A DNA stretch of 64,000 nucleotides from Adineta ricciae. Lineage: Eukaryota; Rotifera; Eurotatoria; Adinetida; Adinetidae. The notes under the pieces were generated by a model. It was given only the letters and a program-made list of their open reading frames with translations, had not been told where the DNA came from and ran no database searches. The position numbers and the translations under genes are program-made. Location: positions 59,777-123,776 of the forward strand of contig CAJNOJ010000293.1 of assembly GCA_905250025.1 (NCBI GenBank), in the 5' to 3' direction. Each line of letters begins with the position of its first letter. The first letter of the stretch is position 1. This document shows positions 1 to 64,000 of the stretch, piece by piece.

Positions 1-973
1 AGCATCAGTATCAGGATCGACTGTTGACACAAGCAGCTCCACAACATCTGTGGAGATCTTCTATATTATTCTTTACTTCATTGATATCATTATATTTGTG
101 AGTGTTAGTACCTTGTCTGTCAGTTGAATTCTTCAATTATTTCATCTTTAGATATTGCAAGTGATATATCTATTTAATTTAAGCAAATCATTAAAACAAC
201 ATATTAGGCAAAGCGGTTCGCAACAAACTTTACTCATCTGAGAAAGATTATCACTTCAGTAAAAATTTTCTTTTTTTCCCTTCTTCACAGAGTAAATTTT
301 CGAATATACGCTTGGATACGGTTTTGCTACGCTTCATTTTCTCATTTATTCGGTACAAATAGTTGATTGCTATCGTAATAATCGCGTGTCGCAACATTAC
401 ATCATGACGTAGTATCAACAGCTGTCCTCTCATCGAATGTTGAGGATAAGGATGTAAAACATGGAGTTAATAAATATGTATTTGTAACGATAACTTCTCT
501 TTTATACATATTTGTGTTGCTTCTTTGGCCATGATGGGGGTGAGGAGAGCATTGCGGATCTTTCATGGGAACCTATATAAAAATGTGGATACATTGTTAA
601 TATGCCGCCGTACATCGACAGTCGGTAAAGCAGGTAATCTAACTCTAAACCACGACATACAATACCTACTCCCGTATCTTTATTAGAATTGAAAACAAAT
701 CTCATCACAGGTTTCTTGCTTATTATGCTATAAAAGTATGATCAGTATGTACGAAATAATCAATTCTTCATCCTTTTTTCCTATGTTTCTCGCTACTAAA
801 GCTTCTTTGACACTATTATTGCCAATAAAACATGGTAGTTATACATGGAAACAATGACAAAAATAATATTTGCATGTTTTCAAGCGCACTTTGAAAATGT
901 TCTTATAATTTCAATTTTTTCTCTTCTGCTCTCATAGTGTGTAAATAGAAGCAATCTTTTGAAACGTATCAAT
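1..973. other. Spacer, no gene recognised
   Basis: I see no convincing coding region here. Two short minus-strand open frames (about 60 and 68 codons) have low-complexity composition and no recognisable motif or splice partners. The sequence just before 974 is probably the promoter and 5' leader of the next gene. Confidence 0.5.
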
Positions 974-2317
974 ATGAAGCGTTCGACAAGAGTTGTAGCT
1001 GTTAGAGCTAAGAAAAAACCAAATGGGTACCAAGATTATTCACAATCCCAAACTGTACGTATTACTGTAACGACTTATTCATATTAACTTCAATAATCTT
1101 TCGACAGATTCAAGCAAAGCCTTTTAGTTCCACTGATCTCAGAGTGAAGAAGTCAGACATAGTGTTGAATCAATCAGATCTGACAACAAATAAACTACAG
1201 TCTCAGGTAGGACATTTTCTGGATATGCTTTCTTTGAAGTTTTATTTTAATCTAAAGAGATCGCCACCTTTAATTCATTTTGACTCGTTTTATACAACAA
1301 GTCATTCGAAAGCTTCATTTTTATCTCGCATTGAACCATTCTCAACATCAAAGTCATTAGGTGTCACTCCTAACATATCTTTGTTCAACAGCAAAGAGGT
1401 ATTAGCAAACTTTCGATCTATGAAAAGATTTTAATGTGGCGTATGTTCATTGTATACGATATTAAGGCTGAAACTGGAAACCGAGATCGATATGACTATT
1501 ATCGTCGACGTCGCCGCCGTCATTCACATCCTTTGAAAGCATTTTTTTCGTGTTGTTCGCCATGTTGTTGCTTAGCATCCAGTCTACTCCTAGCGTTGGC
1601 TCTTGCCAGTGTTGCTACACTGGTTGGACTATTGCTCATAAATAAATTGAGCACAACAACAAGAAGTAAGTTTGCTCTACTTCACATTATCATCAGTTCT
1701 CTGTGAAAACATTCTGTTTGGTCAGTAACATCGGCATCAACAGCATTCACAACTAGCACCGTGACTGTAGCAACGACGCTAACTAGTACCAGCACCAGCA
1801 CCAGCGTCAGTACAACAACTAGCACCGTAACTGTAGCAACGACGCTAACTAGTACCAGCACCAGCACCAGCGTCAGTACAACAACTAGCACTGTAACTGT
1901 AGCAACGACGCTAACTAGTACCAGCACCAGCACCAGCATCAGTACAACAACTAGCACCGTAACTGTAACAACTACAGATACGACTACTGTCACAATGACT
2001 ACAGAAACAACTACACAGACGACAAGTAGTACAACTACTACAGGTAATAGATGAAAAGATTTTCTAGTATTCATAAAGAACCCTACTTGTTTTCTTCGAA
2101 ACCAAAATATCACTTTCATATTTACAGGTATTGTTAGTATATCTTCAACGCGAGGTAACTATTATGCTCGTGACGCCATCGTTATCAGTTGTTCAACTCC
2201 TTGGACGAACCTTACTATTGAAATCATTGTACCGAAAACTGTTGGTGCAACATTCAATGGGCAATCCAATTCATTTTCAACTGGACAAGTCACCCAGTCT
2301 TATGTTGACACTGGCAC
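974..2317 (+). CDS. Type II membrane protein with mucin-like Ser/Thr repeat ectodomain, 3' truncated
   Basis: Six exons can be read: 974-1054, 1108-1206, 1258-1398, 1467-1665, 1726-2043 and 2128 to the n at 2318, with GT-AG introns of 51-84 nt and consistent phase. The protein starts MKRSTRVVAV, has a basic cytosolic tail ending in a run of arginines before HSHP, then a cysteine-rich juxtamembrane stretch (CCSPCCC) and one strongly hydrophobic span in exon 4. No signal peptide is seen, so a type II orientation is likely. Exon 5 is almost entirely Thr/Ser/Val/Leu repeats, resembling an O-glycosylated stalk. Exon 6 begins a globular extracellular part (ARDAIVISCSTPWTNLTIEI) cut off at the single n. 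The exon model is inferred from splice signals. Function is unknown; a cell-surface role is inferred from topology only. Confidence 0.7.
1755..1962 (+). repeat. Coding minisatellite, 66-nt unit, about three copies
   Basis: A 66-nt unit (22 codons) encoding Thr/Ser/Val/Leu repeats is repeated about three times with only a few substitutions, inside exon 5 of the mucin-like gene. The unit length is a multiple of three, so copy-number changes keep the frame. A shorter degenerate Thr-rich tail follows to 2043. Confidence 0.85.
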
Positions 2318-2318
2318 N
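2318..2318. other. Single-n assembly junction
   Basis: One ambiguous base joins the truncated 3' end of a plus-strand gene to the truncated 3' end of a minus-strand gene. Neither reaches a natural stop before the n. It is best read as a contig join of unknown real distance. Confidence 0.75.
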
Positions 2319-3057
2319 TTTGCCATTCTTTTCCAGTCATATATCTTCGTAGTTGAACAGCTGATATTTTATTCTGTTTATAATCATTAACTTCATAGAA
2401 GAAATAGTACGGATAATCGCACGGTAGGTGTAGAAATATTCCCAGACCGGTCCCTTTGACTTTATATTTCGGTTCAATTGCACCCATGTCTCTTGGATAC
2501 AAATTAGTATCGAAAACGATACCAGATGGCAAGTGCCAATGCTGTGAGAAAAAAGCATTGAACATAACGCAAGCATCTATATCTACATCACTTCCATCGG
2601 TCGAAGCCAAGCGAATATCATAATCAGACTCAGGATCTCGGCTACCCGCCTCGTTTTCAACAATGATTTGATTGGGAAATAACTTCATGAGTTGATCTAA
2701 GAGATCATCAATGTAGGCTGCGCGATATTTGCAAAGCTTGAGCATAAATTCAGTCATATGTTTTGGCGTTAGTTGCCGCACAGTTTGTAGGATATACTGA
2801 GAAATGTTGTTTTCTACACTATCAACGTTTGAATCATCACAGAAGAATTTGCGAAGTATTTCCCAGTTTTGAATTCCCCGTATAATTTGATCAGATGTGT
2901 ATTGACTAGTAAAGATAACTTGCGCGTGTTCATCCAAAATGATAATGTACTCATCTGGAATATTTGGTATTTGAAGTTTGTTGATATTGCTTTGCAGTGA
3001 ACTTGTAGTTTTAAGATCACTGTGCAGCGATATGATTGATGCTTGTACGGTTTCCAT
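2319..3057 (-). CDS. Nucleotidyltransferase-fold-like protein, C-terminus missing
   Basis: Single open exon from ATG 3057 running into the n at 2318 (about 246 residues kept). The central stretch AGSRDPESDYDIRL fits the nucleotidyltransferase signature: a G-S followed by D-x-D-hydrophobic. A second acidic pair, DVDID, about 15 residues later could be the third metal ligand. The flanking segment GIVFDTNLYPRDMG is conserved-looking but unknown to me. The N-terminal 120 residues are helical with no recognised domain. The substrate cannot be told: antibiotic adenylyltransferase-like, polymerase-beta-like and effector-like enzymes share this motif. The 3' end is lost at the assembly junction. Confidence 0.5.
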
Positions 3058-4419
3058 GGATAGTTTATCAGGATGAATGACAAATTATCGAAAATGTTGA
3101 TTATCTTGCAAAGGTATCTATTTTAAAATCAAGTTTTAGTAAATCTAGAATTGAGAGTGTAATTGAATATCTTTGCGGGGATGAGGGAGCACGTATACGT
3201 GCATTGCTGTCTCTTGACGCTCATCTACACTATGATTTTATTCCCTTTGTATCAATGCTGATTATCTTATCCGTTGATGCTTTCGGATCTTAACAAGACA
3301 CAATGGTGAAAGTCAATGTTAATTGATGCACATTCTACACTATGATTTTATGCGTGAGTACGAATGAAAGAACGTAATAGCATTTTATACACTCGTTATC
3401 TGTTCATTATACTTCGCAATAGAAAGTGCAATGTGAAAGTAAAATTAAACAAAACGATGACAAGTCTATTAGTTTTCATTTATGCACAAAAAAACAATTA
3501 ATTTAAAGATAGATAAGACGAGTAAAAAGTATGTTTTCAATTTTAGTTAATTTACTCACTAATTGTTTATTGTAAGGAGAAAGAGTACGAAAGAAAAGGA
3601 CAGACAATACAGCACGCTTGTGCTTCACCAGTGCAAACCGAAAAACAAATTTTGGAATAAAAAGCCATACAGAATGGCCCACATCTAGATTTCGTGTAGT
3701 AGTTAATTTGTGCAGGTCCCATTCTTTACTGTACTGAACTGATTCCAGAAGAAAAAACTCGGACTAGCCAATGTTGAAAATCTATTACAAAAATCAAATA
3801 ATACATAGTATTGTGTTGCAGTAGATCAAGAATCTTGTTGGCTGATTCTTTTTATAGGTGTAATCATCCGCGTCAGCAACTTAAACAATTTTTAAAATTA
3901 TATGACGATGCATATACGCCAGAAAATGCGTGACGCTTTACAAGTAGCATTTCATAACACAGTATACGCGTCGAAAATAAAGCGTGTAATGTTGAAAGTA
4001 ATTACCACGGTGTTAGCGAAAGATATGAGTATTCTTCGATATGGATGGATTCAAAATTCTAAGCATTATACATACTGACTTTAGTTGAGTCAATTGAATG
4101 CATTGTATATGCATTCATGCAAAATATGGTGATAGAACAGTGGAATAGTTGAATCACCTCGTCTGCCGACTCTGCATTTAAACGAGGAATCACGACAGAG
4201 CTCTAGGGTGTGGATGGACGAACGAATGCATGAATAGTTTCATAAGATACTTGCTATATTTTTCTTACAGCGAAAGGTGTATGGCGTTTGATGCTAGTGG
4301 CATCCTCAAATTGCTAGAGACCAGTGAAACTTCTAGTCGTAATTGAGATTGTTTATAATTAATCTGAGACAAAAACGAACTCTTCCGAAGCTTTCATTCC
4401 TGAGCTTTCCATAAAAAGA
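3058..4419. other. Gene-free spacer
   Basis: About 1.4 kb without a supportable gene. A short direct repeat (CTACACTATGATTTTAT) occurs near 3228 and 3336, about 108 nt apart. I see no tRNA, transposase or long inverted repeat. Confidence 0.5.
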
Positions 4420-5090
4420 ATGAGTTCGTCGTATGATGAATACAGCAGAGTGAAGTCGAAGAAGATCATGCAAAGCACTAACTTGAATAGATATTTTACT
4501 TTGATATGATATCCTGTTTCATTCGCGTTTAAAGAATTGTAATATTTTCACTGTTGGAGAACAAGTATTCGTTCTCTGGATGTAGAGACATCAAACAGAA
4601 CAATGCGATAAACGTAGGAAGAAAAGCAAGTAGGTGGTTTCCAAGTAATGTATTCCGTATTTAAAAGGCTTGAATAAATCATTAGAGCAGCTTTTGGAGA
4701 AAATGTCAAATCGTCAAAAGCACAGCAGACAAAAAAGTCTACAATTGTGTGTGCTCATCCAAAATAAATGCAAATGATAATGCGTGATTGTTGGAATGAA
4801 GGTACTTGTGCTCGACTGGATTGTCCCTATGGACATCCTCCACATTGAGGATCCTGTAAAAAATCAACGACTATTAGAAATGAAGCGTCTGGAAAAGGAA
4901 AAGAAAAGAGAACAGCAAACAGCGTCATGCTTTGAATGTTTGCGATCAACAGGACGAATCACTACGTGTTTCAAAGTCAATCGATCTAATTAATGGTCAA
5001 TACGAATATGATGAACAGTATTTTGATATTGAGGGAAAAGTCTGGCAAAAACAAAATGAATGTAAAATTGACAAGTGGTAAAAACAATAC
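4420..5090 (+). pseudogene. Decayed CCCH zinc-finger gene
   Basis: A CCCH finger is readable at 4786-4836 (DCWNEGTCARLDCPYGH, spacing C-x5-C-x4-C-x3-H), but its frame stops at 4846-4848. One frame over, the text continues as IEDPVKNQRLLEMKRLEKEK (charged helix), and one further shift gives SIDLINGQYEYDEQYFDIEG up to about 5085. Three frames used in order, each a +1 step, with no GT-AG signals at the steps, indicate frameshift decay. A 30-codon ATG frame at 4420 and another ATG frame at 4704 may be remnants of the 5' part. The C-x5-C-x4-C-x3-H spacing resembles Nab2/ZC3H14-type RNA-binding fingers, but one finger is not enough to name the gene. Confidence 0.6.
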
Positions 5091-5374
5091 CGACGGTTGT
5101 TTTTATTTCTTCTTGCGTAAATATAAACTATTCTACTTTGACACCTATTGTCTAAGTACGCTGAGCGCGAGACAAGCCGTTCTAGATATATCTATCGTGG
5201 TACCTTTGTGAAGCAATTTTTCTGTAGAGAAAGTATGCATTCTTGCTACAGTTAAATGAATAAAAGGTTTCTTTTATTCTTTGTTTCGAAACGCAAAAAA
5301 CAATTCAAAGTACTTTTCTCTTCACTAACAATACAAACGCTTTCTCATACACATTCGAATTCATCAGCACTCCG

Positions 5375-7351
5375 ATGGTAGTGAATTTCGCGTATGTTAG
5401 CCAAGCAGGACAGAATTTCGAGACATATTCCTTACTCTGGCTGGACGCAACTGTCAACAATTCACATGAAAATCTTCAAGCGCAAACGAGACTTCGAGAA
5501 TCGATCAATCATTTGGTTACTTTCGAAGATCATCATCAATGCTATGCATATATCAAATGTATGTCAAACCACGATAGAATCGTCCTAATTGTTAGTAGAC
5601 ACTTAGGTCCACTGATCGTACCATACATCGTTCAATTTCGACAGCTTGTTTCGATTTATGTTTATTGTAAGAACGTAACAGAGAATGAACAATGGTCTAA
5701 ACAATTTCCTAAAGTATCGTTCACCGTATAGGAAAGGAGTGATTCTCATTCTTAATGTTTATATCTAGGTGAAAGCTGTACTCAATCAAATCGATGATCT
5801 TATTCACAAAAACATCAGCATTATAAAACTGATGAAGCTCTACCATTATGCATCATACAAGGGAGTGATGGTGATCGTCAACGATCTATATGTGATTTAA
5901 ATGGTGATTTTCTCCATTCACAACTTTTGATCGATTGTTTGGTTAAAATGCAATATGGCGTAAATGATAAAGTGGAGTTATAAGCTCTGTGTCGGCAGCA
6001 AAATCATTATAATCCAGCAGAATTGAAAATTATTCAGGAGTTCGATCGAGATTACCGTTCGGAATATGCTCTATGGTGGTATTCCACAGAGTCATTCTTA
6101 TACAAAATGTTAAATAAAGCACTGCGTGTACAAAACATGCATTTACTCTATCTATTTCGTTTTGCTATTCGTCATATCGAACGACGTCTAGTCCAGAATC
6201 GATGCTCAAAACCAGTTCGTTTTTATCGCGCGCAAATCATGGCCAATCAAGAAGTTGAAAAATTGAAGAACTGCATCGGTGGATTCGTTTCAATCAATTC
6301 CTTCTCTTCCACATCATACGATTGTAATGGAGCATTGAAGTTCTTCTCCAATAATGACAATCTCATTGATTATAAACGTGTTTGTTTTGTTATCGATGCT
6401 GATCCTCGATTGGAAAACATCAAACCATTTGTTGACATTACTAAATTTAGCTATTATCAAGAAGAAAAAGAAGTTTTATTCATGATTGGCTCGATCTTCC
6501 GACTGGAAAATACCAGTATGGATCATATTGGAATATATTTCATTCAAATGAAGTTATGCTCGTTTAATGACCATCAATTGCGAGAAATTTTCGAACATAT
6601 GAAGAAAAAGAATGAAGCTGAAGGTTACTACAATCGATATCTTCAGCAGTCATCAAAGAGTCGCAAAGATATCGACAAAGGCTATAGTGGTCTGGGTAGT
6701 TTAGCTAATCGAAAAGATGACTATGATGCGAGTCTGAATTGGCACCATCAATCATTGGAAATCCGATTGCGAACTTTGAAATCCGACGATCAAAGTATAG
6801 CGAAAATCTACAATAGTATCGGCAACGCCTATGAAAAGAAGAAAGATTATGCGAATGCACTGCAGTCGTATGAAACTGCACTGACCATCTTCCGACATAC
6901 GTATGATAACGATCATTTGTACATAGCGACGTGTATGAATAACATTGGTAACACTTATAGTGGTATGCGCAAACCAGCGGAAGCACTGACATTCTATCAG
7001 AATGCATTGACAATTCAGAAGAAAACTCTGCCAAGTGATCATATCAACTTGGGCAGTTCGTACAAGAACATAGGCAATGTTATAGCAGATTTAGGACATT
7101 ATGATCAAGCTTTATCACACTTGAATTTATCATTAGAGATATACAAGAAGTCTCGTCCGTCACAACATCCATCGATTGCATCAAAAATGAGAAATATTGG
7201 ACTGGTTTATAAAGATAAACGAGATTACAAACAAGCGTTAGCATACTTCGAAAAAGCGGCGAACATTTATCGACAGTTGTTTCCTGCAACACATCCAGAT
7301 GTAGTTCAGATTGAAAAAGATATTCGATATGTCGCCTCGAAATTGATTTAA
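5375..7351 (+). pseudogene. ART-TPR gene, first copy, disrupted
   Basis: Exon 1 is 5375-5713, intron 5714-5768 (55 nt), and exon 2 runs 5769-7351. The product would be an N-terminal domain like that of the paralogue at 9068, then an arginine-type mono-ADP-ribosyltransferase (FYR at about 6221-6229, FSSTS, and the E-x-E of EEKEVLF), then kinesin-light-chain-like TPRs of 42 residues. Two lesions interrupt it. The frame slips at the A run 5824-5827: before it the text reads VLNQIDDLIHKN, and after it TDEALPLCIIQGSDGDRQRS one frame over, as if one A were lost. An in-frame TAA follows at 5981-5983 between NDKVEL and ALCRQQ. Downstream of the TAA the frame is open to the natural stop, so a shortened protein is possible. 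Sequencing error could explain either lesion, less easily both. Confidence 0.7.
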
Positions 7352-7652
7352 CTTATGTGTATTTTTCTTTTGTCATTGAAATACCAGTAACTCATGCGTT
7401 TGTTGTGCAGTGAAGGCTATGCTTTCTTCCTTCTGATTAACTACTGATGTTTTTGAAATGTGTATGAAGTCGGAGAGAAAAGAAAAAACAAAAACGTGCA
7501 CGTGGTAATCATATTACCGTTTTCTTAAATTTTTGTTCTTAGTAAGTGAAACAATATACGAGTGATGACGAACGATTCACGTAATTATTCATCATCATCA
7601 CATCCAAGACAGTAATACAACTTATGATCTTTGTCTTTCAGCGGTATTCGCC
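7352..7652. other. Spacer before F-box gene
   Basis: AT-rich intergenic sequence. A CT-rich acceptor-like TTTGTCTTTCAG just before 7653 suggests a 5' UTR intron of the following gene. Nothing else is supportable. Confidence 0.4.
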
Positions 7653-8613
7653 ATGGACTCGGGTCCGTTTCGGGATGTCATTCCCATTCTGCTAGATTAT
7701 TTAGATTTGAAAAGTCGTGTGCAATTAGCTCAAACATGTCGTTTCTGGAAATATCGAATATATATTGACTTGAAACGATGGCCGACAACATTGGAATTAC
7801 CTTACTTAGGTTCCATGGATAACTATGTGGGTATACATCATAGTCTCGAAGAAGTTGTACATGCAAAACTGTGGTCAATGGTTCGACCACCAGAAGATCC
7901 TAGAGCATTAGAAAATGTTTTAAAGCAAATAGCATCATCTGACGATAGTGCCCAACGATTTTCATTAGTGACTAAAGTATGGACAAAGCTATGTAGATAT
8001 TTCTCTATACATTCGTTTGTTTTAGATTAATTTCAAGAATTTTATTCATACGGATGAGTCTCTACGACTTACTGCACTTCTATTTCCAGCAATTGAAGAA
8101 ATTCGGTTCGAAGGAAATCTATTGTCGATCAATGGCATTCATCATATAGCTATGCAATGTCAAAAATTGAAGCATGTCGAGTTCTATCAATGTGAGAATG
8201 TTGATTTACGAGAAGCGTTCCGAATTTTCGATAGTCAAGAGCACCAAGAAAACTTAGAACGAATTTTCGTTTACCGCGGATTTTGGCGGAATCTTGCCGG
8301 GCAAATACCATTAATGGAAGATCTACCGTTCATGGCACCATGTGAAAAGTGCGGTTTATATTATAATCAATTGAAAAATGAACAGAAAATGTTATGTCTT
8401 TATCACCCCGGAGTAAATTTCTTTTCGTAATCCTATGCGGGTTTTACACTGAACTTATGCCTTTAGGTACGAATTGACACTAATGAACACAGTCGTTCGT
8501 TGTTCAGTTGCTGTGGTAGTAATACTCCCAGATATCCATCAACATTAGGTTGTCAATATACCTTTCATACGAAATGTTCAAGCGATTCTTTTCGAAAGTT
8601 GCACGACGGGTAA
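7653..8613 (+). CDS. F-box protein with C-terminal Cys/His cluster
   Basis: Three exons: 7653-7976, 8026-8412 and 8467-8613, with introns of 49 and 54 nt, giving 285 residues. Residues 8-45 (VIPILLDYLDLKSRVQLAQTC) are an F-box-like helix set that would bind SKP1 in an SCF ubiquitin ligase. The middle contains leucine-spaced segments (IEEIRFEGNLLS, LKHVEFYQCENV) like degenerate LRRs for substrate choice. The C-terminus carries CEKCGLYYNQ, CLYHPG and, across the last intron, FSCCG and GCQYTFHTKC, a zinc-binding-type array of C-x2-C, C-x2-H, CC and C-x4-H pairs. The last exon is absent from the longest open frame and is recovered only by splicing after the CLYHPG codons. No function can be given beyond a predicted ubiquitin-ligase adaptor. 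Confidence 0.72.
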
Positions 8614-9067
8614 ACATTCTCCATCGGGTGTCACTGCGATGATAAATTTGGTTTTCATTGTAGTCTTCCAGAGTATATGTTTCAAAAGTATTCTGATGTA
8701 AAATTTTCATTACGGTGTTATGAACGACGTCGGTTAGATAAATGTTATAAACGATGGAATCTGTAGTATTTTTGACGACCAACCAGCAAGCTTATTTTTT
8801 TGCCGTATTTATTAAACAAAATTTATAGAACTTTTTTCTTTGAAAATTCCAACGTCTCGCAAACATTCTCTTCGTTTGATCTGTCGCCGACCAATGTTAT
8901 TGTTTCATACTCGAATGTTTTGAAGGAATATTAGAAACGAAAACAGAAAAGAACGAGACTCCGCAAAGAACAGTAAAAGAAAAAAAATCTAGGAAGTAGA
9001 TGCAGATTTATAAGACGAGCAAATCTTGCACGTTGTTTCTATAATAAGTTTCCAACAAACTAACGTT
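8614..9067. other. Spacer upstream of intact ART-TPR gene
   Basis: Intergenic sequence with A-rich runs. The minus-strand frame overlapping 8504-8782 is a shadow of the F-box gene's last exon and its 3' flank. Confidence 0.4.
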
Positions 9068-11077
9068 ATGGCAAGCAACATCAAAACAGCTGAGACGCAC
9101 GAATGTGAGCGTCTTGATATTCGACGAATTCAGAACGTACTTCTTATCTGGTTAGACGGCAACATTAATAACAGCAGCAAAGATTGTCAAAACACCATCA
9201 CTCAGCTACGACGCGTCGTAAATGACGTTAACACATATACAGATGGCGATAATTGCATTCATTTCATCGAGACGATCACGGATCGCAAGGCATGTATGAT
9301 TATCTCGGGTGCACTTGGTCAGCATATCGTATGTCGCGTACATCGTATGTCTCAGGTAGATTCCATATTTATCTTTTGTGGTAATAAGCAGTATCATGAA
9401 CAATGGGCACGAGAATGGCCAAAAATCAAAGGTGTTTTCACGGAAATAACACCGATCTGTGAAGCTCTCAAACAAGCAGCATGGCAGTGTGAACGGAATG
9501 CCATGCCGATGAGTTTTATGAAATTTGACAAGAAATTGGATCAGCTGGATTCATCTTTCATGTACACACAAATCTTAAAGGAAATATTACTAACTATTAC
9601 TTTCAATGAAGAGCACATCGAAAAATACCTTGATTATTGTCGCGAAGCTCTGACCGACAATGACAGCGAGCTGAGCTATGTTGACGCTTTGAGCGAGTCT
9701 TACTATAAGAAAACACCCATACACTGGTATACTTGTGAATGTTTCCTATATACTATGCTGAATCGTTGTCTACGGGTAATGGATACAAAGATAATAATAC
9801 TGATGGGATTTTTCATAAGTGATCTCCATCGACATATAGAACGGCTGCACCAAGAACAGAAGGTTACTGAAACTTTTACAGTTTTTCGTGGTCAAGGTTT
9901 ATCGGAAGAAGGTTTCGAAGAACTGAAGGAAACAAAAGGTGGACTTATGTCCTTTAATAATTTTCTATCTACCAGCAAGACTCGTTCAACCTCACTTGAT
10001 TTTGCTAAACGAGCGATGAAAAATCCCGATCTAATTGGCATTCTCTTTGTTATGAAAATCGATCCTGGCCAATCAGCAACAGCATTCGCGTCTGTTAGTG
10101 ACATCAGTGCCGTTTCATCTGAAGATGAAATACTCTTTTCTATAAACAGTGTCTTTCGTGTTCTTGACCTGAAACCAATCGATAAGAGTAACACACTCTA
10201 CGAAGTAACCTTGACACTTACCAGTGACAGTGACAAGGAATTAAATGCGCTTACAGAACGGATTCGGGAAGAGAGCTTTCCAAACAATGAAGGATGGGAA
10301 AGATTAGGTTTGGTCTTGATTCAAATGGGTCGGTATGACAGCGCGGAAGAGATTTATAACAGACTACTCGATGAAACGACCGACGACAATGAGAGAGCAC
10401 CTCTCTACCATGAACTTGGAATCATCAAATACAAACTAGGAGAATATGAAGAAGCGATCACTTTCTACAAGAGATCGCTTGACATCGAAGAAAAGATTTT
10501 CCCACCTAATGACATTCGTTTGGCTCCGTCCTACAATAACCTAGGTGTAGTCTATGAAAACATGGGTGAGTATAAGAAAGCACTTTCTTACTATGAAAAA
10601 GATCTCGAGATTAGCAAACTATCACTCGACGAAAACCATCCTGATATCGCTTCATCTTATAACAATATCGGCGTCGTATATCAAAACATGGGTGATTACA
10701 AGAAGGCATTAGTGTCGTATGAAAAAGCACTTGCCATTCGACAGCGATCACTCACTACAACTCATCCGGATGTAGCTGCCTCGTACAATAATATTGGCGC
10801 TGTGTATCGAAATATGGGCGACTATAAACGAGCGCTTCCATCGTATGAAAAAGCTCTCGCAATTCGACAGCAATCGCTTCCTTCAAATCATCCGGATTTG
10901 GTTTCATCCTACAATAATATCGGATTGGTTCATGAAAACATGAACAATTACTCAACCGCTCGCTCCTGCTTTAACTGTGCGATCGAAATTGCCAAACAGT
11001 CGTTATCTGAAAATCATCCCAATCTCATAGACGCCAGAGAAAATTTCGAACGTGTGAAAAACAAACTGTATGAATAA
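9068..11077 (+). CDS. Mono-ADP-ribosyltransferase with C-terminal TPR repeats
   Basis: Intronless, 669 residues from ATG 9068; an upstream TTG frame adds 14 residues with no support. Residues about 20-130 form a conserved N-terminal domain of this bdelloid family (LIWLDGNINNS, ACMIISGALGQHI). The ART core follows, with the R-S-E triad of arginine-specific transferases: Arg in VFRGQ (about 274), FLSTS (about 300-304) and the E-x-E of SSEDEILF (352/354). It would move ADP-ribose from NAD+ to an acceptor protein. From about residue 415 there are five to six 42-residue TPRs of the kinesin-light-chain type (SYNNIGVVYQNMGDYKKALV), giving a protein-binding superhelix. No signal peptide is present, so the protein is cytosolic. 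It is the intact sister of the broken copy at 5375. Confidence 0.9.
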   Translation: MASNIKTAETHECERLDIRRIQNVLLIWLDGNINNSSKDCQNTITQLRRVVNDVNTYTDGDNCIHFIETITDRKACMIISGALGQHIVCRVHRMSQVDSIFIFCGNKQYHEQWAREWPKIKGVFTEITPICEALKQAAWQCERNAMPMSFMKFDKKLDQLDSSFMYTQILKEILLTITFNEEHIEKYLDYCREALTDNDSELSYVDALSESYYKKTPIHWYTCECFLYTMLNRCLRVMDTKIIILMGFFISDLHRHIERLHQEQKVTETFTVFRGQGLSEEGFEELKETKGGLMSFNNFLSTSKTRSTSLDFAKRAMKNPDLIGILFVMKIDPGQSATAFASVSDISAVSSEDEILFSINSVFRVLDLKPIDKSNTLYEVTLTLTSDSDKELNALTERIREESFPNNEGWERLGLVLIQMGRYDSAEEIYNRLLDETTDDNERAPLYHELGIIKYKLGEYEEAITFYKRSLDIEEKIFPPNDIRLAPSYNNLGVVYENMGEYKKALSYYEKDLEISKLSLDENHPDIASSYNNIGVVYQNMGDYKKALVSYEKALAIRQRSLTTTHPDVAASYNNIGAVYRNMGDYKRALPSYEKALAIRQQSLPSNHPDLVSSYNNIGLVHENMNNYSTARSCFNCAIEIAKQSLSENHPNLIDARENFERVKNKLYE

Positions 11078-11639
11078 AGATTATACATATGCTTATCAGA
11101 ACGAGAAAGATGATACGTATTTTACAGCGTATACTCTTATCTTGAGAAAACAAAATCTTCCAGAGTTCGATTCACTCGGTAAAATAATGACATGTCCACA
11201 AATGTTAGCATCGGAGATACAAAATTTCATGTAGATGGGAAATATCTGACGGTACACACACTGAATCTTTCGTTGAATATATTTTCAGACACGGTTTGAT
11301 TACGTGCATTCTCGACAAACGAAAACTAGTCATAAAGGTATAAGAGTAATTATCGTCGTTTCGTCAGAATGAAGAACGACAACAACAACATAATACATCG
11401 AAGACATACGTGTCAGCTCATTTCAATCTTTCTGTATTTATTGATTTACCATCTGAAAATGATTTGCCAAATATGTCACATAGAAAAATGCTCTGCTCTC
11501 CCTTGATAACAAAAATCTACTAATTAGTATTTATTTTTCATCTTTTTAATAGACAAAATGACTAGTTCGTGATAAAAATAACTTTTTCTCCAGGAAAAAA
11601 CATTGTTATGGTTGACTAAACACTCTCTAACATTTGTCC
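11078..11639. other. Spacer and promoter region
   Basis: No coding signal seen. The right end is the promoter of the small secreted gene. Confidence 0.4.
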
Positions 11640-11646
11640 TATAAAA
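11640..11646 (+). promoter_or_regulatory. TATA box of secreted Cys-rich gene
   Basis: TATAAAA lies 62 nt before the ATG at 11708, a suitable distance for a core promoter with a short 5' leader. Confidence 0.5.
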
Positions 11647-11707
11647 CCCTGTTCGGTTATCGTTAATTTATAAATTCAAATTTCTCCTCGCTCAACGACG
11701 AAAGAAA

Positions 11708-12141
11708 ATGCAATCGACATCCATCGTTATACTCATCGCGGCTCTTGCAATAGTTGCTGTCCAATATTCGGAAGCACGTTATCATCCTTTGATTGATTTG
11801 CGTGACGAGGGAGATTCGGATAATTCATTCATAGTCACCAGCTTTGCGGAACGTGCAGAAGAAGGTAAGACATATTCCGTACAGAACATATTATTTGATC
11901 GAATTTTGATTTAGCACCAGCCTGCAGTGGAGCTATTTGTTGCACTGATAAATGCGTTCAATGTCTTACCCCTGAGAAGACACCTCGTCTTGGTTTTTGT
12001 AGACACGATAAAGCTCTTCGAAGTTTTGTTGCGTTTAAAAGTGCCGAATCTTGCGAAAAGAGCAGTTCTCTCAGTTCTACTGTGCTTGGCTTTGCTGCCC
12101 ATGAAAATGATATTTGCACTAAACCAAAGACACGAAAATAA
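11708..12141 (+). CDS. Small secreted protein with eight cysteines
   Basis: Exon 1 is 11708-11864, intron 11865-11914 (50 nt), exon 2 is 11915-12141; the product has 127 residues. The first ~22 residues are a clear signal peptide (SIVILIAALAIVAVQYSEA). An acidic linker (LRDEGDSDNS) ends near EERAEE-like residues that could be a propeptide. The mature part has eight cysteines in the order C, CC, C, C, C, C, C, all in exon 2, suggesting four disulphides. I do not recognise the fold: defence peptide, matrix protein and signalling peptide are all possible. Reading exon 2 in its own frame without splicing gives a misleading hydrophobic frame, so the spliced model matters here. Confidence 0.72.
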
Positions 12142-13006
12142 TTCGACAAATGCCGACGCTATCATTCATTTTATTCAAAATATTCCACGAACTCGAATCC
12201 ATTTTTAACGATCATTTTCTTTTTCCTTTCACTCTTTCACGTATAACTAATCATCATTAAGTAAACGTTCTTTTAGACTAAAATAGTTTTACACGTAACA
12301 GTTCAAAAGTTTAATAAATGGGATTCCCGAATTTCGCCAATAAGACATTCGCCAATGAACCAGTCTTTTTATATTCGCTAATCTATAAAAACGTACACTG
12401 CGTGTATACTGTTATTCCTAGCAGAAGGAGGGGAAACATTATCTGTTAAGATTTCAACTGCCTGTCATATCTTGTCGTGTTTATCTATGTGACTTGTTAA
12501 TAAAGATTATTTCTGTGTATTTGATAATGAAAGTTCAATAAACTTTCGTTGATGGCGAAAGTCTCGTAATATGTTGGCGAAAGTACAGCGGATTCTCGCC
12601 AACTGTCGAAAGTCTTATTGGCAAAGAGCGGTTAAGCCAAGTAAGCAATCGTGCCATAAATCCCGATGAACAACAGCTAATCAATAATAATATTCATTTT
12701 CTATTAGTTGAATTTACTATTCATTGGGTAAAAAATGATCCAGAGTGGTAATACTAGAGTTAAAACAGCTTGAACAAATTCTCAATAGTGGACACTTGTG
12801 ATACATCCAATTAGTATGCCCATAATAGAGAGGTTATACTGTAAAGGAAAATCGTCGTTGATTGACCGTGAATGTATCACAATGAAGAAGTGTTTGTGCT
12901 GATAAAGATAAGAACAACAGTAAGAGTAAGATTGATGAAGGCATTACATCATGACCGACAACCTCCTTTTCTCTGGCATGTACCCATATAATAGAACATT
13001 AAAAAT
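12142..13006. other. Spacer containing an inverted-repeat element
   Basis: No gene is supportable. It contains the inverted-repeat pair described separately and several short copies of TTGGCGAAAG / CTTTCGCCAA-type words. Confidence 0.45.
12336..12622. repeat. MITE-like element with imperfect terminal inverted repeats
   Basis: The left arm GCCAATAAGACATTCG (12336-12351) matches the reverse complement of CGAAAGTCTTATTGGC (12607-12622) at 15 of 16 positions. The 255-nt interior is full of related words (GGCGAAAGT, TTCGCCAA, GAAAGTT/AACTTTC). It has no open reading frame. This is compatible with a small non-autonomous DNA transposon. A target-site duplication was not identified. Confidence 0.45.
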
Positions 13007-13014
13007 TGACGTCA
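13007..13014. promoter_or_regulatory. CRE-like palindrome TGACGTCA upstream of LRR gene
   Basis: A perfect TGACGTCA, the CREB/ATF consensus, 155 nt before the LRR gene ATG. A TATAAA follows at 13123-13128, 40 nt before the ATG. Binding is not shown by sequence alone. Confidence 0.4.
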
Positions 13015-13168
13015 TTATATACTGACGATCGCAAACTCGTGAAAGATACCTAGAAGGGAGTCATGTTAAATAAAGAAATCTTCGTTTGATAAAAACGATA
13101 ATGACAAAACATGCATGTTAAATATAAAGTCACTTTAAAGTGATACAACTTGTTTCTAACGCGCACCC

Positions 13169-15196
13169 ATGCTGCGATTCACGTTCTTCTTCTCTATTGT
13201 GTGTCTTATTTCATCAATAACAGCATCAATACAGTTAGAAATAATATGTCTTGATGATCCATTTATAACTTGCCGTTGCAGAAATGAAACGGGTTCGGTA
13301 ACTTGTGTTGAAAATATGTCAAATAATGAAACCTCTATCGATTGGTCGGCATTTTCATCAAACGGATACTTGTATCACTTTTTTGATTTCGTCAATTTTA
13401 CACGTTTAACATCTTCTACATTTACAAGTTTTCCATCAGCATTTCCGTCGCTGGAAAAGCTGGTGTTCATGTTTACTAACGGCGTTGATCGAATAGAGGA
13501 AAACACTTTCCAGTCGTTAAACAATTATTCTAAGACATCAATTTCTCTTTCGTTCAACGCACCAACAAACTTTCAACTTGATAATTATGCATTTGGTCAA
13601 GTAAACTATACGGAAATCCTTATTTCTGGCATCCGATGTCATGACATTTATCGTTCGTATGAATTAAACTTGAAAGCATTTGATAAAACAAGTATTTTCA
13701 AACTGGGCATCAGGAATTCAAAATGCATTTATTCAACTTCCAATGAATCATCGTCTTTCAATCTTATTGAATTGGAATTCAAGAATTGTTCATTGAGAAA
13801 GCCTGATTTTCTCCTTGGAAGCCTTTCTGAATCATCATTGAATAAATTAGATTTATCATTAAATCTGTTAGAAGAGATTCCTTCATTGACCAGGTTCATT
13901 CACCTTCACGAAATTCATTTAGATGATAATCTATTACAAGAAATCAAATCCAATGTGTTTTCAAACTTAAACGCAACTCAAATTGATTTATCGAGCAATC
14001 GAATTAATCATATTGAACCTGATGCATTCACCGGCTCGAATATCAAAACTTTGAAATTGAACTATAATTATATGAAGTATCTGGAAACGGTCACACCTCA
14101 AAACACACTGACATCGTTTTTATATCCATTGAATCAAACGTTAGAAGTTCTTGATTTATCGCATAATTATGTAATTGAATTGGCAGCTTTGCAAAACCTT
14201 TCTCATTTGACGACATTGATCATGTGTTGTAATCATATCAAAGTGTTATATGATTTACCATTTGAACATGCAAAGCAACTTCGTACAATTGATTTCAGTC
14301 AGAACGTTATTTTCTCTATTCATCCGGGGGCTTTCAATGGAACGAATTTGGCGTCTCTGGACTTATCAGCAAATTCTTTCTCGTCTCTAGAAACGATAGA
14401 TATGGGCGATGATGAACGCTCGAAACCGGTAAATCGAACACATTCATTTCTTTATAGTGTTGCACCGACGCTGACGACTTTGTCATTGGCGAACAACAAA
14501 TATCTATCAAACATTAACTGGTTTGTTTTCACGAAGTTATTCAAACTAGAGAGTTTAGATCTCTCTGGAATACCAATGAGTAAACAACTTTGGTATTATG
14601 AGCCAAGGGACGGTGCAGCTATTCCATGGTCTGATCGCCCATCGAATCTTCACGTTAAGCTCTTTGGTTTTCAGCTCACCAACGATGATTATTGTTTATC
14701 AAAATCTGTGTTTCAAGTACTCAATCACACAAAGATGGGAATTGATGCAAATCATACATGCAATTGTTTTCTATTCTTACATGAAAACATGTTTTACTCG
14801 TCACAACGCCCCGTCTGTTTACGCAACCAATCGATTGTAGATGAACTAACTCAACAATGTATGAATATTGATTCGTACTGTTCGTCGTTGACAACCACTT
14901 CAACAACTTCTCCAACGCGAGTAACAACAACAACAACAACAACAACAAAAGTAGAGTCATCATCAACAACAAGCTTGAAAACATTAACTACAACAACAGG
15001 CGTTCCAGTTACATTAGGAGCAGGAAAGGATGATGGAAAATGGAGAACAATATTAGCAATAATCATTCCAGTAACTGCTGTTGTTCTTGTTGCATCTGCT
15101 ACTAGCATATACGTCGTTCGAAAACGAAGAAACAACAAGTTCAAGGAGAGTATTGAGATGGATACATCATTTACGAATGTATTCGCGAGAAAATAA
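13169..15196 (+). CDS. Leucine-rich-repeat single-pass membrane receptor
   Basis: Intronless, 675 residues. Residues 1-20 are a signal peptide (FTFFFSIVCLISSITAS). A cysteine-bearing N-cap (CLDDPFITCRCRNETG) leads into about ten extracellular LRRs (LNKLDLSLNLLEEIPSLTRF, IDLSSNRINHIEPDAF, LEVLDLSHNYVIEL). A C-terminal Cys cluster (CNCF, CLRN, CMNIDSYC) follows, then a Thr/Ser stalk encoded partly by a CAA-type trinucleotide run near 14929. One transmembrane helix (TILAIIIPVTAVVLVASATS, about 626-645) and a short basic tail (VRKRRNNK) complete it. There is no TIR, kinase or other signalling domain inside, so it is more an adhesion or co-receptor type than a Toll receptor. The ligand is unknown. 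Confidence 0.85.
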   Translation: MLRFTFFFSIVCLISSITASIQLEIICLDDPFITCRCRNETGSVTCVENMSNNETSIDWSAFSSNGYLYHFFDFVNFTRLTSSTFTSFPSAFPSLEKLVFMFTNGVDRIEENTFQSLNNYSKTSISLSFNAPTNFQLDNYAFGQVNYTEILISGIRCHDIYRSYELNLKAFDKTSIFKLGIRNSKCIYSTSNESSSFNLIELEFKNCSLRKPDFLLGSLSESSLNKLDLSLNLLEEIPSLTRFIHLHEIHLDDNLLQEIKSNVFSNLNATQIDLSSNRINHIEPDAFTGSNIKTLKLNYNYMKYLETVTPQNTLTSFLYPLNQTLEVLDLSHNYVIELAALQNLSHLTTLIMCCNHIKVLYDLPFEHAKQLRTIDFSQNVIFSIHPGAFNGTNLASLDLSANSFSSLETIDMGDDERSKPVNRTHSFLYSVAPTLTTLSLANNKYLSNINWFVFTKLFKLESLDLSGIPMSKQLWYYEPRDGAAIPWSDRPSNLHVKLFGFQLTNDDYCLSKSVFQVLNHTKMGIDANHTCNCFLFLHENMFYSSQRPVCLRNQSIVDELTQQCMNIDSYCSSLTTTSTTSPTRVTTTTTTTTKVESSSTTSLKTLTTTTGVPVTLGAGKDDGKWRTILAIIIPVTAVVLVASATSIYVVRKRRNNKFKESIEMDTSFTNVFARK

Positions 15197-15530
15197 TTTC
15201 CTATACGACTGTTCTTTGGTTCATGAACTTTGCTGTGGAACGAATGTGAACTGAGCATTGGTATGCTACACAAATCTATCGAATTTTGATTGAAAAAAAA
15301 AGATTCTTCCTCTTTGCCCCGCTGTCATTTTCATGATAGTTAAAACTTAAAATTATCGTTTTTCAACAACCTGAATCACCTAGCGAGTGTGAACGGTGAT
15401 CTACTATTAGAACTAAATTATTCTGGAGATGGTCGAAAGAATTGATTGCCGAGTAGGATGAAAATGATTTATTTTTGTTTATCTACGTCAATAAAATGAG
15501 CATTTACGTGATATGTTACATGACGTCATT
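15197..15530. other. Spacer between LRR and Gly/Tyr-rich genes
   Basis: 3' flank of the LRR gene and distal upstream region of the next gene. No coding signal. Confidence 0.4.
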
Positions 15531-15538
15531 GACGTTAT
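15531..15538. promoter_or_regulatory. CRE-like palindrome, distal
   Basis: A perfect TGACGTCA 280 nt before the ATG at 15818, the first of a pair upstream of the same gene. Confidence 0.4.
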
Positions 15539-15657
15539 GAGATAATATAAACATGTTTATTCATCGCTGTCAATACGTGACAAAGGTATGTTGAATATTA
15601 TTCATCAAACGAGGATGAGAAATAATTAGGTACATTTAGTTTCTAGTAAGAATCGTG

Positions 15658-15665
15658 TGACGTCA
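15658..15665. promoter_or_regulatory. CRE-like palindrome, proximal
   Basis: The second perfect TGACGTCA, 153 nt before the ATG and 74 nt before the TATA box. Two identical eight-base palindromes within 135 bp are unlikely by chance in this AT-rich DNA. Confidence 0.45.
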
Positions 15666-15738
15666 ATAGCATAAAGTAAGGTTATACTCATTGACTATAA
15701 GATATTTTCCTCCTACAGTAGCGAGGCGATAACGAATG

Positions 15739-15746
15739 TATAAAAG
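15739..15746 (+). promoter_or_regulatory. TATA box of Gly/Tyr-rich gene
   Basis: TATAAAAG, a consensus TATA box, 72 nt before the ATG. Confidence 0.55.
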
Positions 15747-15817
15747 AGGGTTGCAAAACATGTAACTGCATTCACTACTCGCTCTTAAATCTATCTTTTC
15801 ACACCCATATACTCAAC

Positions 15818-16116
15818 ATGTACGGAGGATTTGGCGGCTATGGTGGTTATGGCGGTTATGGCGGTTATGGAGGCTATAACTCTGAAATGCGATCGGATAT
15901 GTGGATTCAAACTCATATACCCGGCGGATTGAACAGTAAATATACACTTCAATAGTCCCGAACATTTTCGTTGCGAATATCTTCCTTTTAGGCAATCTCG
16001 GTGAACGATTGGACAACTACTTAGGTGGTAATCCGAACCCTACCTTTGGCCAAATATATGGTGGCGCACCGGGTGTCGGTGGATACGGTTCTGGATATGG
16101 CTATTCCTATTGGTAA
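15818..16116 (+). CDS. Small Gly/Tyr-rich low-complexity protein
   Basis: Exon 1 is 15818-15935, intron 15936-15991 (56 nt), exon 2 is 15992-16116; the product has 80 residues. The N-terminus is a run of YGG units and the C-terminus is again Gly/Tyr-rich (GGYGSGYGYSYW). Between them is a non-repetitive centre (MWIQTHIPGGLN, LGERLDNYLGG). There is no signal peptide. Composition resembles aromatic-Gly 'sticker' proteins that phase-separate or coat surfaces, but no family is recognised. The strong TATA box, paired CRE sites and AATAAA at 16156-16161 suggest a well-expressed gene. Confidence 0.68.
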
Positions 16117-16204
16117 AAGAACTGCCTCATCTGTAATTGATTTTTTCGACATATAAATAAACTATACATTGATTATTAAAGCATTTTCGGAAAAAAAAGG
16201 AAAT

Positions 16205-16462
16205 TTATTTCGGAAATGATAAAGGTTCACAGGCTTCAATTTCGGCTTTTACTTCATCTATTTTTGCGCTGAGAGCATCTTGTGAATCGATCAGACGACA
16301 AAGTTCGTCGTTATCCAACTCGAGTAATTCTCCGGTGACTTTGCTTGTGATATCAGGATGTTTGACACGTTCGAGAACCAGAGGAAAAAGTTTATTTCCC
16401 AGGAATTCCTTTTGCTGTTCGGGACTTGAAATCGAAGCAAGTTCACTGGCAAGCGAAGACAT
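16205..16462 (-). CDS. Free-standing MLLE (PABC) domain protein
   Basis: 85 residues from ATG 16462. Residues 12-70 match the MLLE domain found at the C-terminus of poly(A)-binding protein and in UBR5: QQKEFLGNKLFPLV, then KVTGELLELDNDEL at 41-54, equivalent to the KITGMLLE signature that binds PAM2 peptides. Here the Met-Leu-Leu-Glu core reads E-L-L-E. A short helix ends the protein. No RRM or HECT domain is nearby on this strand, so the domain stands alone. A CT-rich acceptor-like TTTATTTCTCAG lies just before the ATG and may end a 5' UTR intron. It could act as a competitor for PAM2 proteins in translation or deadenylation control; that is inference. Confidence 0.78.
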   Translation of the reverse strand: MSSLASELASISSPEQQKEFLGNKLFPLVLERVKHPDITSKVTGELLELDNDELCRLIDSQDALSAKIDEVKAEIEACEPLSFPK

Positions 16463-16639
16463 AATAGTACAGTCTGAGAAATAAAATGAATTCTTTTGTT
16501 ATAAAAAAAACATGAAGAAAAAACAAGCCAAGGCCGATTTTTCTCCTTTCTGTATAAACGAAGAAAAAAATCGTGTTTTGATTAGAATAAATAAGAGGAG
16601 AGAAAAATGTTTTTATTCAAATGCAAATAAAAATATCAC

Positions 16640-17659
16640 TCATTTCTTCTTCAAAATTAGGCAAATAAATGGAGCAATATAATCTCCTATCTCCGGTTGT
16701 TTTCTTAGATGTTGTTCGAATAGATTCCAGAATTGTTTTAGAAGATAAGGAATGTCTTCTACTGCTCGATCATGTTTTTGAAGTGTTTGTTCGAGAATTG
16801 ATTCCGAAAAACCTTGAGTGAATAATGTTGTCGACTGAGTATATTCATCGAACGTAATTTCTTTTTTTCTCCATTGTCTATAAAGTGGTGATTCAATGGA
16901 AACGGTTGTGAATTTAATTAGTTGAAGCCCATTTTGAGAAAAGAGATTTTCATCGACACACTCTTCATACGATCGACAATATACTGGATTTGTATAGTCA
17001 TGTAGTTCAGCCGATGTTAGCGGTAGCAATTGAGCGCATGTATAGAGAAGTTCAAGAATACGTTCGATACCTATAATTCCTTGACTATCAACACATGGAA
17101 TACTAAGTATAAGAACACCACCGGACACTAATTCAGATGATCGGTGTTTTAAAAACTGTGAATAATCAAGAGCAGCTTGATGTTGAAACGCGCGATATGC
17201 GTCGGGATTATCAGCAAAATAAACGTGATAATTGTTTAACGCATTAGCTGGTTTTTTCGATAACCAATGAAGCGAAGTCGATGAATATGAAATTGCAACC
17301 GAACTTTCCGGTAAACATTGTTCGTAAAAAGAACGACCACTAACGACGCCTTTGTAAGAATTATTTTGATCAAGCAGTCGGAAAAGCGCTGTCCAGTCAT
17401 TGCTTGGTAGATCATTGTGAATGACTAGTGGCTCTTTAAAAAGTTTGTTTTCTCTACGAAGGTAATCAATGATTGTTTTCATTGCGTGAATCGAATTAGC
17501 ACCATGAGACGAGCCAAAATCAGCAATAATATCCACTGATGCGACATCAAGTGCAGCAATCGCTTCATCGATTAATTCTAACAGGAAATGACTAGCAGAG
17601 TTCTGTAAAACAGAATTTGAATTGTACGATTTACTCATTCCGAGCGTTGCACTTGCCAT
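16640..17659 (-). CDS. SABATH-type SAM-dependent carboxyl methyltransferase
   Basis: Intronless, 339 residues. Residues 8-20 (MSKSYNSNSVLQN) match the SABATH N-terminal substrate/SAM motif. DFGSSHGANS (47-56) is the glycine-rich SAM loop, NDLPSNDW (82-89) and GRSFYEQCLP (108-117) follow, and SSTSLHWLS (126-134) is the signature after which the family is easily recognised. The family methylates carboxyl groups of small acids (salicylate, jasmonate, indole acetate in plants; related enzymes in bacteria and fungi). It is not a standard animal family, so acquisition by horizontal transfer is likely. The substrate cannot be deduced here. Confidence 0.88.
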   Translation of the reverse strand: MASATLGMSKSYNSNSVLQNSASHFLLELIDEAIAALDVASVDIIADFGSSHGANSIHAMKTIIDYLRRENKLFKEPLVIHNDLPSNDWTALFRLLDQNNSYKGVVSGRSFYEQCLPESSVAISYSSTSLHWLSKKPANALNNYHVYFADNPDAYRAFQHQAALDYSQFLKHRSSELVSGGVLILSIPCVDSQGIIGIERILELLYTCAQLLPLTSAELHDYTNPVYCRSYEECVDENLFSQNGLQLIKFTTVSIESPLYRQWRKKEITFDEYTQSTTLFTQGFSESILEQTLQKHDRAVEDIPYLLKQFWNLFEQHLRKQPEIGDYIAPFICLILKKK

Positions 17660-17805
17660 TCTCTTTCGTCAAAATGATAACAATATATTCACAGGATACG
17701 TTATCGATGATAAACATCAACACGTGTATTTAGTGTTCTCCTTTCTAGAGATATCATCAAGAAAAGACTTACAGCTGAATCTATTTTTATCATATAAAAA
17801 AGAAT

Positions 17806-19083
17806 TTATTGAAAAAGACTTCTTTCAGCTTCAGAATTAGCAAAAAGATTTTCTCCTTGATAATATTCATCGATGTTTTCTAAAAAGTTCAAATTGATGA
17901 AAACTAACGCTGTTACAATCACATTCTCATTTGATTCAACTCGAAGAATGAAATCATTGTCGCCAGTCACCGCCACTCGATATTCTATATCTTGCGGTTC
18001 GCCCGGTAACAACAACCGTTGGTTCAATAGTGTTTGCTTGTGCTTAGTAAACGACCCAGGCTTCACTCGAACTTCAACAAGTACGCACCATCGTTGATTA
18101 TCGGAGAAAATCCGTTCTGAGTAAACAACATCTGCTGCATAGAATATACTCGGTGAAATGAACACAGCATGAGCCCAGTTATCAAATCCTTCGACTTTTC
18201 TGTTCAATGCAATATGACCGGCTTGCGTAGATATTTTATTATTCGGAGAAAGGACTGTTCCAGCTGGATGTAAGCCATATTTCATGATCGATTGTAAATG
18301 TTCATATTTTGTACCATGCCAAGCTAATGTCCAATTTTGAGTCAAATGTGCTAATGAATGATTCGAAAAACAATACGGACTTCGAAGAATCTTTTTACCA
18401 ATGATTCGATCATTATGTCTTAAGACAATCATGTTTTTGGCGTGGCCATCTTGTTTCAAACAATTTACCATTTGATTGATTTTGTCGACCGTATGTGATG
18501 AAATACAAGTTCTAATCGCTTCACTACCACTTTCTTCTTCGGCTGTATGACCGTATCCATTTCGGATAGTTGGATGTGCTCCATATTCAAGCAAAAGTTC
18601 AACGATTGGTTGATGCCTGTAAAAAGCTGCTGCGTGCAACGCAGTACTTCCACAATGTTGAGTTTCGTTTATTTGACAGCCAACTCTCAACAGAAACTGG
18701 CAAATATTATGGAAACCATTTCGAGCTGCGATATAAAGCAACGTTCTTTGATGTTCATCTCGCTGATCGAGAAGATACTTATATCTCGTTATTAATCTGA
18801 CAAATGATTCGTAATCACCGATAGTTACGTAATAGAACTGATCTTTTATATTAACAGCAAAACGATTTCCATTTCGAGTGTATCTTTTTGTGTCGTTCGA
18901 ACATAGGACTTCATATGCCAAAGCTACGTATGCTCGTTGACTTCGTAATGGAGAACTGATTTTTCTAATGAAAGCGTGACGAATCTCTTGATATAATGCA
19001 CCCGGATTGACACCTAAGATTTCATAAGGATCTATAATTGTTGCTCTCTCCATTGTTGAATGGCTGCGAATCAAAATCGCCAT
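17806..19083 (-). CDS. J-like / ankyrin / ART-fold fusion protein
   Basis: 425 residues from ATG 19083; a TTG frame three codons upstream is not needed. Residues about 15-75 resemble a J-domain (DPYEILGVNPGALYQEIRHA, then YVALAYEVLCSNDTKR), but the HPD tripeptide needed to stimulate HSP70 is missing. Residues about 105-195 hold two to three ankyrin repeats (RTLLYIAARNGFHNICQFLL, GSTALHAAAFYRHQPIVELL). The C-terminal half reads AWHGTKYEHLQSIMKYGL, then GHIAL, then WAHAVFISPSIFYAADVVYS and LVEVRVKPGSF. The H-G-T and the later S-x-x-Y-A with VYS are the pattern of PARP-like ADP-ribosyltransferase folds, but I cannot place the catalytic Glu. A PARP-like or otherwise ART-related domain is the best guess. 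Confidence 0.6.
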   Translation of the reverse strand: MAILIRSHSTMERATIIDPYEILGVNPGALYQEIRHAFIRKISSPLRSQRAYVALAYEVLCSNDTKRYTRNGNRFAVNIKDQFYYVTIGDYESFVRLITRYKYLLDQRDEHQRTLLYIAARNGFHNICQFLLRVGCQINETQHCGSTALHAAAFYRHQPIVELLLEYGAHPTIRNGYGHTAEEESGSEAIRTCISSHTVDKINQMVNCLKQDGHAKNMIVLRHNDRIIGKKILRSPYCFSNHSLAHLTQNWTLAWHGTKYEHLQSIMKYGLHPAGTVLSPNNKISTQAGHIALNRKVEGFDNWAHAVFISPSIFYAADVVYSERIFSDNQRWCVLVEVRVKPGSFTKHKQTLLNQRLLLPGEPQDIEYRVAVTGDNDFILRVESNENVIVTALVFINLNFLENIDEYYQGENLFANSEAERSLFQ

Positions 19084-19741
19084 TTCAAGCAAGAAAATCG
19101 GTTTGCACGTAAGATAGAAACAAACTCTTTAATTCAACTCAAAAGTGTTGGTTTTTTCCAAGATATAAAAAAACATCTTATTATATTTGAGTCTACCTTC
19201 TGTGACACATAAATTCAACATCGCCGTTTTTTCTCTTTCTGTCTCTAACGTGAGTCATGCGAACGTTGATGAAAAAAAAGACATTTTTCATTAACTTCGA
19301 ATGTATTGTCGAAACACAAATTTATCCTTTAAACAGATCTATAGCATATTCAAAACATTAAGCATCATAAAACATCGCTCGCTTAACATTCATTTTTATC
19401 CTCATCAGATTATAAAACCGAATGGTTCGATCGATTTCCATTTGTTTTGTTTCATAAAACACCATTTGTGTAAATAAAATCGCTGATTTGATATTCAAAC
19501 AAGTATGAATCCCACCTTGAAGACAAAGTGCACGTCACGCTATTCTATAACGAAATTTTTCTTTAGAATCCAAGTGTATTGCACTGTATCACATATCGCC
19601 TTGATCTTTTCTCAACGTTGAATAGCGAGACGAAATGAAAAGAGAATATGATATAAAATCATCTTGTTTTTTATATCCTCGATTGTATTATTGAAAAATA
19701 TTCGAAAGGGAAAGGTTGTTTCTAAATACAGCAGGAAAATC
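19084..19741. other. Divergent promoter region
   Basis: A 658-nt spacer between two genes transcribed away from each other, presumably holding both promoters. No gene is seen. Confidence 0.45.
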
Positions 19742-21544
19742 ATGGTGACATTATTCGAAAATCCACATGAATCTCCACTAGCGATGTTTTTATTACAAGT
19801 ATTTATCACGTTAGTTGTATGCAAATGTCTCGCCAAACTGCTTTCATTCGTTCGGCAACCACAAGTTATTGGACAGATTATAGCGGGTATTATCTTTGGT
19901 CCATCCATACTTGGTGCGTAGAGCGAAGAGAGAGAGAGAGAAAAAAAATGTAGATAATGATTTCGAATTTATCATGTAGGATTTACAAAAGGATGGTCAT
20001 CAGCGATTTGGCCGACGTCATCGTTGAAAGTCTTTCAATTGATCGCCAATTTAGGATTGATCTTCTTCATGTTTTTTCTCGGATTAGAACTTGATTTGAA
20101 TCAAATCAAAGCCAATTGGAAAGTGACAATACCAGTTGCTTGTGCGAGTATTATTGTTCCTGGTAAGAAAATTTGAATATATAAAAGAAGATTCAACAAA
20201 TGATTTATTTCATAGTTGGAATCGGTTGTGCGGTAGCCTTGTGGTTCTATGAACTGAATGATGGAATTGTCGCGAGTAAAACCGCTTTTATTCTGTTTAT
20301 TGGTAAGAATCGATATTTTTCATGTGGCACTTTTCATCAAAATGTTGTTTAGCATCCGGTTTTGGCTTCTCAGCATTTCCTGTGCTTGCCACTCTATTGA
20401 ACTCCATGAACTTATTGAATAAGCCGATTGGTATCCAAACGGTTTCTTTAGCTGCTGTTGAAGATATCGTCGTTTGGGTTGTGTTGGCTGTTGCCAGTGC
20501 TTTTTCATCGGGCGGCTCCGCTCTTCAAGGTCTCTATACATTACTATTAACATTAGCTTTTATTGCAATAATGGTATTCGCGATTCGACCAATATTTGGT
20601 CGTATACATGGTTTTTATCATAAAAAAGAAGACGATTGTAATGTTTATATTGTCGTCGGTTGTTTTCTTTTACTCCTCATTGCATCATTTACAACTGAAG
20701 TCATGGGTAAAGTACGTTCGCGTGTTTAGTCGAATGAGAATTTGTATTTGATAGGAATTCATGCATTCTTTGGCGCATTTATTGCTGGCCTTTGTATTCC
20801 ACGTAAAGGTGAATTGGTGGAATTTCTTTCCATTCGTATTGAATTGATTATCGTCGAATTTTTCCTACCGTAAGTTCATTTTCATTGTTAACATCTTCGA
20901 TTTTCCTATTTCCTTCGGTTCGTTTTAGTCTATACTTTGCAAATAGTGGTCTAAAGACACGTTTGAATCTTCTAAACACCGGACGAGCATGGTGGACACT
21001 AGCTGTGTTAGTTATCATAGCATCAGTATCCAAAATCGTGCCGGTGACAATTGCAACGAAGATCTTCTCACGACGATCGTGGTACTACTGTGCGTCGATG
21101 GGTGTTCTTATGAATACGCGTGGTATTGTACAACTAGTTGTTTTGAATATTGGGGTGCAATTGAAAGTTATATCGCCTGTTATATTCGCCATGTTTGTTC
21201 TCATGGCAACGATTCTTACATTGGCAACATCGCCGATCCTATCCTTTCTTTACAAACGCGACTCTGATCCGAAGGTATTAGAGGAGTCGAGAACGGCACA
21301 TGATCTACATTTGGCTTTGGAAGGCGAAGTTAATCTTGAAAACAAGAGCGAGAACGGAACAATCGACAATGATGCAATCATACCTCCCAAGAAACGTTCG
21401 GAAACTTCAATTAAAACGATTTCGGATGGTCGAAGTTACTCCATCGCAATCCACCCACGACCGAGCTCATCTGGTCATGAAATTTCTACAGTAACTAAAG
21501 ACAATGCACTGCAAAGAAAATGTTCACGAATGACTCTATTTTAA
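19742..21544 (+). CDS. CPA2-family monovalent cation/proton antiporter
   Basis: Six exons: 19742-19913, 19980-20162, 20216-20302, 20353-20706, 20755-20869 and 20929-21544, in phase, giving 508 residues. The start is ATG 19742; in-frame codons before it begin only with TTG. About a dozen hydrophobic spans are present, with family landmarks RQPQVIGQIIAGIIFGPSIL in the first hairpin, LIFFMFFLGLELDLNQI, a central AAVEDIVVWVVLAVASAF carrying the conserved acidic pair region, and MNTRGIVQLVVLNIG. These match Kef/KHA1/CHX-type (CPA2) exchangers that swap K+ or Na+ for H+. The hydrophilic tail is about 90 residues, without a TrkA-N domain. It may sit in an organelle or plasma membrane. CPA2 genes are commoner in bacteria, fungi and plants than in animals. 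Confidence 0.88.
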
Positions 21545-21858
21545 CTCGCTTGATTTTCACACATTTTAGAATGTTGTTTTAGCTAGATACTTGTTCACAT
21601 CGTATAGCATTTCTATATGAAATACTTAGTTATTAAATTGGTAAGAACATTCTGTGTGATGACATTGAGTTTATCTTCCTTTAAACTTGCAACATACATG
21701 TGTTACAGAGAATAAATAAAGATAACGCTATTTAATTTTGTTATGTCATATGACAGAAGTAAACAGGTGATATGGATCTTCATGAGTTGTGCTTACTGGG
21801 CGACTCGGGTATCTACAGAAAAAGGAAATCTTCTTGAAGATATATTTGTCTTTCTATC
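21545..21858. other. Short intergenic region
   Basis: 3' end of the antiporter gene (AATAAA near 21713) and 5' flank of the CRAL-TRIO gene. No coding signal. Confidence 0.4.
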
Positions 21859-22722
21859 ATGTCGACTAGTAGTCCGTTATTCGATATAAATGAATTGACC
21901 GATGAGCAACAGAAAAAATTCGAAATTGTGTATAAAGAACTGCAAACGAATTATGCGTCGTATATTGAGTTCAAAGTTAGTTTACAACTGAAGAATCCGA
22001 TGGAACAAGAAGAAGAGGAAAACGAATGGCAGTATCAATTGTATCGGTTTCTTCGAGCACGAAAATGGAACGTTGAACATACGATAAAATCGATTCTAGA
22101 AATGCTGAAATGGCGAATGGATAACCGAGTGGATGCCATTCTCGAACAAGAGAAAATCGCTGAACGCATGGCCACTCTTCGAAAAATTGTTCCGAATGCG
22201 AATCACGGATACACTAAAGCCGATCGACCGCTCTACATCGAAAAATCTGGTATCATCTCCGTCGACAAAATCCTAAGCAGTTTTCAACACGACGAATTAA
22301 TCGAATGTCATCTCTACTGGTTAGAATTATACTCTCAACTAGCTCGAGAACGTAGCCGACAAGTCGGTAAACACGTGGAAAGTTTTGCTATCATTTATGA
22401 CTTGCATGGATGTAAACTTGACATGAGAAAAATGCTTCCACTTTTAAATCAATCACTTTTCATCGATGATAACTACTATCCGGAACGTTTAGGACAATTG
22501 TTTGTCATAAACCCACCATTGATCTTTCCGACACTTTGGAGCATAGTTAAGCATTGGGTGGATCCTGTGACGAAAACGAAGATCTTAATTTTGAAAAAAG
22601 GCGTCGAGACAACTACGACGCTGTTGCAATATATCGATGCTGACCAACTACCGAAAGAATATGGCGGAAGTTGCCAGTCATGTTCAACTACATCTGAATG
22701 CATTCCGGTCGAAGAGAAATGA
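21859..22722 (+). CDS. CRAL-TRIO (Sec14-like) lipid-transfer protein
   Basis: Intronless, 287 residues. The CRAL-TRIO N-terminal helices include LYRFLRARKWNVEHTIKSIL, followed by the lipid-binding lobe: RPLYIEKSGIISVDKIL, the YDLHGCKLDM segment where the family usually has a D-x-x-G, and NNYYPERLGQLFVINPPLIF written here as DDNYYPERLGQLFVINPP. It ends with LPKEYGGSC, the standard LPxExGG exit. Such proteins bind one phospholipid or other hydrophobic ligand in the cytosol. The 3' end lies only 67 nt from the converging stop of the next gene. Confidence 0.9.
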   Translation: MSTSSPLFDINELTDEQQKKFEIVYKELQTNYASYIEFKVSLQLKNPMEQEEEENEWQYQLYRFLRARKWNVEHTIKSILEMLKWRMDNRVDAILEQEKIAERMATLRKIVPNANHGYTKADRPLYIEKSGIISVDKILSSFQHDELIECHLYWLELYSQLARERSRQVGKHVESFAIIYDLHGCKLDMRKMLPLLNQSLFIDDNYYPERLGQLFVINPPLIFPTLWSIVKHWVDPVTKTKILILKKGVETTTTLLQYIDADQLPKEYGGSCQSCSTTSECIPVEEK

Positions 22723-22789
22723 CATAGTTAATTTTATTTGAATATCAATAAACTAGTCTAAATACAAAACGAATTCAATTGAGAAAATG

Positions 22790-24545
22790 TTAGAATTGAA
22801 AACTTTGAGTGGATGTCGAAGGTTGCTTTTTCACTTTTTGTTCGTCGTGTTTTCGACATCGATATTCAATTATGATATAACCACTAATACCAACCGTGAG
22901 AAAGCTTAAAAGAATAATCAATATAATACGAGTGCGTGCGTATGGTGTAATGATATAAAAGAAGGCGAATCCAGCTGATTCCCAAAGGCGATAATTAGAG
23001 AAAGCTGCTTCATTTGTGTCGTTAAATAGAACGCCATAGAGTGCACTGGTTTGCGATTGCCAAACTGAATCAGCAACACCCCAAAGACCAGCAATGATGA
23101 AGAGAACAACGATTTGGTTACTCGACGGATGCCAGATGAGCATGGTGATCATTAAAGCATAGTTAATTGCTGCAGCAATGGCAAAACAAGGCCAACGGCC
23201 GACGACTTTAACAAGTTGACCGAAGACAAAACTACCAACGGAATCGCAAATTCCAAAAGCAATCATGACAAGACCAACATATTTCGCACTGAATGTACAT
23301 GAAACAAACGCCTAAACGAGATTCATAGTATGATGAAAAGTTTGTTTTTTTTATAAATTCACTTTGGTGAATATCGTAAAAACATAGGTCAGTTCCAAAC
23401 CACACCAAATACTCATTGGAATAAGTAGAATCTGGTCGATATGACGCATATGTTTCAGCGTAGAAACAAGTAATTTAACCGAACTACGAATCATCACTGG
23501 GACTTTATCGCGCGACGCTGTTCGTCGTTGATCAAGCAGAAAGATTAAAAGGAAGATTGAACTAATGCAAAGGCACACATAAATTATACAAAGAATATCC
23601 ACCTGAAAAGATAACTGTAATTTTATACAAATGGTTGTCATATATTCAACTGACTGTCTTTCGATCGATTTTGTTCGCTACTTCGGTACTTTGATATTCT
23701 TGTTCGCTGAAGTCGGCTCCACATTTCTCGTAGATGGTTCCTACTAACGACGTATTGGTTTTGCTCGTTGCGTTGGTAGATAATCGATTCTCTGGTGTCA
23801 AAATTAAATATGAGATCAAGTTGCCCCATATTTGACCTATGAAAGAAGAAACAACTTTCATAAAGAATGCGCAACTAATTGAAGTAGAACGAACATGATT
23901 GGAAGAACATGAAGAATATGCCAAAAAATCGATTAATAACGGCAGTTTTATCTAGATTTTTCTCGTTCGCATAAACAGTACCCACATTGGTCAGATAACT
24001 ACATTTCGATGTCCATAATGGAGCTGCAGCTAAGCCAACTAGTACAGCAGCTATCCAACGAAAAGAAAACGTTCATGATAAGGTTCACAGCATCGAAGGG
24101 TTCTTACCAGGGTACATTAAATACGCTTTTGGATAATAATTCGCAGCCATGAAAAGAAGATAACTAAAGAGAAACGAGAGACTTTATTTTTTCTCTTCTT
24201 CTTTGAATCGAACACATACGGCACTTGAGAGATAATTAAAGTCCATTTGAGACCTAAGATAGCCATGAGAGGATGGGGTAGAAAGATAGACGAAAAGATG
24301 AGAAAAACATAAATAATCGATAAGGAATTAACACCAACATTAGCTTCGGTGTTCAATGAGCTCTGAAGATTTCCCATGCCATTAAATGCAGTAAATTGAA
24401 GTAGAAATGCAAAACTAATGGCAAGAATATTTTTCAATGTTCGAAAATCGAATGGTCGTTGTTTTTTCGACATCGTTCGTTCATCCATGGAAATCACATT
24501 CGGATTGTCGGATGTTTCTAAGTCTAAATTTGGATTTATTGGCAT
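22790..24545 (-). CDS. UNC93-like major facilitator superfamily protein
   Basis: Six exons on the minus strand: 24220-24545, 24108-24163, 23895-24050, 23655-23836, 23363-23602 and 22790-23311, giving 493 residues in phase. A hydrophilic N-terminus precedes KNILAISFAFLLQFTAFNGM and LQSSLN, the start of UNC-93/UNC93B proteins. LAAAPLWTSKCSYLTNVGT, then FFMFFQSCQIWGNLISYLIL, and later VGLVMIAFGICDSVGSFVFG and LWGVADSVWQSQTSALYGVL are typical of the family, and ten to twelve membrane spans are visible. Family members regulate potassium channels (nematode UNC-93) or traffic receptors (UNC93B1); the cargo here is unknown. The donor of intron 4 is GTCAGT, weaker than the others. Confidence 0.85.
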
Positions 24546-25057
24546 GGCGTATAATTCTGTTTACACTAGAAGAAAAATGAATTCAAATGAAGAGAAAAGT
24601 TCAAATAGAAGTCAACTCTTTTCGGACGATTGCAATAATCTATTGGAGAGAATAAATGTCATTGTGCATATATCAACGAATGGAGTGACGTCCCTCTTTT
24701 AAAAATTTTTCCACTTGAATAACTACGTATGTGTTACTCTCATTCGTTCCTTAATCGCGGTCACTATGAACTGAAATCAACCGAAAATGACGAGATATAT
24801 TTCTCTAATGTGAATGTAGGCGATATATGCGAGCCAACCTTTAGAAGTAATCAATTGAGATGTTATTTAATGGTATCATAGAACATCATGCGATTATGAA
24901 AATACCTTTCCTTTCATTGTAATCGAAGGTCAATTTTATAGATCATGATAAATCGAAATAAATTCATTGTATAAAGTATTTTGTCTATAGAAAATTATCG
25001 AAAAAAAAGTTCACGGATAGTCAATCACTTCTTCAAAAAACACACGTCTTTTTAGCA
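24546..25057. other. Intergenic spacer
   Basis: Promoter side of the UNC93-like gene and 3' side of the iminopeptidase gene. The plus-strand frame at 24418-24702 is a shadow of the first UNC93-like exon and its flank. Confidence 0.4.
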
Positions 25058-26047
25058 TTATAAATCTCGGAATTTGTCGGTTGCCGTAACCAATTGATGA
25101 ACGATTCCAGGCTCTTTCGATGAGTGCCCCGCATCGGCAACCCAATGGAATTCTGCTTTTGTCCAAACTTTATGTAAATCCCAAGCTGATCGTGGTGGAC
25201 ACACGACATCATATCGACCTTGAACAATCACACCAGGTATATTATTGAGTTTGTCAGCGTTTTTAATTAATTGCTCGTCTTCTTCCATGAAAGCACCATG
25301 AACAAAGTAATGTGTTTCAATTCGAGCAAAGGTAACCGCAAACTTTGCATCATCAGCTGCACGAGCTATATAAGACGGATCGACATACAAACGTGACGTC
25401 GCCATTTCCCATACGGACCATGCCGTCGCTGCTTTTAACTTTTCTTCTTCGTTGTTACCCGTTAACCGACGATAATATGCCGACATGAGATCACCCCGTT
25501 CACTGACAGGAATAACTTCTAAATATTTATCCCAAGCATCGGGAAACATAAACGAAGCGCCTTCTTGATAAAACCATAACATTTCTTTTCGTCGACAGCA
25601 AAAGATTCCCCGTAATACTAAAGCTTTGACACGTTCAGGATGTGTTTCAGCATAAGCGAGAGATAATGTCGATCCCCAACTACCGCCAAATAAAACCCAT
25701 TTGTCCACATTAAAATGCTGGCGTAGCTTTTCTAAATCTTCCACCAAGTCCCATGTAGTATTTTCTTCTAAGCAAGCATTCGGTAAAGAATTACCAGCAC
25801 CACGTTGATGATATATTAAAATTCGATACGCTTTTGGATCGAAAAATCGTCGATCACGTGGGTCTGTACCACCACCGGGGCCTCCATGGACGAAAATAAT
25901 CGGTTTACCATCGGGATTGCCGACTTCTTCGTAGTACAAACTATGAATTTCCGATACTTTTAACATGCCGGTTTTATATGGTTCAATTTCGGGATATAAA
26001 TCACGTAATTCTTTGCTTTCTTGTGTTGTACTATCAGGTGATGACAT
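25058..26047 (-). CDS. pip: Prolyl iminopeptidase (alpha/beta hydrolase, S33)
   Basis: Intronless, 329 residues from ATG 26047; the frame extends upstream but this Met aligns with the expected start (LRDLYPEIEPYKTGML). It would release N-terminal proline from peptides. HGGPGGG (54-60) forms the oxyanion region, GGSWGS (121-126) holds the nucleophile Ser123, GRYDVVCP carries the catalytic Asp, and AGHSSKEPGI the catalytic His. The RRKEMLWFYQEGA segment is the cap typical of the family. One oddity: the usual D-Q-R-G reads H80-Q-R-G. Single-exon structure and similarity to bacterial enzymes make horizontal origin possible, but eukaryotic homologues exist. Confidence 0.92.
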   Translation of the reverse strand: MSSPDSTTQESKELRDLYPEIEPYKTGMLKVSEIHSLYYEEVGNPDGKPIIFVHGGPGGGTDPRDRRFFDPKAYRILIYHQRGAGNSLPNACLEENTTWDLVEDLEKLRQHFNVDKWVLFGGSWGSTLSLAYAETHPERVKALVLRGIFCCRRKEMLWFYQEGASFMFPDAWDKYLEVIPVSERGDLMSAYYRRLTGNNEEEKLKAATAWSVWEMATSRLYVDPSYIARAADDAKFAVTFARIETHYFVHGAFMEEDEQLIKNADKLNNIPGVIVQGRYDVVCPPRSAWDLHKVWTKAEFHWVADAGHSSKEPGIVHQLVTATDKFRDL

Positions 26048-26810
26048 GTTTGAGCAATATCGGTCAACCAAACAATTGAGTATCGTTCGTACGAAAGAAA
26101 AAAACAAATGTGATGAGGCTTATCTTTGTTGTGTTCTCTCGAGAGGCATACAATCAGCATATTCATATGTTGCCTTTTGTCGAGAGGAAAGAAGAAGAAA
26201 AAAACGTGTGTTTCAACACAGACAGAACAAGAAAAGATCTTATCTTCTCTTGAAAGTCACATTCCTATTGTATGCCTACAATTAGCACTAAGATTCTAAT
26301 CTATATGAACTCGTACTCTGTTTTTCTCACATATGACAAACCAGTATTTTCATGATTGAAATTTAACATACACCTCTCTTTTGATTATATGTTTACGACC
26401 GTCACTAATTACTGATGTGATTGGAAAAGAAAAAATATATGTATACACGATGAGAAGGTCATGTATCATATGAACATGAATGATGATCAACAGTAATCGA
26501 TGATGAATTTTCGATTCAGTAGTTATTTGCCTTTGCTTGAACGCTGTTTGTTTTTGACAAATTTGTCAATAGATTTTCATTTGATAATGATACATTTAGA
26601 TCGGATGTTTGTTAAGAATGTTGTTTTTTGTTTTTCGACGATGGCGACTGATCGAAACATTCGATCAATGCTGATAAGGAAGAAAACAGAAAAATAGTAT
26701 CCATTCGTGTGACTAAACTATGAGCTACATGGTCATTTTTAATCATATAGTAGTTAATGGCGAATAACGTAAGCAAGTTGTAGTTTATTGTAGATTGATT
26801 TTTGATTGAG
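26048..26810. other. Divergent intergenic region
   Basis: 763 nt between divergently transcribed iminopeptidase and ADP-ribosylglycohydrolase genes. A 65-codon plus frame at 26500 has no motif and is not called. Confidence 0.45.
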
Positions 26811-28073
26811 ATGAAATTTCCATTACCTCATGAAAAAAAACTTCCACACGAAGTTCCAATTCATCGGCCTCCAACGAAGTTACATAATTCCATTCTTTTC
26901 AGTCGCATTGCTGGTTCATTAGTAGGTTTAGCTGTTGGTGATGCTCTTGGTGCAAGTGTTGAGTTTCGTCCGCGGAAATATCTGCTTGCACATCCAGTTC
27001 ACGATATGACATCGGGTGGAACATGGAATTTGAAAGCAGGCCAATGGACTGACGATACGTCGATGGCTTTGTGCCTTGCGACATCGTTGATCAATAAAGG
27101 AACGTTTAGTCCTTACGACCAAATGGTTCGATTTAAATGGTGGTATAGATATGGTTACCTATCGTCTACTGGTGTATGTTTTGATATTGGTAATGGAACA
27201 CGCAAATCGTTAGAGGAATTCACTCGACGGCAGGTGAATTTGAAAAAGAAACTTCATATAAAAGATGATTATGATGTTGATCAAGTTCCGCAGAAAACTA
27301 TAGATAAACTGCAGTTCAACGTCTTTTGTAGTGGACCAGGCGCGTGTGGTAATGGAGCTTTGATGCGTCTTGCTCCAGTACCTCTGTTTTTCTATCGTGT
27401 TCCTCACATTGCTGTTGAATTATCCGGTCACAGTTCTCGTTTAACACATGGCGATGAAGTTGCGATCGATGCTTGTCGTTATCTCGGCGCTCTAATTGTA
27501 GCAGCTGTTGCAGGCGAATCAAAAGAAAATCTTCTTAGTGAACGATTCTATGAATCACACCGAAGTTGGTTTGGCCGAAAAGCTCTTCATCAGGACATTC
27601 TCCATGTCGCTGCTGGATCGTTCAAACGACAAGGTGGTTACAACGATGGCATTCGAGGTGCCGGACATGTCGTTCCATCACTTGAAGCAGCACTGTGGGC
27701 GTTCTGGAAAGGAAAATCTTATGAAGACGGTGTCATGAATGCCATCCATCTTGGTGATGATACCGATACAACAGCAGCTATCTATGGTCAATTAGCTGGC
27801 GCTCACTATGGTTATCAAAGTATTCCATATAATTGGATACATCAACTTTACGCGAACTCATTGATTTTCTGTATTGCCGAATGGTTACAAGCATCGAGTT
27901 ATCGACGAAGAAAAGTACTTGATCATAAAAAGTATCAATACTCAAGTCGTCAATATGGCAAGCCAAAACAGCATTATTATCATCGTATGAATGGAAATAT
28001 ATCCAAATTACTCCCACGACCGGGCGATGAAGCCGCGAGACGAAGTATCGGTGATAAATCCATGGCAAAATAG
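26811..28073 (+). CDS. ADP-ribosylglycohydrolase (DraG/ARH family)
   Basis: Intronless, 420 residues from ATG 26811. SRIAGSLVGLAVGDALGASV opens the ARH fold. GQWTDDTSMALCLATSLI (residues 78-95) supplies the first Mg2+ ligands and HLGDDTDTTAAIYGQLAGA the second set, with GNGALMRLAPV and SRLTHGDEVAIDACRYLGAL between them. These are the hallmarks of enzymes that remove ADP-ribose from proteins, so it can act as the eraser for ART writers such as the one at 9068. The last ~55 residues are basic and probably disordered. The family is widespread in bacteria and expanded in bdelloids; the target is unknown. Confidence 0.92.
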   Translation: MKFPLPHEKKLPHEVPIHRPPTKLHNSILFSRIAGSLVGLAVGDALGASVEFRPRKYLLAHPVHDMTSGGTWNLKAGQWTDDTSMALCLATSLINKGTFSPYDQMVRFKWWYRYGYLSSTGVCFDIGNGTRKSLEEFTRRQVNLKKKLHIKDDYDVDQVPQKTIDKLQFNVFCSGPGACGNGALMRLAPVPLFFYRVPHIAVELSGHSSRLTHGDEVAIDACRYLGALIVAAVAGESKENLLSERFYESHRSWFGRKALHQDILHVAAGSFKRQGGYNDGIRGAGHVVPSLEAALWAFWKGKSYEDGVMNAIHLGDDTDTTAAIYGQLAGAHYGYQSIPYNWIHQLYANSLIFCIAEWLQASSYRRRKVLDHKKYQYSSRQYGKPKQHYYHRMNGNISKLLPRPGDEAARRSIGDKSMAK

Positions 28074-28518
28074 AACTCCGTTGTGAAGATGATTTTCTTT
28101 TGTAATTTTGTTCCGAGAGAAAAAATAACAAAATTTCATTAATATTCATTTATTTGCAATTTAATTCTATTTTGACTGTCGATAGAACTCAAGGCGAGGT
28201 CCTCCGTTTTCATTCTCGAAGAGCAATGCATTTACAAGAATAAGAGAAGAAAAGAATATTTTTTTCTCTTTCGTTCTCATTAGACCTTTTTTATGCTTGA
28301 CATTCCGTAGTTCCTTGCTTCTTCTCATTAGCGAAGACGGAGAAACAAATCGTCGACATGTGATAGCACGCAGAGAGTTCGAGTTATTCTTGAAAATAGC
28401 TATCTCGACAGACGCGAGGAAAACAAAATAAGTTCCTGAACAGTATTTTATTACATTTTATCTATAGAAAAAAGACAGATGGTATCATAAATCATATTGA
28501 CTACTTTATTCAATGTTA

Positions 28519-28554
<36 letters not shown>

Positions 28555-28589
28555 TGTATATAGAAAATATCTAATTATTTGATAAAGTC
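28074..28589. other. Spacer with TA microsatellite
   Basis: No gene seen. It contains the (TA)15 tract listed separately, close to the start of the M28 gene. Confidence 0.45.
28521..28550. repeat. (TA)15 microsatellite
   Basis: A pure TA dinucleotide tract of about 30 nt, 40 nt before the M28 peptidase ATG, so in its 5' leader or core promoter. Length variation could affect transcription. Confidence 0.85.
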
Positions 28590-31326
28590 ATGGTGGAAGA
28601 GATTGCCCTAGTACCCCACGATGACATTCAAACTCATCAAGCAAATATTCATGTAATCAACCGGTAAGATGAACTTTTTTCGACCAAAATAGAAACGGTT
28701 TTCTTGTTCTCAGGATCTTCCATTCGAAATACTCTTCCAATCAATTCTTATTATGGGTTCTTTCGTTTGTTTGCTTATTATTGATTGCTGGACCATTAAC
28801 ATCGCATATATCATATTCGGTACCAGCCATGAAAACAAGAGACATTCCGGCTCATATGTTCAGTGAAGAACGAACTCGAGATTATCTTGCTAATTTAACA
28901 CGCTTTGGTTCACGAGTGATAAATACGCAGGGTAATTATGCTGCACGAGAATATCTGATTTCGCAAATCGAAACGATTTTCTCGAGGAGTAATCGACAAC
29001 TTCGCTTTGAACTCGTTCGCCAGAATACGACTGATTTGGAGTCGAATCGATTAGAAAACATTCTCGTTCGTGTTTCGAACGCATCGATGGAATCAGAAAA
29101 ACTTTGGAACGTATTACTCAGCGCTCATTACGATTCTGGTAAATAGAATCTAAACGAAACTACATCCAATAGACCTTTCGTTTTTATAGTTGAATTCAGT
29201 TCTGGAAGCAGTGACGATGGATCCGGTGTGGTGATTCTTCTTGAATTACTATCAAATTTAGTGAATGATGTGACAATGACGCTCTCGAATCTTAATCTTA
29301 TTCTTATATTCACTGACGCTGAAGAAATTGGTTTGCATGGTTCTGAAGCATTTCGATCTTCACATTCTTGGTTTCGTAACATTCATCGTTTCATAAACGT
29401 AGATTCCGTTCGTTGTAATCAAGTAGCAAATCTTATACAAATCCGATCGTCACAGGTTGTTGCTGTACGATATGGAAACATAATAATCGAATTTCTTTTT
29501 CTATTTAGCTGGCGATCGAATACAGCCATGTGCCAAAACCTCGTGCGAATTTTATTCTACAGAATATTTGCCTTTGGCTTGGTATTCGAACCGATTACGA
29601 CATGTATTCATTGTATAATCAAGTACTAGGCTATAATTTTGGATTCTTCTTCGATGGGTATACATATCATACACCATTCGATGATTTAGCGACTATAAAG
29701 TTCGGTGTTCTTCAAGAGTTAGGTGACAATCTTCTCGTTTTAATACGCAATACATTTCTCCAGTACTCGAATGTTACGGATAATGATTCTCTGATTTATT
29801 TTGACATTCTCGGTCGATACTTGATGATTTACAAACGATCAACATCGCTGTTCATTCAACGGACTCTTAGCTTGTTGCTCGTTATGATGGGACTCGGTTT
29901 AATTACCATCGACCATGTTTATCATCAGAAAAAAGTTTCACCATGTCACAATTGTTCTTGTATCTATGTTCAATACAAACATCCGCTAACCATACGATTT
30001 CTTTCGATTTTAATATATTCAGCATCGAATCTCCTTTCACTTGCCAATGCTTTCCTCTGTTCCATCGCCGTTGCATTTATCATGTCAATAACCAAACCAT
30101 TTTCATGGTTTGGTAGTCCATTCATCGCCACTCTTCTTTTCGGTTTACCGTGTTTGGTTGGTATGTTAATAATTGGATATTCATTCACTCGACTGCACCA
30201 TATTGTTCGCCGGCGGTTTCGACAACAAGAAATCACAATCGAATCTTTCGATTTCGAACAAAATGTTTCAATGATGATCAGTTTTGTTGGCTTGATGATC
30301 GTTTCGGCCATATGGAAAAATCCCTTACTCTATATGATTCTCATCTGGACGGTATTTATTTTTCCGATTTACTTATTTGTAATCATCGTGGAGTTTGTTT
30401 GCCATTGGAGAGAAATTCCTTGGAGAATTCTTCATCGAAAATATTATTGGTTATACTTGCCATTGCTGGTTTCACTATTTCCACTGGCACATAGTCTAGA
30501 AACAGTTGATCGTTTACTTCGAATCCTTATTCCAATATTTACACGAAGATATTTCGAGCAATGGTCTTTCGATGAAAATCATCTCATTTGCTGCATTATC
30601 GCCATTCCTACGATGTTATCCGTCTTGATTTTCATTCCAATACTTCAGAAAATTAAATGCTTTGGACGTGCATTCAATTTATTTTCGGTTTTCTTTCTTC
30701 TCATTTGGATGATTGCTTTTGTTCGACAACCGTTTACCAGCAAACATCCAAATACTTTCTATGCGCAACACATATCCAATACAACTTACGTAGTCGAGAA
30801 TTTCTCAAGGATTGCAATGAATGCGTCACTCCTATCAAGATCGTCATCGATCACAGCTCGACTATTTGCAGGAGCCCGTCTTTCACCCATTCTCGATGAG
30901 TTTTCTGTCAAGAGTGGTCATCGCCTACAGAATAGACGTTGCTTGAATCGAATGAATTGCGTATTCGACGACACATTCAATCGTTCAATTGCGGTCGAAA
31001 GTATTCGAATCGAGCCGAATCATACGATTATTATTCAACATGTCCCATCGTATCATATCTTTATCTCCGCTTCATTTTCGACTGAATTTCACATTCGAAA
31101 TCAATGGATGATTCCAAGAACAACGACAATCGTTGATCTTGTAGTCAATTCAAATGTCGACTTAGTTAAAATGGATATTATCATTCGACGATGCGATTTA
31201 CATCAATCACCGTTTTTATTGCTGTTTACTCGATTTATATCGCATGTCATTCCTATGGGCGATGCAGTTTGCCAAGCAATTGAAGACAATACAAAATTAC
31301 TTGTTAATTTTCATCAAAATGGATAA
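28590..31326 (+). CDS. M28 metallopeptidase with multi-pass membrane C-terminus (ERMP1/Fxna-like)
   Basis: Four exons: 28590-28663, 28714-29138, 29190-29455 and 29509-31326, giving 860 residues in phase. A membrane span (FLLWVLSFVCLLLIAGPL) lies near residue 40. The lumenal M28 domain shows its zinc ligands in order: SAHYDS, SSDDGSGV, FTDAEEIGLHGSEAF with the catalytic Glu, INVDS, and TYHTPFDD. Exon 4 adds at least eight hydrophobic spans and a lumenal C-terminal domain. This order matches endoplasmic reticulum metallopeptidase 1. The intron at 29456-29508 falls just after the INVDS ligand and is required to join both halves. The family matures secretory proteins in the ER; the substrate here is unknown. 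Confidence 0.87.
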
Positions 31327-31622
31327 ACAGATGTTCTTTTTTCTTATCATAGTAGTTATAATTGAACCGAAATTTATTTATTGCCAATAGATTATTTTCC
31401 CGATACAGTCAAGTGTTTACCTCCGATAGTGGTAATCTTCAATATTTAGTGCAGCGGTCCGTCCTATGGTTGCAGTTTCTTTAGCCATCAGTTAAAACGA
31501 TGAGAAGAAAAAGTCGGGATTCTCTCAATTCAAAAGAAATCGTACGGATCGAATTCATCCTATCGGATCCAATTGACTGAGACATCGCTATCAAATAGAT
31601 ATTCTTTATTTTCTTTTTTTAT

Positions 31623-32789
31623 TTATAATCTCGATCGAATAGGTCTATCATTCAACATCAAAAGATTGTTTTTTTTAATATCATCAACTGTTTGACAACC
31701 GCATAACATCATTGCGGAACGAAATTCTTTTTTCAATATACTCAACACATTTCTCACGCCTTGTTCTCCATCGGCTGCCAAACCCCAAAGAATCGGTCGT
31801 CCAATCAACACAGCTTTTGCTCCTAATGCAATTGCCTTCAAAATATCTGTTCCTCGTCGAATACCACCATCGACATACACTTCGATAGGAGACTGATCAC
31901 CAATAGCATTGATAATATCCGATAGAGCATCGACTGTATTAACACTCGTATCAAGTTGTCGTCCGCCATGATTCGACACGATAATCGCTTTGATACCAAA
32001 TTTCACAGCTTGACAGGCATCATCTGGATGAAGAATACCTTTGAGAATGATCGGTAAGGAAGTAATCGATCGTATCCAGTCCAAATCTTTCCATGAGAGG
32101 GAAGCATCGCGTGGTAATTCCTGATATTTTTTGGCCAATTCAACCCGTTCGTCAACTAGATTTTCTACTCGTACACCATTAGGCAAAGAAAATTTGTTGT
32201 GCACACTGGATTCCCGATTACCTATTATACAGGTATCGACAGTAAGAACTAATGCTTTGTAACCAGATGTTTCTGCTCGTTTAATTAACTTTTGCGTAAT
32301 TTCTCGGTCTTGAAATACATAGAGTTGATACCAAAGTTGCGAGGAACTTTGAGGATAACGTTCTCTGATGTAACGTCGATGTTCATCAGCAATAAGTTCC
32401 ATTCGTGTTGAGGAAATAGTGCTCACACACATGATGATCGAACAAGCAACAGCGGCTCGAACAGTCGCCAATTCTCCGTGTTCTTCATGTGCTAAACGAT
32501 GTAAAGCAGTTGGAGCCATGATGCATGGAAATGGAAGTGTTGCTGTTGAATTCAAAATTTGTGTTCTACAACTTATCGAATCTGTCGCTGCATGTTTTGA
32601 AACATCGATCAGTACTCTGGGGCGTAGTTTGATACGACGAAATGCGTCTTGATTATCAGCTAACGTGAGCTGATCATCAGAACCAGTATAATAATAGTCG
32701 TACGCCATTTGTGATAGTTTTTGTTTGGCACGTTGATGATAATCTTCAAGATTTAGCAGAGCCCGATGAGTTGCTTTTGTTTGGTCCAT
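31623..32789 (-). CDS. FMN-dependent 2-hydroxyacid oxidase, peroxisomal
   Basis: Intronless, 388 residues from ATG 32789; an upstream in-frame extension of 54 residues is not conserved in character. It would oxidise L-2-hydroxyacids (glycolate or longer) to 2-oxoacids using FMN and O2. Landmarks are YYYTGSDD near the start, FPCIMAPTALHRLAH, VSTISSTRMELIA, LYVFQDREI, LTVDTCIIGNRE, IILKGI, SNHGGRQLD with the catalytic His and substrate Arg, and DGGIRRGTDILKAIALGA plus IGRP binding the FMN phosphate. It ends in Ser-Arg-Leu, a type 1 peroxisomal targeting signal, so peroxisomal import is predicted. It may be animal HAO or an independent copy; the phylogeny is not visible from sequence alone. Confidence 0.92.
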   Translation of the reverse strand: MDQTKATHRALLNLEDYHQRAKQKLSQMAYDYYYTGSDDQLTLADNQDAFRRIKLRPRVLIDVSKHAATDSISCRTQILNSTATLPFPCIMAPTALHRLAHEEHGELATVRAAVACSIIMCVSTISSTRMELIADEHRRYIRERYPQSSSQLWYQLYVFQDREITQKLIKRAETSGYKALVLTVDTCIIGNRESSVHNKFSLPNGVRVENLVDERVELAKKYQELPRDASLSWKDLDWIRSITSLPIILKGILHPDDACQAVKFGIKAIIVSNHGGRQLDTSVNTVDALSDIINAIGDQSPIEVYVDGGIRRGTDILKAIALGAKAVLIGRPILWGLAADGEQGVRNVLSILKKEFRSAMMLCGCQTVDDIKKNNLLMLNDRPIRSRL

Positions 32790-33335
32790 CTTTAAAAATT
32801 GACGAGAGAAAGAATGATTTATTTTTCCTTTTTCACAATAAAAATAACGTCGATTGTATTCGTTTATCTTTTTTCTTCTTTCCTCCCATTCTGTTCTGAT
32901 TTTATCAATAGATATATGCGTGCAAGGCCTATGAGACATACGTAATATCATTTTTCTTTTCTCACCATTCGATTGCCATTATCGCTTTCAATCCGTCCAG
33001 ATGTATTACAAAATAGATCAAACATAAACTTATACAGGTCAAAAGTAGAAACAACTAATACGTGAAAATGGCTGTTGAAGTGAAAGTTGGTGAATTGTGG
33101 CCAGCGTCAACAAAAATCGAAAGTTCTTCTCTCCTCTCTTTACAGTACTCAGAAGAAAAGACGTAAATTTTAAAAAAATCCTCCACAGTACGAATCGTGT
33201 CTTGGAAGAGATGGCGTGATCGGCTAATAGCTTTCGGCGAGTTTTATTATTCGAGCAGATCAGTGAAATTTATTCTAAAAAGCATTTCCCTTCCAGCTAC
33301 TACAAAATGTTAAACAATTCAAAATAAGTTTCTTA
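32790..33335. other. Intergenic spacer
   Basis: 5' flank of the oxidase gene and 3' flank of the acyltransferase gene. I see no gene. Confidence 0.4.
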
Positions 33336-34750
33336 TTACGTAGATTCTTTCAAAAACTGATCGAATGTCCAACTTTCAGTCTGTTGCCATACTTTATCCG
33401 TCAACGCTACCATTCGATCGAACCAACTTTTTGCAATGAGGCGATTCTTTTCACCAGCCTCATGCAGTAAAACGTAATCCAGACTTTCAACGGAACAGAC
33501 CAAGATAACGTTAGTACCCACAGACGGACAAGGATTCGAGCCAACACAATAATAATGCTTCAGCTTAAGATCTTCATACTCGCGTTGAAAAACATATGGT
33601 CCGATGTTGGAGAAGTTGAGATCATTGATACGACCGTCATTTCGTTTAGTTTGTTCGTCTATCTGCTCGTCAGTTGATGTCAAACGATTTGCACGAAGAT
33701 AGGTCAGATGTCTTCCTTCGGCCAGATTCCTTTGCAAGTCATTAAAAATGACTCGGCAGAGTGACCAAAATTTTGTTTCGCGCGAGATGACAATCTCGTT
33801 CAACGTCATCATTCCAATATGAAGGCCGATATGCTCATGACGATCGACTGGAGAAGGATAACGATGTCGTAAATTGACATCGAGATCAAATTTGAAATTA
33901 GAAAAATATGATGACGCATCGTGAAGCCTACGTTGAAGATCTGAATTAGTTTTAAAAATGGTTCAAAATATACTCACCATGTATCTTTCACCAATTCTGC
34001 GATCGCAAAATAGATGGATGTCAAAAGTACACTTCCAATAGTAACTTTTTCCTGACGGCATCTATTGATTAGCTGAGCCATGTTCTCTGGAGTGCCATGA
34101 TGATAGATGGTTAAATTTCGACCCGTCGTCGGTTCGTAAGGAATGATGGGTTTCCACTGACGTTTGTAAGCGAGGATAGTCTGAATCATATCTTCGGTCT
34201 TCTTTACATCTTCATTTGTCACCTGTGGAAATGCCAGTGTTTCACTATCGGATAGCGATGAAAGTGTTGATAGTTTTTGATCACGATTGAAATAGCAAGA
34301 AAGCAGCGTATTTAACAGAATCATTCCTGAGGTGCCATCAGCGATAGAATGGTGATATTTTAGGAGAAGATATTGCCGACGACTCGTTGGATCCTTATCA
34401 TAGAGAACAAACAACTTAAGTAAACCTTTTGTTTCATTATTAAATTCGAACGGAGTGTTCAATTCATCATCGACAATTCGTTGCCATTCATCCTTGGATT
34501 CCAATTCAATGTATGTCGGTGCCGAATACGATTGTTTGGTCTGGAAAAAGTAGTATGGTTTTGTTAACGTAGAGATGTTTAATCGTAGATTAGGATGATG
34601 ATTAATACACTGTTGTAACGCTGATTCGAGACGTTCCTTATCGAAGCGTTGGACAGATTCAAATTCACATACACCTATAACTACTGCATCGATATCAACC
34701 AGAAACGATTCAAGCCAAGCAAGTGTACGATAATATTCGGGAGTAGTCAT
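33336..34750 (-). CDS. HxxxDG-motif acyltransferase (condensation/alcohol acetyltransferase superfamily)
   Basis: Exon 1 is 33978-34750, intron 33928-33977 (50 nt), exon 2 is 33336-33927; the product has 454 residues. The catalytic motif KYHHSIADGTSG is the HHxxxDG of chloramphenicol-acetyltransferase-like enzymes: NRPS condensation domains, PapA acyltransferases and fungal alcohol acetyltransferases. The later SNIGPY-type segment (NFSNIGPYVFQ) may be the structural DFGWG equivalent. A chain acyl-CoA donor is likely, the acceptor unknown. A possible upstream exon exists: a CT-rich acceptor (TTTCTGCTTCCAG) precedes an open frame that adds about 20 residues before this Met, so the true start may be further upstream. 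Confidence 0.72.
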
Positions 34751-35713
34751 ATTGTCGAATGAAAACCAACGAGAGAAGCCTTGGATTTCTATTTGAGTAC
34801 TATACGGGCACTGGAAGCAGAAAAGAAAATGTTCGATATATCTAAAAGTAGGCGAATATTTCTTTTTCTGTTCTCCAAGCTTTAAGCGCATAGAATGATA
34901 AAAAAAAGACGAAAAACACGCGATTCGATGAAATCCGTCTCCTATTGATTCTGCGCATTATTCTCTTATTCCCTTCTGTGAGACAACTGCTTCAAAGTTT
35001 TGCATACATATAAATCTATGCACTTTGCTGAATTTACATTTGGAATATTCTTTCGAGATAAATGAGAAATTATCATAAAGAACTGTATGACATGAGCCAA
35101 GTCAATGCCCTATTGGTTTTTATGAGCTTATCTTGAATGATTTAGAGACTTCATTTCTTTCTATTGAAAATCAATTGATTAACCATGTGGGATTGTCATT
35201 CTGTATTTTCAGCCATCGTTCGTTTACCACAAAGTACATAAACAAAGATGTGTTTGCACGCTATTCTCTATCTGTCTCTGAAGTGAAGGCATCGGTCATA
35301 GCATAATTAAGGATATATGAAATCCATTGATCTGTTCAATACTATATGAACAGCACCGATTTAAAAGAAAGTGTGACATTCTACTTCCTACTCTTTTCGT
35401 ATATGTTTTTTGTGAATTTTAATTGTGGCTGAATCTAAATGCGTGCGTCATCAATACTGCTCTGATCGACAGGAAAGAAAGAGAAAACGCATGTACTTTG
35501 TCGTTCTTGTTTTTTGTTTATCTTGCTTTTCTTTTGATTCTTTTCCTGTTAGTAATGTAAAACGTGAGTTTACTTCAAAAACAAAAAGTTGGTTCTTTCA
35601 CATTGGCTGATGTATTCATATGTTGGAAAAATCCAATTCTTATGTCACACATTTTTACCTGAAGCAAGCACTTTTTCTTTTTCACATTTTTTCATAGTCG
35701 ACACTTAGTCAGA
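34751..35713. other. Spacer with possible upstream exons
   Basis: It may hold a 5' exon of the acyltransferase gene (near 34800, minus) and one for the UAS-F-box gene. An ATG at 35491 opens a very hydrophobic 23-codon stretch (MYFVVLVFCLSC) that could splice at GTAAAA to the exon at 35767, giving that protein a signal peptide or membrane hairpin. The intron would be about 200 nt, longer than usual here. Confidence 0.35.
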
Positions 35714-37459
35714 ATGGTAGATATTACTCCAAAATTTTGTCACTCAATAGAATCCATTTCATTTAGGATAACGACACGGATCAAAGTGATGAAAATTACT
35801 ACGATGATGATGATGATGATGATGATACTTTCAGTAGAGTTGGCGATCCACCTCCATGTAAGTTATATCTAGTATAAATTGCAATATAAACACTCGAACC
35901 TAATCATTTATCTACTACTTGTAGTGCCTGATGTCTGTCAAGATGAAACTCAAGGCATCGAATCCATTGCTGCGTGTTTTATGCGACGATATGATGCTTG
36001 TCCTGCATTCTTTGTTGGTTCTCTTCGGAATGCTTGCCAAGCAGCGTTCAGTTCGGAAACAGTTACAGAGGTTTGTCGATCTGAAAATATCAATAGCAAT
36101 CGCGTTTATTGTTTCAGCGTCTTCCAGTTCTTGTCTATTTACACAACGAGGATAGTATAGACAGCAATGTATTTTGTTCAAAAATATTCTGTTCAGAGAT
36201 CATCATCGACTATCTAGCTCATAACTATATCGTTTGGTGCTGGGATATTACAAACGAATTGAATAGGAACAAGTAAATTAACAATAATTCTCATTGACTA
36301 CGTACATTTTCGCTAACTAGATTTTCGCAAATCTGGTTAGAATTGTTTTCTTCGACACCCCTGGATGGATATTTTGTCGATAAATTTCCGATGTTGATTG
36401 GCATTATGCGAGAAAATCCTAGGTTACAACGATGGTCGTCACTATCTGAATACGAATTTAAAACTCTGTCGACACGCGACACGTTAACACGCATCTCTTG
36501 TCAGTTAACTCGAGAAACGTTATTACAAGAACTCATCATCTTCAAAGAAGAATTTGATGAACGTGAAAAACGTCCTGTAAGTATAGTCTTTTCGTTCCGT
36601 ATTCATATCTCATATCTGGATTTCATTCTAGTCATCCAATATTCTTACTTCCAGTAAACTTTGCACGGATGTCTTTTTGGAAATATTTCAATATCTCTCC
36701 CTATACGATATAATGAACGCATTTTCCGATGATGCTATTTCTCTGTTGTGTAAGTACAAGCTACCAGTGCACTTGTCTATGACTTCTCCAGCATTCATGA
36801 ACGGTATTATGCGAAAACTTGATCGAAAGCAAATTGCTTCTTTACAATGGAATGTGTTTTCAACAAATCCACAAGTATCTTTAAGCTCCTTAACGATATA
36901 CACCAATGTCGTCTCACTGACTCTTCTCGGTTCATCCAATAGTAGTGAGATCGGTCAATACGCAGCATGTTTTCCACAATTGACACGAATTTCTCTTTGC
37001 TACATAAAAGAGGCTGATTTCAATCAATTAAAATATTGTTTAACTCAACTTCCTAGATCAATAAGACGATTCGAAGTTCACTGCAGTAGAGTGATATATG
37101 TCGTCGATAGCATGTTGACCCAGCTAAATCAAATAAAAATCCAAAACGAGAATATTGATTATTTCTTACTTGAAGTTGGTTGCTCTCCTGTATCACTTGC
37201 GCACCAATATTATCTAAATTGTTACTCAAGTGGTCTACAAATGATACTTGATTTTATTAAAAATTTAACTAGCGTTCGATATGTTCATTGCATGGCGGAT
37301 CAGGCTAATTTGTTCATGCTGCAAGATTGGAATGAGTGGAAAAATCTTCTTCCCGTATGTCGACAACTGAAGAAGATTACACTACAAACATGGCGACATA
37401 CACCATCTGGAGAAAAATATATAAAGAAAGTTCTGGAGCTGCAGAGAGTTCGCACATAA
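35714..37459 (+). CDS. FAF1-type UAS domain fused to an F-box and C-terminal repeat region
   Basis: Core exons are 35767-35857, 35925-36070, 36118-36272, 36321-36576 and 36632-37459, all in phase (491 residues). A first exon consisting of the ATG at 35714 with a 50-nt intron is the simplest start. After an Asp run (GAT repeats), the text AACFMRRYDACPAFFVGSLR, LPVLVYLHNEDSIDSNVFC, SKIFCSEIIIDYLAHNY, IVWCWDITNELNRNK and KFPMLIGIMRENPRLQ follows the thioredoxin-like UAS domain of FAF1/UBXD8 closely. A charged helix (LLQELIIFKEEFDEREKRP) then leads into an F-box (LCTDVFLEIFQYLSLYDIMN) and about 230 residues of degenerate LRR-like text. No UBX domain follows. The fusion would link a p97/fatty-acid-sensor module to SCF ubiquitin ligase recruitment; function is inferred. 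Confidence 0.75.
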
Positions 37460-37663
37460 CATCATCTTTAAAGTGAAGGTTTGAATATATTTCTCACCCT
37501 CGCCCATACCAAGATATAAGAAGATAACTGTGTATACGATATGTTGATTTTTTTCTTTCCTTTTTTTTTGTAGACGAGACACTTCAGAATCTGGAGTAAT
37601 AAAATAAGAATAAAAAAATCTCTTCTGGGAGAGTTTCATTATCTGTCTACTTAACTACAAAAG

Positions 37664-38641
37664 ATGAATATTACGATACTTGACGACTACTTTGATACCA
37701 TTCGTACACTTCCCTGCTACAATATGTTGAAAGATTATAATGTAACTATATGGAATGATCATGTACAAGATATAGGCGCACTTGTGAATCGATTGAAAGA
37801 TACCGAAGTGCTAGTACTCATTCGTGAACGAACAAGGATTACCAATGATCTGCTCGAACGACTACCTCGTTTGAAACTCATCAGCCAACGCAGTGTTTAC
37901 CCACATATCGATATTGATGCTTGCAATCGACTGGGTATTATCGTTTCATCCAATCAGCACACTGACAGTCCTTCATATGCTGCCGCAGAACTTACTTGGG
38001 CACTAATACTAGCAGCGATGCGACAGATACCTCAACAAATGGCCGCACTTAAACAAGGTAAATGGCAAATTGGTATCGGCGCTACACTACGTGGAAAAAC
38101 GCTAGGTATCTATGGCTACGGTCGAATCGGAAGTACAGTTGCAGGATATGGGAAAGCATTTGGTATGAACATACTTGTATGGGCACGCGATGCATCTCTT
38201 GCTCGTGCTCGTTCTGATGGATATACAACAGCGAGTAGTAAAGAAGAATTTTTTATGACATGTGATGTTTTATCTCTTCATATGCGTTTGGTCGACGCAA
38301 CACGTGGTATAGTCAGTAGCAAAGATCTTGCTCTGATGAAATCAACTGCTCTAATAGTGAATACTAGCCGAGCAGGACTTATTCAACCGAATGCTTTAGT
38401 CGATGCATTACGTGCCGGCCGACCTGGTATGGCAGCCGTTGATGTTTATGAAAACGAACCATTGACCGACACGAACAATCCTCTTCTCAACATGGATAAT
38501 GCTATCTGTACACCTCATATCGGCTATGTCTCCACTGATGAATATGAAATTCAATTTACTGATATATTTGAACAAATCCTCGCGTACGAAAAAGGAACTC
38601 CTATCCATGTTGTTAATCCTCAAGTTCTCGGTTACAAATAA
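37664..38641 (+). CDS. D-isomer-specific 2-hydroxyacid dehydrogenase
   Basis: Intronless, 325 residues. It would reduce a 2-oxoacid or oxidise a D-2-hydroxyacid with NAD(H). GYGRIG (151-156) is the Rossmann dinucleotide loop, followed by the acid-to-Ala change region [10 protein letters not shown]. The catalytic set is the Arg of NTSRAGL, the Glu of DVYENEPL and the His of [24 protein letters not shown] is the dimer segment typical of the family. Overall character is nearest to bacterial D-3-phosphoglycerate-dehydrogenase-like paralogues rather than animal PHGDH (which has a longer C-terminus), so horizontal acquisition is plausible. Confidence 0.92.
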
Positions 38642-38952
38642 AAACTTACGATTTTGCTTTTGGATGACTGGATGTATGACGACTGAAAATTCTTTTCGGA
38701 TATTATCTAATTTTTCTCTTGCATCAACTTCATGCGCATATAGTTTTACCTTGAAAGATAAACGAATCGAGTGTCGTCATTTCACCATACAAAACTGAAA
38801 GATCAGATATAAAAATCAAGCGGATCGAAGTCTGAATATTTTCTGAGAACCAGTTCGATCATTGTATATTTCTAAAGATTCCTCTCAACATTTATTTCTT
38901 TCAATCACGAAAATCAACAACTTCTATGTGGACTAGATAGCTAACAAACGAT

Positions 38953-39665
38953 CTATTGAATTGTCTCGTTGATCAAATTTTTATTCATCTTAATAAGGCG
39001 TGCCAATTTCATAGCAACTTTAATTACGTATATCTATGAAATGAAAATACTCAATATTTCACATTGTAAAAAGCAAAACTCTTACCCGAATAGCAATAAA
39101 TACGATACCGACAATTGATAATATAACAACAAATAATGGTGGCTCATAATGTTGACGAAATCTTTTTGAAAACGATAACCAACCAATGATACTCAAGATG
39201 ATAATGATGAGAACACCAAGAATGACGAGCAGAACGACATTTACCCATGCAAACTACAAGAATAGATTCTGTTCAATTTGTTTTTATAACGTATGAAAAT
39301 GACATACTATGAGTAGACCAGTTCGATTGTATTTGTAGGCGACAAGAAGTCCAAAGATACTCAAAAGAATCCAAACTATAGCTTGACTGATGTAATAAGC
39401 CATAACATGCATTCCTTGATCGTTCAAGAATTTAACTCCGGTAAGGCCGAGTACAAGATCGATCACTGAGAGTATCTGAATGAGAAAAAGATGATTCGAT
39501 ATGTGATGTATGTTTATAACTTACGAGAAGAATTCCATTTAAAATGAAATGAATTTGACGAGTTCGTTGAATTTGAGGATGATCAGTAAATGGTAGCGGT
39601 TTCGAGAGCGGCATGTAAGGTCCGTCAGAGAGAACTCCCTTTCCAGCTGCCGAATCGTAATCCAT
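38953..39665 (-). CDS. Four-pass membrane protein, unknown family
   Basis: Four exons on the minus strand: 39525-39665, 39308-39475, 39086-39253 and 38953-39033, joined in phase 0 with 49-54-nt introns, giving 185 residues. Exon 1 gives a soluble N-terminus ending in the first span (IHFILNGILL, continued ILSVIDLVLGLTGVKF). Span 2 is AYYISQAIVWILLSIFGLLV, span 3 VVLLVILGVLIIIILSIIGW, span 4 FVVILSIVGIVFIAI. The tail is basic (VAMKLARLIKMNK). Exons 2 and 3 are both exactly 168 nt. It lacks the CCG motif and large loop of tetraspanins. Function unknown. Confidence 0.7.
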
Positions 39666-40065
39666 TTCGAGGATGTCTTCTTCTTCGTCTCCGACAAGAA
39701 GAGAGTCACGTGGTGATAATCAATATATATGCAAGCTCATATGAACGTAACAAAGAAACAATGCAAATTTCTCGGATTGGTCAGGAGAATCACCAAGAAG
39801 AACACGTTCAAGGTGTGAATGTTATGATTCTTTCGTATTTTCGTCAGCATGGTGCAAACAAGCCGCTGTTCGCTTATGATATAATCATTAATAGAATATC
39901 CTTTTTTTTAAAGAAAAGATCTATAGGTGCATTTATAATTCAATTTTTTTTCAAATCACAAAGATACACAACTTAAGAAAGAAATGATAGCACTCGGGAA
40001 TAAAATTACAAGAAACTGAAAATTCTAATGACAGTTTTCTTTTCGCAGATAGATGTGTAGAATGT
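39666..40065. other. Spacer between two minus-strand genes
   Basis: No supportable gene. The plus-strand frame at 39590-39976 overlaps exon 1 of the four-pass gene antisense and has no motif. Confidence 0.4.
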
Positions 40066-40293
40066 TTAAAATGGATTAATTCTGCCAATGGTTTGACCAT
40101 AAGTTCCGTTTCCGATTTGTGTTGAAGTTACATTTCCAAATGAGTCAACTTGACCAATGGTTTGACCATAAGTTCCGTTTCCGATTTGTGTTGAAGTTAC
40201 ATTTCCAAATGAGTCAACTTGACCAATAGTTTGACCGTAAGTTCCATTGCCAACCACAGTGGACGAGACGCCCTTACCTGCATATTGATCCAT
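40066..40293 (-). CDS. Mini-protein made of 23-residue repeats
   Basis: 75 residues. After a short N-terminus (MDQYAGKGVSSTVV) it is built from a 23-residue unit beginning GNGTYGQTIG and containing VDSFGNVTSTQI: two full copies plus a third partial one ending GRINPF. No signal peptide or membrane span. The regular G-N-G-T-Y-G-Q pattern with alternating polar/hydrophobic residues would suit a small beta-solenoid. No family is recognised. A GTAAGG near codon 6 could be a splice donor, so the gene may be larger. Confidence 0.5.
   Translation of the reverse strand: MDQYAGKGVSSTVVGNGTYGQTIGQVDSFGNVTSTQIGNGTYGQTIGQVDSFGNVTSTQIGNGTYGQTIGRINPF
40085..40252. repeat. 69-bp tandem repeat, about 2.4 copies
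   Basis: Units start at 40085, 40154 and 40223, exactly 69 nt apart; the first two are essentially identical and the third is partial with several changes. The unit is 23 codons, so unequal exchange preserves the frame of the mini-protein. Confidence 0.9.
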
Positions 40294-42124
40294 CGCAGAG
40301 GTGAATTTAAGAAAAGATTGAGTAAGTTGAATTTGGAAATCGGCGCGTACTAAACCAGAGTCTATTTGAATAAGAATTGGCGACTGCGTTCTTATGATGT
40401 ATGTGTTTATGATCGTTGATCTCGCTAAACAAAATGAAATGGTATACGCTGTCTAAATTCGACGGATTATATACGAAATCAAGCCAGGTTTCTTCCAAAT
40501 AGAGTCATTTGTCAAAGTTCGTAGAAGATATTGTTTTTCTTCCTTTTTGTAAGTGATAATAGAAAGCCCATGTATACACATGTAAGATAACATTCCGCGA
40601 TAAAAACAAACTTCCGAGATGCGACATATGTTGGATGAAAATGCGAGTTTGGTTAGTGCGCCGAGAGGTGAAATAATTTGACGTAAAATCCATAGCCGTC
40701 ATAATATCATTACGCTGGGTATCTAGAGATGAACATCTCGATACTCGATACCCAGTAAAAGATGCCTGATACCAAACTTTATCCCCTGGTATGTGAGGAA
40801 TTTTAGTGAATTTGGTCGGATCATCTCGTTACCCAATAACCAAATAAACTATATCAGGGTGAGGGTGTGGGGATGACCACGTCAGTTGGCACAACATAAA
40901 TTGGGTTCTAGATTCCGACAGTACTCACAATCATCGTTATCTTTGTAAGTTTCTGTGGCACTCGCAGTTTAATCATGAACTTCTGCAAACACGATTTGTT
41001 TATCTTCAGCTCGTTACCCAACGGGTATCAACCAAGTTCATTCAAATTCCTCCTGTTCTTGGATTTAGAGTTATCGATTTGTAAACGGATACCCACGGTA
41101 TTGGTATTATGACATCACTCGTAAAATCGGGAATAATAGTTCAATTTTGTATTAAAACTAAAGTACAAAGTGATTTCATTTTAAGTCTGAACAACGAGTT
41201 ACAAGTCAGATCTCGAATAGCAAACACTCTCTGAAAACTAAGCGTAACATACACGTTTTTATACCTTTTCAGTAACCAGAATTATGGACCGGCTCTCTTT
41301 CAAATGCTCAGATTATGTCATACGAGGATGACCTGATGAAATTCCACCCGGAAGTCGGTTTCTCAATCCTATAGGTAACTGTAATGTAGTACTAACATAC
41401 TCTCAAATCTATAAAAAGTGCTGTAGAATGTTCTATGGCATTAACTAATTATAAAAAGGTACCTTGGTTAGAATTCAGTTAGGTACACGCTCGATTTATT
41501 GAAGTTCCTTGGAAGATTTAGTTGCCTTGAGTAATACAAAAATAATTTCAATAGAGTCTCACTGATACACACCCGCATTCACATCCTAAACAGAAGGTGT
41601 GAACGGGAGTGTCCCTATTTGCGATGTCGAAACTTAAATTAACTCCACCGGCTAGCTGGAAACATGTTAATAATGCAAATGTCTCACACATACTGACGAG
41701 CGAAACGAAGAAAAACAAACATATCGTTCATACTAACATGAAAATTTATTATTATACTGGTAATTAACATCACCGTTCGAGCATAGTAGATAGATTATGT
41801 ACTTTCGTCTAGCATAGTTGATCATATCATGCGGCGTCCGATTCTCACGAATTTTTCTCTGAATTTTGAATGGAAACTCGCGGATAGTTGGGAACATCAA
41901 ACATATAATTTGATCGTTAGGAAAAGGTGCATCTATTGTTGGTATGAAAGTTCTCCCAAAGGAGAAATTTTAATTAACATTCAATTGACTTCAAAATGAG
42001 CAAGCAAGCGACTAAGATAAACACATCAAACGATATAAACAGGAAGAAAGTATTACTTGTCTTACAGTCGTTTTGATTTCTCGGAAGTAATCAATCGTAC
42101 GGAAATAATATTAGTAGATTTACA
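40294..42124. other. Long gene-free spacer
   Basis: About 1.8 kb without a supportable gene before the NHL array. It contains one nested hairpin listed separately and several GGTATC/GATACC words between 40710 and 41110, possibly remains of a mobile element. Confidence 0.45.
40715..40755. repeat. Nested inverted repeat
   Basis: CTGGGTATC (40715-40723) pairs with GATACCCAG (40747-40755), and inside it GAGATG pairs with CATCTC, so the 41-nt segment can fold into a nested hairpin. It could be a transposon end or a chance hairpin. Confidence 0.4.
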
Positions 42125-45100
42125 ATGATCGATATTATTTCGTTAAAACTATGGATCTTTTTCATTGTCAGCGGACATGGGCTGAGTAAGTACTCGACCG
42201 AGTTGATTGTGATTAGTCAGTCATCGGAGTAAAGTAGCTTAAGAGAAAATCGACAGTCACTTTTAAAGATTTCATTGAGATACTTCAGCGATATTCTGAA
42301 TATATTTACTTTCTTCGATTAGCATTGTCTTATAATCGGCCAAAGTTCTCCGCCGATCCAATCTGGCATCAATATGCCACGACTTTTGCTACAGCTCAGA
42401 CTGTAGGATCCTTCCCGAATGATATCTTTATCAGCACAAACAATACAATTTATGTGGCCTCCTCGTGGAACAACAAAATTATCATTTGGAATGAAGGGAA
42501 CAACGCGTCAATAATGAGTATTTCGGGAAATGTATTCATTCCAACCAGTGTGTTTGCTACTACAGCAGGTGAGATTTACATTGACAGTGGTACCACAACC
42601 GGCCAAATCGTTAAATGGACTGTTAATTCAACAAATGCTACTACTGTTTTGTACACATGTGCAAAATGCTATGATATTTTCATTGACACCAGTGAGAATA
42701 TATACTGCTCGATGGCCAGTGGAAATCAAGTGGTGAAGAAATCGTTAGAAAGAACCTCGAATGCTTTCACAGTTGTTGCTGGCACTGGTTCGGCTGGAAA
42801 TAGTGCGAATATGCTGAATGGACCATGGGGTATCTTTGTGGATTACAATTTTGATTTATATGTCGCAGATTGTTTCAACCATCGTGTTCAACTCTTCACA
42901 CTGGATCGCGTAAATGCTACCACTGTCGCAGGAAATCAATCTACGAATGTTACAGTTGCGCTCTCATACCCAACAGCAGTCATTCTTGATGCCGATAGCA
43001 ATTTGTTCATCGTAGATTGGGGCAACAATCGAATCGTGGGATCAGGCCCAAATGGTTTTCGATGTATAGTTGGGTGTACTAGCTCACCTGGTTTGACATC
43101 CATTACATTAAACAGCCCTATCTCTATGAGTTTTGATACGCATGGAAATATTTATGTTGCCGATAGAAATAACAGTCGAATTCAGAAATTTATGCTATTA
43201 AACAACACTTTTGGTAGGTATTAGAGTTTATCGTGTAAGATATATATATATCTGAAGAAACGTCACGCGTTTGTACAGTGCGATTGACATAGAATTTGTA
43301 CAAAATCTATTGTTTTTGTTCCAGTTCCATCATATAATCGGCCACATTTTTGTGCAAATGCATCATGGGATCCAAATGCAATTACTTTTGCGACTGCTAA
43401 CGACATCGGAGTCACTCCTTACACTGTTTTTGTCACAATTGATAACACGGTCTATGCTCTTGACCATACAAATAAACGAATTCAGGTATGGTCTAATGGC
43501 AGCACAAGCCCAACACAAACAATTCCTGGTGCCTTCCTCACCTCATGGACGATCTTCACCACAGTCAATGGTGATATTTTTATTGACGATGGATTGGCGA
43601 ACGGACGAGTGATCAAATGGTCGTCGTCAACAAATACTGCTCTTTCTGTTATGCCTGTTAGTGGAATTTGCTATGGTCTTTTTGTCGATGTTAATGACGC
43701 ACTGTACTGCTCCGGGAGCATTCATCGTGTTGTGAAAAAGTGGTTAGGCGATAATTCAAGTAGCATCACACTTGTAGCTGGCAAAGGCATCGCTGGTAGC
43801 ACCTCTAACAGTCTTAATGATCCGCGCGGAATTTTCGTTGATGATAATCTCGACTTGTATGTAGCAGATCGACTAAATAACCGCATTCAACTTTTTCGAT
43901 TGGGAGAATTGAATGGAATTACAGTTGCTGGAATCACGTCCGCAACTGCCACAATTTCACTCTATTTTCCAACTGATGTTATTCTTGATGAAGATGGTTA
44001 TCTCTTTATCACAGACACTTATAATCATCGTATTCTTGGATCAGGACTCAATGGCTTTCGATGTATAGCTGGATGCACTGGCACTGCTGGTCCAAGCCCC
44101 AACCAGTTGAATTTTCCGGAACAACTTAGCTTCGATAGCTTTGGAAATCTATTTGTTGTCGATTGTTTGAATAATCGTATTCAGAAGTTTCTGTTATTGA
44201 CAAATTCCTGCGGTAAGTGGGCAACGACATTCATCTGAGCATTTGCTAATCATAGCATAGAAAGCCTTTCATAAAATACACATCGCTCTCGATAGATAGT
44301 CAGTGCTCGAACTGAGATCATATCCTCATAGAGTGTCTCTCGCTTATTCTAGATACATCCTCGACATCGGCTACTAGCAATGGTAAGACAATCATTTTCG
44401 ATCAGTTATTTCGCAGTACCATTTGATTTGTAGTACCAATAACATCAACTCCCTCGTCGATATCGCCAACTTCGATAGGTACTCAGCCGAGCATCATCAC
44501 GGCATCTCCATCATCAATAGGTATATTTATTTTTACTATGAACCGATTCTAAAATAATCAACACAAGCGATTTTATCTGCTGCTTTTCTGAAAAACATTT
44601 TGACGAAAGTTCTGCTTTTTATCATCTAGTTATTTCATACAATCGACCTAAACTGAGTGCACATGCTTCATGGAGTGCTAACGCAATCACTTTTGCCAAC
44701 AACAGTACAATTGGACTAAATCCTAGCGGTCTCTTTATTACAATTAACAATACCGTGTATGTCGCCGATCACACAAATAGTCGAATTCGGATATGGTCTA
44801 ATAATAGTGCTAATCCAATGCAAACAATATACGGCTCTTTTACAAGTCCCCTTGCGATTTTTGTCACAGCTGAGGGTGATCTTTTTATTGATGATGGCTT
44901 AGCAAATAATCAAGTAGATAAATGGTCATCAACAACAAACATGACTAGTTCCGTAATGTTTGGTAACAGTCGCTGTTATAGTCTGTTTGTTGATAACAAC
45001 AATAATCTGTACTGTTCGGTATCAGCACGGCATCAGATCATTACCAAATCATTGACTAGTAATTCAAATACCACAACAGTGGTAGCTGGAACAGGCTGTA

Positions 45101-48100
45101 ATGGTTCCACACCAAACATGCTAAATGGGCCTTGGGGAATCTTTGTTGACACCAATTTGGACTTGTATGTAGCAGATTGTTACAATAATCGAATTCAACT
45201 TTTTCAACCAGATGAACTGAATGCTATCACAGTTGCAGGAAATGAATCACTGAATGTTACAGTTTCACTCTATCGTCCCACTGGGATTCTTCTCGATGGC
45301 GATAATAATCTATTTATCGCGGATGCTGGCAATAATCGTATTGTTGGATCAGGACCCAATGGTTTTCGCTGCATCGTTGGATGTTCTGGTACAGTTGGCA
45401 TAGCATCGAATCAGTTGCACTATCCATCATCTATTAGTTTCGATACCTATGGAAACATATTTGTTACTGATTACCTCAATAATCGTATCCAGAAATTCAT
45501 TCTGTTAAATGAAACTCTTGGTAAGTAATTGAGCATATAATGTTCAACCAGTGAACATTGAAGCAATTATTTTTACAGTTAACGTAGCTAATTGGAAAAG
45601 ATTACTTGAACATTGTTTCCTTTAGTTCCGTCGTATAATCAGCCGATATTTTGTGCAAATGCGTCGTGGGATCCAAATGCAATTACTTTCGCAAATAGCA
45701 GTGTGATTGGAGCATATCCCTTCGGTTTGTTTGTCACGACTAACAACACAATATATATTGCTGATCGAATGAATAATCGAATTCTGGTGTGGTCTAATGG
45801 TAGTTTGACTCCAACACAAACAATCTCTGGCAAATTCAACGCTTCGTACACGGTTTTTGTGCAAACGAATGGTGACATATACATTGATGATGGAACGGTA
45901 AGCAGTCGAGTGGAGAAATGGTCACCGTTAACAAATACCACTATTCCTGTTATGTCAGTGAATGGACCTTGTCATGGTCTGTTTGTGGACATCACTGATA
46001 CACTGTATTGCTCGATGACTAATTATCATCGCATTGTCAAAAGATGGTTAGGTGATAATTCTAGCAATGTGACGACTGTTGCTGGTACAGGTAGTGCTGG
46101 CAACACTTCCAACGCTCTTAATGTTCCATCTGGAATTTTTGTTGATAAGAATCTGAATTTGTATGTGGCAGATCGTTATAATCATCGCATCCAACTCTTT
46201 CGACTAGGGCAGCTAAATGGTATCACTGCTGTAGGAATGACATCACCAAATATAACAATCACACTAAATTATCCATCATCAGTCACTCTTGATGCTGGTG
46301 GATATCTCTTCATTGTGGACAGCGGCAACAATCGTATTGTTGGCTCAGGATCCGATGGTTTTCGATGTATAGTTGGATGCACTGGTGTGCCTGGCTCAGC
46401 ATCAAATCAGCTGTATAATCCAATAGACATCAGTTTTGATACCTATGGAAATATGTATACAGCAGACTGGTCTAATAATCGAACCCAAAAATTCTTATAC
46501 ATGCCAGAGTCTTGTGGTAAGTATTTCAGATTTCTCTATGCTTCCACTTCGATTGGTATCAAAAAAGTCATTGTAAACTTCTTCATATAAGACTTTAAAA
46601 ATTTTGAAGAAACTAATATATATAGAAAAGAGTATATCAAAGTCAATGTATAAAAGTTTTCATTTGAAATTAATGTTGCATAGCATTCAATTTAGCATAC
46701 ATTCTTAATACAAAAAAGACACTTCTTTATCCATATAATCAACATCTAATAGCAGATTATTTTTACTGTAGCTTATACAACAAAAACAACAACAACGACA
46801 AGTTCGTCCACATTTCTATCTTTTCTTTCTCTGACAATACATCTTTCTAGAACAAACCACAACAATTACATTATCAACTCTCAACAACTGTGAGTGTTTC
46901 TTGTTTCTGAACATTCTCTCTATTTCTGCTATCTTAGCATGCTCTCCTCCTACAATCACACTCATTCCAAGTTCATTCACATTATCATCACCCGCACGAT
47001 TTTGTCGAAGTCAAGATTTCACTATCGTTTCTTTGATTGAACTCAACTGTAACACTTCACTGTCGATTTCTTCTCAGTGGACAATCACAAACTGCACTTC
47101 TTTCTGTTCACAACAGATCTCTGCTGATCCGAACATAGATACAACATTCACTGAACTGTTTGTTCCTGCTCGCACTCTGCCTTATGGTCTCTATGAACTT
47201 AACCTCACTGTTATCATGTCCAATACGACAAATGTGTCTGCATCATCCGTTGTTTATGTTCAAATTACACCATCAGGCATCACAGCTAATCTAGTTCAGT
47301 ATGGCACATCGATGATCACGCGTGGCACCGGACAAGATCTCCAGCTAGATCCTGGCAGCTATTCCGTAGATCCCGATGAAAATGCATTCAATGCTTCAGT
47401 ATAAACCTCGGCACAGAAGTCATCATTCCGCATCTCACCATCTTGTCTTTTGTTTAGAACTGGAGATACAAATACTATTGCCGAATATATGACTCATCCA
47501 TGTTTCCGAATCTGCAAGGTTCGCTGTTGACAGTGGACGATCCAAGAAATGATTCATACAATCCATCTTGTTTGTCCAACCGAAATGGATGGAGATTTGA
47601 CAACTCACTCAACTCATCATTCACCATTCTTGCTAACTCACTTCGATCTAATCGAACCTATCAGTTCATGGTTCAGATGGAAAATCGTCGCAATGCTTCA
47701 TTGCAAGCAACTGGTTATGTTCTTGTGAAAGTGGATGACACTCGTCCATATATGATCTTGATCGGGTATTACTCTCTTTTTTTTCTCTTGTTAATTGTGA
47801 TCGTGAGTGATTGATTGTAGTTGTGTGATCTGGACAATGTGTGAGCCCAATCTCGAGTTTCAACTTGTGAATCCAACCACTCAAGTAGCGCTGTTTTCAG
47901 TTTGCGCTGGAAACTATTCAACAGTTCAAAACATCGCCTGGTCTATTTATTTTAGCAGTAATCCAATGAACTCATCATCAAACTTCACCCAATGGTCGTT
48001 GTTTAATCAAACGGCTTCTTATGAGAATATCTGGTTTTTCGGTAAATGAAATCAGCTTTTATTGTTCCAGAGGAGATCTGAATGCATGTTGTAGGAAGAA

Positions 48101-49806
48101 ATACGAGTAACTTCACAGCAGCAAATCAGTTATTTTTGTCGAATCCACAGATTGAGCTTTGGCGATTTGAAGTTGTTTATAGTTTTGCAGCGGAGAAAAG
48201 CGTGAGTTCATTGAACTTTGTTATCAATCAACCACCATCCAATGGATCATGTTTTATCTACCCTCTCAATGGTACAACAGCTACTCTCTTCACGATTTCT
48301 TGTTCAGCTTGGTTTGACAGTGATGGAATCAAGGACTACACAGTCTATAGTATGTTCACATTCGATTTGATATCTGATGAGTTGTTGACTTTTTTCTGCA
48401 TTTTATTAGTTTGGACAAATGATTCAACACAGAGAATGATCATTGGTTATTCATCAGTTGCAACACTCGAAATGTACCTACCAGTTGGTGATGATCAATT
48501 ATCACTTGTTCACTGGATAGTTCAAGTTCGAGATCAATTGGGCTGTATCACTGAGACAAATGTTTCGTCAGTGACTGTTTTTTCCAATCTAGCAGCGATC
48601 AATGACTTGATCAATGACGTTCAAAACTCAACTCCAGTCAATCCAATCCTTCAACTACTTGCAAGTGGAAATCAGAACCTAGTTGGACAACTGATCACTT
48701 CGATATCACAACAATTCAGCGAAATCAACAATGAAAATCTTGATAAAGCGATTTCCAGTAAATATTCACTTCACTACTTTGAAATTAGCTCATACGCTTT
48801 TTTTCTCTATTAGATGGTGTTCCGCTTGCAAGTATATCTGTATCATCATTGGATATTCAAGATAAGCAACAGACATTGTCAACACCATTCAATCAATCAG
48901 TACTGAATGAATTCAACAAACAAATCAACTTTCGAGCTGATGCGAGAGACTATCTCATTGCATTCCTCACGAATCTTCCCATAACAACGTCCAACAGTAT
49001 TAAACTGCAAGCATCATCATTAGCACAATTCACCAAATCAACCAATGAACTAACAAGAACAACCATAGTACTGTGCCATTTCGCTATTATCTCTCTTACA
49101 GATTGAACTGTCTTGTAGGCTAGTGCATCGAATCGATGTTATCGATTAGCATTGGCTTTGAATTCGATGCGTACGAAAATCACATACGAAGATGTTCAAC
49201 TTGCCTCCGCTGATCTTCTTCAGTGTGCTTCAAACTTGATGAATGTGAAGTATCTATTTTAAACATCCATACAAACTATTTTTCGTTTTCAACAAGGCTG
49301 TTAATGGTGCATTGCAAGAACGAACAACAATACTCAATTTGGATTCTTATCGAGCCACTAAGTTCCCTGATGATTATGATACAGATGTTGAGCTAGAGTG
49401 GGCCAATCTAAGTAAAATCTTTCTTCTTTCATTCATACTAGTGATGTAATAAGATATTTAGAATTATTTGCCGATGGTGATGATTTCTCATTGGAAACAA
49501 TGCAAAAGAATCGCAATATCTATTACCAGCAACAATTAGCTGGACAAATCAGCACTCAAATGACTGAACTCATCTCACTATTGACTTCAACATTGAACAT
49601 TCATCTCAATATTGGACAAGATTTTCACATCCAGACATCACAAGTCATCATGACGTTAGAGACCAAATCTTCACAATCACTTGCAAATCACTTCACAAAA
49701 ACCATCGGCGGTGGTCAAGTTCAACTTCCCAATAACTTCGCGTCTTATCTTGGCACAAACGAAAAGATCTCCATTCGAGTGAGTTTCTCACTGCTGTTCG
49801 TACAAG
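42125..49806 (+). CDS. Polycystin-1-like gene A: four NHL propellers plus REJ region, 3' end lost
   Basis: A signal-peptide exon (42125-42185, LWIFFIVSGHG) is followed by propeller exons 42323-43213, 43325-44212, 44630-45520 and 45626-46516. Each encodes six NHL blades (for example GIFVDYNFDLYVADCFNHRV). Small Thr/Ser linker exons lie at 44353-44382, 44434-44520, 46772-46801 and 46851-46889. All these exons start and end in phase 1. REJ-like exons follow from 46938 (PPTITLIPSSFT), then 47458 onward (TVDDPRNDSYNPSCLSN, GIKDYTVYS) to 49778. The last legible bases are the start of an intron that runs into the N gap. The expected GPS and membrane part is missing. It is predicted to be an extracellular receptor or adhesion protein. 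Confidence 0.82.
49560..49806 (+). repeat. Near-identical tract shared with gene B (57675-57921)
   Basis: These 247 nt match 57675-57921 with one visible mismatch (A/G near 49640), including 28 nt of intron. The tract ends exactly at the N gap. Neighbouring exons of the two genes are clearly diverged. Confidence 0.9.
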
Positions 49807-49849
49807 NNNNNNNNNNNNNNNNNNNNNNNNNNNNNNNNNNNNNNNNNNN
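49807..49849. other. Assembly gap, 43 N
   Basis: The gap lies inside an intron of gene A at the point where the sequence is identical to gene B. What follows at 49850 is not the expected GPS/PLAT exon. The gap length is probably nominal. Confidence 0.9.
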
Positions 49850-51480
49850 CTTGCCTGTGTTACCCAATAGTTCGTACTTGCGAAGATTGAAGAATGCTTC
49901 TCTATTTATAATAATTCTTTCTATTCATTGCTGTGCACATATTTGCTGTTGTCAAAACAGCATTAATTAACTTTGAAGTTGAGATTATATATACGTATAT
50001 GCAGCATAACAACTATTGAATCGTAGATGCAAAATAAATAGAAATTTATTGACGCAAAATTTGTATGGATGAAGATGAAAAGGTTTCTTTTGAAATTGAA
50101 CTGTGCAATTTCTTGTTTTCTTTCAAATGCAATGGCATGATCAACTACGTCACAAACTATATTTTAGGAGAGTCAACGTACCAGATGTCCTTTTAGAAGT
50201 AGAAAACAACCTTAACCCATGTTTTCAATCATATGAAGCTTTTGCTTTGTTGACATATACTTATTCAGTAGTAAATTAATCCTTTTCATTTGCGTCGTAT
50301 TTTTCTGATTGGTAGGTCGGCATAAAAATAACTATTGAAATACGAGGTAAGGTGTCAGCGTACCGAAATATGCGACCCAGGAGATCATTTGTATTATACA
50401 TATACATGCACTAGTTCTCATCCGAGAGATGAGTTATGTTTTGCATGATATTCAAAATATGTGATAGAGTGAAAAAGTGAAGATATAATCATATAAAATC
50501 TTGATATCGTTGGAATTATTTGAGATTTATATCGATGCTTCGACTAGACTCCATTTAATTTCAATTTTGTGTATGAATGAAATATATTTCATAAATCATA
50601 GTTGAATACTTCAACACATTCAGCTTGAGATGAAAAAATCGCGAAGGTTTTTTTCTCTCGTAGTATGTTTGTTTGACAAACGGCCGGTATAAAATCAATT
50701 TGAATATGAAACGGAAAAAGATGACAGTGTGCATTGGAAAGTGTGTGCAGAGAGTAGGACATTTAAAAATAACAACTACTCTCCATAGTCCGTATTTCGC
50801 TCTTGAACACTACACGACCATCAAGTACACACCTTGAAAAAATAAGTGATTGTCCATGTTGTAAGGATGACTATCTTCTCGCAACCTTTTCCAAAGGCTT
50901 TCAATGTCGTTGTACAAGTCGATCGAAAGAAACGCCGTTTTGATTTCCGGTGTATCGAGTAAATACTAATGAATTAAATTAACAAAGAAAGTCATATATT
51001 GACCGTTTTCGCCTTCGCATTGGTATTTAACAGAAGAATTTCTCGGTAATAAAAAATAGGTCTGTCTTTGGCCGATAATATTAATAGAATGAAATTGATT
51101 TACCTTCGCCGGAAAATTTGAACATCGCGATGAATCAATCTGATTGATATTGACTAACTTCAAATGAGAATCGATATGAGTTTTTCAGGATTAAAATAGC
51201 ACTACGACTTTTTAAAAGACGATCAATGAAACTAGAATTTATTTAAAAAGCTCAGCCATCTTGAACATAGACGAATGTTTGATAATAGAATTCTCGATTA
51301 CAGTTCGATTCAAAGTGGGTAAATAATCGGCCGATTGACATCATAGGAGAAGAAAATAAGTAAACGACGAAAAGGAATATAAATTGGCAAGAAGTTGTCA
51401 GTTTTATTGCAACCAATTCGTTCACTTTTTGATTACATTGAAGAAATCGACAATAGCGACCAACTTTTATCTTACTGATA
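49850..51480. other. Gene-free stretch after the gap
   Basis: About 1.6 kb of AT-rich sequence without a supported gene; minus frames at 50966-51163 and 51252-51527 have no motif. It probably includes the promoter of gene B at its right end. Confidence 0.45.
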
Positions 51481-54400
51481 ATGATTGTCATTGATCGATT
51501 CAAACTTTGGATCATCTTTGTGATCATTGAAGAAGTTTTGAGTAAGTAATTAACACGATTTTGGTATCATTTTAATTAAATGTGTACTTAGCAGAATCAT
51601 TTTTATTGACGTCTGTTGACATGATCGTAAGCATACTGCATTTCTTCATTTTGAAGCCGAAACGAGCTAGGATGTTATTGTTGATAGAGTGAAGAGTATA
51701 AATCGCATCTTATCCATAGCCCATGACTATACAGTTTTGTTCATATAATTGAATATAGAGTTGTACAGCGACACATTTTTTGAAGTTTTCGACGAAACGC
51801 GGATTCTGTGTGGCATAATATTTTCCTCTACAAAAGGGGAAGATAAAGCAAAAGGCTTCTTAGCCGGGAAATAAATAGGATCTTCCGCCTGCTTTTTGGC
51901 ATATTATCGAAACACATGAATTAATATAATTGTAGAGTAACGGTAGTTCTCGATCATAGCATGCCAACCAGCTTTAAACAAAAAGTATAATGACGTAGTT
52001 CTTCAGTTGATACAGTTAGAGTGTCGTAGATGTTGATAAACATCTTCATAGTAAATGATAAGAAGATGCATTTCAGAAACTTTCTCTTTTTACCTAGCAC
52101 TTTCATACAATCGACCAAAGCTTGATCCCTATGCAATGTGGAATCCGTCTGCCATCACTTTTGCAGATGTGAATTCAGTTGGATCCAGCCCATTTGATAT
52201 TTTCGTTAATACAAACAACACCATCTATGTGCCCAATCAAGCAAACAGCCGCGTCCTTGTGTGGACTCAAGGCAATGCTTCAACGATACGGTATATTTCG
52301 AGCAATGTGTTGTCTCCATACACCCTTTTTGTCACAACTACCGGCGAGATTTATGTTGACAGTGCCAGCTCAACCGGACGAATCGATAGATGGACATTGA
52401 ATGCATCAAGTGGTGTTCCGGTACTGTACCTGTGCTCGAAATGCTACGATGTCTTTGTTAATGCGCAGGACATTCTTTACTGTTCGATGCAGAGTAGCCA
52501 TCAGATAGTGTCGAAGTCGTTAAAAACAAACTCGAATGCATTCGCAATCGTTGCTGGTACAGGTTCCGCTGGATACGCTGCAAATATGCTGAATCAGCCT
52601 TGGGGAATATTTGTGGATACCAATTCTGATCTATATGTAGCAGATCAATACAATCATCGTATTCAGCTCTTTCGTTCAGGACAACTTACCGGTATTACAG
52701 TTGCTGGCAGTACATCGATCAATCTTACTATTCCACTTTCTTACCCGTCTGGAATTGCCCTCGACTTCGATGGTTACCTCTTTATCGTCGATAAATACAA
52801 TCATCGCATTGTTGGATCAGATTCAAGTGGCTTTCGTTGCGTTGTTGGATGCACTGGTAGCGCAGGTTCAAGCTCAAATCAGTTGTACTATCCAACATCG
52901 ATGAGTTTTGACAATCATGGAAACATGTTCGTCGCTGATACTAGCAACAGTCGTATTCAGAAATTTATTCACTTGAATAATAGTCTCGGTGAGTAATTTG
53001 AAACTCAGTTACAACTTACTATTTTACCTCTTGCTCGATAACTTTCGTCAATGAATGCTAATTAGCTGCTATGCTGCGAAAAGCAACGTTTTTATTTAGT
53101 TCACATAACCATCTGCGGATTCACCTAAGACTACTCACTTACTTTCATTTTAGTTCCATCATATAATCGACCGAAATTCTGCCCAGATGCTTCGTGGGAT
53201 CCAAATGCAACTACATTTGCTGCTGGAGGAAATAATATAATTGGTTCGTCACCTTACGGTATCTTCATCACCATCAACAATACCATCTATGTTGCCGATC
53301 GAACCAACTATCGTGTTCAGATTTGGTCTAATGAAAGTGACATTCCATCACAATCCATCTACGGTACCTATATGAACTCATATTCACTTTTTGTCACGAC
53401 CAATGGTGATATTTTTGTTGATAATGGAAACTACAATCGTCGGGTAGATAAACTAACAACGACGACAAATACAAGTGTACCTGTCATGTATATTAGTTCA
53501 TCATGTTATGGTTTATTCGTTGATCTAACTGATGTTGTGTATTGTTCAATGCCTAATTATCATCAGGTGGCGAAAAGATGGGTGAATGACTACTCTAGAA
53601 CAGTGACGGTCGTCGCTGGTACTGGTTATGCTTCTAGCAATTCATATTACCTCTATTATCCTATGGGAATATTTGTGGATACTAACTTTGATCTATATGT
53701 AGCAGATCAATACAATCATCGTATTCAGCTCTTTCGATCGGGGCAGCTTAACGGTATTACAGTTGCAGGAAGTACATCGCCTAATCGTACTATCTCACTG
53801 GCGTATCCCAGTGGAGTTGTTCTGGATGCTGATGGTTATCTATTTATCGTAGATAGCTACAATCAACGCATTGTAGGGTCAGGATCCAATGGTTTCCGTT
53901 GTGTAGCTGGATGTTATAGATTTTTTGGTTCGCTATCAAATCAGCTGTACTATCCAATATCGATGAGCTTTGATAGTTACGGAAATATATTCGTAACAGA
54001 TACCAACTATCAACGTATACAAAAATTCTATCTTTTAGAAAACTTTTGTAGTAAGTGTAGCAATGATTCCTGTACTTGTATCAATACGACGGTTTCTGCT
54101 TTGCTTATTATACCTGTTATATTGTCGACGGCGTTCATGTCTTTTAGTGTTGTGTAGGGATAGGCAAAATTCGAACTAGGAAACTTTCTTGTTCTTAGTT
54201 GAAGTTTGATCGCTAACAATCATTTAGACTATTTCACTGCTGTCATAGTATTCGTATTGGATTTCAAATGAAATTTGCATCTCTGTATCGATCAATCGGA
54301 TAAATAGCGTTTTCTCTCTTGTTAAAAATTTCCTTACGAAAGTTTACGAGACAGAAAAGATGAGCACCAATCTGTTTGTCTCATGTATCATGTTTATTCG

Positions 54401-57400
54401 GCTAGCCCTGCACCGCATAGCGTCTCTGAAGTTTGATAAGTTCTGTAGTGTCAATTTTCTTTCGCAACAAAGTAAGGACGCTTGAAATGGCATGATGAGT
54501 TTTACATTCGAAACTCGTTGTATAAACATTTATTCTACTTTAGATCAAACATTAACCGTTGGCTACCAAACAACGACTATTTCGACAATAGTAGCAAGTT
54601 CAAAAGGTTCGTTTAACATGATATTGTGACAGAGATTCAAATAAATCTGATAAAGTCATTTTCTCCGAACTTTTCAGAATAGATTGAGTTAAGTTAGCAT
54701 TACTGGTGAATCGCTTATACCGTTCCCTTTCAAATTAACGTATCAGATCCAAAGGGCTCCCAAGATAATTGTTATCACTTTGTTTAAATTCAAACTTGAA
54801 ATCACATTTCCAATCATACGGAGTTGTTGTTTTCATTAGCTGACACATTCTGTTTTGCTCGAACTACATCATACTAGTCAGATTCTCTATATTCGTTGTA
54901 GTTTTTGTTCGTCATTTGTATAGTCTATGCAATTGAGGTAAATGAAAGATATCACACGGTGAGATCTACTTTTGATAGTAGAGTCAAATTGCCTAGCAGC
55001 GCGCAAGTCGATCAAATAATAATGACATATTGAAATGGACTCTTTCTAGTATGTCTCCCACCTACAATCACGCTGATACCAGGCACCACGACGATGTCAT
55101 CACCCGTCCAATTTCGTCGAAGTCAAGATTTTTCAATTGTTTCACGTATTGATTTAAATTGTAATATCTCATCGTCAGTGAATAGTCAATGGACAATTAA
55201 GAACTGCACCTCTTCATGTTCACAACAGATCTCTGCTGATCCAAACATCATTACAACATTCACTGAACTGTTTGTTCCTGCTCGCACTCTGCCTTATGGT
55301 CTCTACGAATTCAACCTCACTATCACCATGCTTAATATGACGAATGTTTCTGCATCGTCCGTTGTTTATGTTCAAATCACACCATCAGGCATAACAGCTA
55401 ATCTAGTTCAGTATGGCACATCGATGATCACGCATGGCACCGGACAAAATCTTCAGCTAGATCCTGGAAATTATTCTATTGATGCTGATGGGGCTATATT
55501 TGATGCTTCAGTATAAACTTTGACATAGAAGTCATCATTCCGCACCTGGTCATCTTATCATTTGTTTAGAACTGGAAATACAAATACTATTGCCGAATCT
55601 ATGGTTCATTCACGTTTCCGAATCTGCAAGGTTCCCTATTGACAGTGGACGATCCAAGAAATGATTCATACAATCCATCTTGTTTGTCCAACCGAAATGG
55701 ATGGAGATTTGACAACTCACTCAACTCATCATTCACCATTCTTGCTAACTCACTTCGATCTAATCGAACCTATCAGTTCATGGTTCAGATGGAAAATCGT
55801 CGCAATGCTTCATTGCAAGCAACTGGTTATGTTCTTGTGAAAGTGGATGACACTCGTCCATTCATGATCTTGATTGGGTATCGCTATCTTTTCTTCTCTC
55901 GTTTGTCGTGATTGTGACTGATTGATTGTAGTTGTGTGATCTGGACAATGTGTGAGGCGAATCTCGAGTTTCAGCTTGTAAATCCAACCACTCAAGTGGC
56001 TTTGTTTTCAGTTTGTGCTGGAAACTATTCAACAGTCCAAAACATCACATGGTCTGTTTATTTCAGTAGCAATACAATGAACTCATCATCAAACTTCACC
56101 CAATGGTCTTTGTTCAATCAGACTACTACTTATGATAATATCTGGTTTTTTGGTAAACTAAATCGTTTGATTTTGTGCCAAAGGAGATCTGAGTACATGT
56201 TGTAGGAAGAAATACGAGTAACTTCACAGCAACAAATCAGTTGTTTCTGTCAAATCCACAAACTGAGCTTTGGCGATTTGAAGTTGTTTATAGTTTTGCA
56301 ACGGAGAAAAGCGTGAGTTCATTGAACTTTGTTATCAATCAGCCACCATCCAATGGATCATGTATGGTTGATCCTATGAATGGAACGACAACTACTTTGT
56401 TCACGGTTTCATGCAAGGACTTTTTTGACACAGATGGAATAAAAGATTACACCGTCTACAGTATATAAAAGTCTTTTCCAAAGCGAATACGAAATATTTT
56501 TGTATTTTCTTAGGTTACGCAATGAATTCAACGAAGAAAACTATCGTTGCCTATTCCAATGCGCCTACATTACAGTTATATCTACCAACTGGTGATAATC
56601 AAACGTCATTACTTTACTTGACTGTCCAAGTGCGAGACCAACTAGATTGTGTTACAGAGGCGAACACTGTATCAGTTACTGTACTTCCTAATTTGATGAT
56701 AATCGATGATGTAATGCTCCACATTCTAAACTCATCGAACACTGATAATACTAATGCAATAAATCAGATGCTTGCCAGTAAAAATCAAAACCTAGTTGTG
56801 CAAGTGATAAGTTCAGTATCGCAGCAACTCAATGAAATTAGTAACGAAAATATCAACGAAGCTATCTCAGGTCAGTTTTTTTTCACTTATAAATCGTTCA
56901 AGCTGATTAACCCTGCATCTTTATTATTTAGATGGTATTCCAGCTGCAAGTATATCTGTATCATCATTAGATATTCAGAATCAACATCAGACGTTGCCAA
57001 CGCCATTCAATCAATCCGCATTGGATGAATTCAGCGCTCGATTAAACTCTCGTGCATCAGCTCGCGACTATCTTGTCACCTTCCTCACGAATCTCCCTAT
57101 AACAACATCGAATAGTATCAAACTGCAAGCATCATCATTAGCACAGTTCACAAAATCAACCAATGAATTGACGCGAACAACTCTCGTATGATTTCATTCT
57201 CTCTTTTCCTTTCACAATCAAATGTGCTGTAGACAAGTGTATCGGACCGATGTTATCAGTTGGGATTAGCTTTGGACTCAATGAAAATGAACATCGCCTT
57301 TGAAGACGTTCAACTTGCTGCACCTGATCTCCTTCAATGTGCTGCTAATATACTAAACGTAAGAATCTTTTTGTGAATCTAAATTGAAAATATATCTAGT

Positions 57401-59741
57401 AATTTTAGGCCGTAAATGCACCTTTACAAGCACGAACCACTATTCTTGACTCCGATTCTGTCGTAGCTACAGAGTTTCCCGAAGACTATGATACCGATCT
57501 AGAAGCGGAGTGGGCTAATTCGCGTAAAACATATTCCCATTTTATCCTATAATTCCTAATCTGCAATATCTAGGTATGTTTGCCGCTGGTGATGATTTCT
57601 CATTGGAAACAATACAAACGAATCGCAACCTCTACTATCATCAGCAACAACTAGCTCATCAAATCAACATTCAAATGACTGAACTCATCTCACTATTGAC
57701 TTCAACATTGAACATTCATCTCAATATTGGACAAGATTTTCACATCCAGACATCGCAAGTCATCATGACGTTAGAGACCAAATCTTCACAATCACTTGCA
57801 AATCACTTCACAAAAACCATCGGCGGTGGTCAAGTTCAACTTCCCAATAACTTCGCGTCTTATCTTGGCACAAACGAAAAGATCTCCATTCGAGTGAGTT
57901 TCTCACTGCTGTTCGTACAAGTGACTGACTCTTTGTTCTTTAGTCAATCATGGAACCATTGGCACCATTCGGCAACTCCAAATCAACATCCAACACCAAT
58001 CTATCTCGATCACTCTCATTCTCCATTCTTAATCAAGATCAAAACGAAGTTTCAATTCAAACAGCAAATAATCAGTCAATCGAACTTATCATTCCGCGTG
58101 ATCCCAATCTCATCATTCCACCAATGATCCATCAGAATGTCACATCACTCAACTCCACTTCTCCTCACCAACTCCTCTTCTATTTCCAATATGTGAGTTT
58201 GTCATCATCATCACTGGCAGTTTCAGTTCATTGGGAAGTGGAACCATCGAGTACAAGTCTCGCTTACTTGTTTGTCTATCGTTTCGATCAGACACCACAA
58301 CTCAACACGTCAATCAATCACATCGATGGATGGACACTTTTTTGTCCTTCTAATCTCCCAAATGACAGTGTGTACACTTATTATGTCGATAATCAACAAA
58401 CAAACGGTCATCAGTCGATCATCTTTGGTTTGAGAGAACTCAATACAACTGAAACCATTCAACATTGTTCAAACACATCACTCACACATCCTCCCATCAC
58501 AGATCAACCATTCAACTTCACCTCAGACTATGGACTCAGAATCTACACATCTGGCTGCTATTATCTCGACGAGAATCAGCAGTGGAAGTCAGATGGACTC
58601 GTTGTTGGGCCATTGACTAATCACAGTCAAACTCAATGTTATTCCACTCATCTGACAACATTTGCAGGTGGATTTGTTGTTTTACCTAACACAATCGACT
58701 GGAATTATGTGTTTGTCAACGGTGACTTCGTGAAGAATAAAACAGTTTATTTGACAGTGATTGTTGCTTGTGTGATCTATGTGGTTCTGATGATTTGCGC
58801 ACGATATTATGACAAGGAAGATGTGCAGATGTCGAATATTACAATGTTGCCTGACGACAAGAATGATATTCGTCGTCATATTCTGCAGCGAGGTGGATTT
58901 GATGTCTTGATGAGTGTTCCCAAGTCATTGGGACTGTTGAATTACATTTGCAAAGATTCATTATCATCGTGGTTTCTGAAAAATATCACCCTTTGTGTTT
59001 TTCAACGATGGTTCGCTGTTAAGAAACATGATGGAAAGATCGAACGTGCTCTAACCGTTGCAAACGAATTGGAGAACAGTCAATTCGCTCGTGTCCACCG
59101 TTTGCGTGATGAACGATCGAGAAAGATGCAAATGTGTTCTGTCATTCATGAAATAATGCTGCGTGCGTGTTTTTTGTCAGTAGTTTATGTGTTGATCTAT
59201 TCGAGCCGAAATTCAAATGCATTTCATCAGGTGCATCATCTCAGAAGATATTTCCTCAATCCAACACAAGCTGATCTTGATTATACAAAAGTTAGCTTTC
59301 TAGTGGAGCTTAATCTCATTGTCTGTTGTGAAATGATTTAGATTTCAACTGTCGGTGATCTTCGTGCTCAGCAGTGGTGCAATGGCGATCGACAATTATA
59401 TGCATTTGAACGGCAGAATCAATCGTCACTACAAGATGAATGCGATATTCTTATTTACGTTGAAAACATTTCTGAGATCGATAGGTCATTTTTTCTGTTG
59501 AAGTTGTCCAAAAAGCAAATGTCTTTGTGATCGTTTTAGCTTTAAAAAGTTGACAAAAATAGGAACTCAAGCCGAACGAGATTTACAGAACCGTGGAAAA
59601 TGCCATTGCTCGGTTAAACACTTTTCTGGAAAGATGGACCAGCTGTTAATTGATTTGAATCAGGTATATTTTGCTAATGAGCACCAGAGTAATCACACAT
59701 CTAATTGCTGATGTTTGTAGATTTACACGGATAATAAGTGA
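51481..59741 (+). CDS. Polycystin-1-like gene B: two NHL propellers, REJ, GPS, short PLAT, two membrane spans
   Basis: The signal exon is 51481-51541 (LWIIFVIIEEVLS), then a 556-nt intron. Propeller exons are 52098-52988 and 53154-54050, with a Thr-rich linker exon near 54545. REJ exons run from about 55050 to 57893. Exon 57944-59290 carries the GPS motif (TQCYSTHLTTFAGGF, cleavage expected at HL/T), the first span (VYLTVIVACVIYVVLMICAR), a shortened PLAT domain (HILQRGGFDVLMSVPKSLG, LCVFQRWFAVKKHDGKIERA) and a second span (LRACFLSVVYVLIYSSRNSN). Short exons then give ISTVGDLRAQQW and a Cys/Lys-rich tail (FKKLTKIGTQAERDLQ) to the stop at 59739-59741. The early PLAT strands and the rest of the channel-like membrane region of polycystin-1 are absent. 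Confidence 0.8.
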
Positions 59742-60467
59742 GAACAGTTGTTTCAAAAAGAAACATTGACGTATACATCGTATATATTCCTATCCATCGC
59801 TTCTTGTGATAATGTTGTTTGTGGTTGACGTTCATTCACGATAAATAAATTTCGTCGTTCTTATCATCATAGATTCTCTATGTCCATCATCTAGAACATC
59901 TAGGATCCAACAGGCAATTATTCGTCTTTGTATGTCTCGTACAGAATTGAGTACTTCGTACTTTATTCTTTCTTCTTTTCCATAAAACAAATCCTCCGAA
60001 ATGAGAGGAAATAAAAATAGATTGTGCACGATGGAACACCCTCAACATCCATGAATGTAACTGTAAAGAAGCAAATGTATCTGTTCTAGACGAAAACAAA
60101 ACATCAAAACACATTGCTGCAAAAGGATATGAAGGCAAGACCGTTGTGAATGAAAGAAATTCTAATAAATTCCGATAATCGCATTTGGCGTTTTTTTCAT
60201 CTCCACGTAAAAGATCTATTGATTTTCTCCCCTCTAAAGAACACAAAACTTTAAAGCATTGAAATAAAATTGCGCCTTATCTGTCTTTCATATCTTTAAG
60301 AAACATTGAAGTTTCACGGAGAAGAAGATGGATATCTCTTTCTAACTGAAAAGCGAACTTTATTGAGTATGAGATTCGAATAAATAAAGAGAAAGAAGAC
60401 CACTGGGTTAAGAGGAATGGTTAATTTTACAGTGTAGTGAGGAATAAAAGAATGTATTAGTTTGAGT
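59742..60467. other. Spacer between converging genes
   Basis: 3' flanks of gene B (+) and the beta-helix gene (-). Minus-strand open frames here (59832-60246) have no recognisable features. Confidence 0.45.
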
Positions 60468-61562
60468 TTATAAGCCTGGAACAACAGTTGGACCTAAATA
60501 CACCGGTTGAGCACCAACGACTTTAATCTTCCATGCTGTTGTATCTAAAATGACAGTAATATTATTGACTCTTATCGGTGTACCTGTGCCATTGGTACAA
60601 GGAGGATCCACTCCATTTGCAGGCTTTGGTTTGTTGATAGGTGCTTGGATAACGCCTTTGCCATCGTCCATCGCATTACTACAAGCATTGGCGGTGTAAA
60701 CATTACCAACTGTATTATTGGCAATAATGGATTGCGACAATGTCAACGTGTCAGTACAAGCCGCAAAAGCTGCACCAAGCACACCAGCATAATTGTTGGC
60801 AACTGTTAGACCAGACAAGGTACCTGTAACTGGCTTGGAACAGAAGAATGCGCCACCAATTTGAGTGTTAGCTCGATTTCCTATTAAATTAACACTGCTT
60901 AATTCGACAGCTTTTTCATTGGAGAAGAACAGAGCGCCAGCTGTTGTCGCTGAATTGTTAAAAATAGTAGCATTACGAATTCTTGCTGTACCACCCTGAA
61001 TATATAATGCACCTGCTGCACCATTACCACTTTGAACAACAAGGTTACTATCAATTAATACATTATCGAAATTGTTCTGTTCATCACCATTGTAAGACAC
61101 ACGAAAGAATGTTCCACCGAATTTGTTTGCCTGGTTTCTAGTAAATCTTGTTCCGCATATGGTATTATTTCGACCTCTGCCATCGAAACTGATAGCACCA
61201 CCGTTTCCACCCAGACCGGGATTTCCGTCCTTGCCTGTCGCTTGATTGCCTTCAAAATGGCTGTTATAAATCATCAGTCCGCTACCGAGAATACCTAATC
61301 CGCCTCCATTCGAGCATTTGTTTCCGAGAAATACACTGCTAATCACAGTTGTATCACCGCCACCGAGGGTCCAGACGGCACCACCGGCTGTATCTTGACC
61401 AGTAACAGCACCTGTGTTGTTCTCAAAGACACAATTGATAATTTTAGTTGTGCCGCCATTTTTTTGTAAGATAGCACATCCACCGCCATTGTCTTGACAA
61501 TATCCGTTGATAAGTCGAAGTCGTTGAACGGTAAATATTGGTGTTGCATTTCCATAAAACAA
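60468..61562 (-). CDS. Right-handed parallel beta-helix protein, 5' truncated
   Basis: 364 residues are readable, ending at stop 60468; the 5' end abuts the n at 61565, so the N-terminus (including any signal peptide) is missing and the first Met may not be the start. The text is a chain of short Gly/Asn coils (GGGCAILQKNGGTTKI, GGAVWTLGGGDTTVISSVF, GGGLGILGSGLMIYNSHFEG, GGNGGAISFDGRGRNN, AGALYIQGGTARIRNATIF), typical of pectate-lyase-like or POMP/adhesin beta-helices found mostly in secreted bacterial proteins. Conserved NNTG / GNxA turns stack every ~22 residues. It is intronless over this length. Bacterial origin by transfer is plausible. Its substrate or role is unknown. Confidence 0.75.
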   Translation of the reverse strand: MFYGNATPIFTVQRLRLINGYCQDNGGGCAILQKNGGTTKIINCVFENNTGAVTGQDTAGGAVWTLGGGDTTVISSVFLGNKCSNGGGLGILGSGLMIYNSHFEGNQATGKDGNPGLGGNGGAISFDGRGRNNTICGTRFTRNQANKFGGTFFRVSYNGDEQNNFDNVLIDSNLVVQSGNGAAGALYIQGGTARIRNATIFNNSATTAGALFFSNEKAVELSSVNLIGNRANTQIGGAFFCSKPVTGTLSGLTVANNYAGVLGAAFAACTDTLTLSQSIIANNTVGNVYTANACSNAMDDGKGVIQAPINKPKPANGVDPPCTNGTGTPIRVNNITVILDTTAWKIKVVGAQPVYLGPTVVPGL

Positions 61563-61564
61563 GC

Positions 61565-61565
61565 N
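61565..61565. other. Single-n assembly junction
   Basis: Joins the 5' broken beta-helix gene (-) to the middle of an NHL propeller exon (+). The following 121 nt (61566-61686) are identical to 53745-53865 in gene B, so the join falls at a repeat. Confidence 0.8.
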
Positions 61566-64000
61566 AGCTTAACGGTATTACAGTTGCAGGAAGTACATCG
61601 CCTAATCGTACTATCTCACTGGCGTATCCCAGTGGAGTTGTTCTGGATGCTGATGGTTATCTATTTATCGTAGATAGCTACAATCATCGTATCGTAGGAT
61701 CGAATCCAAATGGTTTCCGTTGTATAGTTGGATGTAGTGGTATAGGCAATTCACCAGATCGATTGCGATATCCGACATCGATGAGTTTTGATATGTATGG
61801 GAACATGTTCGTCACTGATACCAGTAATAGTCGTATTCAGAAGTTTAACTGCTCCACGGAGTCATATGGTAAGTAGGTCAGGACAAAGATGTCAGAAACA
61901 ATGCACTAGTAAGTATGCTGTTTTTTTATCTGATAACATATCAATTTGCCAGAATTTACGCAACTGTATGATGTGTTCTCACACAGAATAACATTAACGA
62001 GAGAAATTTTCATCGTCGTTACGAGATTAGCTATTGCTCTAAAGTTTTCTTCTGTGTTTTAGAAACCACGGGCACTGCAAGCCTGTATAGTGGTAACGAG
62101 AACATTTACGTCCCCTCACTAAAAATAAAATGAATTTTAGGAAATACAATGTCGACCACAGCTCAATTTAATCTGCTAACCACAATTACTACACAATCCA
62201 CTGTCGTAACAACGTCTCCAGTGCAAACCGGTAATCGTCCGAAGAGGGATCTTAATCTGTCGCTGTAACGTCATTTATATAGATTTCCTTCTTTAACCGT
62301 TTCTTCACTCTGGAGATTGTACAATAATCTTATAGATATAGATTTTCTTCGCACGTTTATTTTTCTGAATCTTCCCTTTCATTTAGTTCCTTCATACAAT
62401 CGACCGAAGCTAGATACACATCCAATGTGGAGTGCTAACGCAATCACTTTTGCTACCAGCAGTACCGTGGGATCATCACCTTACGGTATCTTCATCACCA
62501 TCAACAACACCATCTATGTTGCCGATCGAACCAACTATCGTGTTCAGATTTGGTCTAATGGAAGTGACATTCCATCACAATCCATCTACGGTACCTATAT
62601 GAACTCATATTCACTTTTTGTCACGACCAATGGTGATATTTTCGTTGATAATGGATACTATAATGGTCGAGTAGATAAACGAACAACAATAACAAATACA
62701 AGTGTACCTGTCATGTATATTAGTTCATCATGCTTTGGTTTATTTGTTGATCTGACTGATACTCTCTATTGTTCAATGAGCAATTACCATCAAGTCATTG
62801 CAAAATCATTACAGAGTAGTTCCAATATCATTACAACAATAGCAGGCACTGGTTGCTATGGATCCACTTCATATCAACTCTATTATCCTATGGGAATATT
62901 TGTGGATACCAATTCTGATCTATATGTAGCAGATCAATACAATCATCGTATTCAGCTCTTTCGTTCAGGACAACTTACCGGTATTACAGTTGCTGGGAGT
63001 ACATCGATCAATCTTACTATTCCACTTTCTTACCCGTCTGGAATTGCCCTCGACTTCGATGGTTACCTCTTTATCGTCGATAAATACAACCATCGCATTG
63101 TTGGATCAGATTCAAGTGGCTTTCGCTGCGTTGTTGGATGCACTGGTAGAGCAGGTTCGAGCTCAAATCAGTTGTACTATCCAACATCGATGAGTTTTGA
63201 CAATCATGGAAACATGTTCGTCACTGATACTAGTAATAGTCGTATTCAGAAATTTATTCACTTGAATAATAGTCGCGGTAAGTTGCTCAGGATATGATTG
63301 TAGATGTTAGTTTAGCGAGTTGCTTTCGTTTCTTCGTTGTAAATGTATAGGAATGAAGTATGTACCATGAAAACCAGTTATGTACCAAAAAGTCTTCTGC
63401 AAAACTGAAGTTCACTAATAAAAAGACATATTTTGATGTATTCTTTCTTTGCATGATATAAAAACGTGGTGACTAGTTTGATAAATTTCAGAAACGCCTC
63501 ATTTTGATGAGATCTACGATCATGATTTAATGTCGTGTGATATCATTTCTATGAGTTTTGTTTCATAGGCGGCATAGAACATAATTAGTATATAACACAC
63601 TGACACTTCGAATTGCGTTTTCCAGTTGCCTAACTGAATCAAAGATCGTTTGATTTATCTGTTAGATTTACTGCACATTGTTTTTCCTTGATTCCTCGGG
63701 TGAACATACAACCACTATTAAAAACAGTCATCAACGCTTTCACTTTCGAAATTGTTATTCTAAAGGAATCTTATTGTATTTTAGTTCCATCATACAACCA
63801 ACCCAAACTTTGCTCGGACGCTTCGTGGAATCCAAATGCAACTACATTTGCTGCTGGAGGAAATAATATAATTGGTTCGTCACCTTACGGTATCTTCATC
63901 ACCATCAACAACACCATCTATGTTGCCGATCGAACCAACTATCGTGTTCAGATTTGGTCTAATGGAAGTGACATTCCATCACAATCCATCTACGGTACCT
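61566..64000 (+). CDS. NHL-propeller gene C, partial at both ends
   Basis: It begins inside a propeller exon (to 61868, last two blades only). Thr-rich linker exons follow at 62063-62092 and 62141-62230, a complete propeller exon at 62387-63277 (891 nt), and the first part of another from 63785 to the window end. All boundaries are phase 1, as in genes A and B. The complete propeller is a mosaic: its right half (about 62898-63270) is ~97% identical to the first propeller of B, and its left part (about 62470-62640) to the second propeller of B. No REJ or GPS exon is within the window. Confidence 0.8.

Follow-up and report, generated by a model that had tools for sequence, protein, structure and literature searches.

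Polycystin-1-like receptor genes with NHL-propeller cassettes as putative heads: a probable tandem cluster in Adineta ricciae

Closest described systems

Proteins of the polycystin-1 family, whose heads include PKD repeats and lectins, are familiar from studies of taste, kidney disease and sperm-egg recognition. The genes described here resemble this family (PKD1, PKD1L1-3, PKDREJ, SpREJ1-10) in having REJ, a GPS-like region, TM1, PLAT, the polycystin domain and the channel in the same order, as far as the family is set out in the accessible part of its published description. The heads named there are C-type lectin, PKD repeats, EGF, SUEL and WSC (PMC1934368), and the words "NHL" and "propeller" are absent from that part of the text; in contrast, A. 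ricciae appears to use rows of NHL propellers or else D8C modules as heads. The same paper counts 10 genes of the family for sea urchin and 5 for human (PMC1934368), versus 65 REJ loci, some of them fragmentary, in the genome considered here.

In sequence, the propellers resemble the NHL propellers of Pizza6 (1.6e-27), Thin (1e-23), TRIM71 (2.1e-22) and PknD (1.6e-16), and more weakly those of TRIM2/3 (~1e-8 to 1e-7) and Brat (1.4e-5). The fold is also that of known six-bladed NHL propellers according to a Foldseek search with one predicted model (Pizza6 6.5e-18, Thin 3.7e-14). Unlike all these proteins, the A. ricciae propellers are predicted to be extracellular, are arranged serially and are each contained in a single phase-1 exon. 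Teneurins share with them an extracellular NHL propeller in an animal protein, and TEN_NHL matched all three exons scanned; however, these matches were partial, one was below the cut-off, and no further teneurin module was found in the exons scanned.

Invertebrate recognition repertoires such as FREP, Dscam and 185/333 are built from duplicated and recombined exon modules. The likeness to them is confined to the exon-module repertoire, while somatic or splice-based diversification and an immune role are not part of it. In Adineta vaga, NHL was listed among the expanded repeat-motif families (PMC3846280); the accessible text of that article has a single mention of "NHL", in a passage without polycystins or exon cassettes. 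Among the papers listed by a literature search, with most subscription papers and all preprints outside its scope, no description of NHL/REJ/PLAT receptors was found. NHL or D8C heads on a polycystin chassis would constitute a new form within the polycystin-1 family. We consider it likely that the window (the whole 64,000-nt stretch analysed) is part of a cluster in which polycystin-1-like receptor genes with phase-1 cassettes as heads stand in tandem.

Propeller exons and the genes of the window

Seven complete propeller exons of 888-897 nt are present in the window, all with exact GT-AG borders and phase 1 at both ends; the phase and the lengths of 891, 888 and 897 nt agree with the initial annotation. 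An eighth starts at 63785 and is incomplete because the contig ends. The six blades per exon proposed there were recovered as well: a blade profile built solely from propellers outside the window found six blades in 7/7 exons, and any blade at all in 2 of 350 shuffled sequences. In the AlphaFold model of the exon 45626-46516 (pLDDT 89, pTM 0.90) there are six four-stranded blades, and an N-terminal strand (19-22) is free to complete the last of them, so this exon can be confidently predicted to form a closed six-bladed NHL propeller. The NHL assignment held in Pfam for all three exons scanned out of the seven, above the cut-off and with E values from 6e-17 to 3e-20. Four linker exons (30, 39, 30 and 90 nt), predicted by our own splice model and entered in phase 1, agree with the suggested 30-90-nt linkers.

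In a set of full propellers that includes the window's seven, the best-scoring donors are in phase 1 in 63/63 and the best-scoring acceptors in 61/63 (sites predicted from sequence). These data support the correspondence of one exon to one propeller with the same phase at both ends. The cassette count amounts to at least 133 propellers, a lower bound obtained by scoring these as the best of 1325 candidates; genome-wide domain counts in general are lower bounds, as scoring covered the best candidates (for NHL, the best 150 of 2777). The features of the window are as follows.

42125..42185, + strand: gene A, predicted signal-peptide exon, 61 nt, leaving phase 1 (own splice model; hydrophobic N-terminus by eye)
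42323..43213, + strand: gene A, propeller exon 1, 891 nt, phase 1-1 (NHL 5.9e-17; six blades)
43325..44212, + strand: gene A, propeller exon 2, 888 nt, phase 1-1 (borders; blade profile)
44353..44382, + strand: gene A, predicted Thr/Ser linker exon, 30 nt (own splice model)
44630..45520, + strand: gene A, propeller exon 3, 891 nt, phase 1-1 (borders; blade profile)
45626..46516, + strand: gene A, propeller exon 4 (modelled), 891 nt, phase 1-1 (NHL 3e-20; AlphaFold; Foldseek)
46851..46889, + strand: gene A, predicted linker exon, 39 nt (own splice model)
46938..49806, + strand: gene A, introns included: REJ exons and a GAIN-like region as far as the gap (Pfam; alignment to neighbour)
49807..49849, no strand: 43-N assembly gap truncating gene A (sequence)
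51481..51541, + strand: gene B, predicted signal-peptide exon, 61 nt (own splice model)
52098..52988, + strand: gene B, propeller exon 1, 891 nt, phase 1-1 (borders; blade profile)
53154..54050, + strand: gene B, propeller exon 2, 897 nt, phase 1-1 (NHL 4.7e-20; blade profile)
55050..57893, + strand: gene B, REJ and GAIN-like exons, introns included (neighbour alignment; approximate exon model)
57944..59341, + strand: gene B, GPS-like exon, TM1, PLAT remnant and deletion-damaged tail (Pfam; HLT motif by eye; alignment)
61566..61868, + strand: gene C, partial propeller exon (3' third), beginning mid-exon at a single N (61565)
62063..62092, + strand: gene C, predicted linker exon, 30 nt (own splice model)
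62141..62230, + strand: gene C, predicted Thr/Ser linker exon, 90 nt (own splice model)
62387..63277, + strand: gene C, hybrid propeller exon, 891 nt (borders; sequence comparison)
63785..64000, + strand: gene C, following propeller exon, 5' part only, running to the contig end

All pieces of the receptor are found in a neighbour gene located outside the window. It contains, in this order, three propellers, REJ (2.4e-13), a GPS-like region (17.3 bits at a Pfam cut-off of 22.5, HLT motif by eye), PLAT (4e-19), the polycystin domain (Polycystin_dom, 1.3e-32) and the channel (PKD_channel, 7.5e-31), and it matches PKD2L1 from PDB (7.9e-17). The same piece order recurs in every examined stretch that held more than one receptor piece. 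Exon borders, this recurrent order and the all-piece neighbour gene are read from the sequence, while the splicing joining the pieces is predicted, and our own splice model skips some exons of the neighbour gene.

The four propellers of gene A were claimed to be joined to REJ, and two REJ matches (9.2e-16 and 6.4e-10) are indeed located 3' of them. Gene A aligns with the neighbour gene as far as 49806, our exon model ending early, at 49106. It has no GPS or PLAT match because its sequence stops at the 43-N gap; neither GPS, PLAT nor channel matches were found between this gap and gene B, and gene A as assembled has no polycystin (TOP) domain or channel. Gene B is 93.3% identical in nucleotide sequence to the neighbour gene over 54503-58821. 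The propellers of gene B were thought to be joined to REJ, GPS and PLAT. The connection with REJ (95% identity to the neighbour's REJ piece) stands, but the other two are not confirmed: GPS scores 21.0 bits, below the Pfam cut-off of 22.5, although the HLT motif is visible by eye, and PLAT has no Pfam match, its remnant being recognisable by alignment to the neighbour. Compared to the latter, deletions have removed most of PLAT, TM2-5 and the channel, which together with the absent Pfam match rules out an intact PLAT; no polycystin (TOP) domain or channel match was found in gene B as assembled. Gene C is incomplete, and as assembled each of A, B and C falls short of a whole receptor.

Proposed receptor and divergence of the propeller surface

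We propose that the ectodomain would consist of a signal peptide and 1-4 NHL propellers (each encoded by one 873-897-nt phase-1 exon) with Thr/Ser linkers. It would be followed by a chassis shared among the genes and made up of REJ, a GAIN/GPS-like region bearing the HLT cleavage motif, TM1-PLAT, additional membrane segments and then the polycystin (TOP) domain with a cation channel. In the window, this receptor would be represented by the gap-truncated gene A, the deletion-damaged gene B lacking the channel and the incomplete gene C. By analogy with described members of the polycystin-1 family, the heads would most likely be extracellular ligand binders, recognising a cell-surface glycan or protein or the surface of another organism, and the ligand-bound head would act on the channel via the GAIN/GPS region.

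Alternatively, the propellers could form a stalk or an adhesive ectodomain, serving for spacing or mechanosensing, their number and sequence drifting with recognition not being selected. We regard this as rather unlikely. It agrees with the divergence ratios of 0.17-0.44 in 22 of the 25 closest propeller pairs and with the stable order of four propellers in one subfamily (see below). Close pairs containing window exons 52098, 53154 or 62387 fall within 0.19-0.33, and no close relative of gene A's four propellers appears in the list of 25 pairs. Eight other close pairs, hand-selected with each exon used once and including one window exon (52098), gave pooled values of 0.44 for BC+DA loops vs 0.35 for the rest, which is not significant (p 0.065). 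The BC loop class was fixed before counting and the DA class was added after viewing the trio alignment described next, so the combined BC+DA figure is partly post hoc.

A stalk is harder to reconcile with a trio of genes outside the window (C267, C323 and C338), in which propeller ratios reach 1.08-1.22 vs 0.24-0.26 in the membrane part (p 7e-7 to 2e-6; the channel piece comprises 12-40 codons). The amino acid changes in the trio gather on loops of one propeller face, affecting 19/30 BC-loop sites vs 59/296 sites overall (p 4e-8). The REJc comparison of C267 matched a non-equivalent piece (dN ~0.5) and was kept in its REJ-GAIN sums; the propeller-vs-membrane test is independent of this piece. 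One of the eight pairs, C164p_239946/C412p_11979, has raised BC+DA loops as well (0.99 vs 0.28, p 0.005). These data support a putatively diversified propeller face in one trio. A diversifying surface like that suggested for the window has support in that trio, but not in the window pairs or the eight pooled pairs: neither close-pair ratios nor the loop comparison revealed diversifying selection in genes B and C.

Propeller-REJ association and turnover of the heads

An upstream same-strand propeller is located within 6 kb of 34 of the 65 REJ loci, and none on the opposite strand, whereas random placement would give about 0.2 such loci (this check, like that of the D8C loci, used 12 of the best 150 NHL matches, chosen by contig). 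A propeller is found downstream at 2/65 loci. PLAT follows at 31/65 and both propeller and PLAT are present at 19/65, as counted from 43 of 109 PLAT matches hand-chosen as receptor-like. The propeller-REJ association is evidently not due to chance. No REJ match lies within 6 kb downstream for 42 of the 76 listed propeller arrays, so propeller exons occur in other settings too. Two of these 42 arrays (C293:122168 and C164:239949) are at contig ends.

It is improbable that two gene types, secreted or anchored propeller proteins and REJ-polycystin genes, merely adjoin and were tandem-duplicated as a pair. The 42 arrays without REJ fit this arrangement, as does the read-through past the last-propeller donor of gene B and the neighbour, which gives a hydrophobic, possibly anchor-like tail; gaps of 0.6-1.9 kb in 11/21 genes could house a promoter (hand count). 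However, the tail changes like the rest of the intron (6 differences over the first 100 nt vs 5-15 per 100 elsewhere), 14/21 gaps have no signal-peptide-like start (crude test, hand count), and the REJ entry acceptor is in phase 1 in 19/21 loci, some sites being weak. The remaining two loci are C164 genes, in which a single 61-nt intron, phase 1 on both sides, separates the last propeller from REJ (its acceptor was read by eye, the automatic choice being another AG). The tail could also belong to a short isoform of gene B and the neighbour, yet it diverges like the adjacent intron.

The propeller heads of the proposed receptor are replaced by D8C (uromodulin-type) ones at six other REJ loci, which hold 12 of the 29 D8C matches, 17 being elsewhere. 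D8C is encoded by one exon each, in phase 1 in 4/4 exons examined. Two of four D8C pieces had an additional sub-cut-off match to an unrelated viral family, which we regard as chance. Trees place D8C genes with propeller genes (GAIN, B+N+C217, 98.8/100; TOP, 100/100); their placement in the REJ tree is unsupported (0/32). The chassis of C217 is 87 and 96% identical to the neighbour's in GAIN-PLAT and 63-70% elsewhere, which may reflect chassis conversion rather than head exchange.

As head exons are in phase 1 at both ends, gaining, losing or replacing one leaves the reading frame intact. The initial annotation noted that propellers can be added, lost or swapped. Cassette turnover is indeed apparent and, judging by the varying counts among genes, the hybrids and the D8C heads on related chassis, real. 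Free reshuffling everywhere is contradicted by the positional groups of the four-propeller subfamily: in C203, C558, C646, C157 and C285, same-position propellers cluster together (FastTree, without support values), so propeller order there is old. From the positional tree onwards, the comparisons covered 61 of the 63 propellers, the two whose acceptor was odd being set aside; in the hybrid analysis 58/61 had a usable triplet.

Some propellers are hybrids of two types with a junction near blades 3/4; in 62387 the first half resembles the 53154 type and the second half the 52098 type. The class is present on three contigs, and the 88-91% nucleotide identity among its copies implies that the hybrid is older than their divergence. 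In the neighbour, propellers 2 and 3 are 99-100% identical over ~535-570 alignment columns and 71-73% identical beyond them. It is quite unlikely that the hybrids and near-identical stretches arose during assembly, from repeats that were collapsed or chimeric: Ns occur at 49807-49849 and 61565, the contig ends at 64000, and both 62387 and the C164 copy are close to contig ends, but the C412 copy sits ~12 kb inside its contig, which also makes a contig-end origin of 62387 unlikely, the three copies have diverged as above, and the neighbour's identity block lies in a stretch without Ns, although collapse may still have occurred there.

Overall, we tentatively suggest, as one possible reading, that the polycystin channel chassis carries a germline repertoire of swappable heads, loop-diversified in some lineages, for sensing many external or foreign ligands. 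NHL or D8C cassettes would be duplicated, exchanged and recombined within the propeller near blade boundaries, and selection in some lineages would diversify the BC/DA loops, a ring of six hypervariable loops on one face. An animal with little or no sex would thereby sense foreign ligands through a calcium channel.

Dozens of genes appear to pair ready-made propeller modules with a channel receptor of the polycystin type, so that the heads form a large, varied set. With dozens of paralogues, other heads and symmetric-phase exons, head exchange on a signalling channel may be traceable here exon by exon, and the one-face loop diversification in the trio gives a concrete prediction of the ligand-binding place. 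The bdelloid host adds a question of its own: why would animals whose best-known trait is long-term asexuality retain and multiply egg-jelly-receptor family genes?

Single-exon propellers

Re-reading of the sequence confirmed the seven complete propeller exons of the window, each encoding a six-bladed NHL domain, as initially annotated: 891 nt from 42323, 44630, 45626, 52098 and 62387, 888 nt from 43325 and 897 nt from 53154, all with GT-AG borders and in phase 1. The genome search covered 130 Mb, with the window at C293:59777-123776. Splice phase was tested without presupposing it on 63 full-length propellers from 34 merged stretches totalling 310,818 nt; these propellers include the seven of the window. 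Within the search range, the best-scoring donor was in phase 1 in all 63 propellers and the best acceptor in 61; these 61 exons are 873-897 nt long, most commonly 888 (n=23) or 891 nt (n=21).

The claim of six blades per exon also held. A blade profile trained solely on propellers from outside the window found six blades in 7/7 window exons, and any blade at all in 2 of 350 shuffled sequences. Exon 45626-46516, modelled from an alignment of the window's seven propellers (mean pLDDT 89, pTM 0.90), is predicted to fold into six four-stranded blades, with strand 19-22 free to complete the last one. In structure comparison the six-bladed Pizza6 designs come closest among solved structures (6.5e-18); fly Thin (3.7e-14) and PknD (3.0e-13) rank lower. 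Nine of the twelve bacterial loci found (L056-L064) belong to Bacteroidota (Sediminibacterium and others), and their NHL proteins are 30-35% identical to a window propeller.

Propellers on a polycystin chassis

Clustering of 103 REJ matches gave 65 loci. At 34 of them a full same-strand propeller lies no more than 6 kb upstream (about 0.2 pairs expected by random placement); none has one upstream on the opposite strand, and two have one downstream; two further loci, both on contig C453, have NHL matches upstream. A PLAT match lies within 7 kb downstream at at least 31 loci, and at least 19 have both propeller and PLAT. The order in every fetched multi-piece stretch is propellers, REJ, GAIN/GPS-like region, TM1-PLAT, TM2-5, polycystin domain and channel. 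The heads (ectodomain modules), the chassis from REJ onwards and their order can be considered established at the sequence level. Among 21 REJ loci preceded by a propeller, the REJ entry acceptor came out in phase 1 at 19, some of these being weak sites. In the remaining two, genes C164a and C164b, a single 61-nt intron with a phase-1 acceptor read by eye separates the last propeller from REJ, too short a space to hold a second promoter. Splicing itself is a strong inference. A further array, L048 (C241:93000-100000), has five consecutive propellers without REJ within the fetched 7 kb, suggesting possible use of the cassettes in further types of gene.

All pieces, including the signal-peptide exon and REJ, are present in the neighbour, a gene that directly precedes the window (C293:46313-58093). 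It shows the polycystin-1 family features tested apart from GPS, which scores below cut-off (Pfam: PLAT 4e-19, Polycystin_dom 1.3e-32, PKD_channel 7.5e-31). Its splice model omits some true exons, so that one continuous reading frame across the gene is putative.

The window holds three incomplete genes of this kind. In gene A a signal-peptide exon precedes four propellers and REJ, after which comes a 43-N gap. Over 54503-58821 gene B shares 93.3% identity with the neighbour; beyond that only short pieces match, and in this alignment the PLAT, TM2-5 and channel of B are largely deleted. The GPS and PLAT initially ascribed to gene B persist only as a remnant: PLAT has no Pfam match and GPS scores below the Pfam cut-off, with an HLT motif read by eye. 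When the donor that follows the last propeller is read through, B (54051-54157) and the neighbour (C293:50260-50362) show similar hydrophobic tails ending in a stop. As these tails diverge at the intron's rate, they lend no support to an alternative membrane-anchored end, which is nevertheless possible. Gene C begins within an exon, at a single N (61565), and is truncated on the other side by the end of contig C293, which coincides with the right edge of the window. A 364-aa repeat-rich ORF (60468-61562, minus strand; no Pfam match at E 0.001) runs up to this N, beyond which the propeller sequence begins partway through its exon; the N is probably an assembly join.

Neighbour propellers (C293 positions) and other loci of the window
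C293:46906-47796, neighbour propeller 1
C293:47957-48853, neighbour propeller 2
C293:49369-50259, neighbour propeller 3
5984-7351, plus strand, TPR protein (Pfam)
9014-11077, plus strand, TPR protein with an ADP-ribosyltransferase-like domain (2.3e-8; Pfam)
13160-15196, plus strand, leucine-rich-repeat protein, one long ORF with an apparent single membrane segment (by eye)
26799-28070, ADP-ribosylglycohydrolase

Variation and possible exchange of heads

Propeller number differs between genes, as had been noted for A (four) and B (two), and the neighbour has three. Among the 133 best-scored exons, REJ-followed arrays contain one (12 arrays), two (11), three (6) or four (5) propellers. On C203, C558, C646, C157 and C285 same-position propellers cluster together in a tree drawn without support values, so the propeller order there is old.

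Exon 62387 is 91% identical to neighbour propeller 3 in alignment columns 17-420 and 72% outside them, whereas its identity to exon 52098 is 89% outside these columns and 58% inside. C164 and C412 also carry hybrids of this class (-32, -25 and -24 as corrected log10 p for the three), with the switch point near the modelled boundary of blades 3 and 4. A significant hybrid signal was registered in 16 of 58 exons tested; since parents and children of one event are both counted, independent events are few. Neighbour propellers 2 and 3 share 99-100% identity across some 535-570 alignment columns and 71-73% outside, which suggests recent conversion between them.

Heads of another type, D8C_UMOD modules, are located upstream of four REJ loci on C217 (L055) and two on C139 (L054), and no propeller match was found upstream at these six. 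Each of the four modules scanned (E 9e-11 to 1e-9) fits a single exon of 405-435 nt with phase 1 at both ends. Compared with the neighbour, the C217 chassis is 87% identical in the GAIN/GPS part, 96% in TM1-PLAT and 63-70% in REJ, TM2-5, polycystin domain and channel. C217 groups with B and the neighbour in the GAIN tree (98.8/100) and with the neighbour, C412, C164a and C194 in the polycystin-domain tree (100/100); its placement in the REJ tree has support 0/32. The D8C genes could have arisen either by head exchange or by conversion of part of the chassis, and in both cases the head is a separable module.

Loop diversification and the proposed receptor

The 25 closest propeller pairs include 22 whose ratios (nonsynonymous to synonymous) are 0.17-0.44. 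The other three, at 1.09-1.23, all fall within one receptor set, C267/C323/C338. When the parts of these genes are compared, the propeller ratio is 1.08-1.22 against 0.24-0.26 in the membrane part (p 7e-7 to 2e-6 by Fisher tests that are not independent of one another) and 0.42-0.51 in REJ-GAIN (p 0.008-0.019, the C267 value including a flawed piece). In this trio the BC loops, a class fixed before the test, vary at 19 of 30 sites, compared with 59 of the 296 sites in total (p 4e-8), and have ratios of 3.1-7.1; none of the 30 A-strand and 18 AB-turn sites vary. Once the DA loops are included, a class added post hoc, 72 of 295 sites carry 37 of the 59 variable residues (p 9e-13). BC and DA loops share one face of a propeller; the strand order used here comes from the exon 45626-46516 model. 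Direct tests on BC+DA are weaker: p is 0.025, 0.082 and 0.026 for nonsynonymous above synonymous rate, where about 6e-6 is reached only against the exon-wide synonymous rate, and 0.018, 0.20 and 0.008 for loops versus rest. Eight other pairs sharing no exon, one of them holding window exon 52098, show no effect when pooled (BC+DA 0.44 versus 0.35 elsewhere, p 0.065); one, a C164/C412 pair from the hybrid class, has raised loops (0.99 versus 0.28, p 0.005). Of the diversifying recognition surface proposed initially, these comparisons therefore support a diversified propeller face in one receptor set outside the window, and not in the family at large or in the propellers of B and C, the window genes that the close pairs cover.

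The available text of PMC1934368 describes C-type lectin, PKD, EGF, SUEL and WSC heads in the sea urchin polycystin-1 family, unlike the NHL propellers here, and does not contain the words NHL or propeller; that of PMC3846280 mentions NHL a single time, as one of the families expanded in Adineta vaga. As no description of the propeller-REJ-polycystin architecture was found among the literature matches listed, we count it as new within the polycystin-1 family and file the propeller-headed receptors as a new form of it. Most likely, such a receptor would be a cell-surface sensor whose heads bind ligand; the GAIN/GPS region would relay or release tension and the polycystin channel respond, with ligand binding, cleavage and channel activity all expected by analogy with the polycystin family.
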